From Novosphingobium sp. 28-62-57 (GTDB lineage Bacteria; Pseudomonadota; Alphaproteobacteria; Sphingomonadales; Sphingomonadaceae), in NCBI GenBank assembly GCA_002256985.1, contig NCGO01000001.1, positions 558,001 to 622,000 on the forward strand: a stretch of 64,000 nt of DNA, given 5' to 3'. Made by a program: the position numbers and the translations under genes. Below, one piece after another: positions 1 through 64,000 of the stretch. The notes below the pieces were generated by a model. It ran no database searches. It was not told where the DNA came from and worked only from the letters and a program-made list of their open reading frames with translations. Every line of letters begins with the position of its first letter. Position 1 is the stretch's first letter.

Positions 1-356
1 TTGTTGCGGCCCTGCTTGTGGTCGTGATCCTGATGCAGAAGTCCGAAGGCGGCGGGCTGGGTGTGGGTGGCAGCCCGGCAGGGTTCATGTCGGCGCGGGG
101 CGCGGCTGATTTCATGACCCGGATGACGACCATTCTGGCCGTGGCCTTTGTGGTCTTGAGCATCACGCTGGCGACACTGGCCGTGGGCACGACGTCTAGC
201 CGCAAGATCGACACTTCGCTTGAACGCGTTGCGCCGGTTGAAAATGCGCCCGCGGTTGATCCGCTGGCCCCGGCTCAGGGTGCTGCTCCCGCCGCAGCGC
301 AACCTTCTGGCGCAGCTCCGGCCAGCGATCCACTGGGTGGTGCTGCCGCACAATAA
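1..356 (+). CDS. secG: Protein translocase subunit SecG (5' end outside window)
   Basis: SecG is the small auxiliary membrane subunit of the SecYEG channel. The reading frame is already open at the left edge (frame starts at base 3), so the first residues and first membrane segment are cut off. What remains shows the SecG signature ILMQKSEGGGLG, a phenylalanine-containing loop, then the second membrane segment (about TTILAVAFVVLSITLATLAV). The protein ends in a tail of roughly 50 residues rich in alanine and proline, as is common in alphaproteobacterial SecG. pyrG follows on the same strand after 167 bases, an order often seen in alphaproteobacteria. Identification is secure; only the start is unknown. 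Confidence 0.93.
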   Translation, partial: VAALLVVVILMQKSEGGGLGVGGSPAGFMSARGAADFMTRMTTILAVAFVVLSITLATLAVGTTSSRKIDTSLERVAPVENAPAVDPLAPAQGAAPAAAQPSGAAPASDPLGGAAAQ

Positions 357-383
357 GGGTTTTTGCGACGACAAGGCAGCCGA

Positions 384-405
384 CCCGGTTCTTCATGGTA
401 CCGGG
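384..405 (+). terminator. Weak hairpin after secG
   Basis: CCCGGT (384-389) and ACCGGG (400-405) form a 6-bp perfect stem with a 10-base loop, 28 bases after the secG stop. There is no clean U-tract (GACGGCAGTCTTATT follows). It may be a weak terminator or only chance pairing. The rest of 357-523 shows nothing else recognisable. Confidence 0.25.
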
Positions 406-511
406 GACGGCAGTCTTATTGCGTTCGCCATAAGCTGATTCAACCAAGCTTGTGGATTGCGGATCAGATTACAGCCGCAACCGCTTGCGCACATGCAACC
501 TCTGACGTTAA

Positions 512-2152
<1,641 letters not shown>

Positions 2153-2238
2153 CGATGCGGCTAATGGTGCGCAAAATCACTGGTCTTTAGGCGCGTTCCC
2201 TGATTACTTGCGGCAGCAGGCAATCAGGGGATGTCGTT

Positions 2239-2928
2239 ATGGATGCTGCACGGTTGGCCGAGGCACTGACGGCGCAAAGTCTCTTCGCAGACTGCGAAGA
2301 GGCGGAACTTTCCGATATCATTGCGCGGGGCCAGGTTCGCGCGTTCAAACCCGGACAAGTCCTGATGAGTCAGGGCGATAAGGGATCGACGCTGTTTATC
2401 GTGCTGAAGGGGCTGGCCCGCGTGAGCATGGTGGCTGCCAACGGCCGCGAGATCATTCTCGATTACGCCGAACCGGGCCACGTGCTGGGCGAAATCGCCT
2501 TCCTCGATGGGGGTGAGCGCACCGCGACTGTGGAAGTCATTGATCCGCTGGAAGCGCTGGTGCTGACGCGCGGGGCTTTTTCCGACATCATCGAAAAGCA
2601 CAAAGGTTTGGCGCTGCGCTTGCTTAAGGCCATGGCGCGCCGCTTGCGCCAGAACAATGCCGTGATCGAAGCGGACCGGGCCTATACTTCCGGGCCGAGG
2701 CTGGCGCGGTTTCTGTTGCGGCTGATGATGGGCGAGGGCTTGGGCCATGACAACCAACTCAAGATCGCACTGAGCCAGGGCGAACTGGGCAATTTTGCCG
2801 GCATGTCACGCGAACAGATCAACCGCCAGCTTTCGGCTTGGGCGGAAAACGGCATGGTCGCGCTGAAGGGTGGGCGCGTGACGATTTTGGATCGCGATGC
2901 GCTTATCGATGTAGCCGAGGCCTGGTAG
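2239..2928 (+). CDS. Crp/Fnr-family transcriptional regulator
   Basis: A 229-residue regulator with an N-terminal cyclic-nucleotide-binding fold (about residues 14-125) and a C-terminal Crp-type winged helix (about 150-225, helix-turn-helix around LSQGELGNFAGMSREQINRQ). The phosphate-binding cassette GEIAFLDGGERTATV (residues 84-98) keeps the Glu85 and Arg94-Thr95 positions that contact cAMP in E. coli CRP, so ligand binding is plausible. The cysteine cluster that holds the FeS centre in FNR is absent, which argues against oxygen sensing. It stands alone between pyrG and hsp20, and no target can be read from context. An upstream ATG at 2231 is out of frame. Confidence 0.9.
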   Translation: MDAARLAEALTAQSLFADCEEAELSDIIARGQVRAFKPGQVLMSQGDKGSTLFIVLKGLARVSMVAANGREIILDYAEPGHVLGEIAFLDGGERTATVEVIDPLEALVLTRGAFSDIIEKHKGLALRLLKAMARRLRQNNAVIEADRAYTSGPRLARFLLRLMMGEGLGHDNQLKIALSQGELGNFAGMSREQINRQLSAWAENGMVALKGGRVTILDRDALIDVAEAW

Positions 2929-2991
2929 TCGCTTATACGCTATGCGTGCAGAGCGGACCACATGGCCCGCCCTGCTTATCTGCCGCTCCCG

Positions 2992-3453
2992 TCAGGCAGC
3001 GGCTGTGGCATCGCCTTCGATGACCTTGAGCGTATTCTGCGCTCCGATCAGCACCTTCTTAGGCTTCATCGCCTCGGGCACTTCGCGCACGAGGTCGATC
3101 GTCAGCAAGCCGTCGGCAAGGTCCGCCGCTTCGACGCGGACGAAATCGGCCAGTTCAAAGCGCCGTTCGAACCCGCGATTGGCAATGCCCACGTGCAGGT
3201 ATTCGCGGTCGCTCGGCTCGGGCCGTTGGCCCTTTACCACCAGCAGGTTTTGCTGGGCGGTGATATCGATATCCTCGGCCTTGAATCCGGCAACGGCGAG
3301 CGTGATGCGATAGGCATCTTCGCTGCTGCGCTCAATATTGAAGGGGGGATAGTTGTCACCAGCATTGGCACGGGCCTGACGCTCGAGCAGGTCGAACAGG
3401 CGATCAAAACCCACAGTGGTGCGGCGATAGGGGGTAAAATCAAAACGGTTCAT
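2992..3453 (-). CDS. Small heat-shock protein, Hsp20/IbpA family
   Basis: An ATP-independent holdase that binds unfolding proteins in the cytoplasm. The 153-residue product begins MNRFDFTPYRRTTVGFDRLFDLL, the typical IbpA-type start, followed by the alpha-crystallin beta-sandwich (about residues 35-130, with YRITLAVAGFKAEDIDI and IANRGFERRFELADFV). The frame stays open 39 codons upstream, but I chose the ATG at 3453. It is preceded by the Shine-Dalgarno sequence GAGGA, gives the family N-terminus, and sits directly behind a thermometer-like leader (separate entry). It converges with the Crp-family gene and diverges from grxC. Heat induction at the level of translation is inferred. Confidence 0.93.
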   Translation of the reverse strand: MNRFDFTPYRRTTVGFDRLFDLLERQARANAGDNYPPFNIERSSEDAYRITLAVAGFKAEDIDITAQQNLLVVKGQRPEPSDREYLHVGIANRGFERRFELADFVRVEAADLADGLLTIDLVREVPEAMKPKKVLIGAQNTLKVIEGDATAAA

Positions 3454-3459
3454 GGCAAT

Positions 3460-3510
3460 ATCCTCAATTTTGAGCAATCTGCACTTTGCCAAGGCAAGCC
3501 CGGAACCCGG
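3460..3510 (-). promoter_or_regulatory. Candidate ROSE-type RNA thermometer in the hsp20 leader
   Basis: Read on the minus strand, the last leader hairpin is ATTGCTCAAAATTGAGGAT (3478-3460). CTCAA pairs with TTGAG, and ATT pairs with the GAU of the Shine-Dalgarno GAGGAU. The G of UUGCU is left bulged opposite the Shine-Dalgarno sequence. This is the layout of ROSE elements of alphaproteobacterial small heat-shock genes: a UUGCU or UCGCU strand masking an AGGA with an unpaired G. Two further hairpins precede it, TTGCC/GGCAA (3486-3497) and CCGG/CCGG (3500-3510). No folding program was run, so the structure is by eye. Confidence 0.6.
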
Positions 3511-3616
3511 CACCTGCTTTGGCGGTTTTGTGACCATGCCCGACTTGCGGCGCATGACACGCAAACCCATGTGTGTTAGCGAAAACCGCTTTTCAAGACC
3601 CTAATTTGAGGTACCC

Positions 3617-3883
3617 ATGTCGAACACGCCCAAGGTGGAAATCTATACCAAGTGGGGCTGCCCCTATTGCTCAAGGGCCAAGCAATTGCTGGACGGCAAG
3701 GGCGTGGCTTATGAAGAGTTCGACGTGACGATGGGCGGGCCAAAGCGGGCAGAAATGCTTGAACGTGCGCCGAACCATCTGACTGTGCCTTCGATTTTCA
3801 TCGACGGTGTGCACGTGGGCGGGTCCGATCAGCTCGCCGCACTGAACGCGCAGGGCAAGCTGGACATGCTGCTCGGCAAGTGA
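3617..3883 (+). CDS. grxC: Glutaredoxin 3
   Basis: A glutathione-dependent thiol-disulfide oxidoreductase of 88 residues, the usual size for GrxC. The dithiol active site CPYC (Cys15, Cys18) follows the strand VEIYTKWG, and the glutathione-binding TVPSIFIDG (cis-Pro) and GGSDQL motifs are present. The ATG lies behind a GAGG ribosome site. Its stop codon overlaps the GTG start of the next gene (GTGA), so the nitrilase-family gene is translationally coupled to it. This link to glutathione chemistry helps to interpret the neighbour. Confidence 0.96.
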   Translation: MSNTPKVEIYTKWGCPYCSRAKQLLDGKGVAYEEFDVTMGGPKRAEMLERAPNHLTVPSIFIDGVHVGGSDQLAALNAQGKLDMLLGK

Positions 3884-4725
3884 GCGCTGCGCATTCCTTG
3901 AGTGCCGTGAAGGTTGCGCTGTTCCAGATGACCAGCGGGATTGACCCGCAGGCCAATGCTGCAGCCATCGTGGACGCTGCGGCGAAGGCGAAGGCGCAAG
4001 GGGCGGCGATGCTGTTCACGCCCGAAATGTGCGGCCTGCTTGACCGGGATCGCGCGCGGGCAACGCCTCACATTGTGGCCGAGGCGGATAATCGTGTGCT
4101 GGCCGCAGCGCGCGATGCTGCGCGGGAGTTTGGCCTGTGGGTCGACCTTGGCTCGCTGGCGGTGCTGCGCGAGGATGGCAAGTGGGCCAACCGGGGTTTC
4201 GTGATCGACGCTGGTGGGCAGATTGCTGCGCGGTACGACAAGATCCACATGTTCGATGTCGATCTGTCCACGGGGGAAACTTGGCGGGAATCGGCGGCTT
4301 ATACGCCCGGTGAGCAGGTGGTGACGGTGGACACGCCGGTCGGCAGACTGGGCCTTGCCATCTGCTATGATGTGCGCTTTCCGGCCCTGTTTGAAGAACT
4401 GGGGCGGCGGCGCTGTGATGCGATCCGCATTCCGGCAGCGTTCACTGTGCCCACGGGCAAGGCGCACTGGCATCTGATGCAGCGCGCCCGGGCGGTTGAG
4501 GCCAGCGCATGGGTGATATCCGCAGCGCAAGGTGGCCAGCATGCCGATGGACGCGAAACTTATGGCCATTCGCTGGTGGTCGATCCATGGGGCGAGGTCG
4601 TCTATGATGGGGGCGAAGGCACCTCCTTGGGCTTTGCCATGATCGACCCTGTCCGAACGGGCGAGGTGCGCACCCAGCTGCCCAGTCTTGCCAACAAGCG
4701 GGAAATCCCTAGATCAGACGCATGA
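3880..4725 (+). CDS. Carbon-nitrogen hydrolase (Nit1/deaminated-glutathione-amidase-like)
   Basis: A cytosolic nitrilase-superfamily amidase of 281 residues. The catalytic triad is visible: Glu49 in LFTPEMCG, Lys121 in RYDKIHMFD and Cys162 in GLAICYDVRFP. The motif order and the AAFTVPTGKAHW segment place it in the Nit1/Nit2 branch (omega-amidase or deaminated glutathione amidase). The GTG start overlaps the grxC stop by four bases, and the stop overlaps the start of the DUF1178 gene (ATGA), so the three form one coupled unit. Being paired with a glutaredoxin favours repair of deaminated glutathione, but that substrate is inferred. RCDAIRIPAA replaces the commoner GADxLxxPAA, a minor variation. 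Confidence 0.88.
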   Translation: MSAAHSLSAVKVALFQMTSGIDPQANAAAIVDAAAKAKAQGAAMLFTPEMCGLLDRDRARATPHIVAEADNRVLAAARDAAREFGLWVDLGSLAVLREDGKWANRGFVIDAGGQIAARYDKIHMFDVDLSTGETWRESAAYTPGEQVVTVDTPVGRLGLAICYDVRFPALFEELGRRRCDAIRIPAAFTVPTGKAHWHLMQRARAVEASAWVISAAQGGQHADGRETYGHSLVVDPWGEVVYDGGEGTSLGFAMIDPVRTGEVRTQLPSLANKREIPRSDA

Positions 4726-5213
4726 TTGTCTTCGATCTGCAATGTGAGCCCGATGGGCATCGCTTCGAGGGGTGGTTCGGCTCCTCGGCCGACTTTGAGG
4801 ATCAACAGGCACGCGGGCTGGTGTCGTGCCCCGCGTGCGGATCGGCCAGTGTGGGCAAAGCTGTGATGGCACCCAATGTGGGGCGCAAAGGCAACCAGTT
4901 GTCAGTTCCGGCAACGCGGGCTGATGTGGCGACCACGCCCCTTGCTCCAAAACCCATGGCCAATGTGCCGATGCCGCCTGAGGCCATCGCCATGTTCAAG
5001 GCCGTGGCCGCGATGCAGGCCGAAGCGATCAAGTCGTCCACCTGGGTGGGCGAAAGCTTCGCCGAGGATGCGCGCGCCATGCATTATGGCGAAAAGGATG
5101 TGGCCGCCATTCACGGACGCGCCACCATCAAAGAAGCGCGTGAACTGATCGAGGAAGGTATTCCGGTCGCCCCGCTGCTCGTGCCCGTTGTGCCGCCTGA
5201 AGAAGCAAACTGA
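4722..5213 (+). CDS. DUF1178 family protein
   Basis: A cytosolic protein of 163 residues and unknown function. The N-terminus MIVFDLQCEPDGHRFEGWF and the CPACGS knuckle (about residues 38-43) resemble a small zinc-ribbon-like module, a hallmark of DUF1178. The middle (about 50-90) is proline-rich and probably disordered. The C-terminal part ends in a helical stretch with AIHGRATIKEARELIEEG, typical of the family. Its ATG overlaps the stop of the nitrilase-family gene, so it is co-translated with grxC and the amidase. A role in thiol or metal homeostasis is only a guess from that context. Confidence 0.88.
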   Translation: MIVFDLQCEPDGHRFEGWFGSSADFEDQQARGLVSCPACGSASVGKAVMAPNVGRKGNQLSVPATRADVATTPLAPKPMANVPMPPEAIAMFKAVAAMQAEAIKSSTWVGESFAEDARAMHYGEKDVAAIHGRATIKEARELIEEGIPVAPLLVPVVPPEEAN

Positions 5214-5255
5214 AGCGTTGCCAGCACCCCCGGCCCCGCTTAAAGACTGACGCGG

Positions 5256-5332
5256 GCGCCCGTAGCTCAGCAGGATAGAGCACCAGATTCCTAATCTGGG
5301 GGCCATGGGTTCGAATCCCGTCGGGCGCACCA
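5256..5332 (+). tRNA. tRNA-Arg (CCU anticodon)
   Basis: A complete cloverleaf: acceptor GCGCCCG (5256-5262) with CGGGCGC (5322-5328), a D stem GCTC/GAGC, an anticodon stem CCAGA/TCTGG around the loop TTCCTAA, and a T arm with loop TTCGAAT. The anticodon CCT at 5290-5292 reads the rare arginine codon AGG. The 3' CCA is encoded (5330-5332). No integrase or duplicated 3' end is seen next to it, so it does not mark an island here. Confidence 0.97.
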
Positions 5333-5394
5333 CTTTCCGCATCAGGACTGGCGGGGCTGTGGACCGCCACAAGACCCCGCGCAGATAACTTTCA

Positions 5395-7884
5395 TTAACC
5401 CAGCGGCGGGCCGGGGGGCATGGGGAAGCGTGAGCGTGGGCCTTCGCCCCATGCGGGTGCGAGCATCTTTGGCGCGTGTTCTGCCGGGTTTTCGAGATAG
5501 CTGCTGATATCGGTTGCGGTTCTGCTGTCCCATGCGGCGACGAGTTTGTCTGTATCGCGCCGCTTGGCGAGCGATGCGGCCAGTGTGCGCAGGGTTTCGA
5601 GCACGTAGCTGCGCACTTCGGGTGCGGCTGAGGGATTGGCGCCAAGCATCATCAGCGCATCGAGGGTGACCGATTGCACAACCCCTTGCAGCGCGCGATG
5701 TCCGGGCGTTTTCTCACGCGGGGCGTTGAACGTGCGCGCCACGATCTCGTCAATCATGGCCGGGAATGTCAGCGGATCAGGCTGCCGCGCGCCCAGTGTG
5801 AGCATCCGGTTGGCGCGTGCGACATCGGTCAATTGTTCCAGCACCAGCGCACTCGCTATGCGGGCGGCCTGCAGGTGATCGAACGCCGGATCGCCCGACA
5901 GGTCTTCCTTGTTCGATCCCGGCGATGGCGCAAGTTGCGCCAGCAAAGCTTCGGGCATGGCCAGTGCCGCCGGCTGAACAGCATCGAGCAGCAGGCCCAG
6001 CACATCGCGTTGCAACGCAGCAGGCACGAATTCGGTGGGGGCAATACTGTCACCCTTCACGACGTAGTTCTGATAGAGGCCGCCGATGTACTTGGCACCG
6101 CTTTCAATGGCGTAACGGTGGTGCAGATAGACCATCCACAGCCGTGCATCACGCAATGCGCCAACCGGTTCTCCCGGTGTGAGCGCGGCCTGGCCATAGG
6201 TTTTCAGCAGAATGGCGCGCGCCGCGAGTGTTTCCTTGAGATATTCGGTCGGCGTTGCGCGATCATCGTACCAGGTCCAGCGCGGATCGGTTTCGGGCAC
6301 GTAGTGCAGGCCTTTTGCCCGCATATCGGCAACAACCCGCTCAAGCCCCGCTTTTTCCTGCTCGGGCGCGAAGGGGGTATAGGCATAGCGCACCATCATC
6401 GCGTCATAATCGCCAATCTCCTTCTGGAACGATTGGGACAAATCGACGTGATCGCCGACAACCCGGACACGCGGCGTGGGATATTCCATCACCGACTGGC
6501 GATCATCGAGGCTTGATGCGAAATTGTGCTGAAAGCCGATGGCATGGCCCAGTTCGTGTGCGGTCAGCAGGGCCTGGCGCAGCAGCACCATATCGCGCTG
6601 CCCGGCGGGCATGCCGGCAAAGGCACCGGGCGTGAGCAGCTTGGGATCGGCCACGGTCACGCCGCTGCCATCTGCTGGAAGCGCGGCGCTGTAGGCGTCC
6701 CAGTAGTTGGCGATGGTGCGGACGCGGTGAGTGTCCATGCGGGTTTTCGAGCCGATGATCTCTCCGGTACGCGGATCGCGATAGGTCCCGCCGCTGGAAA
6801 ATCCGCGCTCATCCCGGTTGATCCACAGGACATAGGCATAGCGAATGTCCATCGGGTCCATATCGGCCGGGGCGTCTTCTGCGCGGATGGCGTTGACAAA
6901 GCCAGCCTGCTCAAACGCCTTGTTCCACCACAACGTACCCTGCTTCATCGCCGTGCGCAGGGGGGCAGGGATGGCGGGATCGAAATAGAACGTGATCGGC
7001 TTGACCGGCTCGCTCATGGCCGCGCCGGGGTTTTTTTTCTCAAGCCGCCAGCGCGTGACCCAGCGGGTTTCGGTGGGTTCGTTCACTTCCCTGGAATAAT
7101 CCCGGAACGCCAGTTCGCTAACGCCAATGCGCGGATCACCCAGACGCGGCACATAGCCGGTCGGCGCTTTCAGAAAGCTGTGATGGACGCGCATGGTCAA
7201 GCTGCGTGAATCTGGCGTGACGTTGCGGACAAGCGCGCCGGGAGAGTCGCCTGCAAAGGTGACAATCGTTTCCACTTCCGAATTTTCGGGGAAGGCCTTG
7301 GTTGCGGGCAGGTGGAACGTGCTGCGCGCAACGTCCAATTTGTAAGTGCCCTGATTGGCGCGCTTCAGGATCGCCTCAACGCCTGCAGCATCGCGCATGA
7401 ACAGCGCGCTGGCATCGACCACGACTTTGTCGCCTGATGCGGATTCGACGGGCAGGCTGGCAAGGATCGACGTTGGGAAGGAATCGGCCACGCCGCTGGC
7501 GGTTTGCGCAGACCCTGTATTCGCGCGGTATCCGGTGTTGATCTTGACCACGAGCACACGCGGGCCGACGCGCTGAAAGCGGATGACCGAGGTGTCCATG
7601 ATCCCGCGGTCGAGCGGCAGTTCCACCGATCCGCCACCGCTGGCTGCGGAAACGTAGTACAGAATGTCGGTATCGAATGCCGGCACTTCGATCAGCACAC
7701 GGGCCTTGGCGGCATCCCATAGCAACGGCACGAAGCCTTCCATGCGCTGGGGGACGGCGGCGGCTGCCGCAGGTTTCTGCATTTGGGCATGGGCCGGTGC
7801 CGCCGCCATCGTGCACAGGGCGAGCGCCGTCATGCAGGGCAGCCAGACAAGGCGGCGGGTTTTGCGTGCGTAGGGTGTTGTCAT
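5395..7884 (-). CDS. Secreted zinc metalloprotease, DUF5117/DUF5118 type
   Basis: An 829-residue exported protease. I start it at the ATG at 7884: it gives a clear Sec signal peptide (TRRLVWLPCMTALALCTMAAAPAHAQ), has GGAG upstream, and starts 22 bases after the lrp stop, whereas the longer frame overlaps lrp. The catalytic site is a full metzincin motif HELGHAIGFQH (His443, Glu444, His447, His453), so zinc binding and catalysis should be intact. The N-terminal half matches the DUF5117/DUF5118 region and the C-terminal half is the long domain usual for this bacterial family. It is transcribed with the Lrp-type regulator and stands opposite a TonB receptor and an M20 hydrolase, suggesting extracytoplasmic peptide breakdown. 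The natural substrate is unknown. Confidence 0.88.
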   Translation of the reverse strand: MTTPYARKTRRLVWLPCMTALALCTMAAAPAHAQMQKPAAAAAVPQRMEGFVPLLWDAAKARVLIEVPAFDTDILYYVSAASGGGSVELPLDRGIMDTSVIRFQRVGPRVLVVKINTGYRANTGSAQTASGVADSFPTSILASLPVESASGDKVVVDASALFMRDAAGVEAILKRANQGTYKLDVARSTFHLPATKAFPENSEVETIVTFAGDSPGALVRNVTPDSRSLTMRVHHSFLKAPTGYVPRLGDPRIGVSELAFRDYSREVNEPTETRWVTRWRLEKKNPGAAMSEPVKPITFYFDPAIPAPLRTAMKQGTLWWNKAFEQAGFVNAIRAEDAPADMDPMDIRYAYVLWINRDERGFSSGGTYRDPRTGEIIGSKTRMDTHRVRTIANYWDAYSAALPADGSGVTVADPKLLTPGAFAGMPAGQRDMVLLRQALLTAHELGHAIGFQHNFASSLDDRQSVMEYPTPRVRVVGDHVDLSQSFQKEIGDYDAMMVRYAYTPFAPEQEKAGLERVVADMRAKGLHYVPETDPRWTWYDDRATPTEYLKETLAARAILLKTYGQAALTPGEPVGALRDARLWMVYLHHRYAIESGAKYIGGLYQNYVVKGDSIAPTEFVPAALQRDVLGLLLDAVQPAALAMPEALLAQLAPSPGSNKEDLSGDPAFDHLQAARIASALVLEQLTDVARANRMLTLGARQPDPLTFPAMIDEIVARTFNAPREKTPGHRALQGVVQSVTLDALMMLGANPSAAPEVRSYVLETLRTLAASLAKRRDTDKLVAAWDSRTATDISSYLENPAEHAPKMLAPAWGEGPRSRFPMPPGPPLG

Positions 7885-7906
7885 GGCGAGTTCTGCTCCG
7901 CTGGTG

Positions 7907-8422
7907 TCAACGCGTGCGCCGGGATTTTCCGGCTCGGCTACGTTCAAAAATGGCTGGAATGCTCGACCGCTGGGCAACTTCCCTAAGGACGAAGCTGCTG
8001 CGGATCTTGGCGACGTGGGGGAGGTTCGACAGTTCCTTGCGATAGATATTGTCGTATTCATCAAGCGAGCTGACGTGGACGATCAGCATGAAATCCGTGT
8101 CGCCCGAGATAAAGCCGCAATAGGACATCGAAGGGCATTTGATCACTTCGCGCTCGAATTCGTTCAGGTGTTGCTCTGCCTGCGAGCGCAGTTCGATCAT
8201 CACCAGCACGACGCCTGAAAAGCCCAGCGCCTCCATGGAGAGCTGTGCGCGGTAGCCGGTGATGACGCCTGCCTCCTCCATGATTCGCCGCCGACGTGCC
8301 ACGGCCGTGCTGGAAAGTCCCAATTGCTCCCCAAGGGCGACATCGGTGCTGCGCCCGTCAGACACCAACAACTTCAGGATTCTGAAATCCACATCATCTG
8401 TCTCAAAGTTTGGAGAATTCAT
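7907..8422 (-). CDS. Lrp/AsnC-family transcriptional regulator
   Basis: A 171-residue regulator: an N-terminal helix-turn-helix (about residues 8-60, with DFRILKLLVSDGRSTDVALGEQLGLSSTAVARRRRIMEEAGVI in order) and a C-terminal RAM ligand-binding domain (about 70-150). These proteins usually sense amino acids. The ATG at 8422 gives MNSPNFETDDVDFRIL; a longer frame begins at 8515 but adds an atypical hydrophobic head. The gene lies directly upstream of the secreted protease (22-base gap, same strand) and divergent from the TonB-receptor gene, so it probably controls both sides of the 300-base gap. The amino-acid effector is not known. Confidence 0.92.
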   Translation of the reverse strand: MNSPNFETDDVDFRILKLLVSDGRSTDVALGEQLGLSSTAVARRRRIMEEAGVITGYRAQLSMEALGFSGVVLVMIELRSQAEQHLNEFEREVIKCPSMSYCGFISGDTDFMLIVHVSSLDEYDNIYRKELSNLPHVAKIRSSFVLREVAQRSSIPAIFERSRAGKSRRTR

Positions 8423-8492
8423 CACGAAACCCCAGCCAAAGTTAAAAAGATGATCATTTTCAGCGTAAAGTGCCCCATTTTTCTCAAAAACA

Positions 8493-8511
8493 AATATCAA
8501 GATACAAGATA
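8493..8511. promoter_or_regulatory. AT-rich inverted repeat upstream of lrp
   Basis: ATATC (8493-8497) and GATAT (8507-8511) form an inverted repeat with a 9-base spacer in an AT-rich stretch, 70-90 bases before the lrp start. Lrp-type proteins bind such degenerate AT-rich dyads, so autoregulation is possible. The evidence is only the dyad and its place. It lies in the 300-base gap 8423-8722, which otherwise holds only the TonB-receptor promoter described next. Confidence 0.3.
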
Positions 8512-8649
8512 TCATTGCCCCTCAAGGTGCAAAGAGGCCTGTAATCTCGCCGTCCTGTCAACGCCTGAATCCACCTTTGTTCAAAAAGGGTTTTGCCAAG
8601 TGATCAGTTTGCAAATAGCTTTTTCGAAGCGGGGGAACGGTGCAGTTTT

Positions 8650-8677
8650 TTGACGTTAATGGGAGTATACCCATAGT
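8650..8677 (+). promoter_or_regulatory. Probable promoter of the TonB-receptor gene with an embedded operator-like dyad
   Basis: TTGACG (8650-8655) and CATAGT (8672-8677) form a plausible sigma-70 -35/-10 pair with a 16-base spacer. Inside the spacer is the dyad ATGGG-N6-CCCAT (8659-8674). A protein bound there would block RNA polymerase. The leader to the ATG at 8723 would be about 40 bases. The neighbouring Lrp-type regulator is the obvious candidate binder, but this is inference. Confidence 0.4.
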
Positions 8678-8722
8678 TGAAACTGAAGAGGAAGTGCTTT
8701 TATTGTAAAACGGGGGGCAAGA

Positions 8723-11722
8723 ATGCAGGATCTATTGCGCGAAGACAGAAGCCGTGACTTATCGTTTATGAACGTGCTCTTGAGTAGCGCTTCGCTTGCT
8801 TGCTTGGCCCTGCCATCAATTGCATTTGCGCAGGCTGCCGATGTCGCGCCGCAAGCAGCGGACGAACAGGCCGTTGATGCCGAACCTTCAGGCCAGATCA
8901 CCGTGACCGGATCGCGCATTGTGCGCGATGGCTACGATGCGCCGACCCCGGTCAGCGTGATCAGCACCAAGGAACTGAAATCCGAAGCCCCGGCCAATAT
9001 CTCCGACTTCGTGAACACTTTGCCCGCCGTGCGCGGGTCTACCACCGCAGCAAGCACCAACGGCTCGCTGTCGAATGGCGCTGCTGGCGTAAACAGCGTG
9101 AACCTTCGCGCGCTTGGACCGGCCCGTACGCTGGTGCTATTTGATGGGCAGCGCTCGGTCGCTTCGACAACGACTGGCGTCGTCGACGTGAACACATTCC
9201 CGCAGGCGCTGATCCAGCGGGTGGAGGTTGTGACTGGCGGCGCCTCTTCGGCCTATGGTTCGGACGCTGTTTCGGGTGTGGTCAACTTCATCCTCAACAA
9301 GGAATTCACCGGATTTGCCGCCGAATACGAATATGGCGTCACGACGTTTGGTGACGGTCCAAACCACAAGTTTTCAGCGACTGTCGGTAAGCCATTTGCC
9401 GAAGGGCGTGGTCATATCATCGCCTCGGTGGAACATTTTACCCAGGAAGGCATCCAGACAATCGACCGTGACTGGAACGATGCTGGATACTTCCTGGCCA
9501 ACAATCCGGCCTATAGCGCGGCCGCCTGTCGCGATACGTTGACATCGACGCCGTGCGTCAATGAGTTCCTGATCGGAGCGGGCATCGGCACCGGCCAATT
9601 CACGCCCGGCGGCCTGATCAGCACTGGCCCGCTGCGCGGGACATACTTCGGTTCAGTCAACCCGGCGACGGGCAAGGCAACCGTCAACCAACTGACGTTT
9701 GGCACGACCAGCGGCCAGTGGATGGTGGGTGGCGATCTGGATATAACCACCGAAGGACATCGCGGCAGCGCCACTTTGCTGCCTTCGGAAAAGCGCACGT
9801 CCGCGTTCGGCCGCCTCAGCTATGAGTTTTCGCCCGCGTTCGAATTGTACGGCCAGTTCGCCTATAGCAAGTATAACGGGCAGAGCTTCTATCAACAGAC
9901 ACCCACCACCGGAGTTGTGATCCAGCGCGACAACGCTTTCCTGCCGGATTCCGTGCGCAATTCAATGGTTGCGAACAATCTTAACTCCATCCAGATTGGC
10001 ACCAGCAACATCATCTTGCCGCCGCAAGGCAGCAACAACACGCGTGAAGTCTTCCGCTATGTTGCAGGAGCAAACGGTGAATTCGGCGCCTTTGGCAAGG
10101 ACTGGAAATGGGATGCCTACTACCAGTTGGGCAAAGCCAAGACCAACGAGTTGCTGACCAACACGTGGAATATTGCCCGTCTGGCCGCGGCAACCGATGC
10201 CGTGGTGGCACAGGCAGGCAATGTTGGCGGTTATGCGCCGGGCACGGTTGTCTGCCGGATCAACGTAGACGCCAATCTGACCAACAACGATACCGCCTGC
10301 GTCCCGCTCAACCGCATCGGCACGAATGGTGCCTCCCAAGCGGCCATCGATTACGTCTTCTACAATGGTCTGCAGCCATTGCGAAATCAGGAGATCAAGC
10401 AGGAAGTCGCCGCGCTCAGCTTCTCCACCAACAACCTGTTCAACACCTGGGCGGGCCCGGTTTCGCTGGCATTTGGCGGTGAATACCGCAAGGAATCGGT
10501 CAGTGGTACCGTTGACGACCTGTACCGTCCGCGTGTGGCCAACGGCGTAACGACCGGCACATGGATTTATGGCAACTATCTGCCCACGTTCGGTGCCTTC
10601 GATGTGAAAGAAGCCTTCGTCGAGACCATCATTCCGATCATGTCGGGCATGGATTTCAACGGCGCTGCGCGCGTGACCGATTATTCGACTTCGGGTACGG
10701 TCACCACCTGGAAAGCCGGTCTGACTTGGCAAATCACGGATGATATCAAGTTCCGCGGCACCCTTTCGCGCGATATCCGCGCCCCGAACCTTTCGGAGCT
10801 TTTCGCGCCAGGTACAGGGCGTACGAACACGGTCAACGTGCCGCAGCCCGACAATACGATTGCGCCGAACCAGTTCAATGAATCAACGGTGGGCAATCCT
10901 GCACTGAAGCCAGAAATTGCCGAGACACTTGGTTTCGGGTTTGTGCTGACGCCGCAGTTCATCCCGGGCTTTGCCATGTCGGTGGACTATTACCACATCG
11001 ACCTGTCTGGTTCGATCGACTCGCTGAACGCCCAAACACTGACCGACCAGTGCTACCTTCAGCAGATCGCTGCGGCGTGTACTTCGATATCAACCACAGC
11101 CGGCCGCGGGGTGACAACACTCGGACTGCCGGTGACCAGTATCGAGATCAAGCCGACCAACTTCGTCAGCCTTGAAAGCAGCGGTCTTGATATCGAGGCC
11201 AGCTATCGTCGGGAAATCGGTCCGGGCAACTTCACGCTGCGCGCACTGGCCAGCCATGCCATCGAACTCACGACGGACAACGGCGTCACCTTGAACACCA
11301 ATGCTGCGGGACAGAACACCGGGGCCCTGCCAAGCTGGACCTATCGCTTTACGGCAGCCTACGAGTTCAATTCTGGCTTCACCATCCAAGGTGTGGCGCG
11401 CGGGGTCTCGGGCGGAGTTTACAACAACAACTACATCGTCTGCACCACAGATTGTCCGCTCTCCACGGCAGACAACCGCACGGTGAACCTCAACTCGATC
11501 CCGGGCGCGTTCTTCTTTGACATGAACGCCAGCTACAACTTCGAAGTTGCTGGTGTGAAAACGCAGGCCTTCCTCTCGATCCGCAACCTGACGAACAAGG
11601 ACCCGGTGCTGGTGGGCAATGGCCCGACCGGCAACAACACGCCTGCCTATCCACAAACCAACCGCGCACTTTACGACGTGCTGGGCCGCGTGTTCCGCAT
11701 GGGCGTGCGCATCAAGATGTAA
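8723..11722 (+). CDS. TonB-dependent outer-membrane receptor
   Basis: A 999-residue receptor for energised uptake across the outer membrane. A signal peptide lies within the first 36 residues (MNVLLSSASLACLALPSIAFAQA begins at residue 16, so an alternative start is at 8768). A short acidic linker leads to ITVTGSRI and the plug domain (about 50-165, with PVSVISTKEL and SAYGSDAVSGVVNFIL). The rest is a 22-strand-type barrel, ending unusually in KM rather than an aromatic residue. It lies opposite lrp and the protease and upstream of an M20-type hydrolase. This context suggests peptides or amidated amino acids as cargo rather than iron. No siderophore or B12 gene or riboswitch is nearby. Confidence 0.93.
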   Translation: MQDLLREDRSRDLSFMNVLLSSASLACLALPSIAFAQAADVAPQAADEQAVDAEPSGQITVTGSRIVRDGYDAPTPVSVISTKELKSEAPANISDFVNTLPAVRGSTTAASTNGSLSNGAAGVNSVNLRALGPARTLVLFDGQRSVASTTTGVVDVNTFPQALIQRVEVVTGGASSAYGSDAVSGVVNFILNKEFTGFAAEYEYGVTTFGDGPNHKFSATVGKPFAEGRGHIIASVEHFTQEGIQTIDRDWNDAGYFLANNPAYSAAACRDTLTSTPCVNEFLIGAGIGTGQFTPGGLISTGPLRGTYFGSVNPATGKATVNQLTFGTTSGQWMVGGDLDITTEGHRGSATLLPSEKRTSAFGRLSYEFSPAFELYGQFAYSKYNGQSFYQQTPTTGVVIQRDNAFLPDSVRNSMVANNLNSIQIGTSNIILPPQGSNNTREVFRYVAGANGEFGAFGKDWKWDAYYQLGKAKTNELLTNTWNIARLAAATDAVVAQAGNVGGYAPGTVVCRINVDANLTNNDTACVPLNRIGTNGASQAAIDYVFYNGLQPLRNQEIKQEVAALSFSTNNLFNTWAGPVSLAFGGEYRKESVSGTVDDLYRPRVANGVTTGTWIYGNYLPTFGAFDVKEAFVETIIPIMSGMDFNGAARVTDYSTSGTVTTWKAGLTWQITDDIKFRGTLSRDIRAPNLSELFAPGTGRTNTVNVPQPDNTIAPNQFNESTVGNPALKPEIAETLGFGFVLTPQFIPGFAMSVDYYHIDLSGSIDSLNAQTLTDQCYLQQIAAACTSISTTAGRGVTTLGLPVTSIEIKPTNFVSLESSGLDIEASYRREIGPGNFTLRALASHAIELTTDNGVTLNTNAAGQNTGALPSWTYRFTAAYEFNSGFTIQGVARGVSGGVYNNNYIVCTTDCPLSTADNRTVNLNSIPGAFFFDMNASYNFEVAGVKTQAFLSIRNLTNKDPVLVGNGPTGNNTPAYPQTNRALYDVLGRVFRMGVRIKM

Positions 11723-11744
11723 GGCGCGCAAGATTTGAGATTGG

Positions 11745-11776
11745 GCCCCGAAGTGTCGTGTTCGGCGCTTCGGGGC
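11745..11776 (+). terminator. Strong hairpin between TonB-receptor and hydrolase genes
   Basis: GCCCCGAAG (11745-11753) and CTTCGGGGC (11768-11776) form a perfect 9-bp GC-rich stem with a 14-base loop, 22 bases after the receptor stop. There is no U-tract. It may act as a partial terminator or as an mRNA-stabilising 3' hairpin, allowing different amounts of receptor and downstream hydrolase from one transcript. Confidence 0.45.
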
Positions 11777-11813
11777 GCGTAGCAGTTCAACAATTCCGAG
11801 GAAGCGAATCCCC

Positions 11814-13400
11814 ATGAAGAACAAGGCGGCACTTTCCACACTGGCCCTTTTGCTTGCCAGCACTCCGCTGTCAGTTCAGGCCAAGGCCCCGACTGCTCTC
11901 AAGACTGAAGCGTCGGCTTTGATTGATGGCAATGCCAAGCTGGTGCAGGAAATGGTGGATTCGGTCTTCAGTTTCCAGGAGCCGGGTTTTCAGGAATTCC
12001 AGACCGCCGAATATCTGACCGGCATTCTTGAGAAGAATGGTTTCACCATCACCAAGGGTGTAGCAGGCATTCCCACGGCATGGACCGCAACCTGGAGCAA
12101 TGGCGATGGCCCGGTCGTGGCGCTCGGTTCGGACGTCGATGGTTTGCTGGGCCTTTCGCAAGTTCCAGGTGTGCCGCAGATCAAGCCGCTGATTCCCGGT
12201 GCCCCGGGACACGGTGAAGGTCACAATTCGGGCATGCCGCTGATTGTTGCGGCCGCGCTCGCCACCAAGGAAGTGATGACCAAGCACGGCATCAAGGGCA
12301 AGCTGATGCTGTGGCCCGGCGTTGCTGAAGAACTGCTGGCGACCAAGGCCTATTATGTGCGTGCTGGCATGTTCAAGGATGTCGACGTTTCGATCTTCAC
12401 GCACGTCGCGTCCAGCTTTGGCACCAGCTATGGCGATTCCGGCAATAACGGCATGGTATCGGTTGAATACACCTTCAAAGGCGTGACCAGCCACGCCGCA
12501 GGGGCACCGTGGGCCGGACGCAGTGCGCTCGACGGGGTCGAGCTTATGAACATTGCTTGGAACATGCGGCGCGAGCATCTGCCGCTGACGCAGCGTTCGC
12601 ACTACGTGATCACCAACGGTGGCGGGCAGCCCAATATCGTGCCGGGTGAAGCGACCGTCTGGTACTATTTCCGCGAACAGACCTTTGATTCCATTCGCAA
12701 GCTCTATGAAACCGGCACCGGCATTGCCGAAGCTGCTGCCATGGCCACCGGCACCACGGTCAAGAAGCGGGTTCTGGGCTATGCTGCACCCAACTATGGC
12801 AACAAGCCATTGGCCGAGGCGGCCTATGAAAATATCAAGCTGGTGGGCATGCCCAAATGGTCGGCCGACGATCAGGCCTTCACCAAAGCCGTGCAAGAAT
12901 CGTTGAAGTTCAAGATTGCGCCGTTGAAGACGACGATCGATCCGCTTTCCAGCCCTGAAACGCGCACGCCTTCGATGGGGGGGGGATCGGATGACATCGG
13001 CGATATCATGTGGACCGTGCCGACCATCACGATCCGGTTCCCGTCCAACATCCCCAGCATGATCGGGCATAACGTTACCTCGGCCATCGCAATGGCGACG
13101 CCCGTTGCGCACAAGGGTGCCGTTGCCGGGGCCAAGGCGGTGGCGATGACCGTTCTTGATGTGATGACCACGCCCAAACTGGTCAGCGATGCCAAGACCT
13201 ATTTCCAGACCGTGCAGTTGAAGGATCAGAAGTATGATCCGGTCCTGACTCCCGAGGATCAGCCCGCCATCCACCTCAACAAGGATTTGATGGAGCGTAT
13301 CCGGCCCGAGCTGAAGAAATACAACTACGATCCATCGAAGTACCCGACCTATCTGGAACAGCTCGGCGTCAAGTATCCGCAACTCACGCCGGCCCCTTAA
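11814..13400 (+). CDS. Exported amidohydrolase, M20/AbgB-like
   Basis: A 528-residue hydrolase with a Sec signal peptide (KNKAALSTLALLLASTPLSVQAKA), hence periplasmic. The fold is that of M20D/AbgB-type aminoacylases: a catalytic domain with GHGEGHNSGMPL at the metal site, an inserted dimerisation domain (about residues 215-330, beginning VEYTFKGVTSHAAGAPW) and a C-terminal catalytic part. AbgB cleaves p-aminobenzoyl-glutamate, and relatives cleave N-acyl amino acids. At the usual Cys of the M20D metal motif there is a Glu (HGEGH), so metal coordination may differ. It follows the TonB receptor by 91 bases with its own GAGGAAG ribosome site. I infer that it degrades what the receptor imports. 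Confidence 0.83.
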   Translation: MKNKAALSTLALLLASTPLSVQAKAPTALKTEASALIDGNAKLVQEMVDSVFSFQEPGFQEFQTAEYLTGILEKNGFTITKGVAGIPTAWTATWSNGDGPVVALGSDVDGLLGLSQVPGVPQIKPLIPGAPGHGEGHNSGMPLIVAAALATKEVMTKHGIKGKLMLWPGVAEELLATKAYYVRAGMFKDVDVSIFTHVASSFGTSYGDSGNNGMVSVEYTFKGVTSHAAGAPWAGRSALDGVELMNIAWNMRREHLPLTQRSHYVITNGGGQPNIVPGEATVWYYFREQTFDSIRKLYETGTGIAEAAAMATGTTVKKRVLGYAAPNYGNKPLAEAAYENIKLVGMPKWSADDQAFTKAVQESLKFKIAPLKTTIDPLSSPETRTPSMGGGSDDIGDIMWTVPTITIRFPSNIPSMIGHNVTSAIAMATPVAHKGAVAGAKAVAMTVLDVMTTPKLVSDAKTYFQTVQLKDQKYDPVLTPEDQPAIHLNKDLMERIRPELKKYNYDPSKYPTYLEQLGVKYPQLTPAP

Positions 13401-13530
13401 CGCGAAGGGTGTAGCGCGCGGGTTGGTGCCAGTTTGCAGATACGCCAATCCGCGCGTAGGATTCTTGCTAGACTACCCTGATAAGGAAGCCGAAGACTGC
13501 TTTCGTGCAGGCCGTGGCAGGAGCTTTGCA

Positions 13531-14046
13531 ATGATGGTTGAACAGGGCAGGGTTTGGCGTTCAGCATTGCTGGCCGCAGGCGTTGTCTGGGCGGCCTGCG
13601 GGCTGTCGCCTTCTGTTCATGCCCAAGGCACCGCGCGGCCCAAACCATCAGAGCAGGTTTGGGTTGCCGCAGCGCCACCTCCGGGTGGCGTTTCTTGGGC
13701 GGTACTGGAATCCACGCGCGAAATTCAGCGACAGAAGGATGGCGTCACGCTTTCCCGGCCGGCCTTTTCTCCAAAGGTCAAAGCCTTGGCCGCAAAGCGC
13801 ATCAAGGTCAGTGGCTATGTCATGCCGCTGCAAAACAGCGCTCGGCAGACCCATTTTGTGCTGCTGGCCTATCCACCGGATTGCCCATATCATCTCAACC
13901 CTGCACCCATGCAGTTCATCGAGGTGCGAACTGTGGCGCCTGTGGCGGTAAAATCTGGTGCGCAGTCGTTTGAAGGCCAGCTTGTGTTGGGTGGTCAGGA
14001 TGAAAGTGGTATATTTTATCGCCTAACCGCTTCGCGCGAACTGTGA
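13531..14046 (+). CDS. Exported DUF3299 family protein
   Basis: A 171-residue exported protein of unknown function. I start it at the ATG at 13531 because of a good AGGAG site and a clean signal peptide ending near SVHAQG; the frame is open to 13423 without a better start. The mature part contains KRIKVSGYVMPLQN and PDCPYHLNPAPMQFIEV, characteristic of DUF3299. It is the first gene of a four-gene run with a small cysteine-containing exported protein, an ABC ATPase and an FtsX-like permease. Related clusters in other proteobacteria are linked to metal, especially zinc, handling, but I see no Zur-type palindrome in 13401-13530. The metal link is therefore only a hypothesis. Confidence 0.75.
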   Translation: MMVEQGRVWRSALLAAGVVWAACGLSPSVHAQGTARPKPSEQVWVAAAPPPGGVSWAVLESTREIQRQKDGVTLSRPAFSPKVKALAAKRIKVSGYVMPLQNSARQTHFVLLAYPPDCPYHLNPAPMQFIEVRTVAPVAVKSGAQSFEGQLVLGGQDESGIFYRLTASREL

Positions 14047-14068
14047 TGCGGGAGAAGGAGTCGTTCCG

Positions 14069-14392
14069 ATGCAGCGCAAGATGAAGACGCTCAGCCTTGG
14101 CTTCGCCGCGCTCCAGATGGTCTGGAGCGGCGTTGCGCAGGCGTGCGACGGATGCGAGGAAGACGAAGCGTTCTATGGCTTTCTTGCCTATGTCGACTTT
14201 CGCGGATTGAATGACGAACAACAGGCCGCTGCCCGACAGAGCGCGATTGATGCCTATCACCAGCGCAAGATGAGCCAAGCCAAAGCCGCGTTTATGGCAA
14301 GGTTCAAGGTCGATCCTGCGCCCCAGTCTCAGCAGCAGCCTCAGGAAACCGCCGATAGGGCAGAACAAGAGCGGAAGCTTGCATCGCAGTGA
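14069..14392 (+). CDS. Small exported protein with CDGCE motif
   Basis: A 107-residue protein I do not recognise. It has an AGGAG ribosome site, a signal peptide (KTLSLGFAALQMVWSGVAQA) and, at the start of the mature part, CDGCEEDEAF, two cysteines two residues apart amid acidic residues that could bind a metal. The rest is helical and charged, with a glutamine-rich tail. It starts 22 bases after the DUF3299 gene and its end overlaps the probable start of the ABC ATPase. It looks like a periplasmic accessory of the ABC system, perhaps its substrate-binding or metal-handling partner. Confidence 0.65.
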   Translation: MQRKMKTLSLGFAALQMVWSGVAQACDGCEEDEAFYGFLAYVDFRGLNDEQQAAARQSAIDAYHQRKMSQAKAAFMARFKVDPAPQSQQQPQETADRAEQERKLASQ

Positions 14393-15113
14393 TGCAGGCC
14401 ATGGTCATGCCGGTACGCCCTCGTTGAACGGTGCCCGCGCCGATTTGCAAAGCCCCACTGCGGCTCTGGCCGTGAGCAACCTATCGCACGCATTTGCTGG
14501 GCAGGCAGTGTTGCAGGACATCACGTTTCGGATCGATGCTGCCTCGCACATGCTGCTGCTCGGTCCATCGGGATCTGGCAAGAGTACGCTGATCAACCTC
14601 ATCACCGGCATATTGCCATGCCAAAGCGGTGCAATTCACATTGCGGGCGAGCCAATGAGCGGCGCAAACGGGCGCCAGCGTGATGATCTACGCCGCCGCC
14701 GCATAGGCGTGGTTTTTCAGTCATTGCGGCTTGTTTCAGCGTTGACGGTGCGCCGCAACCTTCACCTGGCGCAGAAGCTTGCCACTGGCAGTTCGGTACC
14801 GGAACAGGTCGATGCGCTGCTTGATCGTCTGGGCATCCGCCATCGCGCCGATGCGCCTTTGCGCAAACTGAGCCAAGGACAATTGCAACGCGCCGCGATT
14901 GGCCGCGCGCTGATCGGCGCGCCGGATCTGCTTGTGGCCGATGAGCCAACCAGCGCACTGGATGATGCGAACGCCGCCAGCACCATCGACCTCCTGCTTG
15001 AAACAGCCGCAGCACAAGGCACCAGCCTGCTGGTGGCTACCCATGACAAGCGGATCATGGACCGGATTTCCCATCAGCTGGTCCTGACCGATCATTCACG
15101 GATCGCAGCGTGA
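14379..15113 (+). CDS. ABC transporter ATP-binding protein (LolD/MacB-like)
   Basis: The cytoplasmic ATPase of an ABC system, up to 244 residues. Visible motifs in order: Walker A GPSGSGKST, Q-loop VVFQS, signature LSQGQLQR, Walker B LLVADEP and the switch histidine in ATHD, so it should be active. The sequence is closest in type to the LolD/MacB group, whose partners are FtsX-like permeases, and such a permease follows. The start is uncertain: the only upstream choice is a TTG at 14379, overlapping the previous gene by 14 bases; a GTG near 14473 would remove about 31 residues that are not part of the fold. The stop overlaps the permease start (GTGA). Confidence 0.9.
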   Translation: MHRSDAGHGHAGTPSLNGARADLQSPTAALAVSNLSHAFAGQAVLQDITFRIDAASHMLLLGPSGSGKSTLINLITGILPCQSGAIHIAGEPMSGANGRQRDDLRRRRIGVVFQSLRLVSALTVRRNLHLAQKLATGSSVPEQVDALLDRLGIRHRADAPLRKLSQGQLQRAAIGRALIGAPDLLVADEPTSALDDANAASTIDLLLETAAAQGTSLLVATHDKRIMDRISHQLVLTDHSRIAA

Positions 15114-16327
15114 TTGCCGAGCTCGTCATTGCCTATATGCGCGAACGGTTGCTTTCAACGGCGCTCAACATCGCGCTTTTGGCGCTGTCCGTTGCGGCGC
15201 TGGTGCTGTTGCTGATCGCCTCCAGCCAGATTGGCGAACGACTGGAACGCAATGCCCGCGGTGTGGACCTTGTCGTTGGCGCAAAAGGATCACCGTTGCA
15301 GCTCATCTTGTCGAGCATTTATCAGATGGACCGCCCCACGGGAAACATACCTCTTTCAGCCTTGTATCAACTGCGCCGCGATCCGGGAGTGGCGCGGGTG
15401 ATACCGCTCGCTCTGGGTGATGCCTTTCGGGGATACCGGATTGTCGGGACCGAACCTGCTTACCTGTCGCTCTATGGTGCGCAGATTGCGGCCGGGCAGA
15501 TGTTTGCAGGGCAGGGCGATTGCGTTGTCGGTGCAGAGGCCGCGCGGGATCTGGGCCTGACGGTGGGGCAGCGCTTCATCGGGGGGCATGGCATGGGCGA
15601 GGAGGCCGAAAGCGGTTCAGGCGCAGAACATGCGGCGCAGCCCTTCACCGTCACCGCAATCCTTAAGCCGACTGGCACCGTGGCGGACCGGCTGATCGTG
15701 ACCAGCGTGGATACGATCTGGCACATGCATGGGGTTGAGGCTCCTGCCGTGGACGCAGAGCCAGACGCTTCGGCCGAAGCGGAAATCACCGCGTTGCTGG
15801 TGACTTATCGCAATGCGGCAGGGGCGGTGCGACTGCCCATGATGATCAACCGGCAGACCAACATGCAGTCGGCTGTCCCTGCGATCGAGACCAATCGTCT
15901 GCTGTCACTGCTGGGTGTTGGGATCGACGGTGCAATGCTGTTTGGCTGGTTGCTCGCGCTGATCGGTGGGCTTTCCATCTTTGTCGCGATGCTTAACGCC
16001 GCCAATGCCCGCGAAGGCGATCTGGCGCTGTTGCGGGTCATGGGGGCCACCCGTGGCCAAGTCTTTGGCACAATCCTTATGGAAGGGACGGTAACGGCCG
16101 TGTTGGGCGCATGTGTTGGCGCGCTGACCGCGCACTTAGTGCTTGCGCAAGTCTCGTCGGGCCAATCCCCGCTAGCACAGCTTGGCTTGGAGCCTTGGCG
16201 ATGGAGTGGCGGCGAAGTGGTGATCGTGGCCATTGTCGTGGGCATCGGAGCCATCACGGCGCTGGTTCCTGCCATGCGCATCTTTACCGTCAATCTGGCC
16301 GAAACGCTGGGTAAAACGGGAAGATAA
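15110..16327 (+). CDS. ABC transporter permease, FtsX/MacB-like
   Basis: A 405-residue inner-membrane protein. One N-terminal membrane helix (about residues 17-38) is followed by a large periplasmic domain (about 40-265), then three membrane helices near the C-terminus (about 268-292, 325-350 and 370-392), the architecture of MacB/LolC-type permeases. These usually do not import solutes but transmit force to periplasmic partners or extract lipid-linked cargo. It is translationally coupled to the ATPase. With DUF3299 and the CDGCE protein upstream, the machine probably acts on a periplasmic protein, a metal cofactor or a lipoprotein. The specific substrate cannot be read. Confidence 0.88.
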   Translation: MIAELVIAYMRERLLSTALNIALLALSVAALVLLLIASSQIGERLERNARGVDLVVGAKGSPLQLILSSIYQMDRPTGNIPLSALYQLRRDPGVARVIPLALGDAFRGYRIVGTEPAYLSLYGAQIAAGQMFAGQGDCVVGAEAARDLGLTVGQRFIGGHGMGEEAESGSGAEHAAQPFTVTAILKPTGTVADRLIVTSVDTIWHMHGVEAPAVDAEPDASAEAEITALLVTYRNAAGAVRLPMMINRQTNMQSAVPAIETNRLLSLLGVGIDGAMLFGWLLALIGGLSIFVAMLNAANAREGDLALLRVMGATRGQVFGTILMEGTVTAVLGACVGALTAHLVLAQVSSGQSPLAQLGLEPWRWSGGEVVIVAIVVGIGAITALVPAMRIFTVNLAETLGKTGR

Positions 16328-16363
16328 AGACCCTGATTCCGCACACTTGGGCCGGACCAAGGT

Positions 16364-17290
16364 TCAGGAATTCAACACAGCCAGATCAAACAGTTTTTGG
16401 GCGACCAGCACAGCCGCAGGCGCATTTGGTGCGGTGGCATCGGCGCCCACTTCATGGACCAGGGCGGGGTTCTTCGTGAACATCGGGCCGCCAACCATGA
16501 TGCCGATGGTGGGGTTGCAGGACTTTTCGCGGACGAGCGAGATCGTGTCTTTCAAGGTTCCCAGCATATGTTCGGACCCTGCTGTCAAGCCGGCGACCGA
16601 GAACCATTCCGTCCGGGCAAGATCGGCAATCATGGCCGCGTCGCCATCGAATTCGGACTGGACGGTCCAACCGGCTGCGAGCAGGAAGCGTTCAACCATC
16701 GTTGCGCCAAAGTAGTGCTGATCGCCAGGAGTGGTGGCCATCAACACGTTCCGGCGCTTGTCCAAGCCCGGAAGCATGTGCGAATTGTTGAAGGTTGCCA
16801 GCAGTTTCTGCAACCGCGCAACACCAAGCGTGACATCGATGAAATCGCATTCATCTTCGTCCCACAAATGGCCAAGGTAGCGTGCGGTCGGCTCAAGCAA
16901 TTCCACGAAGAGCGTGTCCATCGACATACCCTTGTCGCGAAGGACAATGATGTAGGCCATGGCGGCTTCAAGATCGTTTCCGAGCACGATATCGGCAAGG
17001 CCGCTGATATCCGAACTGGTCGGCGCCAGCGTTTCGATGACAGTTTCGACCGCAGGCGCATCGGGCACGACTTCGGAATGCAAACGCAGCAGTTGCGGAA
17101 TGATCTTGCTGGAAACAGCGCGCGCCAAGCGAATTTGACGCTCCGCCAGATCGTCACGCCGATAGACTTCATGCGAAATGAAGTGCGTCTCGAGCCTTTC
17201 CAACCCTTGACGGTCAACCACCGACCTTGCCACCCGTGCCGCCTGTCCCATGTCGATTCCCATCCCGGAGGGCCGATGTTTCCTCAGCAT
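16364..17290 (-). CDS. Cobalamin-binding-domain sensor, AerR/PpaA-like
   Basis: A 308-residue protein with a helical B12-cap-like region (about residues 95-180) and a Rossmann-type B12-binding domain (about 183-300). The cobalamin motif DxHxxG is present as DQHYFG (Asp190, His192, Gly195). In the cap domain Trp143 is followed by x9-VT rather than the x9-EH of CarH, which fits the AerR/PpaA branch of light or redox antirepressors in purple bacteria. No photosynthesis genes or PpsR/CrtJ gene occur in this window, so its partner is unknown. I use the ATG at 17290; a TTG lies two codons upstream and another ATG eight codons into my start. It converges with the ABC permease. Confidence 0.8.
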   Translation of the reverse strand: MLRKHRPSGMGIDMGQAARVARSVVDRQGLERLETHFISHEVYRRDDLAERQIRLARAVSSKIIPQLLRLHSEVVPDAPAVETVIETLAPTSSDISGLADIVLGNDLEAAMAYIIVLRDKGMSMDTLFVELLEPTARYLGHLWDEDECDFIDVTLGVARLQKLLATFNNSHMLPGLDKRRNVLMATTPGDQHYFGATMVERFLLAAGWTVQSEFDGDAAMIADLARTEWFSVAGLTAGSEHMLGTLKDTISLVREKSCNPTIGIMVGGPMFTKNPALVHEVGADATAPNAPAAVLVAQKLFDLAVLNS

Positions 17291-17433
17291 TCGCAAACCA
17301 CCACATCAAAGCCGCCATGTCGAGGGCAGAGTGCCCGGATTTCACTTCTGTGCACCCCGATGATTACAGGCCCTGAAATGCCCAGGACAGCAAACTGGCT
17401 GAACAGGTTTGCTGCTTGATTGCGCTTGCACGT

Positions 17434-19308
17434 TCAATCGTGTCGGGAATGGGCGGCGATCACCGCTGATGCTCCGGAAAGGGTGAGGTGATGGGAATCA
17501 AAATAGGCGGGTTTTCCATCGACCAGCAGCCGTGAATTTTGCCCGTCGGCCAACGCCTTGACCGGGTCGATGATGGTAACCCCCTGCTGGAGCCAGCGGG
17601 CGTAGTGCGCCGTTATCCAGTCTGTTTCACGGCGATAATCGGCAAGCGATGCACCTTTGGCAGTGTCCAAGGCATCGCGGGCGGCGGCATGGGCAAGATG
17701 GCGCGGAACGTCAAAAGGCTGTGGAGGAACTGGGCCAATCAGCGTGACCGCCTTTCCCGCAGCCTGAAGGCGGCGGATCGTATCATCAAGCAGCGCATGC
17801 GTGCCGGGTTGGCGATAGGTTGGGCTGGCCCAGAACGCGGCAAGATAGACCGTGCGAATCTGTGGTGAGGCAATGACATGATCTAGCGTGCGCAGGTTGT
17901 GGCGTGCGCAGTCCGGGTCGTTTTGGGTTGCATATCCCACAAGTGGCGGACAGCTCGCGCGGGTGCGCTGGGCAAGGGCACGGTTTTGGGGGCCGAGGGA
18001 CTGGCCCAGCGCCCAGGCGAGTTCCACGCCATGGCTATCACCCCAGAGCAGTGCAGTTGGCGCGACCGCTGCGCCAAGGTTGCATGCCTTGTTGTCAGCA
18101 CCAGCCTCGGCAACAATGCACTTGCCGCGCACCGGGCTGATATCGTTCACCGCATCGGCCATGCGGGTCACGCTTTCGGGAAAGCGGGAAGGCCAGCCTC
18201 CCAGCGGCAAGAGGCCAAGCGACACTGCCCCCAAGGCACCCATGCCAGCGCCAGACAGAATAAAGATCCGGCGTTGATCGAAGCGTTCTGAGCTGCGGAA
18301 AGGGCGCTCGACAAAGCGCCAGCTGGCCCAGGCAACGAGGAAGCTTGCCAGCACCACCGCAGCCTGTCTTGGCCCGCTGAGCGGTGCATCAGACGCGTAT
18401 TCGGCAAACACGATCAGCGGCCAGTGCCAAAGATACAGTGAATAGGAGATCAGGCCCACGAAGACGAGGGGCTGGGCTGAGAGCAATCTGCCCACAAGCG
18501 TTCCCGGCGCAAAACGGATCAGCAGGACGGCACCCAGCACCGGAATGAGCGCATTCGCGCCGGGAAAGACCGTCGCGCGATCAAAAGTGGCAACCGCCCA
18601 CACGATCAGGGCAAGGCCTGCAAGGGATGCGGGTCCAGCGATCCGGGCAGGCTTTGCCGATGGCATGCCGGGCAGCAAGGCCAGCAGCGATCCTGCCATC
18701 AATTCCCATGCGCGGGCGGGCAGGAGGTAAAAGGCAAAGCCATCGGTATCGGCCTGTTTCCACACGGCAATTGCAAAGCTGGCACACGCAATGGCGGCAA
18801 CGGCGGCAAGGCGTTTGTTTGCCGGGGCCTTTGCCAGGAGCCACAGCAGGGCTGGAAACACGACGTAGAACTGTTCCTCTACGGCCAGTGACCAGCAGTG
18901 GAGCAGGGGCATTGCCTCTGCCGGGCCGCCAAAATACCCGGTCTGCGTGAAGAACCAGACATTGGCCAGGAAGGCGAGAGTCATCAGGGCAGAGCTCGGT
19001 ACTGCCGCAAAATCTGCCGGCAAATAGAGCCACGCTGCAAGGCCCAGACAGACCGACATCATCACCAGCAGGGCAGGCAGGATGCGCCGCGCGCGCCGTT
19101 CGTAAAATCGGCCAAGCGAGAAGGCATTCCCGTCAATTTCGCGCACAATGATCCCGGTGATCAAAAACCCCGAGATGACAAAGAAGATATCCACGCCAAC
19201 AAAGCCGCCGGAAAATCCCGGCAACTTGGCGTGGAATGCCAGCACCGGCAGAATTGCCAGCGCACGAAGTCCGTCAATGTCGCGGCGATATTGGGTAGAA
19301 CTGGTCAT
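17434..19308 (-). CDS. OafA/YrhL-type acyltransferase with SGNH domain
   Basis: A 624-residue inner-membrane O-acyltransferase. The N-terminal acyltransferase-3 domain (about 1-355, ten or so helices) opens with YRRDIDGLRALAILPVLAFHA, including the RDIDGLRA motif and catalytic-type histidine, and has FFVISGFLIT. The C-terminal part (about 390-624) is a periplasmic SGNH hydrolase-like domain with block I GDSH and block V DSHHL (Asp-x-x-His), so transfer of an acyl group onto a surface sugar is likely. No polysaccharide genes flank it, so the acceptor (LPS, peptidoglycan or exopolysaccharide) is unknown. It is monocistronic. Confidence 0.92.
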   Translation of the reverse strand: MTSSTQYRRDIDGLRALAILPVLAFHAKLPGFSGGFVGVDIFFVISGFLITGIIVREIDGNAFSLGRFYERRARRILPALLVMMSVCLGLAAWLYLPADFAAVPSSALMTLAFLANVWFFTQTGYFGGPAEAMPLLHCWSLAVEEQFYVVFPALLWLLAKAPANKRLAAVAAIACASFAIAVWKQADTDGFAFYLLPARAWELMAGSLLALLPGMPSAKPARIAGPASLAGLALIVWAVATFDRATVFPGANALIPVLGAVLLIRFAPGTLVGRLLSAQPLVFVGLISYSLYLWHWPLIVFAEYASDAPLSGPRQAAVVLASFLVAWASWRFVERPFRSSERFDQRRIFILSGAGMGALGAVSLGLLPLGGWPSRFPESVTRMADAVNDISPVRGKCIVAEAGADNKACNLGAAVAPTALLWGDSHGVELAWALGQSLGPQNRALAQRTRASCPPLVGYATQNDPDCARHNLRTLDHVIASPQIRTVYLAAFWASPTYRQPGTHALLDDTIRRLQAAGKAVTLIGPVPPQPFDVPRHLAHAAARDALDTAKGASLADYRRETDWITAHYARWLQQGVTIIDPVKALADGQNSRLLVDGKPAYFDSHHLTLSGASAVIAAHSRHD

Positions 19309-19422
19309 TGCGGCGGCAGACTAGCCGATCAAGGTTAATCGTGCGTTTTGAACCGGCGCTCACACTGGAATAAGAGACTTTGCGGCTTGATCGACATGGG
19401 TTTTTATGATTCAACGTTTTTT

Positions 19423-19734
19423 ATGAACACGCGGCGCTCCCCCATCCTTCCCAAAGACAGCCTGACCCAATCGGTCGCGCTTATCGCACTGCTGTTGCTT
19501 GGTGCGGTGGGGATTGCCGGGCCCAGCGGGCTTTTGGCGTGGGGCGAGAATGCCCGGGTGCTTGAACAGCGCCAAGTGGAGATTGCGCAACTCACGGCAG
19601 AGCGGGACCGGGTGAAGAACCGGGTTGAATTGCTTGACCCGCGTCATGCTGATCCCGATCTGGTGGGGGAATTGCTGCACAGCAATCTGAACTTTGCCCA
19701 TCCCGACGAGGTGGTCATCCCCGTCAAGCCTTGA
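19423..19734 (+). CDS. Septum formation initiator, FtsB/DivIC-like
   Basis: A small bitopic membrane protein of 103 residues from my preferred ATG. It has a short N-terminal cytoplasmic tail, one membrane helix (QSVALIALLLLGAVGIAG), then a coiled coil (VLEQRQVEIAQLTAERDRVKNRVELL) and the short C-terminal HPDEVVI segment typical of alphaproteobacterial FtsB-like proteins. FtsB links FtsL and FtsQ in the divisome. The frame is open from 19348 and two other ATGs (19396, 19348) are possible; none has a strong ribosome site. In many alphaproteobacteria this gene lies between eno and pdhA, but here it lies near a phospholipase D and folE. Confidence 0.85.
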   Translation: MNTRRSPILPKDSLTQSVALIALLLLGAVGIAGPSGLLAWGENARVLEQRQVEIAQLTAERDRVKNRVELLDPRHADPDLVGELLHSNLNFAHPDEVVIPVKP

Positions 19735-19832
19735 GGCAAAGGCGAAGTCGCTGCTTGGAAATGTCCAGTTCCGGCCATGGAACAGAAGTCTGCATCATGC
19801 TTTAAGACAGTCTTGGACGCGTTCAGGCGATC

Positions 19833-21416
19833 TTGGCAGTCTTGGCGCTCACCCAACAAGCAGATGAGAGAGGGATCGTTCTGACCACTGACACGCCGCA
19901 ACAGGCGCACGAGGCGCAGGCAGTGGTCATTCCCGAAGCGCCGGAGCAGGAACCGCACTCGCGTTCGGTCTGGCGATATGCGCGGGCAAGCAGAGCGCAT
20001 GCGGTGATCGACGCTGCGGACTACTTCGAATTGATGCGCGAGGCGATGATGCGCGCCCGCCAGCGGATATTCCTGATCGGGTGGGATTTCGACACGCGGA
20101 TACTGGTCGGTGGAGGCAGGCGTTGGTGGAACCTGCCGCGCAAACAGGTGTCACCAGCGCGCCTTGGCCCGTTTGTGGTATGGCTCGCCAATCGGCGCCA
20201 GCAGCTCGACATTCGCGTGCTCAAATGGAACTTCGGGGCTTTCAAGGCCGTGTTCCGCGGAGTGATGATGCTCGATCTGCTGCGCTGGTGGCGGCATCCA
20301 CGCATCGTGTTCAAGCTCGATAGCGCGCATCCGCTGGGATGCAGCCACCATCAAAAGATTGCCGTGATCGATGATCGTTTCGCCGTGTGTGGCGGCATCG
20401 ATATGGCCAGCGACCGCTGGGACACGCGCGAACATCTGGACGATGACCCGCGTCGCAAGCGCCCGGGCAGCAGCAAACATTTTGGCCCCTGGCACGATTG
20501 CACGATGCTGCTGGAGGGCGAGGCGGCCAGAGTGCTTGGCGAATTCGGCCGCAAGCGATGGGAGCAGGCCGGAGGCAAGCCCTTTGAGGCCTGTCGTCCG
20601 CAGCAGACATCGCCATGGCCTGCGCGGGTCGAAGCCGAATTCCGCGATGTGGAAATCGGCATTGCCAGAACCCGCTCCCATTTCCGCGAAGAGCGTGAAG
20701 TGCGCGAGATCGAAGCCCTGTTTGAAGAACAGATCGCGCGGGCGAAGCACTTCATCTATTTCGAGAACCAGTATTTCTCCTCACGCCGGGTAGCCGAGGC
20801 TATTGCCGCGCGCATGGCGGAACCTGATCCTCCGGAAGTTGTGCTGATCAACCCGCAAAGCTCGGACGGGTGGCTGGAACAAGCCGCGATGGACGGCGCG
20901 CGGATCCGGCTCGTGCAATCCATTGCCCAGGTCGATCATCGGCAGCGGTTCAGTGTGTGGCATCCCCTGACGGCCGGTGGCCGCCCGATCTATGTGCATT
21001 CGAAACTCACGATCGTGGATGATGAAATATTGCGGATCGGTTCGGCCAATCTCAACAATCGGTCGATGGGGCTGGATAGCGAATGCGATGTCTTCATTGA
21101 CTGCGCGCGTCCCGGCAACGGACATTGCAAGGCGGCGATCAAACGGTTGCGCATCTCGTTGCTGGCAGAGCATTGCGGTATTCATGACGAACAGGTAGCG
21201 ACGCTGCTGGAACAGCATGGCTCGATGGCGGCAATGATTGCGGCGGCTCCGCAGGACGGAAAAAGGCTCACGCCGTTCGTCCCGCATGAATTGACCGAGG
21301 CCGAGCAGGCGCTGGCCGATAATGAAGTGCTCGATCCAGAGCGGCCGGAAGAGATGTTGTCCTTCTACCGCAAGGGGTTGTTCAGAAGCCGGTTCTTGCG
21401 AAGACCGGTGCATTGA
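19833..21416 (+). CDS. Phospholipase D / cardiolipin-synthase-like protein
   Basis: A phosphatidyltransferase-type enzyme of up to 527 residues. It has two HKD motifs: HHQKIAVID (His173, Lys175, Asp180) followed by GGID, and HSKLTIVDD followed by GSANLNNRS, so the active site is complete. There are no clear membrane helices, which makes it more like soluble bacterial PLDs than cardiolipin synthase A, although EREVREIEALFEEQI-type linker sequence is shared with eukaryote-like PLDs. The start is uncertain: no ATG precedes the catalytic region; the best option is the TTG at 19833 and the first 45 residues look disordered. folE starts 11 bases after the stop, so they may be cotranscribed. Confidence 0.85.
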   Translation: MAVLALTQQADERGIVLTTDTPQQAHEAQAVVIPEAPEQEPHSRSVWRYARASRAHAVIDAADYFELMREAMMRARQRIFLIGWDFDTRILVGGGRRWWNLPRKQVSPARLGPFVVWLANRRQQLDIRVLKWNFGAFKAVFRGVMMLDLLRWWRHPRIVFKLDSAHPLGCSHHQKIAVIDDRFAVCGGIDMASDRWDTREHLDDDPRRKRPGSSKHFGPWHDCTMLLEGEAARVLGEFGRKRWEQAGGKPFEACRPQQTSPWPARVEAEFRDVEIGIARTRSHFREEREVREIEALFEEQIARAKHFIYFENQYFSSRRVAEAIAARMAEPDPPEVVLINPQSSDGWLEQAAMDGARIRLVQSIAQVDHRQRFSVWHPLTAGGRPIYVHSKLTIVDDEILRIGSANLNNRSMGLDSECDVFIDCARPGNGHCKAAIKRLRISLLAEHCGIHDEQVATLLEQHGSMAAMIAAAPQDGKRLTPFVPHELTEAEQALADNEVLDPERPEEMLSFYRKGLFRSRFLRRPVH

Positions 21417-21427
21417 GGGATTGAAGG

Positions 21428-22042
21428 ATGACGATTTTGCCAGGCCCTGCCGACGATGACGATCTGGCGCGCGGCAAGCTTCCGGTGCCGCAAGACGTGC
21501 AGGACGCAATTCGCACGCTGTTGCTGTGGGCCGGTGATGATCCTACGCGCGAAGGTCTGCTCGATACGCCCAAGCGGGTGGCGCGGGCGTGGAAGGAATA
21601 TTGCCAGGGCTATGATGAGGACCCGGCGGTGCATCTTGCTCGGCAGTTTGAAGAAGTCGGCGGTTACGATGAAATCGTGCTGCTGAAGGATATTCCGTTC
21701 CAGAGCCATTGCGAACACCACATGGCTCCGATCATCGGAAAGGCTGCGATCGCCTATCTGCCGCGTGACAAGGTCGTCGGCATCTCAAAGTTGGCGCGCG
21801 TTCTGCACGGGTTTGCCCGGCGATTGCAGATTCAGGAACGGCTGACCGCCGAAGTGGCGCAGTGCATCTGGGACAATCTCAAACCCCATGGCGTGGCCGT
21901 GGTGATCGAAGCCAGCCATGCCTGCATGACCGCACGCGGTGTGCGCACGCCGGGTGTCGGCATGGTCACCAGCAGACTGATCGGGACATTTCTGGAAGAC
22001 GAAAGCAGCCGCAAGGAAGTGCTGAGCCTGATGGGATACTGA
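21428..22042 (+). CDS. folE: GTP cyclohydrolase I
   Basis: Converts GTP to 7,8-dihydroneopterin triphosphate, the first step of tetrahydrofolate (and pterin) synthesis. It is 204 residues, usual for the family. The zinc ligands are visible as Cys95 and His98 in HCEHHMAPIIGKA and Cys166 in SHACMTARGV, so it is the zinc-dependent FolE1. QSHCEHH and KLARVLHGFARRLQIQERLT are canonical. The start ATG has GGATTGAAGG just upstream. The gene closely follows the phospholipase D gene; no folate genes are adjacent. Confidence 0.97.
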   Translation: MTILPGPADDDDLARGKLPVPQDVQDAIRTLLLWAGDDPTREGLLDTPKRVARAWKEYCQGYDEDPAVHLARQFEEVGGYDEIVLLKDIPFQSHCEHHMAPIIGKAAIAYLPRDKVVGISKLARVLHGFARRLQIQERLTAEVAQCIWDNLKPHGVAVVIEASHACMTARGVRTPGVGMVTSRLIGTFLEDESSRKEVLSLMGY

Positions 22043-22152
22043 ACAGAAAAGCAGACATAAAACATTACCGTTGCGTGACTTGGATGATGTTTGAAGACGC
22101 CTATCTTGGCCATGTCACCGGAAAAAACCGGGGCATAGCAGGAGACAGGAAC

Positions 22153-22602
22153 ATGAAAACAATCGCGCTCGCAGCACTTGCAGCGGGGCTGGCATTGTCC
22201 GCCCCCGCACAGGCCATGGAGCACAAGACCGTGATCGAACATCCGGTCGGGCCGATTGCTGCAGACTACACCGGATCAACCCGGGTGGAAATGCAGCAGA
22301 TCGGTTCAGTCGGCACAGCCGGTCGTCCGTCCTCGCTGCGCTGCCAGTGGAGCGTCTCGCTCTCGGTGGATCGCAATGCGCAAGTTGGAACCAGCCTGCA
22401 GGCCAAGCGTTCCATGACCCGCGATGACGTGGTCAAAGGTTCGTCGCCGGGTTGGTGTTCGGAACGCGGCAATGGCATCGACAAGGTTGTTGAAGCCCGC
22501 CGCGACACATTGCGCTCGGCGATGATGGCCATGGTGGCGCAGGATCGTGAAATGATCCTCGCCGAAGCAGACAGCGCTCATGCAAAGATGCGCGAGGGCT
22601 AA
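22153..22602 (+). CDS. Small exported protein of unknown function
   Basis: A 149-residue protein with a clear ribosome site (GGAGACAGG) and signal peptide (KTIALAALAAGLALSAPAQA). The frame runs open much further upstream into folE, but the chosen ATG is the one with these signals. The mature part contains two cysteines (SLRCQWSV and SPGWCSER) about 30 residues apart that could form a disulfide, and a helical C-terminus. I recognise no family. It lies 14 bases before the TorF-like porin gene and is probably cotranscribed, which suggests an envelope role. Confidence 0.7.
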   Translation: MKTIALAALAAGLALSAPAQAMEHKTVIEHPVGPIAADYTGSTRVEMQQIGSVGTAGRPSSLRCQWSVSLSVDRNAQVGTSLQAKRSMTRDDVVKGSSPGWCSERGNGIDKVVEARRDTLRSAMMAMVAQDREMILAEADSAHAKMREG

Positions 22603-22616
22603 GGAGTTATGACTGC

Positions 22617-23366
22617 ATGACCGGCATTCACTATCGCACTGGGCTGATCCTGTTTGGCGCTGCTACAATGTTAAACGCGCCGCAAGTTTTAGCCCAGTCG
22701 GTGGATGCCGGCGTGGAGGTGACCACGGATGAAGTCCTGCGTGGTCTGAGCTGGAGCGACGGGGAAATTTCGGCCTCTGCCGATGCCCGCGTTGGTTTTG
22801 GCGGATTTGATGCTGCAGTGCGTGTGGCCATGCTGCGCCAGTCCGATCGCCACGCCGATGCCGAAGTTGTTGCCGACCTTGCTTTGGGCAAGGATTGGGC
22901 AGCAGGGCCCTTCACCTTGCGGACCGAAGCCCTTGGCCATGTCTTCGGCAATGCCAGCAGCAATATGAACTATGGCGAATTGGGCCTTGGCGCACGCTAT
23001 TCGATCGGGCCGCTGCAACTTGGCACCATGGCGTGGTATGCGCCAAAGCAAGCCAATATCGGCGGCGACAACCTGCACTTGCGCGCCACGGCGGATGCGG
23101 GATTGCCCGGCATCCCGGTCTCGGTCTTTGCCGCGGTGGGCTATACCACAGGCGATACGCGTGATTCGCGTTCGGCGCGCCTGCGCCCGGCCGGGGACTA
23201 TGCCGACTGGAAGATCGGCGCAGAATATACCCAGTTCCCGTTTACATTCGGCGTAGATTACGTGGGCACCGATATAGATACGGCCAATACGGTCTCGGTC
23301 TCGCCCTTTGCCGACCTGAAGCATGCTGGTGACAGGGTGTTGGCGCGAGCGCGCTTGTCTTTCTGA
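22617..23366 (+). CDS. TorF-family putative porin
   Basis: A 249-residue outer-membrane protein. Signal peptide (LILFGAATMLNAPQVLAQS), then a mature part of alternating amphipathic strands (VDAGVEVTTDEVLRGLSWS, GPFTLRTEALGHVFG and so on) ending in the strand VLARARLSF with a C-terminal Phe, the outer-membrane insertion signal. The opening GVEVTTDEVLRGLSWSD matches the pattern of the TorF/TIGR02001 family of small barrels in sphingomonads. The function is not established. It is coupled to the small exported protein upstream and followed by a good terminator. Confidence 0.75.
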   Translation: MTGIHYRTGLILFGAATMLNAPQVLAQSVDAGVEVTTDEVLRGLSWSDGEISASADARVGFGGFDAAVRVAMLRQSDRHADAEVVADLALGKDWAAGPFTLRTEALGHVFGNASSNMNYGELGLGARYSIGPLQLGTMAWYAPKQANIGGDNLHLRATADAGLPGIPVSVFAAVGYTTGDTRDSRSARLRPAGDYADWKIGAEYTQFPFTFGVDYVGTDIDTANTVSVSPFADLKHAGDRVLARARLSF

Positions 23367-23379
23367 ACCCGGATAGTGA

Positions 23380-23405
23380 AAAGCCCCCGCAGTTGCAGGG
23401 GCTTT
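23380..23405. terminator. Bidirectional terminator between porin and peroxiredoxin genes
   Basis: AAAGCCCC (23380-23387) pairs with GGGGCTTT (23398-23405), with further pairing inside (GC/GC). With A-rich sequence on one side and T-rich on the other, it can stop transcripts from both converging genes. Confidence 0.75.
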
Positions 23406-23442
23406 CCTTGTATTGTGCGCGAAAGCTGCGGAGGCGTTTGCC

Positions 23443-23922
23443 TCAGAGCTTTTCGACCATGTAGTCGGCTGCGCTGACCTTGAAGTCGCCCGGCGCTTCG
23501 ACGAACAGGTGTTCGACCACACCATCGTTCACGACCATCGAGAAGCGCTGACCTCGCTTGCCCAGGCCAAATCCGGTGCCGTCCATGGTCAGGCCCAGCG
23601 CTTCGGCCAGATCGCCATTGCCATCGGCCAGCATCGTCACGTCCGCCGAACCCGAAGCTTCGCCCCAAGCCTTCATCACGAAGGGATCGTTGACGGCGGT
23701 GCAGGCGATTTCATCAATGCCCTTGGCCTTAAGATCGGCAGCCTTTTCGACATAGCCGGGCAGGTGCTTGGCCGAGCAGGTGGGCGTGAAGGCACCGGGC
23801 ACCGAAAACAGTGCAACGCGCTTGCCCTTGAAATAGTCGGCTGACTGAACAGCTTCGGGGCCTTCGGCAGTCGCCTTGACGATCTTCACATCAGGCAGCG
23901 TATCTCCAACAGCGATGGTCAT
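23443..23922 (-). CDS. Peroxiredoxin, Prx5-like (atypical 2-Cys)
   Basis: A cytosolic thiol peroxidase of 159 residues that reduces H2O2 and organic peroxides. The peroxidatic site is VPGAFTPTCSAKHLPGY with Cys49, the signature of the Prx5 group. A second cysteine, Cys74 in IACTAVNDP, is the position conserved in the glutaredoxin-dependent bacterial branch, so reduction by glutaredoxin or glutathione is likely. The frame is open to 24168, but the ATG at 23922 gives the normal start MTIAVGDTLPDV and has AGGAAAGGAAA-type purine-rich sequence upstream. It is divergent from ahcY. Confidence 0.93.
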   Translation of the reverse strand: MTIAVGDTLPDVKIVKATAEGPEAVQSADYFKGKRVALFSVPGAFTPTCSAKHLPGYVEKAADLKAKGIDEIACTAVNDPFVMKAWGEASGSADVTMLADGNGDLAEALGLTMDGTGFGLGKRGQRFSMVVNDGVVEHLFVEAPGDFKVSAADYMVEKL

Positions 23923-24016
23923 CCCCAATTTCCTTTCCTTCTGACAGAGCGGTGGTGCTCCGAAATCCTTGTGCCCTGCAAATATAGGCGGCGCGTTACG
24001 GTCTGCAACCAGCGGG

Positions 24017-24059
24017 TTGGTATCTGCGTCCTCGGAACGATATAAAGAAATCTTTATAT
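24017..24059 (+). promoter_or_regulatory. ahcY promoter overlapped by a perfect palindrome (SahR-like operator)
   Basis: TTGGTA (24017-24022) and TATAAA (24041-24046), spaced 18 bases, form a sigma-70-type promoter. The -10 lies inside the perfect palindrome ATATAAAGA-AA-TCTTTATAT (24040-24059). A repressor bound there would cover the -10 and start site. ArsR-family SahR repressors, which sense S-adenosylhomocysteine, are known to control ahcY in proteobacteria and use AT-rich palindromes of this size. The identity of the binder is inferred. No SAH riboswitch-like fold is evident in the roughly 90-base leader. Confidence 0.6.
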
Positions 24060-24145
24060 TAAGTTTGCGCGCATCGGCATCGCGCGCTATGGGCACGTCA
24101 GCAGCGCGCTGTGCCGCGCATGGGATTTTATCAGGAGACTGCCTC

Positions 24146-25555
24146 GTGGCCAGCGTACTTGACGCCAAGAACGACTATGTGATCGCCGACATCGGCCTGG
24201 CTGACTTCGGCCGCGCCGAAATCAAGATTGCCGAAACCGAAATGCCGGGCCTTATGGCGCTGCGCGAAGAATTTGGTGCATCGCAGCCGCTCAAGGGCGC
24301 GCGCATCACCGGTTCGCTGCACATGACAATCCAGACCGCCGTGCTGATCGAAACGCTGACCGCGCTGGGCGCCGAAGTGCGCTGGGCCACGTGCAACATC
24401 TATTCGACGCAGGATCACGCCGCAGCCGCCATTGCCGCTGCTGGCATTCCGGTGTTTGCGATCAAGGGCGAAACGCTGGCCGAGTATTGGGACTATGTCG
24501 GCTCGATCTTCGATTGGGGTGACGATATCACCGCCAACATGATCCTCGACGATGGCGGCGATGCCACCATGTTCGCGCTGTGGGGCGCACGCGTGGAAGC
24601 GGGCGAAAAGCTGTTCGAACCTTCAAACGCCGAAGAAATCGAATTCGTCCGCGCGCTCAATGCGTTCCTGAAGCGCAAGCCCGGCTACCTCACGCAGTCG
24701 GTGCGCAACATCAAGGGCGTTTCGGAAGAAACCACCACCGGCGTCCACCGCCTCTATCAGATCGCCAAGGACGGCAAGCTGCCTTTCCCGGCGATCAATG
24801 TGAACGATTCGGTTACCAAGTCGAAGTTCGACAACCTCTATGGCTGCAAGGAATCGCTGGTTGACGCGATCCGCCGCGCCACCGACGTCATGCTCGCCGG
24901 CAAGGTCGCCTGCGTTGCCGGCTTCGGCGACGTTGGCAAGGGTTCGGCTGCATCGCTCCGTCAGGGCGGCGCCCGCGTGATGGTCACTGAAGTCGATCCG
25001 ATCTGCGCTCTGCAGGCGGCGATGGAAGGCTATGAAGTTGTCACCATGGAAGAAGCGGTCAAGCGCTGCGACATCTTCGTGACTGCCACCGGCAACGAAG
25101 ACGTGATCACCGCTGAGCACATGATGGCGATGAAGCCCATGAGCATCGTGTGCAACATCGGCCACTTTGACAGCGAAATCCAGATCTCGGCGCTCGACAA
25201 CTACAGCTGGACTGAAGTGAAGCCGGGCACTGACCTTGTGCAGTTCCCCGATGGCAAGCAGATCATCATCCTCGCCAAGGGCCGCCTGGTGAACCTGGGC
25301 TGCGCCACCGGCCACCCCAGCTTCGTGATGAGCGCCAGCTTCACCAACCAGACGCTTGCGCAGATCGAGCTGTGGACCAAGAGCGAGAACTACAAGAACG
25401 ACGTCTACGTTCTGCCCAAGCACCTCGATGAAAAGGTGGCCGCGCTCCACCTCGAAAAGCTGGGCGTGCAGTTGACCAAGCTCAGCAAGAAGCAGGCCGA
25501 TTACATCGGCGTGCCCGAAGTTGGTCCGTTCAAGCCGGATCACTATCGCTACTAA
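24146..25555 (+). CDS. ahcY: Adenosylhomocysteinase
   Basis: Hydrolyses S-adenosylhomocysteine to adenosine and homocysteine, clearing the product inhibitor of methyltransferases. It is 469 residues, the size normal for alphaproteobacteria. The NAD-binding glycine motif [13 protein letters not shown], the substrate segment [13 protein letters not shown] and the C-terminal KPDHYRY (Lys and Tyr reach into the neighbouring subunit) are intact. I choose the GTG at 24146, behind AGGAG, over the longer open frame from 23969 because it gives the family start [16 protein letters not shown]. The last codons and the stop lie inside an 18-bp perfect inverted repeat (separate entry). Confidence 0.97.
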
Positions 25556-25574
25556 AAGTAGCGATAGTGATCCG
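25536..25574 (+). repeat. Perfect 18-bp inverted repeat spanning the ahcY stop codon
   Basis: The arm at 25536-25553 (CGGATCACTATCGCTACT) is exactly reversed and complemented at 25557-25574, with only AAA between. The left arm encodes the last residues (DHYRY) and the TAA stop starts at its end. The right arm is therefore a reverse copy of the gene's 3' end. It may have arisen by template switching and would form a very stable 3' hairpin in the mRNA. Confidence 0.9.
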
Positions 25575-25575
25575 A

Positions 25576-25712
25576 GTCCCCGCGCAGGCGGGGACCTCAG
25601 GCGTTTAACGCCGACGAATCCGGAACACGCAGAAGCCCTCGCCATGATGCGGGGGCTTTTGTGCGTCTGAGGGGTTCCTTTACCCGCCTGAGGCCCCCGC
25701 CTTCGCGGGGGC
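25576..25712. repeat. Extragenic palindromic repeat, copy A
   Basis: It begins with the palindrome GTCCCCGCGCAGGCGGGGAC (25576-25595) and ends with the 27-base unit at 25686-25712 (GCCTGAGG followed by CCCCCGCC-TTC-GCGGGGG). The second copy is at 37166-37244, where the end unit is identical and the first palindrome differs by one base. Both copies sit just after a stop codon. Between the two ends copy A carries the ahcY terminator. No coding potential is seen in 25556-25820 beyond this. Confidence 0.75.
25633..25660 (+). terminator. Intrinsic terminator of ahcY
   Basis: AAGCCCTCGC (25633-25642) pairs with GCGGGGGCTT (25649-25658, one wobble) across a 6-base loop, and the stem runs into TTTT. 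It lies inside extragenic repeat copy A. Confidence 0.75.
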
Positions 25713-25820
25713 GCGCTATCCAAGTAGCGTGGCAATTGACGCACAGTTGATCCGGCCAATTCAGGGCCAATTCCATTCACCGCATTGTAATTGTGCAGCG
25801 CACGCCGTAGCGATTGGGCC

Positions 25821-28169
25821 ATGCCGTTGCTTTCCCAGACTGCGCTGGTCCTGATCGGAGTACTGCTGGCCGCGTGGACAGTGGGGGCGGGCTGGTTCGT
25901 GCTCGATGCCCGCCGCCGCGCGCGCAGGGGCGAGGCGGTGCAGCGTCAGGCGCGCAAACTGGCGCGGATGATCGATGAATCGCCAGCGCTGCCACTGCTG
26001 GTCCGCGCCGATGGCCGGATCGAGGGCCCGGCAAGGCTCGCGGGCTGGTTCGGTTTCGATGCCATGCCCGGCTTCCTCTCCGAACTCGATGCCGAAGCGC
26101 GCGGCTTTGATGAGGTGCAGCTTTCGCGGCTCAGCGATGCAGTGCGCAAGGCGCAGAAGACCGGCGCACCGTTCCGCATGGCACTGACGCCCAAAACCGG
26201 CTCGCGCAGTCTTGCGGCGCACGGCCATCTGGCTGATCCACAAGTGTCGCCGGGGGGATCGGCGCTGGTGTGGTTCTTCGACTTTTCCGAAAGTCAGGAA
26301 GAACTGGTGCGGCTGCGCGAGGAAACGCAGAGCGCGAAGGCCGATTTTGCCGGGCTGTCCGGCCTGATCGAAGCTGCACCTTTGCCGATGTGGTTCCGCA
26401 GCCCCGACCTGAAGCTGCGTCTGGTCAACAGCGCCTATGTTAAGGCCGTTGGCGCAGCCAGTGCCGAAGCCGTGATTGCGCAAGGGATCGAGCTGGTCGA
26501 GCCGATTGAGGGCCTGAGCGCCCCGCAAGTCGCGCGGCAAGCACAGTCGCGACGCGTGCCGGTGGAGCGGTCTGTGCTGGCCACAGTCAAGGGGCAACGC
26601 CGCGCGGTGCGCGTTATCGACCTGCCGCTGGGCGATGAAGGCATTGCCGGATACGCCGTCGACATCGAGGAAATGGAGGAGTTGATCCGCCAGTTCCGCC
26701 GCTTCCGCGAAGCGCAGCGCGAAATGCTCGATACGCTCTCAGCCGGAATCGCGCAGTTCGATGAAAAGCGCAATCTTGCCTTCGCCAATCAGCCGTTTCT
26801 GCGCATCTTTGGTGTGCCACAAGCGTGGGTGGTGGATACCCCGCCGTTTGACCGGGTGCTTGACCGAATGCGCGATGCCGGGCGCCTGCCCGAAGTGCGC
26901 GATTTTCCCGAATGGCGGCGCGAGCGGCAAACGTGGTTTCTGTCGCGCGTGCCGGTGGAGGAATCGTGGCACCTTTCAGGCGGCACGCATTTGCGCGTGA
27001 TTGGCCAGCCCATGCCCGATGGCGGGCTGCTGATGATTTTCGAAGACCGCACTGAGCAGCTTCAGCTTTCCGCCACGCGCGACACGCTGCTGCGCACCCG
27101 CACCGCCACCTTCGATAACCTGTTCGAATCGCTCGCGGTGTTTGCACCCGATGGCAAATTGCAGCTGTGGAACCGGCGCTTTGCTGCCGATTGGGGGTTG
27201 GAGGAGGAGTTTCTCACCACGCACCCGCGCGCCGATGTCTTGCTGAACCGGCTTGCGCCGCTGCTGAAGCGGCCTGCGCAGATCGGCACAATCGCGCAAG
27301 TCATTCAGGCGGCTACGTTGGAGCGCAAGCAGCGCACCGGGCGCCTGACGCTAGCCGATGGTCGCCATCTGGCGCTGGCCGGTGTGCCCTTGCCGGATGG
27401 CAACGGCATGCTGACGGTGCTCGACATTACTGACAGCCAAAAGGCCGAAGCTGCGCTGCGCGAACGCAATGCCGCGCTGGTTGAGGCCGATGCGGTGAAG
27501 ACCCGCTTTATTGCCAACATGAGCTACGAATTCCGCACCCCGCTTACCTCCATCGGCGGCTTTGCCGAACTGCTGCAAAGCGGGATTGCGGGTGAATTGA
27601 CCGAGCAGCAGAATGACTATGTCGCAGCGATTCTTTCGTCGGTGGAGCGCCTTGGCGAGCAGATCGAGAACGTGCTCGACCTTTCGCAGAGCGAAGCGGG
27701 CACCTTGCCGCTTGCACGCGAACAGGTCGAACTGTTCCCGCTGCTGACCGATGTGGTGAACGAGCGGGCCGAGCGCCTGACCGCAGCCGGTTTGACGCTC
27801 GATCTGCGGGGCGACAAGTCAGCCGGAAAAGTAACCGGCGATGCGCGGCGGATGCGCCGTGCCTTTGGCCAGTTGGTGGACAATGCCATTGCGGCCACGC
27901 CAGAAGGCGGACGCATTCTGGTTGAGGCTGCGCGCAAGAAGGGCGGCGGGGTTCAGATCGTAGTTTCTGACAATGGCCGGGGCATGGAGCCTGCCATTCT
28001 GGCCCGCGCGCTGGAAGGCTTGAAGGTCAGCGCCGATGGCAAGACGGTCGAGCGCCGACAGGGCCTTGGCCTGCCGCTGGTGCGGCAACTGGTTGAGGCG
28101 CATGGTGGAACGCTGGAACTGATGTCCGAACCCGGGCTTGGCACCAGCGCCATCGTGGTCCTGCCATGA
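25821..28169 (+). CDS. divL: DivL-like pseudo-histidine kinase (PAS domains, Tyr in place of His)
   Basis: A 782-residue membrane sensor. One N-terminal helix (about 5-27), several PAS-type domains (about 60-160, 180-260, 305-415, 430-525), then a dimerisation helix and a complete ATPase domain (DNAIAATPEGG, VSDNGRGM, RQGLGLPLVRQLVEAHGG). The H-box reads FIANMSYEFRTPLTS: Tyr569 stands where kinases have the phospho-acceptor His. This substitution, the PAS array, the length and the following tsaE-amgK-murU-addBA run all match DivL, the cell-polarity and CckA-controlling pseudokinase of Caulobacter. The ATG at 25821 is preferred to a TTG at 25791. Its stop overlaps tsaE by four bases. The function in this organism is inferred from the family. 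Confidence 0.82.
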   Translation: MPLLSQTALVLIGVLLAAWTVGAGWFVLDARRRARRGEAVQRQARKLARMIDESPALPLLVRADGRIEGPARLAGWFGFDAMPGFLSELDAEARGFDEVQLSRLSDAVRKAQKTGAPFRMALTPKTGSRSLAAHGHLADPQVSPGGSALVWFFDFSESQEELVRLREETQSAKADFAGLSGLIEAAPLPMWFRSPDLKLRLVNSAYVKAVGAASAEAVIAQGIELVEPIEGLSAPQVARQAQSRRVPVERSVLATVKGQRRAVRVIDLPLGDEGIAGYAVDIEEMEELIRQFRRFREAQREMLDTLSAGIAQFDEKRNLAFANQPFLRIFGVPQAWVVDTPPFDRVLDRMRDAGRLPEVRDFPEWRRERQTWFLSRVPVEESWHLSGGTHLRVIGQPMPDGGLLMIFEDRTEQLQLSATRDTLLRTRTATFDNLFESLAVFAPDGKLQLWNRRFAADWGLEEEFLTTHPRADVLLNRLAPLLKRPAQIGTIAQVIQAATLERKQRTGRLTLADGRHLALAGVPLPDGNGMLTVLDITDSQKAEAALRERNAALVEADAVKTRFIANMSYEFRTPLTSIGGFAELLQSGIAGELTEQQNDYVAAILSSVERLGEQIENVLDLSQSEAGTLPLAREQVELFPLLTDVVNERAERLTAAGLTLDLRGDKSAGKVTGDARRMRRAFGQLVDNAIAATPEGGRILVEAARKKGGGVQIVVSDNGRGMEPAILARALEGLKVSADGKTVERRQGLGLPLVRQLVEAHGGTLELMSEPGLGTSAIVVLP

Positions 28170-28615
28170 TTATCAATCTGCCCGATCTTGCAGCCTCGGA
28201 AGCATTTGCCATACGCATCGCAGAGGCCTTGCGCGCAGGCGATGTGGTGGCGCTGTCCGGCGGGCTTGGCGCAGGCAAAACCACGCTGGCGCGCGGCATC
28301 ATCGCCGCGCTGGGCCATGATGGCGAAGTGCCCAGTCCAAGCTTTGCGATCATCGAACTCTATGATCCGCCTGCCGTTCGTCTGCCACTGGTCCACGCCG
28401 ATTTCTATCGCCTAGAAGACCCGGCCGAGGCCGATGAGATCGGCCTTGATGATTATCGGCAGGGCGCGGCACTGCTGGCGGAATGGCCCGAACACGCCGG
28501 CGGCTTTGCGCATGAAGCGGCGTGCCTGTCGATCCTGCTGGAATCCACGGAAAACGGCAGGCGGGCCATTGTAACGGCGGGGTCCGATTGGCTAGAGCGC
28601 AATCTATGGACCTGA
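28166..28615 (+). CDS. tsaE: tRNA threonylcarbamoyladenosine biosynthesis ATPase TsaE
   Basis: A 149-residue cytosolic ATPase required with TsaB, TsaC and TsaD to make t6A at position 37 of ANN-decoding tRNAs. The P-loop SGGLGAGKTTLARG lies near residues 28-41, and the downstream VPSPSFAIIELYDPP and HADFYRLEDPAE motifs are characteristic. Its ATG overlaps the divL stop (ATGA), and its last ten bases overlap amgK, so it is embedded in the operon. The size matches the family. Confidence 0.95.
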   Translation: MIINLPDLAASEAFAIRIAEALRAGDVVALSGGLGAGKTTLARGIIAALGHDGEVPSPSFAIIELYDPPAVRLPLVHADFYRLEDPAEADEIGLDDYRQGAALLAEWPEHAGGFAHEAACLSILLESTENGRRAIVTAGSDWLERNLWT

Positions 28616-29589
28616 CCATTCCCACAGGCGCCGAAGCTTTCCTGACGCAGGCAGGCTGGGGCGGCGCCGCCATCGAACCCCTGCCGGGGGACGCTTCGTT
28701 TCGCCGCTATTTCCGCATCCGCCGATCGAACGGCAACGCGATGCTGATGCACGCGCCGCCGCCACGAGAAGACCCGCAGCCGTTCTTGCGTGCCGCCAAA
28801 TGGCTTGATGCCAATGGCCTGCGTGCGCCGCATATTCTGGCGGAAGACGCCGACAGCGGCTTCGTGCTGCTCGAAGATTTCGGCGATGTGCGCATGCGAG
28901 AATATCTTGATGCATGGCCGCAAGATGAAGACGAAGTCTATCGCAACGCCATCGATGCGCTGGTGCAATTGCGCAAGCTGCCGCCGGGGCCGTTCACCGG
29001 CTACACGCTGAGCGAATATCAACGCGAGGCAAAGCTGTTCGTCGATTGGTACGTTCCGGCGCGCGGGCTCTATGTCGATGGGCGCAGTTGGGCCAATGCG
29101 TGGGAGGAAGTGCTCAGCCAGGTCCTGCCCCGCCAGCGCCCCGGTGTAACCGTGCTGCGCGATTACCACGCTGAGAACGTGATGCTGCTGGGCGGGCTGA
29201 ACAAACAGGGCCTGCTCGATTTTCAGGACGCGCTGGTTGGGCATCCGGCCTATGATCTGGTCTCGCTGCTGCAAGATGCGCGCCGCGATGTTTCGCCCGA
29301 ACTCGAAGCGCGGATGCTCGACTACTACCTGCAGCAGACGGGTGAGGGGGATGAATTTCTGGCCGACTACGCAAGGATCGGCGCGCAGCGTAACGCCAAG
29401 ATCGTTGGCATTTTCGTGCGACTGTGGAAGCGCGATGGCAAACCGCGCTACCTTGATTACATTCCCCGCGTCTGGGCACTGATGGAGCGTGATCTGGCCC
29501 ATCCGGCGCTGGCGCCGGTGGCGGCGTGGTTCGATGCGCATATCCCGGCAGAGCTTCGCGCTGCTGGCGGGGGCCGGTTCGAGCCATGA
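28606..29589 (+). CDS. amgK: N-acetylmuramate/N-acetylglucosamine kinase AmgK
   Basis: A 327-residue phosphotransferase of the aminoglycoside-phosphotransferase fold that phosphorylates the anomeric position of MurNAc and GlcNAc in the MurA-bypassing peptidoglycan recycling route. Visible motifs: GDASFRRYFRI at the N-terminus, the catalytic-loop equivalent RDYHAENVMLL, and the metal-binding LLDFQDALVGHPAYDLVSLLQD. I start it at the ATG at 28606 (MDLTIPTGAEAFL); the frame is open upstream but only as tsaE shadow. The stop overlaps murU (ATGA); AmgK and MurU act in sequence, so the pair identifies both. Confidence 0.92.
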   Translation: MDLTIPTGAEAFLTQAGWGGAAIEPLPGDASFRRYFRIRRSNGNAMLMHAPPPREDPQPFLRAAKWLDANGLRAPHILAEDADSGFVLLEDFGDVRMREYLDAWPQDEDEVYRNAIDALVQLRKLPPGPFTGYTLSEYQREAKLFVDWYVPARGLYVDGRSWANAWEEVLSQVLPRQRPGVTVLRDYHAENVMLLGGLNKQGLLDFQDALVGHPAYDLVSLLQDARRDVSPELEARMLDYYLQQTGEGDEFLADYARIGAQRNAKIVGIFVRLWKRDGKPRYLDYIPRVWALMERDLAHPALAPVAAWFDAHIPAELRAAGGGRFEP

Positions 29590-30308
29590 GCAAACTGTTG
29601 GCGAGCGATACCGCAATGGTCCTGTCTGCGGGCCTTGGCAAACGCATGCGTCCGTTGACGGCTTCGCGCCCCAAACCACTGGTGCAGGTGGCGGGCAAGC
29701 CGCTGATCGACCACGCGCTCGACAAGCTGCAGGAAGCCGGTGTTACGCGCGCCGTGGTCAATGTGCATTATCTGGCCGACGCGATGGAAGCCTATCTTGC
29801 GCAGCGCAAGGAGCCCGCCATCACCATTTCTGATGAGCGCGCGCAGCTGCTCGAAACCGGCGGCGGCATGGCGAAAGCTTTGCCACTGATTGGCAGCGAT
29901 CCGTTCTTTTGCCTGAACTCCGACAACATCTGGCTCGATGGCCCGCGCAACGTGTTTGCGCATCTGTCCGACCATTGGGACTCGGAGCAGATGGACGCGC
30001 TGCTGCTGCTGGTGCCACACGCCCGCGCCTTCAACTATCGCGGCAAGGGTGATTTCCACATGGACGCACTGGGCCGCATTTCGCGCCGCCGCACCGGGCG
30101 GATTGCCCCGTTCATCTTCAGCGGCATTCAGATCGTTTCGCACCGCTTGCTGCGTGATGCCCCCGAAGGCGCGTTCGGCACGATGACATTGTGGGAGCGC
30201 GCGATTGCCGAAGGGCGGCTCTATGGCGTTTCGCACCAAGGGCTGTGGTACGAAGTGGGCGAGCCGCAAATGATCGCGCCGACCGAGGCTGCGCTCAAGC
30301 GCGATTGA
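29586..30308 (+). CDS. murU: N-acetylmuramate-1-phosphate uridylyltransferase MurU
   Basis: A 240-residue nucleotidyltransferase that turns MurNAc-1-phosphate and UTP into UDP-MurNAc, returning recycled sugar to cell-wall synthesis and bypassing MurA, the fosfomycin target. The activation loop LSAGLGKRMRPLTASRPKPLVQVAGKPL and the NSDNIWLDG metal site are present. The size (about 240) is smaller than sugar-nucleotide synthases like RmlA and fits MurU. The start ATG overlaps the amgK stop by four bases, and addB starts one base after its own stop. Confidence 0.92.
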   Translation: MSKLLASDTAMVLSAGLGKRMRPLTASRPKPLVQVAGKPLIDHALDKLQEAGVTRAVVNVHYLADAMEAYLAQRKEPAITISDERAQLLETGGGMAKALPLIGSDPFFCLNSDNIWLDGPRNVFAHLSDHWDSEQMDALLLLVPHARAFNYRGKGDFHMDALGRISRRRTGRIAPFIFSGIQIVSHRLLRDAPEGAFGTMTLWERAIAEGRLYGVSHQGLWYEVGEPQMIAPTEAALKRD

Positions 30309-30309
30309 C

Positions 30310-33282
30310 ATGAAAAGCGTCCCCTCCCGTCCGCGCGTATGGTCCATCGCGGCGCACCGGGGCTTTGCCGATGCGCTGGTGGCGGGCCTGATCCCGCGTT
30401 ACCGCGAGGATCGCTTCGGCCTTGCGCGATTAACGCTACTGCTGCCCAGCCAGCGTGCGGTGCGCACCGTCACCGAAGCCTTCGTCCGCGCCAGCGGGGC
30501 AGGGCTGCTGCTACCGCGCATGGCGGTGGTGGGTGATCTCGATCTGGACGAAACGCTGGGGCCGCTGCTCGATCCCATCGGGGCAGGGGCAGACATTCCC
30601 GCCGCCGTTGATCCCACCTTCCGCCTGCTGCGTCTAGCTGCGCTTCTCCGGGATGAGCTGGGCGATGAAGCACCTGGCGAGGCTGCACTGATCCGGCAGG
30701 CCAAAGGAATCGCACAGGGGATCGACCGGCTGCTGGTCGAAGGCGTGCGTGTTGAGGACATGCTGAATGAAGCTGTTGTCGGCATCGCCACAGAACTTTC
30801 CGAACACTGGCAGAATGCAACGCGCCTTTTCGCAAGAGTGTTCAAGCAGTGGGAAGCAGAACTCGAAGATCTGGGCAAAGTCGATGCACCCGAACGCCGC
30901 AGCCGCTTGCTGGAACATGCGGCCCAAAGCTGGAAGGCGCGACCACCTGCGCATCCGGTCATCGCCGCTGGCGTAACCTCGGCCTCCCCTGCCGTAGCAA
31001 AGCTGCTGCGCGTAGTGGCAGACTTGCCCGATGGCGGCGTGATCCTGCCCGATCTCGATCTCGCGCTTGATCCCGAAGTCTGGGAAACGCTCGGCTCTGC
31101 CGGTGGCCCGGATGGGGCCGTGTTCGAACGCGGCGATGTCGTCACCCATCCGCAATATCACCTGAAGCTCCTGCTGAACCGCATGGGCATTGCCTGGGGC
31201 GAAGTGGAACCGTGGCACCGTTCGGGCCTCTCGCCCGCGCCGCCCGAACGCAGCCGCGCGATTTCCAACTTGTTCCTCCCGCCCGAAGCCAGCGCCGCAT
31301 GGGTCTCGCTCGAAGCCAAGGACCGCCGCCTGTCTGGCGTGCGCATGATGGAAAGCGCGAACCCGGAAGAGGAAGCGCAGGCCATCGCCGTGCTGGTGCG
31401 CGAGGCTTTGGCGCAGCCCGAACGTCGCGTCGCCGTGATCACGCCCGACCGCAGCCTTGCCGCCCGCATCGTTGCCCATCTCGCGCGGTGGAACATCGTG
31501 GCCGATGATACTGCGGGCCGTCCCCTGCCGCAGACCGCTGCCGGGCGCGTGCTGCTGCAACTGGCCGAATTGGTGGCAGAGCGTGCCGCGCCTGTGCCGC
31601 TGCTCGCGCTGCTGGGCCATCCGCTGGTGCAAGCAGGTGAGGGGCGCGTGGCGTGGCTGGAGCGCGTTCGCCAGCTTGATCTCACCTTGCGCGGCCCCCG
31701 TCCCGGACCGGGGCTTCCCGCGATCCGCCAATCGGTGGAAAAAGCGGAGAAGCGCTATCCGGGCCTGACCGAGTGGTGGTCTGGCGTTGAAGACCTGCTG
31801 TTCCCAATCGTTGCGCTTGATGGAGACATCGCGCTCGACACCGCGCTCAACGCGCTGTCCGAAGCGGGCGAGGCTTTGTGCGGAACGGGCCTGTGGGCGC
31901 AGGCCGATGGCCGCTGCCTAGCCCAGTTTGTCGAACGCTGGCGCGATGCGGCCACGACCGCGCCCACGCTGCTGGCAGTTGAAGAACTGCCCGCAATGTT
32001 GCGCGATGCGATGGAGGACGTCTCTGTCCGGCCACCCTACGGAGGCCACCCGCGCCTTGCCATTTACGGCCTGCTCGAAGCGCGGATGAGCCGCGCCGAT
32101 CTGGTCATCTGCGGCGGCTTGACCGAGGGCACCTGGCCCGCAAAGCCCGCACCCGATCCGCTGCTGGCCCCGCCGGTGCTGCGCGCGCTGGGCATCCCCG
32201 GCGCAGATTTCCGCATCGGCCTGTCCGCGCACGATCTGGCAGCGGCCCTTGGTGCTCCAGAAGTGGTGCTGAGCCACGCGATGCGCGATGCCAGCGGCCC
32301 GGTCATCCCCTCACGCTTCCTGCTGCGGATTCAGGCCATGTGCGGCAAGCAGTTGAGCCGCGAGACCCGCGCCGTAGCGCTGGCAAAGCGGCTCGCTGAT
32401 CCCATCCCGGTCCCGCCCCATCCGCGTCCACACCCGATGCCCAGTGCAGAGCAGCGCAAGGTCGCCATTGCCGTCACCGCGCTGGATCGGCTGCGCGGTG
32501 ATCCCTACCAGTTCTACGCCTCGGCCATACTTGGCCTGCGCAGTCTCGATCCGGTCGATGCCGATCCCACTCCCGCTTGGAAGGGCACGGCGGTCCACAA
32601 AATCCTGCAGCTTTGGCACGAAGCTGGTGGCGTTCCGGGGCAGCTCATCCCGATTGCTGAACAGAAGTTCGACGAGATGAGCGCGCACCCCTTCATGCGC
32701 GCGATGTGGAAACCGCGCCTGATCGACGCGCTGCACTGGATCGAAGAGGAGACTGACCGCCTTGCCGGAGAAGGCCGCGAGGTGCTGGTGGTCGAACAAA
32801 AGGGCAAGATCGAAGTCGATGGCATCACCATCCACGGCCAAGCCGACCGGATCGACAAGCTGGCCGATGGCAAGCTTGCCGTCGTGGATTACAAGACCGG
32901 CATGCCCCCATCGGGCCGTATGGTGCAGGAAGGCTACGCGCTCCAGCTTGGCCTGATCGGCATGATCGCGAGCAAGGGCGGCATGGAGGGCGTGGCGGGT
33001 GAACCTTCGCGCTTTGAATACTGGTCGCTTGCACGCAGCAAGCAGCGCACCTTCGGCTACATGGACACGCCCGTTCTGGAAGGCCGCAAGAAATCCGGCA
33101 TCCCGCTCGACCAATTCCTGCCCGAAACCGAGCGCTATCTGCGTGAAGCCATTGCCCGCTGGCTGCTGGGCCATGAACCTTTCACCGCACGGCTCAATCC
33201 CGATCTGCCAAGCTACACCGATTACGACCAGCTGATGCGCCTCGATGAATGGCAGGGCCGCGAGGAGGAGGGCAAGCCATGA
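30310..33282 (+). CDS. addB: Double-strand break repair protein AddB
   Basis: The 990-residue B subunit of the AddAB helicase-nuclease, which resects double-strand breaks for RecA-dependent repair. As in alphaproteobacterial AddB, an inactivated helicase-like region makes up the first two-thirds (no canonical Walker A is visible), and a C-terminal RecB-family nuclease domain carries the VVDYKTGMPP active-site strand (around residue 860) followed by an LQLGLIG helix. The ATG lies one base after murU. The stop overlaps the addA start, so the two subunits are made in coupled amounts. Confidence 0.95.
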   Translation: MKSVPSRPRVWSIAAHRGFADALVAGLIPRYREDRFGLARLTLLLPSQRAVRTVTEAFVRASGAGLLLPRMAVVGDLDLDETLGPLLDPIGAGADIPAAVDPTFRLLRLAALLRDELGDEAPGEAALIRQAKGIAQGIDRLLVEGVRVEDMLNEAVVGIATELSEHWQNATRLFARVFKQWEAELEDLGKVDAPERRSRLLEHAAQSWKARPPAHPVIAAGVTSASPAVAKLLRVVADLPDGGVILPDLDLALDPEVWETLGSAGGPDGAVFERGDVVTHPQYHLKLLLNRMGIAWGEVEPWHRSGLSPAPPERSRAISNLFLPPEASAAWVSLEAKDRRLSGVRMMESANPEEEAQAIAVLVREALAQPERRVAVITPDRSLAARIVAHLARWNIVADDTAGRPLPQTAAGRVLLQLAELVAERAAPVPLLALLGHPLVQAGEGRVAWLERVRQLDLTLRGPRPGPGLPAIRQSVEKAEKRYPGLTEWWSGVEDLLFPIVALDGDIALDTALNALSEAGEALCGTGLWAQADGRCLAQFVERWRDAATTAPTLLAVEELPAMLRDAMEDVSVRPPYGGHPRLAIYGLLEARMSRADLVICGGLTEGTWPAKPAPDPLLAPPVLRALGIPGADFRIGLSAHDLAAALGAPEVVLSHAMRDASGPVIPSRFLLRIQAMCGKQLSRETRAVALAKRLADPIPVPPHPRPHPMPSAEQRKVAIAVTALDRLRGDPYQFYASAILGLRSLDPVDADPTPAWKGTAVHKILQLWHEAGGVPGQLIPIAEQKFDEMSAHPFMRAMWKPRLIDALHWIEEETDRLAGEGREVLVVEQKGKIEVDGITIHGQADRIDKLADGKLAVVDYKTGMPPSGRMVQEGYALQLGLIGMIASKGGMEGVAGEPSRFEYWSLARSKQRTFGYMDTPVLEGRKKSGIPLDQFLPETERYLREAIARWLLGHEPFTARLNPDLPSYTDYDQLMRLDEWQGREEEGKP

Positions 33283-36200
33283 GCAAGGTCTATCCGCTCA
33301 AGGACAATCAGGCCCACGCCGTCCACCCGCAACGCACGGTTTGGCTTTCAGCCTCGGCGGGCACCGGCAAGACGCAAGTCCTTTCCGCCCGCGTGCTGCG
33401 CCTGCTGCTGCAAGACGGGGTAGAGCCGGAACAGATCCTGTGCCTCACCTTCACCAAGGCGGGCGCCGCCGAAATGGCCACGCGCGTCAACGAAGTGCTG
33501 GCAGGCTGGGTGCGGATGCCCGCCACCGACCTTGCGGCGCAATTGAAGGCCATCGGCGCCCCGTTCGGCCCTGAAACCGTGGCGCGTGCCCGCAGCCGCT
33601 TTGCCGCCGTGCTCGATTGCCCCGGCGGCGGCCTGCGGATCGAAACGATCCACGCCTTCTGCCAGTGGCTGCTCGCCTCCTTTCCGATTGAGGCGGGCCT
33701 GCGCCCCGGCACGCGTGCGATGGAAGACCGCGACCGCGCCCTGCTGGTGCGGCAGGTGCTGGCCGAATTGCTGGTCAATGCCCAAGCGCAGGGCGATGAA
33801 AGCCTGATCGACAACCTTGCCGCACTGTCGCGCCGCATGAGCGAGGATCAGGTCGAAACCTTCCTGCTGCGCTGCGCCAGCGCGCTCGATCTGTGGCAGG
33901 GCACTGGCGCATGGCAACCCCCGCTGCGCCCGCGCATCAACCGGGTGATCGGGCTTGGCGAAGATGAAGGCCCGGAGAGCCTTGCCGCGATGTGTGCCGA
34001 CGATGCGTTCGATCATCGCGCTTTGCGTTCGTGCCTTGAGGTGCTGCTCGACTGGAATACCGCCAATGGCGCAAAGATGGCCGGGCCGATTGCCGAATGG
34101 CTTGCCGCCGAACCCGAACTGCGCGCGCGGGATATCGAGGTGCTCGGCAAGGCGCTATGCAACGACAAGGGCGAACCGAAGTGGCTGAAAAATCTGCTCA
34201 AGGTCGATGGCTCTTATGAAGAGGCTGCTGGCCGGGTCATCGCCGCCATTGAAGCGGTAAAGGCGCGCAAGGCCCAGCTTGATCTCGCCGAACTGCTTGA
34301 CACCGCGCTCACCGTCGGCCGCCGCTTCGCCCTTGCATGGGATGCGGCCAAGGCGCGCGAGGGCTTCATCGATTTCGACGATCAGATCCGCACCGCCGCC
34401 GAATTGCTCACCAATCGCACCAGCGCCGAATGGATCCGGTTCAAGCTTGACCGCCGCTTCGATCACATTCTGGTCGACGAAGCGCAGGATACCAATGCCT
34501 CGCAGTGGGACATCGTGCTCGAAGGGTTGGTGTCCGACTTCTTCACTGGCGAAGGCCAGCGCGGCCCGGCGGTGCGCACGCTGTTCGTGGTGGGCGATTA
34601 CAAGCAGGCGATCTTTGGTTTTCAGGGCACGAGTCCTGAAAACTTCGCCCGCGCCAGCCATCGGGTACGTGCCCAACTGGCCGCCGTGGCCGAAGTGCTG
34701 CGCGATCCTGATAGGGAGCTGCTGGAACTGGGCCTTGGCCAATCGTTCCGCACGGCACGCCCAATTCTCGATTTCGTCGATGGGGCCATCGACCACATCG
34801 GTTGGGACCGGCTCGGCCTTGAGAAAAAGCCTGAACGCCACGTCGGACTGGATATTCCGGGCACCGTGAGCATGTGGCGCGTGGTCGGCGATGATGTGCC
34901 GGAAGACGACGACACTGGTGAAGGTGCAGGCGACGAAGGCGCGGAAAGCTGGCTCTCGCGCCCGGATCGCAAGCTGGCAGATCAGATTGCCTTGCAAGTC
35001 AAAGGCTGGATCACCAGCGGCTTCCCGCTGACCAAAGGTGACGCCCGAAATGCAGGGCCCGGCGATGTGATGATCCTTGTGCGCAAGCGCAAGGAACTGG
35101 CCGGGCTGATCGTGGCGCGCCTGCACGCGCGCGGCGTGCCAGTGGCAGGGGTGGACCGGCTGCGGCTTGGCGCACCGCTGGCGGTCAAGGATCTGGTGGC
35201 GGCGCTGCGCTTTGCGGCGCAACCGTTGGATGACCTGAACCTTGCATCCTTGCTCGTATCACCGCTGATCGGGTGGTCGCAGGAAGAGCTGCTTGAACAC
35301 GGCTACCGCAAAAGCGGGATGCGCCTGTGGGACAAGTTGCGCCATGATCATCATCCTGTGGCGGCTCAAACGACTGAGAAACTGCTCAGCCTGCTGAACC
35401 GCGCTGATTACGATCCGCCGCAAGTGCTGCTGCACTGGCTGCTGGTCGGCCCGTGGGATGGCCGCGCGCGCCTTGTCGCGCGGCTTGGGCGCGAGGCGAA
35501 CGATCTGATTGACGAACTTTTGAACGCCGCCATGGCCTATGCCAGCGCCAACGTCCCCAGCATCGTCGGCTTCCTCCAATGGTTCGATGCGGGTGAGGGT
35601 GAACTGAAGCGTGAGGCGGGCCGGGCCGAAGGTCTGGTCCGCGTGATGACCGTGCATGGATCGAAGGGTTTGCAGGCACCCATCGTGATCCTGGCCGACG
35701 CGGCAGACGATCCTGACGCGTCGCCGCCGCGCGGTCTGGAGCTGATCGAAGACATTCTCGGCACGCGCCGCAAAGTGCCCTTGCCACCTTTGCGCAAGGA
35801 AGAAAAAGCCCCCGCCGTACTTGAGGCTGAGGCCGAAGCTGCACGGGCCGAGCGGGAAGAGCACTGGCGCTTGCTCTATGTTGCCATGACCCGCGCCGAA
35901 GAAGCCCTGTTCATCGCCGGAGCCAAGGGCAAGAAGCGCCGCAAGGAGGGTGGCGAACTGCCCAAGGACAGCTGGTATGCGCAGCTTGAGCCGCTTTTTG
36001 ACGACGACTGGCGAGAGGATGCGCTGTGGGGCGGCATCCGCCAGATCGGCGGCCCTCCGGCCTTTGCAGCGGCCAAGGCTGCTGTGGCCGAAGCGCCTCG
36101 CATGGTCCTGCCCGATGTGCTGCTCACCCCCGTCGGTGCCGAACCGCGTCCGCCAAGACCGCTTGCCCCATCCTCGCTGGGCGAAGACGACGCGCCTGAT

Positions 36201-36758
36201 CCACCCGCTTCGCCGGGACCGCTGGCGATGGTGGCGGCGCGGCGCGGCACGTTGATGCACCGCCTGATCGAACGCCTGCCTGAACTTGCCGTGGAGGAGC
36301 GCCGCGCCGCAGGTTTGGCGTGGCTGGCGCGGGCTGACGATACGTTTGATGTGTCCGAACAGGTCGCGATGGTGGAATCGGCACTGGCCGTCCTGTCGCA
36401 CCCTGATTGGGCCGATGTGTTCGGCCCGGATTCGCTGGCGGAGGTGCCACTTGCCGCCGTGGTCGGCGGGCGCGTGGTCAATGGCACGGTGGACAGGCTG
36501 GTGATCGACAAGGCGCGCATCCGCATTGTCGATTTCAAGACGGCACGCCGTCCTCCCGCTTCGCTTGCCGATATTCCAGCGGCCTACATCCGCCAGATGG
36601 CAGCTTATGTTGCCGCGCTGGAAGCGATCCATCCGGGGGTGCCGGTAGAGGCTGCACTGCTCTATACCCACACTCCCGAACTGTTTGTGCTGCCGGGCGA
36701 TCTGATCATGGCGCAAAAGCTGCGCCTTGCCGGGGTGCAGGAATCCTTTGCAGGCTGA
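33279..36758 (+). CDS. addA: Double-strand break repair helicase AddA
   Basis: The 1,159-residue A subunit: a UvrD-superfamily helicase with a C-terminal nuclease domain. The Walker A SASAGTGKTQVLSARVL (Lys31), motif Ia LTFTKAGAAEMATRV, the DEAQD box in HILVDEAQDTNASQWDI, motif III VVGDYKQAIFGFQG and motif V TVHGSKGLQAPIV are in order. The nuclease strand RIVDFKTARRPP lies near the C-terminus. I use the ATG at 33279, which overlaps the addB stop (ATGA), rather than the open frame from 33249. trxA follows after 60 bases but probably has its own promoter. Confidence 0.97.
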   Translation: MSKVYPLKDNQAHAVHPQRTVWLSASAGTGKTQVLSARVLRLLLQDGVEPEQILCLTFTKAGAAEMATRVNEVLAGWVRMPATDLAAQLKAIGAPFGPETVARARSRFAAVLDCPGGGLRIETIHAFCQWLLASFPIEAGLRPGTRAMEDRDRALLVRQVLAELLVNAQAQGDESLIDNLAALSRRMSEDQVETFLLRCASALDLWQGTGAWQPPLRPRINRVIGLGEDEGPESLAAMCADDAFDHRALRSCLEVLLDWNTANGAKMAGPIAEWLAAEPELRARDIEVLGKALCNDKGEPKWLKNLLKVDGSYEEAAGRVIAAIEAVKARKAQLDLAELLDTALTVGRRFALAWDAAKAREGFIDFDDQIRTAAELLTNRTSAEWIRFKLDRRFDHILVDEAQDTNASQWDIVLEGLVSDFFTGEGQRGPAVRTLFVVGDYKQAIFGFQGTSPENFARASHRVRAQLAAVAEVLRDPDRELLELGLGQSFRTARPILDFVDGAIDHIGWDRLGLEKKPERHVGLDIPGTVSMWRVVGDDVPEDDDTGEGAGDEGAESWLSRPDRKLADQIALQVKGWITSGFPLTKGDARNAGPGDVMILVRKRKELAGLIVARLHARGVPVAGVDRLRLGAPLAVKDLVAALRFAAQPLDDLNLASLLVSPLIGWSQEELLEHGYRKSGMRLWDKLRHDHHPVAAQTTEKLLSLLNRADYDPPQVLLHWLLVGPWDGRARLVARLGREANDLIDELLNAAMAYASANVPSIVGFLQWFDAGEGELKREAGRAEGLVRVMTVHGSKGLQAPIVILADAADDPDASPPRGLELIEDILGTRRKVPLPPLRKEEKAPAVLEAEAEAARAEREEHWRLLYVAMTRAEEALFIAGAKGKKRRKEGGELPKDSWYAQLEPLFDDDWREDALWGGIRQIGGPPAFAAAKAAVAEAPRMVLPDVLLTPVGAEPRPPRPLAPSSLGEDDAPDPPASPGPLAMVAARRGTLMHRLIERLPELAVEERRAAGLAWLARADDTFDVSEQVAMVESALAVLSHPDWADVFGPDSLAEVPLAAVVGGRVVNGTVDRLVIDKARIRIVDFKTARRPPASLADIPAAYIRQMAAYVAALEAIHPGVPVEAALLYTHTPELFVLPGDLIMAQKLRLAGVQESFAG

Positions 36759-36762
36759 TCGG

Positions 36763-36790
36763 TTGCACCGCGCGCCCGAGTGCCTAGATT
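36763..36790 (+). promoter_or_regulatory. Probable trxA promoter
   Basis: TTGCAC (36763-36768) and TAGATT (36785-36790) with a 16-base spacer form a reasonable sigma-70 promoter in the short addA-trxA gap, about 28 bases before the trxA ATG. It would free the abundant thioredoxin from the low expression expected of the addAB operon. Confidence 0.45.
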
Positions 36791-36818
36791 GCCCTTAACC
36801 ATTCAGGAGTTCACCACC

Positions 36819-37139
36819 ATGTCGACCAAGGCCGTAACCGACGCATCTTTTGCCACTGACGTTCTGGGCAGCAGCAAGCCCGTACTCGTCGATTTCTGGG
36901 CAGACTGGTGCGGCCCATGCAAGATGATCGCCCCTGCGCTCGAAGAAATCTCCGAAGAGCTTGCCGATCAGGTCGAGATCGTCAAGCTCGACATCATGGA
37001 AAACACCGACACCGCCAGCCAGTTTGGCGTCCAGTCAATCCCGCTGCTGATCCTGTTCAAGGATGGCCAGCCTGTGGCGCAGAAGCTGGGCGCTGCACCC
37101 AAGAGCCAGCTCAAGGGCTGGCTGGAAGGCGTTCTTTAA
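36819..37139 (+). CDS. trxA: Thioredoxin
   Basis: A 106-residue cytosolic thiol-disulfide reductase. The active site WCGPC lies in VDFWADWCGPCKMIAPAL, the cis-proline loop is VQSIPLLILF, and the length is canonical. The ATG at 36819 has AGGAG upstream; the frame is open 13 codons further but those residues are not thioredoxin-like. Position directly after addA is common in alphaproteobacteria. Confidence 0.97.
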   Translation: MSTKAVTDASFATDVLGSSKPVLVDFWADWCGPCKMIAPALEEISEELADQVEIVKLDIMENTDTASQFGVQSIPLLILFKDGQPVAQKLGAAPKSQLKGWLEGVL

Positions 37140-37165
37140 GCCGAGCGTCAAACAAAAAGCAGAGC

Positions 37166-37244
37166 GTCCCCGCGAAGGCGGGGACCTTGTGCCGTTTACG
37201 GAAGCATAGCGTAGAACGCCTGAGGCCCCCGCCTTCGCGGGGGC
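37166..37244. repeat. Extragenic palindromic repeat, copy B
   Basis: The palindrome GTCCCCGCGAAGGCGGGGAC (37166-37185) is followed 32 bases later by the 27-base unit at 37218-37244, which is identical to 25686-25712. It sits between the converging trxA and inositol-monophosphatase-family genes, where its hairpins may end transcription from both sides. Confidence 0.75.
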
Positions 37245-37272
37245 GCAGTGCTTTTGAAGTGCGGAGTTGAGA

Positions 37273-38079
37273 TCAGCCCAACTTCGCCAACCGCTCAGCC
37301 ATCTCGTCAAACAACTTCGGGCTAGCCGCTCCGATCAGCCCCGGCTCGAGATGCCGGTCCACGCGATAAGCCTTGCCATCAGGCCGCGCCGCCTTGCCGC
37401 CAGCCTCGTTCAGAAACAGCACGCCCGCCGCGTGATCCCACGCTAGCGTCTTTTCAAACAGCGAAACATCGTTCGTGCCCAGCGCAATGCGCGGATATTG
37501 TTCCGCGGCGCAGCGTGGTATATCGACCAGCGTGTAGTGCGGCGCGATGTGTTCCATCATGGCGGCACGCTTTGACTGGTCGACGAAAATCAGCGAAATC
37601 GCGGCAATAGGCTTGTCCTCACCGCTGCCCTGCGCCAACCACCGCTCTCCATTGATCCAAGCGCCTTGCCCGCGATGGGCAGTGCACAGGCGGCCGGACA
37701 GCGGATCATATATCCACCCGGCAACCGACTCCCCTTTTTCGGCCAATGCCAGCAGGATGCCGAACGGTGGCTTGCCAACGGCATAGTTGTTCGTGCCGTC
37801 CAGCGGATCGATGATCCAGCAGAGTTGGTCAGAGAGGCGCTCGAAAATCGCAGGGTCGGCGTGCGCCGCCTCTTCACCAACGATGGCTGCGTCGGGCAGG
37901 ATCTTTGCCAGCCCCTCGGCCAGCATGATCTCACTTTCAGTGTCGGCGATGGTGACCACATCGTCAGCGGCCTTGTTTGTAACTTCGTCCGAGCCAAGCC
38001 GTTGATAATGCTTGAGCAGCGTCTTCTCTGCGGTCTCGCGCATCAACGCTGAAACGGCGGCATCGAGCGCGCGGGTCAA
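37273..38079 (-). CDS. Inositol monophosphatase family protein
   Basis: A magnesium-dependent sugar or nucleotide phosphatase of 268 residues. Metal-binding motifs are present: GEEAA (about residues 68-72), WIIDPLDGTNNY (about 88-99) and the C-terminal WDHAAGVLFLNEAGG. The family includes inositol-1-phosphatase, histidinol-phosphatase HisN and the 3'(2'),5'-bisphosphate nucleotidase CysQ; I cannot decide between them. The start is a TTG at 38079 overlapping the argJ stop (TTGA), which signals translational coupling to argJ. That context mildly favours an amino-acid biosynthetic phosphatase. Confidence 0.88.
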   Translation of the reverse strand: MTRALDAAVSALMRETAEKTLLKHYQRLGSDEVTNKAADDVVTIADTESEIMLAEGLAKILPDAAIVGEEAAHADPAIFERLSDQLCWIIDPLDGTNNYAVGKPPFGILLALAEKGESVAGWIYDPLSGRLCTAHRGQGAWINGERWLAQGSGEDKPIAAISLIFVDQSKRAAMMEHIAPHYTLVDIPRCAAEQYPRIALGTNDVSLFEKTLAWDHAAGVLFLNEAGGKAARPDGKAYRVDRHLEPGLIGAASPKLFDEMAERLAKLG

Positions 38080-39302
38080 GACCGGTAGTCCGCGTTGATC
38101 GAGATGTAGCCGTGGGTCAGGTCGCAGGTCCAGACGGTGGCCATGCCTTGCCCCATGCCCAGATCGACCTCGATGGAAATATCTTGGCCCTTCAGATGCT
38201 TGGTAACCGGTGCTTCGTCATAATCCGGCACAGGTTGTCCGTTCAAGGCAGCCCATGTCCCGCCAAAGCCGATGGACAGCCGGTCCCGGTCGGCTGGTTC
38301 GCCTGCTTTGCCCACCGCCATTACCACGCGGCCCCAGTTGGCATCCTCGCCCGCGATGGCGGTTTTTACCAACGGAGAATTGGCGATGGAAAGGCCCACT
38401 TTGCGGGCGCTTTCGTCTGATACCGCGCCGGAAACACTGACAGCGATAAACTTCTGCGCGCCTTCGCCATCGCGCACCACCAAGTGGGCCAATTGGCGGC
38501 AGATGTCCTCCAGCGCGGCGGTAAAGGCATCGGCGCCGGGGCTGTCAAAGCCGGTCAGAACGTCGTTGCCAGCCTTGCCGGTGGCGAAGGCGAGAACGGT
38601 GTCGCTGGTAGAGGTATCGCTGTCTACCGTTATGCAAGAGAACGTGCGGCGGTTGGCGGCGGACAGACATTCTTGAAGGAATTCAGGGCTTACCGCCGCA
38701 TCGGTGAAGATATAGCCGAGCATCGTGGCCATATCGGGCGCGATCATGCCGCTGCCTTTGATGATTGCACCTAAAGTACACCTAGATGCACCTAACTGCA
38801 CCGAGACGCACGCACCCTTGGCAAAAGTGTCGGTCGTGCCGATGGTTTGCGCTGCCATTTGCCAGTCGCAGGGATCGGCTTTGAGAGCAGCTTCGACCCC
38901 GGCGCGTGCCTTGTCTTTAGGCAAGGGAACCCCGATCACGCCGGTCGAGGAAACGAACACTTCTTCTTTCGCGCAGCCGAGATGGTCGGCCACCTGTACC
39001 ATGATCTGCTCCACCGCCTCGCGCCCGCGATAGCCAGTGAAGGCGTTGGAATTGCCCGCGTTGACCACCAGAGCCCGTGCCGAGCCTTGGGCCACGTTCT
39101 GGCGGCCCAGCTCGACCTCGGATGAACAGCACACGTTGCGCGTAAAAACCCCGGCAACAGCAGTGCCTTGCGCCAGTTCAGCATAGGTCAGATCGCAGCG
39201 GCCCCAATCCTTGTAACCAGCGCGGGCGACGCGCAGCGTTACCCCGGCGATGGCCGGGATGGCAGGGAAGGGGGTGGCGAGCGGGGAGATGGCTTCAGAC
39301 AT
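38076..39302 (-). CDS. argJ: Bifunctional ornithine acetyltransferase / N-acetylglutamate synthase
   Basis: Recycles the acetyl group from N-acetylornithine to glutamate in arginine synthesis. It is 408 residues. The precursor self-cleaves before the nucleophile Thr193 in KGSGMIAPDMATMLGY, which is intact. Start ATG at 39302 (MSEAISPLATPFPAI); the longer frame adds 12 atypical residues. Odd point: residues about 163-179 (ACVSVQLGASRCTLGAI), just before the cleavage loop, are encoded by a 10-bp tandem repeat using the rare codons TTA (twice) and AGG, and do not resemble the usual ArgJ segment there. The frame is intact, so the enzyme may still work. It is followed by the overlapping phosphatase gene. 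Confidence 0.95.
   Translation of the reverse strand: MSEAISPLATPFPAIPAIAGVTLRVARAGYKDWGRCDLTYAELAQGTAVAGVFTRNVCCSSEVELGRQNVAQGSARALVVNAGNSNAFTGYRGREAVEQIMVQVADHLGCAKEEVFVSSTGVIGVPLPKDKARAGVEAALKADPCDWQMAAQTIGTTDTFAKGACVSVQLGASRCTLGAIIKGSGMIAPDMATMLGYIFTDAAVSPEFLQECLSAANRRTFSCITVDSDTSTSDTVLAFATGKAGNDVLTGFDSPGADAFTAALEDICRQLAHLVVRDGEGAQKFIAVSVSGAVSDESARKVGLSIANSPLVKTAIAGEDANWGRVVMAVGKAGEPADRDRLSIGFGGTWAALNGQPVPDYDEAPVTKHLKGQDISIEVDLGMGQGMATVWTCDLTHGYISINADYRS
38766..38816. repeat. 10-bp imperfect tandem repeat inside argJ
   Basis: Five units in a row on the plus strand: TGCACCTAAAG, TACACCTAGA, TGCACCTAAC, TGCACCGAGA, CGCACGCACC. The unit length is not a multiple of three, so the protein it encodes is not itself periodic. 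The base composition is lower in GC than the surrounding argJ sequence. Confidence 0.75.
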
Positions 39303-39409
39303 GCCAGACCGCCTAGCCTGCGCAAAGACGCGGTTCAACCGTTGCGCATAGCTTCGGGTGGCGTTTTCGTGATGGACGAATGCGGTGTTAATCCCTATTT
39401 GGCCAAGTA

Positions 39410-39676
39410 ATGCGCATTTTCCTTGCTCTTCTGGCCATGATCACCGGCCTTTCCTTCCCGCAAGTGGCCGTGGCCATTTCGCGCGCGGAAGTGGCTGAGG
39501 CTGGCATGTCGGCACAAGCGGCAGCGATGGCGGCAAAGCCGCAGCAGCGCTGCATTTGCCGTGGAGGCGAGGTTCCGCAAAAACGCACCAATGCCCGCCG
39601 CAAGACGGTGTGGCTTCCTGCGCCGGCCCTGATCCGGCCCAGCAGCATTTATCTGAGCGACCGCGCGCGAAAATAG
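39410..39676 (+). CDS. Small exported protein, unknown
   Basis: An 88-residue reading frame with a convincing signal peptide ([22 protein letters not shown]). The mature part has two cysteines close together (QRCICRGGE), many alanines and a basic C-terminus with [20 protein letters not shown] know no family. It is divergent from argJ (107-base gap) and precedes secA by 107 bases. Coding is supported by the signal peptide and codon choice, not by homology, so it could be a chance frame. Confidence 0.5.
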
Positions 39677-39783
39677 CGCCCGGTTTCGGCATATTTCCCT
39701 TTCTGGTGAGGCTTTTGCCTGCCGGGGCGCAATTTACGCGCCCATTCTCCCCGCACACCCAATTCGACAGGACAGACCCGCCC

Positions 39784-42522
39784 ATGTTCGGCTCAATCGC
39801 CAAGGCCCTTTTCGGCTCATCCAACGACCGTTACGTCAAATCGCTCGACAAGATCGTGCGCCAGATCGCCGCTTTCGAGCCGCAGTTGCAAGCCATGTCG
39901 GACGAGGAACTGGCCGCACAAACGGCCAAGTTCCGGCAGATGCTCGATGATGGCGCGACGCTCGACGATCTCCTGCCCGAAGCCTTTGCGACCGTGCGTG
40001 AAGCATCGGTGCGCACGTTGGGTCTGCGGCATTTCGATGTGCAGATGATCGGCGGTATCGTGCTGCATCGCGGCGAAATTGCCGAAATGCGCACCGGTGA
40101 GGGCAAGACGCTGGTGGCGACGCTGGCGGTCTATTTGAACGCGCTTGAGCGCAAGGGCGTTCACGTGGTCACCGTCAACGATTACCTGGCCCGGCGCGAC
40201 GCCGAGACGATGGGCGTGCTCTACAAGTTTCTCGGCCTGACCGTCGGCGTGATCGTGCCCAATCTGGGTGAGGAGCAGCGCCGCGAGGCCTATAACTCCG
40301 ACATTACTTATGCGACCAACAACGAGTTGGGCTTCGATTATCTGCGCGATAACATGAAGCATTCGCGCGACAATATGGTGCATCGCCCGTTCAACTTCGC
40401 GATTGTCGATGAAGTGGACTCGATCCTGATCGACGAAGCGCGCACCCCGCTGATCATTTCCGGCCCGACCGACGACAAGAGCGATCTTTACGTTTCGGTC
40501 GATGCCATCGTGAAGACGATTGATCCGTCGCTCTATGACGCGGACGAGAAGACCAAGAACATTACGCTGACCGAAGACGGTGTGGAATGGGTTGAGCGTG
40601 CGCTGGAGACGGCGGGGCTGCTCGAAGGGTCTAACCTGTATGACGTTGAGAACACGATGGTCGTCCACCATCTGGATCAGGCGCTGAAGGCGAATGTCAT
40701 GTTCAAGCGTGACATCGACTACATCGTCAAGGACGACAAGGTTGTCATCATCGACGAGTTTACCGGCCGCATGATGGACGGGCGGCGCTGGTCCAACGGC
40801 TTGCATCAGGCGGTGGAAGCCAAGGAAGGCGTGCAGATCGAGCCTGAAAACCAGACGATGGCATCAATCACGTTCCAGAATTACTTCCGCATGTATCCCA
40901 AGATTTCGGGCATGACCGGCACAGCCGCCACCGAAGCGCCTGAATTCTTCGACATCTACAAGATGAACGTCGTTTCGATCCCGACCAACGTGCCAGTGCT
41001 GCGCGTGGACGAGGAGGACGAGTTCTACAAGAACACGATGGACAAGTTTGCCGCCATCGCCAAGCTGATCCGCGAGAAGTACGAGAACGGGCAGCCGGTG
41101 CTGGTGGGCACGGTGTCCATCGAAAAATCGGAGCTGCTGTCAGACTTCCTGCAAAAGGAAGGGGTGAAGCACAACGTGCTGAACGCGCGTTTCCACGAGA
41201 TGGAAGCGCATATTGTGGCGCAGGCGGGCCGTCTGGGCGCGGTGACCATTGCCACCAACATGGCCGGGCGCGGCACCGACATTCAGCTTGGCGGCAACGT
41301 GGAATTCCGCATGGAAGCCGAATTGCGCGATCTGCCCGAGGGGCCCGAGCGCGAGGCCGGCGTTGCCCGGATCAAGGCCGAAGTGGCCGAAGAAAAGGCC
41401 AAGGTTCTGGCCGCCGGTGGTCTCTGTGTAATCGGCACCGAACGCCATGAAAGCCGCCGCATCGACAACCAGCTGCGCGGCCGTTCGGGCCGTCAGGGCG
41501 ACCCGGGCATGAGCAAGTTCTACTTGTGCCTTGAGGATGACCTGCTGCGCATCTTCGGGCCGGACACGCTGTTTTCGCGCATGATGAACAACAATCTGGC
41601 CGATGGCGAAGCGATTGGATCGAAGTGGCTTTCGAAAGCCATCGAGACCGCGCAGAAGAAGGTCGAAGCGCGCAATTACGATATTCGCAAGCAGGTTGTC
41701 GAATACGATGACGTGATGAATGACCAGCGCAAGGTCATCTACGAACAGCGCGCCGACATCATGGATGCCGAAGCGGTGGGCGATGTGGTGACCGATATGC
41801 GCCACGACACCGTTAACGGCATCGTGGGTGATGCCTGCCCGCCGGGATCCTATCCCGAACAGTGGGATGTGGCGGGCCTGAAGGCGCGCGTGGCCGACGT
41901 GCTGGGCATGGAAGTGCCACTGGACGACTGGATGCAGGAAGAGGCGATCGAGCCGGATACGATTGAAGAGCGCATTCAGACGCTGGCCGATGAAAAAATG
42001 GAAGCAAAGGTCACCGAGGTTGATGCCAATGCCTGGCGCAGCCTCGAAAAGTCGATCTTGCTTGAACGGCTTGATCACCATTGGAAAGAACATCTCGCCA
42101 CGCTCGATGCGCTACGCCAGGTGGTGTTCCTGCGCGCCTATGCCCAGAAGACGCCAATCAACGAATACAAGCAGGAAGCCTTCGGCCTGTTCGAAAAGAT
42201 GCTCGAAGCAATCCGCGAGGATGTGACGCGCATCCTTATGACCAGCGAAATCCGCTTGCGTCCGATGGACGATTTCGAACTGCCCGAATTGCCGGATTTC
42301 CTGACCAGCCACATCGATCCGTTTACCGGTGAAAATGATGCTGTGCCGATGGTTCCGGGCCTGTTCGGCGCTGTCACACCACAAGCCGCGGGCGCGCTGA
42401 CTACAGGTGATATGGCAAGTGGAGGATATGATCCCTATGCCGGCCAAGGGATCAGCCGCAACGCTGCTTGCCCATGCGGATCAGGCAAAAAATACAAGCA
42501 TTGCCATGGTGTAGCGGCTTGA
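39784..42522 (+). CDS. secA: Protein translocase ATPase SecA
   Basis: The 912-residue motor that pushes unfolded proteins through SecYEG. It is complete: an N-terminal nucleotide-binding fold with [13 protein letters not shown] (Walker A) and [13 protein letters not shown] (Walker B), a preprotein cross-linking domain, the second fold with [15 protein letters not shown], and a C-terminal zinc-binding SecB/ribosome-binding motif [14 protein letters not shown]. The ATG at 39784 gives the standard [18 protein letters not shown]; the frame is open further upstream, but that overlaps the small exported protein. Confidence 0.98.
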
Positions 42523-42528
42523 ACGGCA

Positions 42529-42547
42529 GGCCCTGACATTCAGGGCC
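42529..42547 (+). terminator. Hairpin after secA
   Basis: GGCCCTG (42529-42535) and CAGGGCC (42541-42547) form a perfect 7-bp stem with a 5-base loop, seven bases after the secA stop; ACTTTT follows 8 bases later. A probable terminator. The rest of 42523-42748 holds no gene and no promoter I can define. Confidence 0.5.
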
Positions 42548-42748
42548 ACACCGAACTTTTGCCTGCAATCTGGAGCCGCTCCTGCGGCTCCCATGTCTGA
42601 CGTTTGGCTCCGATATGCCCGACATTTTGTTGCGGCTTGTTGCTGGTCCTGATTGCAGTGCCATGGATCGATGCTAAGCAGATAGAAACTTGATAAAAAA
42701 GAAGCGAGGGGTCGCGCTGGAACTTTGCCTTGAAGGGGCGCGTGCGCG

Positions 42749-44533
42749 ATGCAATTGGGGTACGAACGCAAGTTGATGGTGCGGCCTTTGCAGGCCTGTC
42801 CAGCGGTGCTTTTGCGCGGGCTGACGGGCCTTGCTTTGTCTGCCGCTCCGGTTGCGTCGTTTGCGCAGGCGGTTGGTCTTCCCGGCGGCGGCACCCCGAC
42901 GCGTGATGATATTCGAGGGCTTACCGGACAGCCTGCGGCCGTTGCGCCACAGCTTTCGATCAAAGGCGGTATCGAACGGTCCGCCTGCGCGCTGGATGAT
43001 CCCAAATACGCCGATATCAAGGTTACCATCGGCAATGTGACTTTCGGCGGCCTGAAGGAAATAGCGCCCACCGAACTCGACGATACGTGGAAGGCGCTGG
43101 TAGGCACGCCGCAGCCGATCAGCATCTTGTGCGAAATCCGCGATGCTGCAGGCACCATGCTGCGCAACAAGGGCTATCTCGCTGCCGTACAGGTGCCGAC
43201 GCAAAAGATCGAAGGCGGCGAAGTGCGCATGGAGGTGATCTATGCGCGGATCACATCGGTGCGCGCACGCGGGGAAACACGCGGTGCCGAACGCAAGCTG
43301 CAGCAGTATCTTGGCGCGCTGACGGGCGATGAAGTGTTCAACCAGCGCCGGGCCGAACGCTATTTGCTGCTGGCGCGTGATCTGCCCGGCTACAACGTGC
43401 AGTTGACGCTGAAGCCTGCTGGCACCGGGGCGGGCGAACTGATTGCCGAAGTCGCCGTGCTGCGCCAACCTTATGCGCTGGACTTCACGGTGCAGAATCT
43501 GGGCGCGCAAGCTACGGGGCGGTTTGGTGGGCAAGTGCGGGCGCAGCTTTTCGGCCTGACGGGGCTGGGGGATGCGACCTCGCTAGCCTTTTACGCCACC
43601 AGCGATGTGCGGGAGCAGCAGGTCTTGCAGGCCTCGCACGAATTCCGGCCCGGCGCGGAAGGCCTGATTATCGGCGGCCAGTTCACTTATGCCTGGACGA
43701 AGCCTGATATCGCCGGACTGCCTGCCAACGTGTCGCTGGATGCGCGCACGCTCTATGCCAGCCTGTTTGCCAAATACCCGCTCCAGCGGTCGCTTTCGCG
43801 CAATGTCTGGCTCAGTGGCGGGCTGGATCTGGTCAATCAGGACGTTGATTTCATTGGCCCATTGACGCGGGACCGCATTCGCGTGGCGTGGGGCCGGGTT
43901 GATCTGGACGCCATCGATACACGCCACGTGCAGCCGCGCTGGCGGGTTTCCACTGGTTTGGAAGTGCGACAGGGGCTGTCGATCCTTGATGCGACACAAG
44001 GCTGCGCCGGTCTTGCCTGTGGTGCGATTGTGCCGACAAGCCGCTTTGATGGTTCAGCCAGTGCCACAGTGGTGCGCTGGCAGGGTGAATTTGAGCAGGC
44101 CTTTGGCAAGGTCTCGCTGTTGCTGGCACCGCGCGGGCAATATGCCTTCAAGCCCCTGTTCAGCTTTGAGGAGTTTTCCGCCGGGAACTTCACGCTCGGG
44201 CGCGGATACGATCCGGGTGATCTGATCGGCGATAATGCGATTGGCAGCGCGGCGGAACTGCGCGGACCGCGCTTTGCCGTGGACCGCAATCGCAGCTGGC
44301 GCGTGCAGCCCTTTGCTTATGTCGATGCCGCGTGGGTGTGGAACAAGGGCATAGCGGGATCGCAACGGCTGACATCGGCGGGCGGTGGTTTGCGTTCGGA
44401 AATCGGATCGCGCTTTGTGCTTGAGGCAACGCTTGCCGTGCCTCTGGAGCGGTTGAGCGGACAGGCGAGCCGTTCCAAGCCGCGCTTTCTGATGACTTTG
44501 ACCACGCGGCTGCTGCCGTGGAGGAGCTTGTAA
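42749..44533 (+). CDS. Two-partner secretion outer-membrane transporter (TpsB, ShlB/FhaC/HecB family)
   Basis: A 594-residue Omp85-superfamily transporter. Signal peptide in the first 41 residues (ending ASFAQA), then two POTRA domains (about 85-165 with VTFGGLKEIAPTELDDTW; about 166-235 with GDEVFNQRRAERYLLLARDLPG) and a 16-strand-type barrel (about 240-594). The L6 loop motif of the superfamily appears as TLGRGYDPGDLIGD. This type exports one large partner protein, and the next gene, starting on its stop codon (TAATG), encodes exactly such a protein. It is the first gene of a three-gene operon. The start ATG has GAAGGGGCG upstream; a second ATG follows ten codons later. Confidence 0.88.
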   Translation: MQLGYERKLMVRPLQACPAVLLRGLTGLALSAAPVASFAQAVGLPGGGTPTRDDIRGLTGQPAAVAPQLSIKGGIERSACALDDPKYADIKVTIGNVTFGGLKEIAPTELDDTWKALVGTPQPISILCEIRDAAGTMLRNKGYLAAVQVPTQKIEGGEVRMEVIYARITSVRARGETRGAERKLQQYLGALTGDEVFNQRRAERYLLLARDLPGYNVQLTLKPAGTGAGELIAEVAVLRQPYALDFTVQNLGAQATGRFGGQVRAQLFGLTGLGDATSLAFYATSDVREQQVLQASHEFRPGAEGLIIGGQFTYAWTKPDIAGLPANVSLDARTLYASLFAKYPLQRSLSRNVWLSGGLDLVNQDVDFIGPLTRDRIRVAWGRVDLDAIDTRHVQPRWRVSTGLEVRQGLSILDATQGCAGLACGAIVPTSRFDGSASATVVRWQGEFEQAFGKVSLLLAPRGQYAFKPLFSFEEFSAGNFTLGRGYDPGDLIGDNAIGSAAELRGPRFAVDRNRSWRVQPFAYVDAAWVWNKGIAGSQRLTSAGGGLRSEIGSRFVLEATLAVPLERLSGQASRSKPRFLMTLTTRLLPWRSL

Positions 44534-47500
44534 TGCGCGCAACATCCTCTGCAACCATGAAGCAACTGCTTTCGGCATCGGGGCTGGCGCTGGCAACCGC
44601 ACTGGTGGCATCAGGGCCATCGCTGAAGGCGCAATCGTTCAATGCGTCCAGCAATGTCGTTGGCGGGTCTGCCACGATCTTCACCACACCGACCACCACG
44701 GCGATCACCGTGTCATCGCCCAGCGCGGTGATCAATTGGACGCCCAACGATACAGCGGCCACCGGCGGTCCGATAAACTTCCAGTCGGCCGGCACGACGG
44801 CCACATTCCAGAACGATTTCAACACGCAGAACTTCGCGGTCCTGAACCGGATCATTCCTTCGGGATCGACGCGGCCGGTGCAGTTCAATGGCGAGGTAAT
44901 CTCGCAGTTGCAGCAGTTCTCGGCCCCGCCAACGCGCGGCGGCACGGTGTTTTTCTATAGCCCGGGCGGCATCCTGATTGGCGGTGGAAGCGTGTTTGAT
45001 GTCGGCAATCTGGTGCTGACCACGTCGGATCTGTCATTCGATGCTGAAGGAAACTTTGACAGCAACGGGTCTTATGTTTTCCGGCCGGTTGATGTGCCGG
45101 GATCGCAAATCGTGGTCAATGCGGGCGCTCAGCTGAACGCCCCTGTTGAAGGGTCTTACATCGCGCTGGTCGCGCCCTCGGTGGTCAACAACGGGACGAT
45201 TGCCGTCAACGGTTCAGCTGCACTGGTGGCCGCCGATGCGGCAACGATCACGTTCTCACCCAACGGGCTGTTCGATATCGAAGTGACATCGGGCACGAGT
45301 GCGACTGGTGCCGTACTGACCAACAACGGTTCGGTCGAAGGGCCTGCATCAGGAGGGCAGAACTTCTTCAACCGGGTCTATATGGTCGCGGTGCCAAAGA
45401 ATGACGCGATCACGATGGCGATCGGGGCGGGCAGCGCACTGGGCTTTGATATTGCAGGTGCTGCCAATGCCGTGGGCAACACGATCATTCTGTCGGCCGG
45501 GCACGATGTGGTCGGCGGGGAGGCAGGCATCACCCCGTCAACCGGGGGCGGAAGTGGCCTTGTCTCGATCACAGGCGGTGACAGTGTGTTCTCGTCGGCG
45601 GTTGATGCGCGCGCGACGGGCACGATCAGTCTTGAAGCGACCCAGCCAGACGGCATGACCTTTGCCGGCCAGGCGCTGCTGCGGGCCACGGGAGGCAATT
45701 CCAGCATCACGGCAGGCGCGGGTAGCTTTGTCAATTTTGACAGCTTTCTCCTGTTTTCCGCCTCCACGGCAGGCACATCGGCCAATCCCAATGCGCAGGC
45801 TGGTGGCGTGGCGCTGCGTGCGCTCGATGGCGGGGCGATTACTGCTGCAGGATCGGTCGATCTGACCGCCAGCGGTGTTGGCGCTGCATCTTCGGTTGTG
45901 GGCACCAACAGCGGCAATGGGACCGGCGGGACAATTCTGGTCGAGGCGCTGAACGGCGGCACGATTGCGTTTGAGGTTGATCTGGTCGCCATTGCCGACG
46001 GGATCGGGGGCTTCCCGGAAACCGGCTTGAATGGCGTTGGCGGCGGAAACGGCACGGGTGGTACAGTCACGTTTCGGTCCGCCGGAACAGGCCTTTCGGA
46101 CATTCAGATTGCCGCAGGAATCAATATCACGGCAACGGGGATCGGCGGCACGGGCAATGGCTGCACCACGTGCCAATTCGATGGCGGGACGGCGATTGGC
46201 GGGATCATCGGATTTGAATCCAACGGCACCGGCAAGACGATTGATATCCGGGGGCTTACCGATCTTTCGGCGCTGGCAAACGGTGGCATCGCATCGGTAG
46301 GTAGCGGCGGGTCAGCCACCGGCGGGACCATCTCGGCTGTTGCCACAAACGGCGGCCGGATCACGCTGCGGGCCTTCAACGCTGCGACCAACGCGCAGGG
46401 CGGATCAACCTTTGGAACGTTCGGCGGCACAGCAACCGGCGGCGTCGTAAACTTTGCAGCCAGCGGGACCGGCATTGGCGGCATTGGCGTTACCGGCGAT
46501 CTTTTCCTTGAGGCAAATGCCACAGGCGGCATTGGGCAGTCACAGACCAGCTCTGGCGGCACGGCCACAGGTGGGGCCATCACGGTCAGCGCGCGTGATG
46601 AAAAGTTCGTCAGCGTCACCGGCAACCTGTTTGCCAACAGCAACGCCAACGGTGGTCTGGGGTTTAATGCTCCGGCCGCAGGCACGGGCGGCTTGGTCAC
46701 GGTTGAGGCGACCACGGCGGGGTTGATGAGTGTTACCGGCCTTGCCGGCCTTTCAGCCCAAGGCACTGGCGGCGAATCGCTCGGCGCGCAGAGCGGCGGG
46801 GTTGGCACCGGCGGCATTGCTACGCTGCGATCGGCCGGGGGGCAGGTTACCATCAGCAACGATCTGTCGGTCAATGCTGAGGGCCGTGGCGGCGCGCAGG
46901 TTACCAATGGGATCGCCGGTGCAGGACAAGGCGGCACGGCCCAGATCGTGATCGGCTCCAGCGGCCGGATCGATCTGCTTCAAGACGCAGACGTCCTTGC
47001 CGAGGGCCGCGGCGGCGCGTCAGGCAGCGGACCCGATACCATCGGTGGCAATGGGACCGGCGGTAACGCACGGCTCAATCTTGGGGGCGGTACGCTCGAC
47101 ATTACCGGCAAGCTTACCCTTGGTTCAGCCGGATCGGGCGGCGGAGGGGGGGCGCAAGGCGGCAATGGCCTTGGCGGCACAACGTCGATCACGCAGACCG
47201 GCAACACGCTGATCGTTGGCGCGGACAGTTCCATTGGCGCGACAGGGACCGGCGGTCCGGCCTTCTTCGGGTCGACCGGCGGGAGCGGCACCGGCGGGAC
47301 CATCACCATGCAGGCCACCCAAAGCACCGCCAGCTTTTCCGCGCTTGGCGATGCCACCTTGGATGCCACCGGTTTCGGTGCGATTGGCACGGTTACCGGC
47401 GCGGGAACGGGCGGCACCATCCAGATCACGGCGACCGCATCCACCATAGGCGCAGGCAATGCCTTGCAGATCCTTGCCGAAGGGCAAGGCGGCGATGGCG

Positions 47501-50500
47501 GCTTCAATGGCGGCAATGGGGCTCTTGGAACAGGCGGACAGATCAGCCTCACGGCCAGTGGCAGCGTTCTGGGCGCAAGCCGGATTGAAGCACCAACTTT
47601 GAACATCAGCGCCACCGGCCGCGGCGGTGACGGCACTGGCCAGGCTAATGCCGCAGCCGGTCCGATCAGCCAGGCAGGCAGCGGCGGCAACGGTCTGGGC
47701 GGCACCATCGCGCTGGTTTCCGCGCCCGATGGCGGCACGATCGCAGCGCAACAGTTGACTGCAGCAGCAGCGGGCGCAGGCGGCCTTGGTGCCAACGGTG
47801 CATCGGCATCAGGGCCCGGCGGCGATGCCGGCTCTGGCGGATCGGCTGTGGGCGGCCAGATCACCTTTGGCTCGGTGCGCGGCAACGGCACCGCCTTGGG
47901 CGGTTTTGAGCTGGGTGCTGGCCTTGTCGATGCCGGGGCCATTGGCGCGAACGGCGGAACCGGGGGCGCGGGCTTCCCGCCAGGGCGCGGCGGCAGCGGG
48001 GGCAACGCGACCGGCGGCACCATTACCATGGAGTTTGATGCAGGCGGTAGCCGGTTAGCGGTTGCAGGTGGGCTGCAAGTGCTGGCCAACGCCACCGGTG
48101 GCAATACCGGCCCATGCTTTACCGCGTGCGTTGTTGCAGCGGGCGTGGGGACGGGCGGCACGATCAAAGTGGGGTCCGATGGCCTGACCAGCGGCAACAC
48201 GATATCTGCCCAATCGCTTGAGCTTTCCGCTTTCGGGGTGGGCGGGAACAGCAGCACGGCCAGCGGCGCACAAGGCATCGGCGGCAATGTGCAACTGTTG
48301 CTGGGATCGGGCATGGCGCTGACGGTCGGCGATGTTTCGCTCAACGCGCTTGCCGAAGGTGGCGATTCCTCGACCGACGAGGTGGCCGATCTGGTGGGCG
48401 GCGCGGCGCTTGGGGGAAGTGCGCAATTTGTCGCTTCGGGTACAAGCAGTGCCAACATTTCCGGGCAAGTTGGAATCACAGCCAGAGGCTCTGGCGGTTT
48501 CAGCGCCGGTCCGGGCGGCATTGGCGGGAACGGCACCGGGGGCACGGCGCGACTGTTCAGCGCTGGCGGCGCAATCTCCATCGAAGGTGGCGTCGGTCTT
48601 GATGCCAATGGCACGGGCGGCGATGGCCAGCTTGATGGCGCAACTGGGGTCGGCGGCAGCGGACAGGGCGGCAGTGCCCTGTTGGGTGCTGGCAACCAGA
48701 CCCTGTTGGGCAATGGCGGCAGCATTTCCGTCCTCGGCCTTGTCAACGCCAGCGCAGATGCTGGCGCGGGGATCGGCCAAGTTGCGGGCAGCGCAGTGGG
48801 CGGACAGACATCGCTGACCGCACGGCAGGGAACGGTTCAGCTTAGCACTGTGGTGGCATCGGCCAACGCCTTCGGTGCCAATGGCGCCAGTGGCGGAGCA
48901 GGCGGCGCAGCCACCGCCGGCACAATTTCGATCGTTGCGCACAACGCGGTTGAAGGACCGGCCCTGTTGCAAGCAACTGAGGTCATCACCCGGGCAACCG
49001 CGCGAGGGGGCAATGGGGCAGAGTTTATTGATCCCAATGCACCGTTGGCCAATGGCGGCCTTGCCCAGGGCGGGAGCATTTCCATTCTGGGCAGCGCAGG
49101 CAATGGCCGGATCGATATCGATCAGGTCGATGCCTCTGCCGACGCTACGGGCGGCACGGGCGGGATTGCCTTGTCCGGTACGGCCGGGACCGGAGGCTTG
49201 GCCACCGGCGGCACGATACAGCTGGGTCTGACCAGTGGCATTCCGACCGGGACGGTCAACACCGGTTCGGCGCAGTTTGGCGCGGTGGAGGCCACGGCGT
49301 CCGGCTTCGGCGGCAGCGGCGGCCAAGGAGAGCAAACAGGCGGCAATGGGGGCAATGCCGTTGGCGGCGGGATTACGCTGCTGGCGCAGGGCGGACCTGT
49401 GTCTATCGCTGCGGCATCAACATTTGATGCAAATGCCAACGGCGGCACAGGTGGAGCCGGGCCGGTCACAGGCAACGGTGGAAACGCCACGATCAGTCCC
49501 CTGTCCGGCGCTGCATCGCTTTCGGGCGTGAAGATTCAGGTGAGCGAGCGGATCAATCAGCCCGCGCAACGTGGCGGTTTGACAGCATCTGACCTGACGC
49601 TGCGCGCCTTGGCCACGGGCGGGGCGGGCACGACCGGCGGCACATCCACCATGGCCAATAGCGCGCTCGGGTTTGTCGTTACCAACGGTGATGTTTCCGC
49701 CAACAGTCTGGTGATGAGCGCGGCGGCAAATGCCGTTAACCCCACAGCCTTGGCCGACACGTTTACGATGTCTAACAGTTCGGCAGCTTTCGCAACTGAC
49801 CTGACCATTTCCACGCCGAACGCATTTTCGCTCACGCTCGACAATGCCAATGCTACGGCGGACAGCGTGTCGATGTCGGCCAGAAACTGGCTGCTGGCAG
49901 GCCCCGCACCCGCGACCTTGGGCACACTGACCGGGCGCGCCGTGTTGCAGCTCCTGTCTACCCAAGACCTTGTCGGGCATGCCAATCTTGCGTCGGATAC
50001 GCCGATCAATCTGGCATCAGTCGGGCGGATTTCGTTCGGTGCGGTCAGCGCGCCGGGCTTCATCACGGCAGATGCCGGAACATCGCTGACATTGGGCAAT
50101 GTCACGTCGCAACAGGACGTTACGCTGACAGCCAATACCAACCTCGTCGTCGGCACGGTGTCGGCCCTTGGACCGGTATTGATCGATGCTGGGGGGAACG
50201 TCACGACCGGTTCGGTCACCGCAGGCACTGGACTGCCGTCGGCTGCCGGAACCAGTCCATTGACCATCAGTGCCGGGGGCAGGATCAGCACGGCCAATCT
50301 GTCCTCGTCGTCTGATGTCCTGCTCTATGCGCAAGGCGACATTGGCACGGGGCGCATTTCGGCCTTTGATGCCTTGATCCTTGGCACTGGCAACACCGCG
50401 CTGGGTGGCTTTGACCGTGCCAACCGGGTGCTGATCGCCAACCGGGCGATGGCGTTTCCCGCATCGGGCGGCACACCGACGAAAGAGCAAATCCTCAGCG

Positions 50501-52404
50501 CAAATCCGATTGCAACCACAGGGTCAGTCAGCTTCGAGGGTCCCTCCACCCTTGGCACCTTGCGGATTGCTGCGGGCACGACCGCGGCAACCAGCGATGT
50601 TCTGGCCAGCGGCAACATTGGCATGACCAGCGCCGGCAACGGCACTTTCGGCGCGCTGCGCAGCACCGGCGGCAACATCGAACTGCTTTCGCAAACGGGC
50701 AGTCTGGCGGCAGCGGGGATCGATGCGCGGTTTGATGTGCTGGCGCGCGCTGCAACCGGCCTGAACTTGCAGACGGTCTCAGGTCGGGACATTGCCCTGC
50801 TTTCGGCAGGCAATGTGCAAGTCGGCAGCGCAAGGGCCGGGGTTGTAATCAGTCCTGCCAGCGGAGCAATCACCGGAGCTACGGGGCGCTTGCTGATCGC
50901 GAACGCCTCGATGCTACCAGCAGGGGCACTGCCCGGTTCAATTGATTATGCTGCGCTGTTTGCTGCAGCGCCTGTCTCCACTGCGGGGTCGGTCAACCTC
51001 GGGCGCACGATTGCCGGACGTATGACGGGTGCTGCTGCGGGTATTCTGCGCGGTGACGAGTGGACCGCGTTTGAGCGGATTGATGCCACATCCGCCACGC
51101 AAGTGACCGTGGCGCAACGCTGGACAGCGCCGGTGGTGCGGATCAGCGCCGGAAACATCGCCGTGATCAACAACAGCTCAGGCGGTGGAGCCGCTGGGCA
51201 GCCATTGCTTTCGGGCATTCGCACAGCGGTTGACGGCAGCGTAGACCTTGTATCGACGTCAGGGGGCACCGTGCTGATCGGCGATGGCCTGACCGCGCAA
51301 GACGATTTTTCGCTGACCGACGAGGAAATTGGCCTGATTTCCACCGGTCGGCTGACCATCGCCGCCGCTGATTCTGCGGCCAATGCCATCGACATGCGGA
51401 TTGGCAATCTGAACCTGACCGCCGGAGGAACCATCGGCGCAACCATGCTTGCCGGACCAAACGGACGGATCATCTTTGCCACAGGCAACGCCGCAACGCA
51501 GGCGTTGGGCGGCACAATCCGCGTAACCGGAGCCATCAACGGCACCGGTTTTGGATCGGGCAATGTCGTGGAATTCAGCACGGGCACGTTTGAACTCGAT
51601 GCCGCAACCGGATCGATCAGCCTGACGTCCACCGGCACAACGCTGGGCGGCATTGCCGAATTCAACGCTGCCAACATTCACATCGCTTCGGCCGACATTC
51701 TGGACAGGTTAGCCGCCGATCCGCTCTACAGCGATCGCATTGCTGATCTAAATGCTCCGGCGATTGTGCAGCGACCCGAAGGTGTGCTGCGCGCGCTTGG
51801 GCTGGATTTCTATCCCACCGGCACGCTCTATATCCAGAACACCGGCACCGTGCTGAACCCTGCCGGTTTCTTCTCGGATATCGCCTTCACCGATGTCACG
51901 GCTCCGGCCAATGCGCAGCCCGGAGCGATTTCGGTCATCGTGAATGGCGCGTTCCAGACACCGTCCGGGATCGTCAGCGGCTTCGATGCGCATGAACTGG
52001 CGGTGGCGGGCGTAACCGATCCGGCCAGTTTCTCCGACGACAGCCAGATCAATGGCTGCCTCTTTTCGGTAACGCGTTGCGTCATCCTGCCAGGTGGCGA
52101 TGGAGAGCCCGACGTGATCGGCGCAATCTCGGGGCAAATCACCTTCAACGCCACCGAGCCACTCGGCAGCACGCCTGAATTCGGCAGTCCCGATGGTGAA
52201 GAGGATGAAGCCGACGTGCAGCTCCCACCTGATGAATCAGGCACGGCCGGACCCATCGTTCCGCCCACCAGCATCATCAACGCTGCACCACTCGATGCGG
52301 CAAGCCCGATTGAAGAACCGGTATCAGGCGGAGGCAATCCTGCGCTGATTGGCTCTAGCTCTGGCAGCGGCGGCAATGGAAATCTGCAGGGAGACGTCCA
52401 GTGA
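44533..52404 (+). CDS. Large TpsA-type exoprotein with filamentous-haemagglutinin N-terminus
   Basis: A 2,623-residue secreted or surface protein. Signal peptide (about 1-33, ending SLKAQ), then a TPS secretion domain (about 35-260) with VLNRIIPSG and YSPGGILIGGGSVFDVGNLV, a variant of the NPNGIxxG..xNVGxLV motif. From about 450 to 1655 the chain is a glycine/threonine-rich array of ATGTGG and GNGTGGT-like turns, then a less repetitive beta-helix-like region to about 2,500. It ends in an acidic, proline-containing tail without LPXTG or autotransporter barrel. Only a few cysteines are present, as usual for TpsA. It is translationally coupled on both sides (TAATG; GTGA). Adhesion, biofilm or contact-dependent roles are possible; none can be chosen. 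Confidence 0.85.
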   Translation: MRATSSATMKQLLSASGLALATALVASGPSLKAQSFNASSNVVGGSATIFTTPTTTAITVSSPSAVINWTPNDTAATGGPINFQSAGTTATFQNDFNTQNFAVLNRIIPSGSTRPVQFNGEVISQLQQFSAPPTRGGTVFFYSPGGILIGGGSVFDVGNLVLTTSDLSFDAEGNFDSNGSYVFRPVDVPGSQIVVNAGAQLNAPVEGSYIALVAPSVVNNGTIAVNGSAALVAADAATITFSPNGLFDIEVTSGTSATGAVLTNNGSVEGPASGGQNFFNRVYMVAVPKNDAITMAIGAGSALGFDIAGAANAVGNTIILSAGHDVVGGEAGITPSTGGGSGLVSITGGDSVFSSAVDARATGTISLEATQPDGMTFAGQALLRATGGNSSITAGAGSFVNFDSFLLFSASTAGTSANPNAQAGGVALRALDGGAITAAGSVDLTASGVGAASSVVGTNSGNGTGGTILVEALNGGTIAFEVDLVAIADGIGGFPETGLNGVGGGNGTGGTVTFRSAGTGLSDIQIAAGINITATGIGGTGNGCTTCQFDGGTAIGGIIGFESNGTGKTIDIRGLTDLSALANGGIASVGSGGSATGGTISAVATNGGRITLRAFNAATNAQGGSTFGTFGGTATGGVVNFAASGTGIGGIGVTGDLFLEANATGGIGQSQTSSGGTATGGAITVSARDEKFVSVTGNLFANSNANGGLGFNAPAAGTGGLVTVEATTAGLMSVTGLAGLSAQGTGGESLGAQSGGVGTGGIATLRSAGGQVTISNDLSVNAEGRGGAQVTNGIAGAGQGGTAQIVIGSSGRIDLLQDADVLAEGRGGASGSGPDTIGGNGTGGNARLNLGGGTLDITGKLTLGSAGSGGGGGAQGGNGLGGTTSITQTGNTLIVGADSSIGATGTGGPAFFGSTGGSGTGGTITMQATQSTASFSALGDATLDATGFGAIGTVTGAGTGGTIQITATASTIGAGNALQILAEGQGGDGGFNGGNGALGTGGQISLTASGSVLGASRIEAPTLNISATGRGGDGTGQANAAAGPISQAGSGGNGLGGTIALVSAPDGGTIAAQQLTAAAAGAGGLGANGASASGPGGDAGSGGSAVGGQITFGSVRGNGTALGGFELGAGLVDAGAIGANGGTGGAGFPPGRGGSGGNATGGTITMEFDAGGSRLAVAGGLQVLANATGGNTGPCFTACVVAAGVGTGGTIKVGSDGLTSGNTISAQSLELSAFGVGGNSSTASGAQGIGGNVQLLLGSGMALTVGDVSLNALAEGGDSSTDEVADLVGGAALGGSAQFVASGTSSANISGQVGITARGSGGFSAGPGGIGGNGTGGTARLFSAGGAISIEGGVGLDANGTGGDGQLDGATGVGGSGQGGSALLGAGNQTLLGNGGSISVLGLVNASADAGAGIGQVAGSAVGGQTSLTARQGTVQLSTVVASANAFGANGASGGAGGAATAGTISIVAHNAVEGPALLQATEVITRATARGGNGAEFIDPNAPLANGGLAQGGSISILGSAGNGRIDIDQVDASADATGGTGGIALSGTAGTGGLATGGTIQLGLTSGIPTGTVNTGSAQFGAVEATASGFGGSGGQGEQTGGNGGNAVGGGITLLAQGGPVSIAAASTFDANANGGTGGAGPVTGNGGNATISPLSGAASLSGVKIQVSERINQPAQRGGLTASDLTLRALATGGAGTTGGTSTMANSALGFVVTNGDVSANSLVMSAAANAVNPTALADTFTMSNSSAAFATDLTISTPNAFSLTLDNANATADSVSMSARNWLLAGPAPATLGTLTGRAVLQLLSTQDLVGHANLASDTPINLASVGRISFGAVSAPGFITADAGTSLTLGNVTSQQDVTLTANTNLVVGTVSALGPVLIDAGGNVTTGSVTAGTGLPSAAGTSPLTISAGGRISTANLSSSSDVLLYAQGDIGTGRISAFDALILGTGNTALGGFDRANRVLIANRAMAFPASGGTPTKEQILSANPIATTGSVSFEGPSTLGTLRIAAGTTAATSDVLASGNIGMTSAGNGTFGALRSTGGNIELLSQTGSLAAAGIDARFDVLARAATGLNLQTVSGRDIALLSAGNVQVGSARAGVVISPASGAITGATGRLLIANASMLPAGALPGSIDYAALFAAAPVSTAGSVNLGRTIAGRMTGAAAGILRGDEWTAFERIDATSATQVTVAQRWTAPVVRISAGNIAVINNSSGGGAAGQPLLSGIRTAVDGSVDLVSTSGGTVLIGDGLTAQDDFSLTDEEIGLISTGRLTIAAADSAANAIDMRIGNLNLTAGGTIGATMLAGPNGRIIFATGNAATQALGGTIRVTGAINGTGFGSGNVVEFSTGTFELDAATGSISLTSTGTTLGGIAEFNAANIHIASADILDRLAADPLYSDRIADLNAPAIVQRPEGVLRALGLDFYPTGTLYIQNTGTVLNPAGFFSDIAFTDVTAPANAQPGAISVIVNGAFQTPSGIVSGFDAHELAVAGVTDPASFSDDSQINGCLFSVTRCVILPGGDGEPDVIGAISGQITFNATEPLGSTPEFGSPDGEEDEADVQLPPDESGTAGPIVPPTSIINAAPLDAASPIEEPVSGGGNPALIGSSSGSGGNGNLQGDVQ
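45890..49500 (+). repeat. Glycine-rich repeat array inside the TpsA gene
   Basis: About 3.6 kb of imperfect repeats, each usually 40-50 codons, built round the DNA pattern GGCACNGGCGGNACC (Gly-Thr-Gly-Gly-Thr) and variants such as GGCGGCAATGGC. Many short stretches recur almost exactly, so slippage and unequal recombination are likely. The pattern also creates long open frames on the opposite strand, which I do not regard as genes. Confidence 0.85.
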
Positions 52405-55400
52405 CCGCGCGCCGTTCGATCCATCGCGCTGGGCTGCGCTCTGGCGTGGCTCTGGCATTGGCAGTGCTAGCCAGCGCTTCCGGCGTTAAGGCCGCAACCG
52501 ATGCACAGCCGCCGCTGTCGATCCGCAATTCGTTCCGCATCGGCACTTCTGGCGTTACCTGCACCGCACAAAACGCACCGGCGGACGCGCGCCTTGGCGG
52601 CATGTTCGATCGTGGATACCGCCTGAGCTGCCGCGATGCCGCAGGGGCTGTCGGCACGCTGATTGCCGTGCGCCGCGCCATTCCTTTGCAGGATGAGCCG
52701 ACCGGCCTTTCGGGCGTGACGCTGTCTTGCGGGGCCACGGGATCGGTCATGATCGACGGGGTTGGACGCGTGAGCGCGGCCAACTGCCGCGATCAACGCG
52801 CCCAGGTGGAATACAAACGCTATGCCGTCAGCCGCAATGGCGTAAGCTACCTGGTTGAAGGGCTGGCAGGCTATGACCCAGCGCTGCGCCTCGCGCTTGC
52901 CAGTGTTTTCACAGATTCCCGCGTGCCGGGCGAGATCAAGGTCGCAACGACCGAAGTCACCGATCCAGCCGCCTTTGCGCGGGTGCAAGCCGGGCAACTC
53001 GACAGGCTGGGCGCGCGCGGTGAAGGCTATGCCCGCAACAACAGCGGCCGCTTTGCCGAATCTGCCGAGTTTTTTGAGGCGCTGGCAAGCCGGGATCGGG
53101 CCGCGGGCGGCGCAGCATTGGCCGAGGCTTTGGCCAATCAGGGTTTGCAGCAATCCAACCTCGGCAATTTCGAGGCATCGAGCGGCTTGTTTGGCCGGGC
53201 CTCTGCCGCGATTGCCCGCGCTGATGGTGTGACGCAGCGCTTGTTGCGCAATTACCGCGCGATCGACCAGTTGAACCAGCGCCAGCCTGCCGCAGCGCTT
53301 GCCGAGCTTGCCAAGCCCGTCAACGCTATCGGCGATAGCTTTGATTTCGAAAGCCTGTCTGCCGGGTTCATCACCCGCCCATTGTCGGAACAGATCAACC
53401 GCGAAAGTTCGGGGCTCAAACGTCTTGGAGCCGTCGATCCGGGACTGACCGATCTTGAGCGCGCCGAAATACTCGATGCGCAAGCCGTAGCCTTGGCCGC
53501 CACGGCAGCACGCATGCAAGGCAGGTTGGACCAAGCCCTCAGCGGGCTGCAAAGCGCCAGCGCCAGATTGGCCAACGTGCGCGAGGGCAGGGTCATCTCC
53601 ATGGCCTGGCTGCGTTCGGAGATAGAGCTTGAACTGGCCACCGTGGCCGAGGCGCAGGGCCGCAAGGGCGAAGCAGTCGCTGCTTATGACCGTGCGCTCA
53701 CTGTGCTGGAAAGCGCGCTGCCGCAAACGCCTGCCTTGCTGGCGGCGCGGGCGCGCAAGGCCGGGTGGCTTGGCCGGTCTGGCGATGAAGCAGGCGCCAT
53801 CGCCTTGTTCGCCGACGTTATTGCAGGCACGCTGGAGGTGCCCGAGGCCGGAGCGAACTTGCGCAATCTGGTGCAACCCTACTTCGGCCTGCTGGCACAG
53901 CGGAACGAAAGCAGCGCGGCCAGTGCCGTATTTGCAGCATCGCAGGTTTTGCAGCGGCCCGGCGTCGCGCAGACACAAGCCGTGCTGGCCCGGCAGATGT
54001 CCGAAGGCAATGATGATGCCTCGGCCTTGTTCCGGCTGTCCTTGGCGCGCACGCGTGACATTGCCCGGACCGAAGCGACGATTGCACAACTGTCGTTGAT
54101 CGCCGCGCCCACCGATCAGCAACAGACCGCCCTCAAATCGGCGCAAGATGATCTGGCCTATTTACAGCGCGAACAGACCGAACTGGTCAGCAAGCTCGCA
54201 GCATTTCCGCGCTACAGCGTGCTGGCCCCGAAAAACGTCGCGATGGCCGAACTGCAATCCGCGCTGAAACCGGGCGAGAGCTATTACAAGCTGATGGTCG
54301 TGGGCGACTACACCTATGGGCTTTACATCACACCGCAGACGGCCAGAGTCGTGCCAATCTCAGCCACGCCTACCCAATTGTCGGCTGAAGTGCAGGCCCT
54401 GCGCGATACGATCGTGAAGGTCGAAAATGGCCGTCAGGTAAACTATCCCTTCGATGCCGAACGTGCGCATCGCCTTTACAAAACGGTGTTCGGTTCGGTC
54501 GAGGACTTGCTGTCAGGCACCCGCCACCTGATTTTTGAACCTGATGGCGCAATGCTGCAACTGCCGCCCACGGTTCTGATCACCGATGACAAGGGCATCG
54601 CCGCCTATAACGAACGCATGGAAAGCCCCGATGGCGATGCCTTCGATTTTACCGGCATGGCATGGCTCGGGCGCGGGCGTGAGGTTTCCATCGCGGTCAG
54701 CCCGCGCGGCTTTCTGGATATCCGCAAGCTGGGCGCTTCGGTCGCTCCGCGCAATTATCTGGGCCTTGGACACAATGCCAAACCAGCTCCGCGTCCCGTC
54801 ACAGCCGTTGCCGACGAATGCGATTGGCCACTGGCAACGTGGATGAACCCGATCTCGGCGGACGAATTGCTCTATGCGCAGAAAAAGCTCGATAGCGGCG
54901 GCAGCAAAGTACAGATCGACACGGCATTCAGCGACAGCGCGCTGCTGGCCGATCAGGACCTCGACAAGTACCGCGTACTGCATTTCGCCACCCACGGCCT
55001 CGTCACCGCCCCACGCGCCGGATGCCCGGCCCGGCCCGCGCTCGTCACCAGCTTCGGCAATTCAGGTTCCGACGGTCTGCTGAGTTTTCGCGAAATCTTC
55101 GACCTGAAGCTCGATGCCGATCTTGTCATTCTTTCAGCCTGCGACACGGCCGGCATGGCCTCAGTTGCAGCAAGCCGCGAAGCCGGCGTCACCAGCGGCG
55201 GCAACTATGCCCTCGACGGCCTCGTCCGCGCGTTTGTGGGGGCCGGAGCGCGTTCGGTCATCGCTAGCCACTGGCCCGTGCCCGATGATTTCGACGCGAC
55301 CAAACGCCTGATCAGCGGCGTGATCGAAGCTGGCCCCGGACAGCCGCTGGGCGAGGGTCTGGAAGCTGCACAGCAAAAACTGATGGACGATCCCAACACA

Positions 55401-55484
55401 TCGCACCCGTTCTATTGGGCCGCGTTCGTGATCGTGGGCGATGGTGCCAAGCCGCTGCTGGCCAAAGACGGAAAGGCAATGTGA
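52401..55484 (+). CDS. Exported TPR/CHAT-domain protein (caspase-like peptidase fold)
   Basis: A 1,027-residue protein. The GTG start overlaps the TpsA stop (GTGA). A signal peptide (RSGVALALAVLASASGVKA) directs it out of the cytoplasm. Residues about 40-180 form an unknown domain with paired cysteines (SGVTCTAQN, RLSCRD, TLSCGA), about 190-600 are TPR-like helical repeats, and about 640-1027 is a CHAT domain. The caspase-type dyad is intact: His865 in LHFATHGLV and Cys914 in VILSACDTAGM. CHAT proteases cleave specific partner proteins, so the linked exoprotein or transporter is the natural candidate substrate. The exported location is unusual for this fold, which is better known from cytoplasmic defence and signalling. 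Activity is inferred. Confidence 0.85.
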   Translation: MTARRSIHRAGLRSGVALALAVLASASGVKAATDAQPPLSIRNSFRIGTSGVTCTAQNAPADARLGGMFDRGYRLSCRDAAGAVGTLIAVRRAIPLQDEPTGLSGVTLSCGATGSVMIDGVGRVSAANCRDQRAQVEYKRYAVSRNGVSYLVEGLAGYDPALRLALASVFTDSRVPGEIKVATTEVTDPAAFARVQAGQLDRLGARGEGYARNNSGRFAESAEFFEALASRDRAAGGAALAEALANQGLQQSNLGNFEASSGLFGRASAAIARADGVTQRLLRNYRAIDQLNQRQPAAALAELAKPVNAIGDSFDFESLSAGFITRPLSEQINRESSGLKRLGAVDPGLTDLERAEILDAQAVALAATAARMQGRLDQALSGLQSASARLANVREGRVISMAWLRSEIELELATVAEAQGRKGEAVAAYDRALTVLESALPQTPALLAARARKAGWLGRSGDEAGAIALFADVIAGTLEVPEAGANLRNLVQPYFGLLAQRNESSAASAVFAASQVLQRPGVAQTQAVLARQMSEGNDDASALFRLSLARTRDIARTEATIAQLSLIAAPTDQQQTALKSAQDDLAYLQREQTELVSKLAAFPRYSVLAPKNVAMAELQSALKPGESYYKLMVVGDYTYGLYITPQTARVVPISATPTQLSAEVQALRDTIVKVENGRQVNYPFDAERAHRLYKTVFGSVEDLLSGTRHLIFEPDGAMLQLPPTVLITDDKGIAAYNERMESPDGDAFDFTGMAWLGRGREVSIAVSPRGFLDIRKLGASVAPRNYLGLGHNAKPAPRPVTAVADECDWPLATWMNPISADELLYAQKKLDSGGSKVQIDTAFSDSALLADQDLDKYRVLHFATHGLVTAPRAGCPARPALVTSFGNSGSDGLLSFREIFDLKLDADLVILSACDTAGMASVAASREAGVTSGGNYALDGLVRAFVGAGARSVIASHWPVPDDFDATKRLISGVIEAGPGQPLGEGLEAAQQKLMDDPNTSHPFYWAAFVIVGDGAKPLLAKDGKAM

Positions 55485-55485
55485 G

Positions 55486-55500
55486 CCACCATCGCGGTGG
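55486..55500 (+). terminator. Hairpin after the TPR/CHAT gene
   Basis: CCACC (55486-55490) and GGTGG (55496-55500) pair across 5 bases directly after the stop codon, flanked by GTGA/TCAC that extends the fold. There is no U-tract, so termination strength is doubtful. The rest of 55485-55639 shows no gene. Confidence 0.3.
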
Positions 55501-55639
55501 TCCGTCACGCCACAAGAGAATTGCGCAGCACCTCAAAGGCCAGAGCAAACGCTCAGGCTGATGCTGCGATCTCTGTTGATAACAAAAGTCTTCCGAGCGT
55601 CTAATCCTGCGACGAAGGCTGGCCAACGCTGGAAAGAAA

Positions 55640-55714
55640 TGGCTCCCTGAGTAGGATTCGAACCTACGACCAAGTGATTAACAGTCACCTACTCTACCGC
55701 TGAGCTATCAGGGA
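55640..55714 (-). tRNA. tRNA-Asn (GUU anticodon)
   Basis: Read on the minus strand: acceptor TCCCTGA with TCAGGGA, discriminator G and an encoded CCA (55642-55640), D arm AGCTCAGCGGTAGAG, anticodon stem-loop with CTGTTAA giving GTT, and T arm with TTCGAAT. The gene is complete. No integrase or att-like duplication is next to it. Confidence 0.97.
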
Positions 55715-55794
55715 GCAGCCATGGTTTCCCGTGGCAGGACCGCGCTAATAACAGGCGTTTCGGGTTTGGCAAGCACCTGTAGGCAGAAAATTGC

Positions 55795-56574
55795 TCAGAC
55801 CATGAACTGTTCGGCAAAGATACGGTCTTCAAGGCTTTGGCCGCGGTCGAACAGCAGGGTCAGGCGGTGTTCGGGCCAGGCTTTGACTCGCACTTCACGC
55901 ACATCGCGCACTTCCTTCTGGTCGGCCACGACGAGCACCGGGCGCTTTACCGATTCCAGCGCCTTGAACACGATCTCATAGGTATCCGGCAGAATCGCGC
56001 CACGCCACCTGCGCGGGCGGAAGGGGCTGATCGGGGTGAGCGCCAGCATGTTGGACGACAGCGGCAGGATCGGGCCATTGGCCGACAGGTTATAGGCGGT
56101 CGAGCCTGCAGGCGTTGCCACCAGCACACCATCGCAGGCGAGTTCTGGCATGCGCACCTTGCCGTTTACGCTGACTTCAAGCTTTGCAGTTTGACGCGTT
56201 TCGCGCAGGATCGACACTTCGTTGATGGCGCAGACCGAATGCTCCTCCCCTGTGTTGGTGGTGGCAATCATACGCAATGGCGAAATGCCAACCGACGTGG
56301 CCTTTGCCAGACGTTCCTTGATGCTGCGGCTTGATCTGTACCGGTTCATGAGAAATCCGACTGTGCCCAGATTCAGCCCGAAGGCCGGGATCACATGATC
56401 GGTATCGAGCATCGCGTGCAGCGTTTGCAGCATGAAGCCATCCCCGCCGATGACCACCGCCGCATCTGCCTCCTCCAGCGGAACCCACGTCCGCTCTTTC
56501 TGCAAGGCTTCGCATGCTTCCTGCGCCCGCTCGGTAGGCGAGGCGAGCAGGGCCAGACGGCTGTACTCCGGCAT
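55795..56574 (-). CDS. nadK: NAD kinase
   Basis: Phosphorylates NAD to NADP with ATP; cytosolic and usually essential. It is 259 residues. The signature GGDG (residues 43-46, Asp45 catalytic) lies in AVVIGGDGFMLQTLH. The NE motif in CAINEVSILRE and the glycine-rich VATPAGSTAYNLSANGP follow. I use the ATG at 56574 (MPEYSRLALLAS); the longer frame to 56649 adds an unlikely proline-rich head. It is divergent from the EAL gene. Confidence 0.96.
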   Translation of the reverse strand: MPEYSRLALLASPTERAQEACEALQKERTWVPLEEADAAVVIGGDGFMLQTLHAMLDTDHVIPAFGLNLGTVGFLMNRYRSSRSIKERLAKATSVGISPLRMIATTNTGEEHSVCAINEVSILRETRQTAKLEVSVNGKVRMPELACDGVLVATPAGSTAYNLSANGPILPLSSNMLALTPISPFRPRRWRGAILPDTYEIVFKALESVKRPVLVVADQKEVRDVREVRVKAWPEHRLTLLFDRGQSLEDRIFAEQFMV

Positions 56575-56743
56575 TGTTATTGCGCCTCTCCGCGAAGGGT
56601 CATTCAAAGTTGCTGGGGCAGGGATATGGGGTGCAGGGCATTGGCGCAATGCACAAAAGCATGATCATGCGTGTCGCGGTCCCGCGGGGTTAGACAGGCA
56701 AAGGGAATTGTTTGGCAAGAGTTTAGCGCTATGGCCGGTGCTG

Positions 56744-58018
56744 ATGGGAGACTCCGCCACCATTTATGCACGTGATCCGCTGACAGGGCTGGCCAGTTCT
56801 GCCGAGGCGCGGGAGTGGCTGCAGCGCGCGCCTGCGCCCGATTACCTGCAAGCCATGCTGGTCGGCCTGCACCGCTTCCGCTCGGTCAACATTGCCTATG
56901 GCAACGCCGGGGGCGATCTCGCACTGGCCGAAATAGCGCGGCGCATTCGCGATTTTGCAGTGGAGGAACTTGGGCCATCAGCCATCGTCGCGCGCATCAG
57001 CGGCGGCGAATTTCTGGTGGCCTGTACGGGCGCCATGCCGCGCGAACGCTGGCAATGGCTGGCCGAAGCGCTGGGGCGCACCGTCGGGCGCGCGCTGCCG
57101 GTTCACGGCGATGTTCTGCACCTGCTGCCGCGCATTGCCCTGCTGCGCCGCGCTCCGGGTGAGAGCGCGGGCCGGATGCTGGACCGGCTCGATCAGGCGC
57201 TGGGAAGCCTTGAACAGCTGCCCGGACGCCGCGTAATGTGGGCCGATGGTTCGCACCGCGCGCGCGGACGCAGCGCGGCGCGGCTTGAGGCAGACCTGAT
57301 CGGCGCGATGGCGCGGGACGAGATCGGGCTGGTGTTTCAGCCGCAGTATTGCGTGAACTCAGGCGCGCTCGCTGGTGCCGAAGTGCTGGCCCGCTGGAAC
57401 CACCCGCAGCTTGGCCGCATCGGTGCCGAAACGCTGTTTGCGATTGCCGAACGCGGCGATCACATCGAACAGCTCTCCAGCCACATCATCCAGCGCGCGC
57501 TAGCCTCCGATGAGCGATGGAAAGGGCATTTGCCTTTATCAATCAACATTACTGCGGAAGACCTTGCAGCCGAAGACTTTGCAGCCGGGTTTGCACAAGC
57601 GCTCGATCACAGTGGATTTCCACCTGCGCAGTTGACGCTGGAAGTGACCGAACAAAGCCTGATCGCCGACTTTGTGCGCTCTGCCAGCTCGCTCAAAACC
57701 ATTGCCGCACTCGGTGTGCGCATCGCGCTGGATGATTTCGGCACCGGCTATGCCAATTTCCGCACGTTGAAGGCGCTGCCCATCGACACACTCAAACTCG
57801 ATGCCTCGCTGGTCGGCGATGTCGATACAGACCCGCGCGACCGGGCGATATTGAAAGCCATCGTCGCCATGGCCAAGGCGCTAGGCCAGAAGATCGTGGT
57901 CGAAGGCATTGAGCGTGAAGGGCAATTGGCCGTACTGGCGCAAGAGGGCTGCGACGTGTTTCAGGGCTTCTTGCGCTCCGGCCCGGTATCCGGCGAGGCA
58001 ATTGCGGCGATGCTTTAG
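56744..58018 (+). CDS. EAL-domain c-di-GMP phosphodiesterase with degenerate GGDEF domain
   Basis: A 424-residue cytosolic protein. The N-terminal half (about 10-165) is a GGDEF fold whose active loop reads SGGEF (86-90) instead of GGDEF, so it should not make c-di-GMP, though it might bind nucleotide. The C-terminal EAL domain (about 180-420) keeps the catalytic residues: EVLAR (213-217), Asn269 in SINIT, Glu300, Asp330-Asp331 in DDFGTGY, Lys351, Glu388 and Gln407. Hydrolysis of c-di-GMP is therefore likely. The chosen ATG is the first in frame outside nadK; a ribosome site is weak. No transmembrane or PAS domain is seen. Confidence 0.9.
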   Translation: MGDSATIYARDPLTGLASSAEAREWLQRAPAPDYLQAMLVGLHRFRSVNIAYGNAGGDLALAEIARRIRDFAVEELGPSAIVARISGGEFLVACTGAMPRERWQWLAEALGRTVGRALPVHGDVLHLLPRIALLRRAPGESAGRMLDRLDQALGSLEQLPGRRVMWADGSHRARGRSAARLEADLIGAMARDEIGLVFQPQYCVNSGALAGAEVLARWNHPQLGRIGAETLFAIAERGDHIEQLSSHIIQRALASDERWKGHLPLSINITAEDLAAEDFAAGFAQALDHSGFPPAQLTLEVTEQSLIADFVRSASSLKTIAALGVRIALDDFGTGYANFRTLKALPIDTLKLDASLVGDVDTDPRDRAILKAIVAMAKALGQKIVVEGIEREGQLAVLAQEGCDVFQGFLRSGPVSGEAIAAML

Positions 58019-58053
58019 GGTAGAAAGCTCGTCGCAATTTTTCAGCACTAAAT

Positions 58054-58158
58054 CCCGTTCGTATCGAGCGAAGTCGAGACACAGTTCGCAGTGTCTCGAC
58101 TTCGTGCCAAAGGCACGAAGTTTATCCCGAGCATGTCGAGGGGCTCGACACGAACGGC
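58054..58158. repeat. Nested inverted-repeat element of the GTCGAGAC type
   Basis: About 105 bases between the converging EAL and mfd genes. Outer arms CCGTTCGT (58055-58062) and ACGAACGG (58150-58157) enclose CGAAGTCGAGACAC (58069-58082) paired with GTGTCTCGACTTCG (58091-58104), and CTTCGTGCC paired with GGCACGAAG across AAA (58100-58120). Elements with the GTCGAGAC core are frequent between genes in sphingomonads (general knowledge). This one probably also ends transcription of both genes. Confidence 0.7.
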
Positions 58159-58182
58159 ATGGATAGTTGAGTGAGTTTGACG

Positions 58183-61100
58183 TCAGGCCGCCTTCTTCGC
58201 GCGTTTGACAATCGCGGCAAGGCCCTTGGTCAGCTGCACCAGCCCGTTGAGCCGCCCTTCGGCCGTGCCCCAAGCCCGCGTAATCACCAGCTTGTTGTCC
58301 GGCCGCAATTTGGCCACTCCGTTCAACCGCTCGACATAGCTGATGAGGCCGGCCGGATCGGGGAAGCTGTCCTTGTGGAAGCTGACCAGCGCGCCCTTGG
58401 CACCCACATCGATCTTGGCGATGTTGGCCGCAATGGCCTGACGTTTCACCTCGATCAGGCGCAGCAGGTTCTGCGTCGCGGCGGGCAGGGGGCCGAACCG
58501 GTCGATCATCTCGGCCGCCAGCGCCTCCACAACATCCGGCCCTTCGGCATCGTTCATCCGGCGATAGAGCGCCATGCGCACCGCCAGATCGGGCACATAG
58601 TCCTCGGGGATCATGATCGGCGCATCGAGCGTGATCTGCGGGCTGAGAGCTTCGCGTTCGCGCGCAAGGCCGATATCGCCGGCCTTGGCAGCAAGGATCG
58701 CATCTTCCAGCATCGACTGGTAGAGTTCGAAACCGACTTCCTTGATATGGCCCGATTGTTCATCGCCTAGCAGATTGCCTGCACCGCGTAGATCAAGATC
58801 GTGGCTGGCCAATTGGAAGCCCGCGCCCAAGCTATCGAGATCGCCCAGCACCTTGAGCCGCTTTTCGGCGATTTCGGACAGCGCGGTGTTCTCCGAATGC
58901 GTCAGGTAAGCATAAGCGCGGATCTTCCCGCGACCGACGCGTCCGCGCAACTGGTACAACTGGGCAAGGCCAAAGCGGTCGGCGCGGTGGATGACGATGG
59001 TGTTGGCGCTCGGGATATCGATGCCGCTTTCCACGATGGTGGTGGAGAGCAGGACTTCGTACTTCTTCTCATAAAACGCGCCCATGCGGTCCTCGACCTC
59101 GGTCGGGCTCATCTGGCCATGCGCAGCGATATAGCGGACTTCGGGCACGTTGAGCCGCAGCCATTCCTCGATATCGGGCATATCGGCAATGCGCGGCACC
59201 ACGATAAAGCTCTGCCCGCCGCGCTGGTGTTCGCGCAGCAATGCCTCGCGCATCACCATATCGTCCCATGGCATCACATAGGTCCGCGTGGCAAGCCGGT
59301 CGACCGGAGGGGTCTGGATCGTCGACAGTTCGCGCAGGCCCGACATGGCCATCTGCAGCGTGCGCGGGATCGGCGTGGCGGTGAGCGTCAGGACGTGCAC
59401 GTCGGCCTTCAGCTCCTTCAACTTCTCCTTGTGCGTCACGCCAAAGCGCTGTTCCTCGTCCACAATCACAAGGCCGAGCTGTTTGAACTCCACGGTCTTG
59501 GCCAGCAAGGCATGGGTGCCGATGACAATATCGATCCGCCCATTGGCAAGCCCAGCCTTGGTTTCCGCTGCCTCCTTGGGCGGGACGAGCCGCGAAAGGC
59601 GGCCGATTTCAATCGGGAAGCCCTTGAAGCGTTCGACGAAGTTGGTGAAGTGCTGGCGCGCGAGCAGCGTGGTTGGTGCAACCACCGCCACCTGCACGCC
59701 CTGCATCGCGGCGACGAAAGCGGCGCGCAGTGCCACCTCGGTCTTGCCAAAGCCCACGTCGCCGCAGACCAGACGGTCCATCGGCTTGCCTTCGATCATG
59801 TCGGACAGGACATCGCCGATGGCGCGCTCCTGATCTTCGGTCTCGTCCCACGGGAAGCGGTCGACGAAGGGACCGTAACTGGCAGGGTCAACCGGCAGGA
59901 CAAGGCCGTGACGCAGCGCGCGGTGGGCGGCGGTCGCCATAAGCTGGCCCGCCATTTCCAGAATGCGCTCGCGCATCCGGGCCTTGCGGCGCTGCCAAGC
60001 CTCGCCGCCCAGCTTGTCGAGTGGCACGCCTTCGGCATCCGAGCCATAGCGCGAGAGGACATCGAGGTTTTCGACCGGGATATAGAGCTTGTCGCCACCC
60101 GAATATTCCAGCTGGACGCAATCGTGGGGGCTGTCCCCCACCGCAATCGCTTCAAGCCCGATATAGCGCCCGATGCCGTGGTCCATATGAACCACCAGAT
60201 CGCCCGGCGTAAGCGCCGAAAGCTCTGCCAGAAACGCATCGGCATTCTTGCGCTTCTTCTTGCGGCGGACAAGGCGGTCGCCCAGAATGTCCTGCTCGGT
60301 CAGCAGTTCCAGATCATCGCTGGCAAAGCCTTGTTCCAGCGGCAGCACCACGGCGACCGGCTTGCCCGTGGCGGCAAGGCCCAACGCCTCCTGCCATGTC
60401 TCGGCCATCAGCGGCGCAGCCTTGCCCGCCTCGGTCAGCAGCGAAGCGAGCCGCGCGCGTGATCCGGTGGTGTAGGCAGCGACGATGGGCTTCATGCCGC
60501 GCGTGCCCAGCGCCGCAATGTACTTCGCGGCGGATTCATAAATGTTGTTCCCGCCGCTCGTCGCCGCCGCGCGTTCGGGCGTGAAATCGTGACTGGAGGT
60601 AAAGCCGAAATCGATGACCTGCTTTGATTCCGGCTCGGCAAAAATGGTCGTGCGGTGGACGGGCCAGCCCGCCAGCGCGCGGTCCAGTTCATCCTGCTTC
60701 AGGTAAAGCGCGTCTTCGGCCAGCGGGCGATAACTGCCGGGCGCCTTTGACGAGGAATCGAGCCGCGACTGGTGGTAGTCGGTAATGTCCGCCACGCGCT
60801 GCTCAGCGGCCTTGATCGCGGTGCCATCCAGCACCACCAGATCGTCAGCGCCCAGATGATCGAACAGCGTGACGAGCCGGTCTTCGAACAGCGGCAGCCA
60901 GTGCTCCATGCCCGCCAGACGCCGACCCTCGCTGATCGCCTGATAGAGCGGATCGCCGGTGGCATTCGCGCCAAACAGCTCGCGATAGCGGCTGCGGAAG
61001 CGCTTGATGCTGTCGTCATCCAGCAACGCTTCGCTGGCGGGCAGCAGCAGGTGCGTTTCCACCGGCTGCACCGAACGCTGCGTGTTCGGATCGAACAGGC

Positions 61101-61677
61101 GCAGCGTCTCCAGCTCGTCTCCAAAGAAATCGAGCCTCAGGCCGTGATCAAGGCCCGATGGGAAAATGTCGAACACGGACCCGCGCACCGCGTATTCCCC
61201 GGCATCGACCACGGTATCGGTGCGCGAATAGCCCTGTCGCTGCAGCAGCGCGATCAGGCTTTCCCGCCCGATTTCCGCGCCGGGCGTCAACAGCCGGGTG
61301 GATTCGCGGATGCGGAACGGGGTGAGCACACGCTGCAGCACGGCGTTGATCGTGGTGACCAGAAGTTGCGGGCCAGAGCGTTTGTGCTGCAGCTTCTGAA
61401 GTGCCGCAAGACGCCTTGAACTGACGCTGAGCGCGGGCGAAGCACGGTCAAACGGCAGGCAATCCCACGCCGGAAAGTCGATCACCTCAAGGTCAGGCGC
61501 AAAGAACGCGGCGCTGTCTGCCACCGCGCGCATCGCCGCTTCATCGGCTGCGATGAACACCGCGCGGCCCTTTGCTGCCCGCGCCAGATCGGCGAGCACA
61601 AGCGGCTGCGCCCCGCGCGCAACGGACGAGAGCGTAAGCGGCGTCTTGGCCGACAGGATGCGGTTCAGATCAGACAT
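58183..61677 (-). CDS. mfd: Transcription-repair coupling factor
   Basis: The 1,164-residue translocase that removes RNA polymerase stalled at lesions and recruits UvrA. Domain order is normal: a UvrB-like N-terminal region (about 1-340), the RNA-polymerase-interacting domain (about 480-560, with DLVVHMDHGIGRYIGLEAI), RecG-like helicase motor with Walker A GDVGFGKTEVALRAAF (Lys645) and DEEQRFGV, the TRG-like motif region GRVGRGKIRAYAYL, and the C-terminal TRCF domain. The ATG at 61677 is the family start. sdhE lies just upstream on the same strand. Confidence 0.98.
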   Translation of the reverse strand: MSDLNRILSAKTPLTLSSVARGAQPLVLADLARAAKGRAVFIAADEAAMRAVADSAAFFAPDLEVIDFPAWDCLPFDRASPALSVSSRRLAALQKLQHKRSGPQLLVTTINAVLQRVLTPFRIRESTRLLTPGAEIGRESLIALLQRQGYSRTDTVVDAGEYAVRGSVFDIFPSGLDHGLRLDFFGDELETLRLFDPNTQRSVQPVETHLLLPASEALLDDDSIKRFRSRYRELFGANATGDPLYQAISEGRRLAGMEHWLPLFEDRLVTLFDHLGADDLVVLDGTAIKAAEQRVADITDYHQSRLDSSSKAPGSYRPLAEDALYLKQDELDRALAGWPVHRTTIFAEPESKQVIDFGFTSSHDFTPERAAATSGGNNIYESAAKYIAALGTRGMKPIVAAYTTGSRARLASLLTEAGKAAPLMAETWQEALGLAATGKPVAVVLPLEQGFASDDLELLTEQDILGDRLVRRKKKRKNADAFLAELSALTPGDLVVHMDHGIGRYIGLEAIAVGDSPHDCVQLEYSGGDKLYIPVENLDVLSRYGSDAEGVPLDKLGGEAWQRRKARMRERILEMAGQLMATAAHRALRHGLVLPVDPASYGPFVDRFPWDETEDQERAIGDVLSDMIEGKPMDRLVCGDVGFGKTEVALRAAFVAAMQGVQVAVVAPTTLLARQHFTNFVERFKGFPIEIGRLSRLVPPKEAAETKAGLANGRIDIVIGTHALLAKTVEFKQLGLVIVDEEQRFGVTHKEKLKELKADVHVLTLTATPIPRTLQMAMSGLRELSTIQTPPVDRLATRTYVMPWDDMVMREALLREHQRGGQSFIVVPRIADMPDIEEWLRLNVPEVRYIAAHGQMSPTEVEDRMGAFYEKKYEVLLSTTIVESGIDIPSANTIVIHRADRFGLAQLYQLRGRVGRGKIRAYAYLTHSENTALSEIAEKRLKVLGDLDSLGAGFQLASHDLDLRGAGNLLGDEQSGHIKEVGFELYQSMLEDAILAAKAGDIGLAREREALSPQITLDAPIMIPEDYVPDLAVRMALYRRMNDAEGPDVVEALAAEMIDRFGPLPAATQNLLRLIEVKRQAIAANIAKIDVGAKGALVSFHKDSFPDPAGLISYVERLNGVAKLRPDNKLVITRAWGTAEGRLNGLVQLTKGLAAIVKRAKKAA

Positions 61678-61707
61678 GGCGGGCTTGCTACTGCGCTGCA
61701 GATTGAA

Positions 61708-62001
61708 TCAGCGCGGAATCTCGACGTAGTCCAGCTTGCGCATCACGTCCATCATCGCCCCTTGATACTTTTCGGGCACGATCTGTGTTCCCAGCGCCCA
61801 TGCCATGATGTCAACATCATCTTCCTCGATCAGCTCTTCGAACCAAACGACCTGCTCGACATTCCATGAGGCGTGAAACCGGTCGAAGTAGCAGCCGATC
61901 ATGTAGTCAGCCTCGCGCGTACCGCGATGCCATGCGCGGAATTGCAGGCGTTTCAGGCGGTCAGCGGTGATCTCGGCGGAGGGCACGGGGGTTTCGGTCA
62001 T
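61708..62001 (-). CDS. sdhE: Succinate dehydrogenase assembly factor SdhE (SDH5 family)
   Basis: A 97-residue cytosolic protein that helps attach FAD covalently to the flavoprotein subunit of succinate dehydrogenase. The invariant RGxxE motif appears as WHRGTREADYMIG, and the acidic helix FEELIEEDDVDIMAWAL is typical. I start it at the ATG at 62001; the frame is open 12 codons upstream. The order recG / sdhE / mfd is common in alphaproteobacteria. It is 30 bases upstream of mfd and may be cotranscribed with it. Confidence 0.94.
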   Translation of the reverse strand: MTETPVPSAEITADRLKRLQFRAWHRGTREADYMIGCYFDRFHASWNVEQVVWFEELIEEDDVDIMAWALGTQIVPEKYQGAMMDVMRKLDYVEIPR

Positions 62002-62121
62002 CCATTGGCCGTTAAGCCCAACCGGCGCGTGAAACAAGGCCGCACAGCCTGTTCAAGCGGGCAGGTGCCGAACAAGGCCCGGCGCGGATGACTTTGCCGC
62101 GCCGGAACAGTGTTCGCATGC

Positions 62122-62526
62122 TTACTTGCTGCGCAGGGCTGCGATGATCTGCGGGGGCTGGCGGTCCATGAAATCCTTGGCCAGTTCACCTATCACGGCA
62201 TGTTCCACGGCTTTGCTGTAATGATGGCGCAGTTCGCCCAGAGTGCGCGGCGGCGCGATCACCACGAGCTGTTCGATCTTGTGGTCCTGCACCTGCCGGT
62301 TCAGCCATTCGGCCACGGCAGCGGCGTGGGCGTCTTCATCGCGCTGGTTGCCCGATGGGTTGGCTGAGCTGGTGCCATGACGGTTGCCCGAACCGTGATT
62401 GCTTTCAACCAGTTCCGGAGTGGCCATTTCGGTCAGTTCCGGCTCGGCTTCGGTCCCGCTGTTGCGCAGGATCTGCCAGTCTTCGCCATCGACAAGCGCG
62501 ATGACGGCACCATGAGGGATCAACAT
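62122..62526 (-). CDS. Host attachment protein family (baeRF/eRF1-domain-like)
   Basis: A 134-residue protein of the family named after an Agrobacterium attachment protein. The start MLIPHGAVIALVDGEDWQILRN and the closing VIAPPRTLGELRHHYSKAVEHAVIGELAKDF are characteristic. The fold is related to an archaeal-release-factor-type domain, and the name should not be taken as function; a role in ribosome rescue or stress is equally possible. The middle part (HGSGNRHGTSSANPSG) looks disordered. ATG 62526 has AGGAG upstream; the frame is open to 62589 without a better start. It is divergent from recG. Confidence 0.85.
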   Translation of the reverse strand: MLIPHGAVIALVDGEDWQILRNSGTEAEPELTEMATPELVESNHGSGNRHGTSSANPSGNQRDEDAHAAAVAEWLNRQVQDHKIEQLVVIAPPRTLGELRHHYSKAVEHAVIGELAKDFMDRQPPQIIAALRSK

Positions 62527-62659
62527 CGTGGGTAAACTCCTGTGATTGTGGCTTCTGAACGAACGAAGCGCCCAGTCGGGACCAATCACCTTGCGCTACG
62601 TCAAATTGCCTTGATTTTCCGATGTGGCGAAACGCTCGCGCGCAGCCTATGTCGGCGGC

Positions 62660-64000
62660 ATGCGTCCCGATGTGCTCAATCCCCTGTTCGCCGAAACCGG
62701 CAGCCTGAAAGGTGTGGGGCAGGGCTTGTCGCGCCCCTTGGAAAAGCTGGGGCTGGGGCGGGTGCGGGATATCGCCTACCACTTGCCCGAACGCTGGGTC
62801 TTGCGCCGCGCGGTGGGCAATCTGGACGAGGCGGGTCTTGGCGAACAGATTGTCCTGCCGCTCACCCCACGCGAATACCGCCAACCTGCTGGGCGCGGGC
62901 CATTCCGGGTCATGGCCGAGGATGCGGTCGGCAATTACGTGGCGCTCACCTATTTCGGCCGCGCGGCCTACAGCGGCAAAAAGCAGCTTCCCATCGGCGA
63001 AAAGCGCTGGGTGGCCGGGCGGCTCGATCAATATGGTCAGACCTGGCAGATGGTCCACCCCGATCACGTGAGCGAAGACAGCGCCGGGATGATCGGCCAG
63101 TTGACCGAGCCGGTCTATGCCCTGTCCGAAGGCCTGACGCAGAACCGCATTCAGGGCCTTGTACAACAGGCCCTGACGCATTTGCCCGACCTGCCCGAAT
63201 GGATCGAGCCGGGCCTTGCCGCGCGCAACGACTGGCCGCGCTGGCACGATGCCCTGCGTGCCGCGCACAAGGGCGAGGACAAGGCCGCGCGCGACCGGCT
63301 CGCTTATGACGAGCTGCTGGCCAACAGCCTTGCCCTGCTGCTGGTGCGCCAAAGCAACCGCGCCAAAAAAGGCACGCCGCTCCATGGCGACGGGCGCTTG
63401 CGGGCCAAGCTGAACCTGCCGTTCGAACTTACCGGAGCGCAAAAGCGCGCCATCGCCGAGATCGAAAGCGACGTGGCACAAGGCGCGCCGATGCTGCGGT
63501 TGCTGCAAGGCGATGTTGGATCAGGCAAAACAGCGGTGGCGCTCAACGCCATGCTGATCGCGGTAGAGGCCGGAGGTCAGGCCGCCTTGCTGGCCCCCAC
63601 CGAAATCCTCGCACGGCAACACGCCGAAACGCTGACGCGCATGGTCGCAGGAACCGGTGTGAACATCGCGCTACTGACTGGGCGGGACAAGGGCAGGGCG
63701 CGCGAATCGATCCTGATGGGCCTGCTTGATGGCAGCATCGACATCTGCGTTGGCACGCACGCGATCTTTCAGGACACGGTAGCCTATCGCAATCTGGCGC
63801 TGGTGGTGATCGACGAACAGCACCGCTTTGGTGTGGGTCAGAGGCTGATGTTGACGCAAAAGGCGCGGCGAACACCGCATTGTCTGGCGATGACCGCAAC
63901 GCCGATCCCGCGCACGCTGACGCTGGCCCAATATGGCGAAATGGACGTCTCGCGGCTCGATGAAATGCCACCGGGTCGGCAGGCGATTGATACGCGGGTC
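62660..64000 (+). CDS. recG: ATP-dependent DNA helicase RecG (3' end outside window)
   Basis: A branch-migration helicase that remodels stalled forks and Holliday junctions. Only the first 447 residues are in the window. The wedge/OB domain (about 1-240, with LKGVGQGLSRPLEKLGLGRVRDIAYHLPERW) and the first helicase lobe are seen: LTGAQKRAI, Walker A LLQGDVGSGKT (Lys290), LAPTEILARQH, the DEQHRFGV box, and ATPIPRTL. The ATG at 62660 opens MRPDVLNPLFAETGSLKGVG. The frame is open at the right edge without a stop. Position near sdhE and mfd is normal. Confidence 0.96.
   Translation, partial: MRPDVLNPLFAETGSLKGVGQGLSRPLEKLGLGRVRDIAYHLPERWVLRRAVGNLDEAGLGEQIVLPLTPREYRQPAGRGPFRVMAEDAVGNYVALTYFGRAAYSGKKQLPIGEKRWVAGRLDQYGQTWQMVHPDHVSEDSAGMIGQLTEPVYALSEGLTQNRIQGLVQQALTHLPDLPEWIEPGLAARNDWPRWHDALRAAHKGEDKAARDRLAYDELLANSLALLLVRQSNRAKKGTPLHGDGRLRAKLNLPFELTGAQKRAIAEIESDVAQGAPMLRLLQGDVGSGKTAVALNAMLIAVEAGGQAALLAPTEILARQHAETLTRMVAGTGVNIALLTGRDKGRARESILMGLLDGSIDICVGTHAIFQDTVAYRNLALVVIDEQHRFGVGQRLMLTQKARRTPHCLAMTATPIPRTLTLAQYGEMDVSRLDEMPPGRQAIDTRV

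Follow-up and report, generated by a model that had tools for sequence, protein, structure and literature searches.

The window, meaning the whole stretch of DNA that was analysed, comprises 64,000 nucleotides of Novosphingobium sp. 28-62-57 (this genome is called G000 below). Three overlapping genes on its forward strand encode a TpsB transporter, a TpsA exoprotein and a TPR-CHAT protein. Their features are as follows.

42749..44533, + strand: TpsB outer-membrane transporter, 594 aa, with POTRA_2 at residues 93-164 and the ShlB barrel at residues 240-549 (Pfam)
44531..44535, + strand: TAATG stop/start overlap of TpsB and TpsA, read directly in the sequence
44533..52404, + strand: TpsA exoprotein, 2,623 aa from the ATG, with a repeat-rich body and a divergent TPS domain near the N-terminus
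51130..52089, + strand: TpsA residues 2200-2519, where the predicted beta-helix ends towards the C-terminus; AlphaFold models it as ordered
52042..52080, + strand: TpsA C-terminal cysteine loop, residues 2504-2516, S-Q-I-N-G-C-x6-C with Cys2509 and Cys2516, from the alignment
52090..52401, + strand: TpsA residues 2520-2623, acidic tail, predicted to be disordered
52315..52353, + strand: TpsA tail motif, residues 2595-2607, E-P-V-S-G-G-G-N-P-A-L-I-G (consensus E-P-V-x-G-S-G-N-P-A-L-x-G)
52401..52404, + strand: GTGA start/stop overlap of TpsA and CHAT, read directly in the sequence
52401..55484, + strand: TPR-CHAT protein with a putative cysteine protease role and an export signal, 1,027 aa from the GTG
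52521..52865, + strand: N-terminal beta domain of the CHAT protein, residues ~41-155, with Cys54, Cys77, Cys110 and Cys129
52965..54200, + strand: helical TPR-like region of the CHAT protein, residues ~189-600
54462..55442, + strand: CHAT domain, residues 688-1014, with Cys807 and Cys875, which are kept in the CHATs of TPS loci (Pfam and alignment)
54993..54995, + strand: codon of the catalytic His865, from the alignment
55140..55142, + strand: codon of the catalytic Cys914, from the alignment

The initial annotation had described this trio with its two overlaps, and both junctions are visible in the sequence. It had also described an intact His865/Cys914 dyad, and both residues were found to be invariant columns of the alignment. 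The export that it proposed agrees with a signal-peptide-like start, judged by eye, on TpsB, TpsA and CHAT alike. Six window genes were scanned with Pfam, encoding SecA, TpsB, TpsA, CHAT, an EAL/GGDEF protein and a TRCF-type helicase. The promoter and terminator scan of the operon returned fewer sites than the shuffle mean.

The window TpsB scored 53.3 bits against ShlB (cut-off 22.7) and 32.6 bits against POTRA_2 (cut-off 24) in Pfam, which places it among the type Vb transporters. The TPS domain of the window TpsA is divergent; in the genome scan it was detected with an E-value of 2.6e-7 and 31.5 bits, below the Pfam cut-off of 33.5, and the TPS domain of its paralogue on contig C19 reached 64 bits. 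No Pfam domain was matched by the whole window TpsA at E 0.001, no NCBIfam family by the window CHAT, TpsB or TpsA, and no solved structure by TpsA or CHAT with phmmer. A Foldseek search with the model of the TpsA C-terminus gave nothing usable (best E 0.69). For comparison with CDI and polymorphic toxin systems we looked for a separate immunity-like gene between TpsA and CHAT; there is none directly after TpsA, because the next gene is the overlapping CHAT.

The CHAT domain (PF12770, residues 688-1014) was matched with 199.5 bits against a cut-off of 24. The predicted structure of the window CHAT is similar to Csx29 and separase, Csx29 being the closest fold, and has the TPR-CHAT/separase architecture. 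The His/Cys dyad was kept in all 113 distinct CHATs of TPS loci. Six further cysteines were conserved in these proteins and missing from three solo CHATs of G000. We infer from sequence and model that the window CHAT is a peptidase. Its nearest relatives are from Novosphingobium and share at most 79% identity in the best segment (L057); for the orthologous cassettes of Novosphingobium subterraneum DSM 12447 (L032) and N. taihuense (L014) the CHAT identities are 76% and 74%. The window CHAT was unmatched in PADLOC, and no CRISPR effector (gRAMP/Cas7-11) was present among the six window genes scanned.

G000 carries five CHAT genes, two ShlB genes and two TPS domains. On contig C19 (L010) there is a second TpsB-TpsA-CHAT cassette, in which TpsA and CHAT overlap by TGATG. 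Identity between the two cassettes is 32% for TpsB and 30% for CHAT, and the TpsAs are barely alignable; both TpsAs nevertheless share an I-N-G-C-L...C stretch near the C-terminus. No TPS genes were found among the neighbours of the other three CHATs (contigs C21, C4 and C35) in the 19-20 kb around each.

Linkage was counted in a family draw of 119 genomes with 111 ShlB and 119 CHAT places; second fragments of one gene (4 ShlB rows, 1 CHAT row and 2 TPS rows) were dropped before the count. A CHAT gene lay within 25 kb of ShlB at 52 of the 111 ShlB places, always in the same direction (52/52), downstream of TpsB in 20 cases and upstream in 32. The arrangement of TpsB and CHAT is beyond chance, with 52 linked places against about 2 expected by rough arithmetic. 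The remaining 67 of the 119 CHAT places, including three of the five in G000, had no ShlB within 25 kb. CHATs are therefore not generally TPS genes, but the window CHAT type is one. The linkage that the initial annotation expected thus holds as a trio for the window CHAT type, and does not extend to CHATs at large or to a fixed gene order, which is variable. Its further step, from strict coupling to a stoichiometric or co-folded function, had to be given up, as the coupling carries no such implication. Close to ShlB, CHAT also occurs outside the family, as a draw of 299 genomes from the phylum showed; the positions compared there were a selection, made by hand, from the CHAT and ShlB matches listed, and every count is to be read as 'at least'.

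The relationship between the genes was followed in a set of 80 loci from relatives. Where more than one gene of a locus matched, the best matches always belonged to one set, either TpsB1/TpsA1/CHAT1 or TpsB2/TpsA2/CHAT2; CHAT stood alone at roughly 17 of these 80, several of which are short contigs. Of 72 TpsA/CHAT junctions, 54 allow a 4-nt overlap with the frame as annotated, and another 4 allow an overlap of 1 nt. Three genomes are present twice (L034/L144, L035/L149 and L069/L153) and were left out of the distinct counts; with repeated genomes removed the 4-nt overlap was possible in 51 of 69 junctions, or 51 of 66 when a TpsA-like upstream frame was required. CHAT distances correlated with TpsB distances with r 0.961 over 79 loci and r 0.964 over the 76 distinct ones, and none of 999 permutations was as high in either case. 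All seven genomes with two cassettes favoured the cognate pairing of CHAT and TpsB over the swapped one, three of them clearly and four by a modest margin. Since the control swaps partners, the effect of species descent is removed from this pairing test.

Some loci contain a further gene. A homologue of the CHASE2-adenylate cyclase of L096 was found between CHAT and TpsB in 14 of the 21 fetched CHAT-upstream loci of the family draw, and its CHASE2-cyclase domains were confirmed with Pfam in L096 and L102. It was found in none of the 13 fetched CHAT-downstream loci of the draw, which have the arrangement of the window, and no CHASE2 domain was detected with Pfam among the window neighbours scanned; the two CHASE2 genes of G000 are located away from the window cassette. 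There are, however, two loci with CHAT downstream of TpsA in which the cyclase comes after CHAT (L044, 21 bases behind it, and L088), and it comes after CHAT in L055 as well. Its start often lies no more than about 20 bases from the stop of CHAT, and because it usually begins right there it seems to be tied to CHAT and not to the gene order. An exported protein of about 269 aa was present in 11 of the 21 CHAT-upstream loci and in 0 of the 13 CHAT-downstream ones; a FecR-like identity was considered for it but was unconfirmed by Pfam, where it matched no family.

CHAT-linked TpsAs end their beta-helix with a loop of the form S-x-x-N-G-C-x(4-8)-C before the tail. When the last 300 residues were searched for N-[GSND]-C with a second Cys after 5-8 residues, the pattern was found in 28 of 32 CHAT-linked and in 1 of 24 CHAT-less TpsAs of the family draw, so a general TpsA feature can be dismissed. 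These numbers refer to readable C-termini. On the CHAT-linked side 36 of 52 loci were fetched and 32 could be read (L102, L104, L112 and L152 were unusable, and L110 was judged by eye); on the CHAT-less side 24 of 59 could be read, the others having no TPS match or a stop, or running off the contig or the fetched stretch. The four CHAT-linked TpsAs without the loop were L103, L109, L110 and L111. The wider pattern N-x-C-x(4-10)-C was collected from 78 distinct TpsAs, 77 of them CHAT-linked (L169 and L170, which come from other families, among them) and one, L123, not. Ser stood at position -3 in 68 of the 78, and 60 had Gly between N and C; the loop measured 4-8 residues and was followed by 60-234 residues to the end. 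An alignment of 24 rows had S305, N308, C310 and C317 invariant, corresponding to window residues 2504, 2507, 2509 and 2516, and the tail motif was recurrent in it.

In the AlphaFold model of TpsA residues 2200-2623 the beta-helix, with the loop, was ordered as far as residue ~2519 (means over 10 residues of 94 and 75), and the chain was disordered thereafter (means of 34-52). The loop is therefore predicted to close the folded rod, with a disordered tail behind it; given this position at the folded end of the helix, it may be a structural cap instead of a protease site. The cysteine pair lies 108-115 residues before the end of the window TpsA, the last cysteine being 108 residues from it, and thus not at the extreme terminus as in HMW1. 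Many relatives of the TpsA2 type have a second cysteine pair at the extreme C-terminus, where the HMW1-type anchor sits.

A tree of TpsB was computed from 62 rows, leaving out L117 and the partial or second TpsBs L016, L019, L077 and L178. All 30 rows with both CHAT and loop fell into a single clade (97/87), so shared descent accounts for much of the association. CHAT-less members also occur inside this clade, namely L120 and L121 (genome G053) without the loop and L123 (genome G072) with it; neither genome had a CHAT match. A test of independent pairs inside the clade gave 2 concordant pairs, 0 discordant pairs and 1 without difference, a direction that fits, with n far too small for significance. 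As most cases share ancestry, we did not accept the loop as proof of functional coupling. We concluded that the association between loop and CHAT, as read from these sequences, is largely the inheritance of one clade.

Several TPS systems offer points of comparison. Passages of the literature on CdrA of Pseudomonas aeruginosa describe a TPS adhesin that a cysteine hook at its C-terminal end keeps in the TpsB barrel and that is released when LapG, a periplasmic cysteine protease, cuts near its C-terminus (PMC5422565, PMC7616799, PMC11898600), with a LapG gene that, in the part of the TPS review dealing with it, is not part of the TPS operon (PMC5422565). CdrA/CdrB with LapG is the closest working precedent for a C-terminal tail of a TPS adhesin cut by a periplasmic protease, which for the window is putative, from sequence. 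Unlike LapG, the window protease would be a CHAT of the caspase/separase fold, and its gene overlaps TpsA. LapG belongs to the C93 family (PF06035), for which G000 gave no match and which was present in 24 of the 119 family genomes. The TPS review, in the portion concerned, links a C-terminal cysteine pair of TpsA to surface retention in HMW1 and HxuA (PMC5422565), and its section 9 names no protease for the hmw and hxu operons; the window pair differs from theirs in sitting at the folded helix end with a long tail following. FHA of Bordetella, as summarised in the same source, is released by SphB1, a subtilisin autotransporter whose gene is not in the fha locus (PMC5422565), and resembles the proposed fate of TpsA in that a protease frees a TPS exoprotein.

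The fold has its own precedents. Csx29 (Craspase) and separase share the combination of TPR and CHAT/separase fold with the window CHAT. They are cytoplasmic or nuclear and are not known to have a signal peptide, unlike the window CHAT with its export signals, its N-terminal domain of four cysteines and the cysteine pair in its catalytic domain. PorU of type IX secretion has a caspase/gingipain fold and acts on the C-terminal signal of cargo secreted across the outer membrane, which it processes. The window CHAT would resemble it in joining a caspase-type fold to C-terminal processing of a secreted cargo, as proposed here.

We consider it about an even bet (probability roughly 0.5) that the cassette is a three-partner type Vb system in which CHAT would decide between retention and release of TpsA through the TpsA C-terminal end, a reading that draws on sequence and on analogy with the systems above. 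TpsB would export TpsA, a giant surface protein with a beta-helix that is closed by a probable disulphide loop and followed by the tail. CHAT would be an exported cysteine protease of the separase/Csx29-like TPR-CHAT kind that remains in the periplasm, soluble in the case of the window protein and probably lipid-anchored in some relatives. It would bind the C-terminal tail of its own TpsA, located in or near the TpsB pore, and a cut at or near the loop or within the tail would settle whether the adhesin is kept on the surface or released. CHAT would thereby take over the role of LapG; an equivalent of the regulator LapD was not identified in the window operon. The periplasmic residence, disulphides, binding and cleavage, with its site and effect, are what we infer. 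An unlikely extension is a separase-like envelope protease with one substrate, where CHAT would read the S-x-x-N-G-C-x(4-8)-C end of its own TpsA and cut at or beside the invariant Asn or in the tail. Such regulated C-terminal processing would be a conceptual counterpart of PorU or GPI transamidase, and in one version the CHASE2-cyclase coupled to CHAT would report the adhesin status to cAMP. Clan CD enzymes usually read the P1 side chain.

Other roles of CHAT would leave TpsA maturation aside. It could be a periplasmic quality-control protease or chaperone of secretion, clearing stalled or misfolded TpsA or keeping it export-competent; the conserved overlap and the co-evolution with TpsB are compatible with this, and the long TPR-like region is fit to hold unfolded chains. 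The cognate pairing within genomes (7/7) and the signature at the TpsA C-terminus hint at a specific substrate instead of general clearance, and we regard this role as unlikely. CHAT might also open or close the TpsB pore with no action on TpsA. That its distances closely follow those of TpsB would be expected then, and several genomes of other families in the phylum have CHAT about 2.4 kb from ShlB with no loop motif in the stretches read. The signature, however, sits in TpsA, and POTRA_2 and ShlB of the window TpsB are ordinary in Pfam, which makes a pure pore function very unlikely. Taken as sequence evidence, these observations point to the TpsA C-terminal end and not the TpsB pore as the target of CHAT, with cleavage as its putative action.

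Signalling from the surface to the cytoplasm would make proteolysis itself the signal, the state of TpsA being read by CHAT and, where present, by the CHAT-coupled CHASE2-adenylate cyclase. The frequent cyclase and ~269-aa protein of the CHAT-upstream loci, and the cyclases of L044, L088 and L055, speak for it; the absence of the cyclase from the 13 CHAT-downstream loci fetched from the family draw, and the lack of its domain among the window neighbours scanned, speak against it, and we judge it quite unlikely. A role in defence or cell death like that of cytoplasmic CHAT proteases, in which TpsA would sense contact, draws on the closeness of the fold to Csx29, but the missing PADLOC match, the export signal, the extra cysteines and the scanned neighbours without a CRISPR effector render it highly improbable. 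Passages of two papers give CHAT as an effector domain of defence (PMC10907252) and CHAT and FHA-like genes as separate phage-resistance mutations (PMC10811720).

Two-partner secretion with a built-in caspase-fold protease is real, conserved and undescribed in the open-licence literature searched, and the function given for it above is a proposed one. The words 'CHAT' and 'caspase' do not occur in the main text of the 2017 TPS review (PMC5422565), nor does 'CHAT' in the portion covered of the polymorphic-toxin survey (PMC3482391), of which Table 1 gives HINT as the type V processing protease. No account of a TPS-linked or exported CHAT protein was found in the open-licence literature searched. 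Maturation-protease genes, according to section 9 of the review, appear outside TPS operons (PMC5422565); here the protease gene is an operon member that overlaps TpsA and co-evolves with TpsB. If the proposed reading is true, the cassette would provide a CHAT protease that works outside the cytoplasm and for which both the substrate and the region of action are predicted, in environmental bacteria that can be cultured, and the release of a surface adhesin could be tested through a single point mutation. CHAT proteases, with their roles in defence within the cytoplasm and in the control of heterocysts, would then reach into the cell envelope as well.

A fusion of TpsA and CHAT appeared possible in G149, from an open frame of 2,513 aa, and was rejected when the frames resolved into separate TpsA and CHAT genes and the long one proved to be an extension out of frame. 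At L106 a frame of 1,455 aa is a candidate CHAT-TpsB fusion. The EAL gene that adjoins the window cassette, a candidate further member of the system, was found near such cassettes in Novosphingobium loci only, among the loci compared.

Beyond the TpsB-TpsA-CHAT cassette itself, a Pfam domain search identified an EAL/GGDEF gene next to it, and further TPS genes were located at two other loci (L numbers denote fetched loci):

Window, 56432-58018: EAL + GGDEF protein, approximately 950 bp 3' of the CHAT gene
L010 (contig C19 of the same genome, G000), 2067-14850: second TpsB-TpsA-CHAT cassette, deeply diverged
L019, 19852-21600: second TpsB-like gene, approximately 7 kb 3' of that locus's own cassette

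Homologues of the EAL/GGDEF gene were found 1.2-3.6 kb 3' of the cassette in seven Novosphingobium loci (L015, L016, L023, L024, L029, L032 and L057). A c-di-GMP connection of this gene to the cassette would fit the precedent of LapG, a periplasmic protease releasing the TPS adhesin CdrA; as support for such a tie, synteny within the genus is weak evidence. In many relatives a CHASE2-adenylate cyclase was tied to CHAT, among them the CHAT-upstream loci L096 (3186-6066) and L102 (3517-6284) as well as L044 (13042-15099), where CHAT lies downstream of TpsA. An exported protein of approximately 269 residues, belonging to no Pfam family, was its frequent companion.

The CHAT protein itself varied. 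Lipobox-like starts (LAGC, LTGC or similar) were detected in L059, L061, L062, L069, L070, L080, L081, L088, L143, L153 and L169, that of L169 being judged by eye and the CHATs of L069 and L153 being one and the same protein. From these starts, they are probably membrane-anchored versions. In L031, and likewise in L079, the CHAT gene consisted of two ORFs, reflecting either a broken gene or an assembly error. In other families of the phylum draw (299 genomes), CHAT matches lay within open frames of approximately 2,600-2,850 residues, e.g. G229:C301, G186:C7 and G132:C25 (genome:contig) among the matches listed; two such stretches, L179 and L180, were covered at the level of their ORFs.

TPS loci without CHAT were also found. 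The TpsA of L123 carried the C-terminal cysteine loop, and its genome (G072) gave no CHAT match at all; the loop may serve a different protease or be a leftover. The TpsAs of L120 and L121 (both G053) fell within the CHAT clade of the TpsB tree and had no CHAT; they lacked the N-G-C loop, and a different cysteine pair, C-x10-C, was located close to the C-terminus. Another CHAT-less locus contained an additional gene:

L125, 2841-4631 (reverse orientation used): 596-residue protein between TpsB and TpsA

Judged by eye, this protein appears to combine a lectin-type domain with a membrane part resembling TolQ/ExbB.
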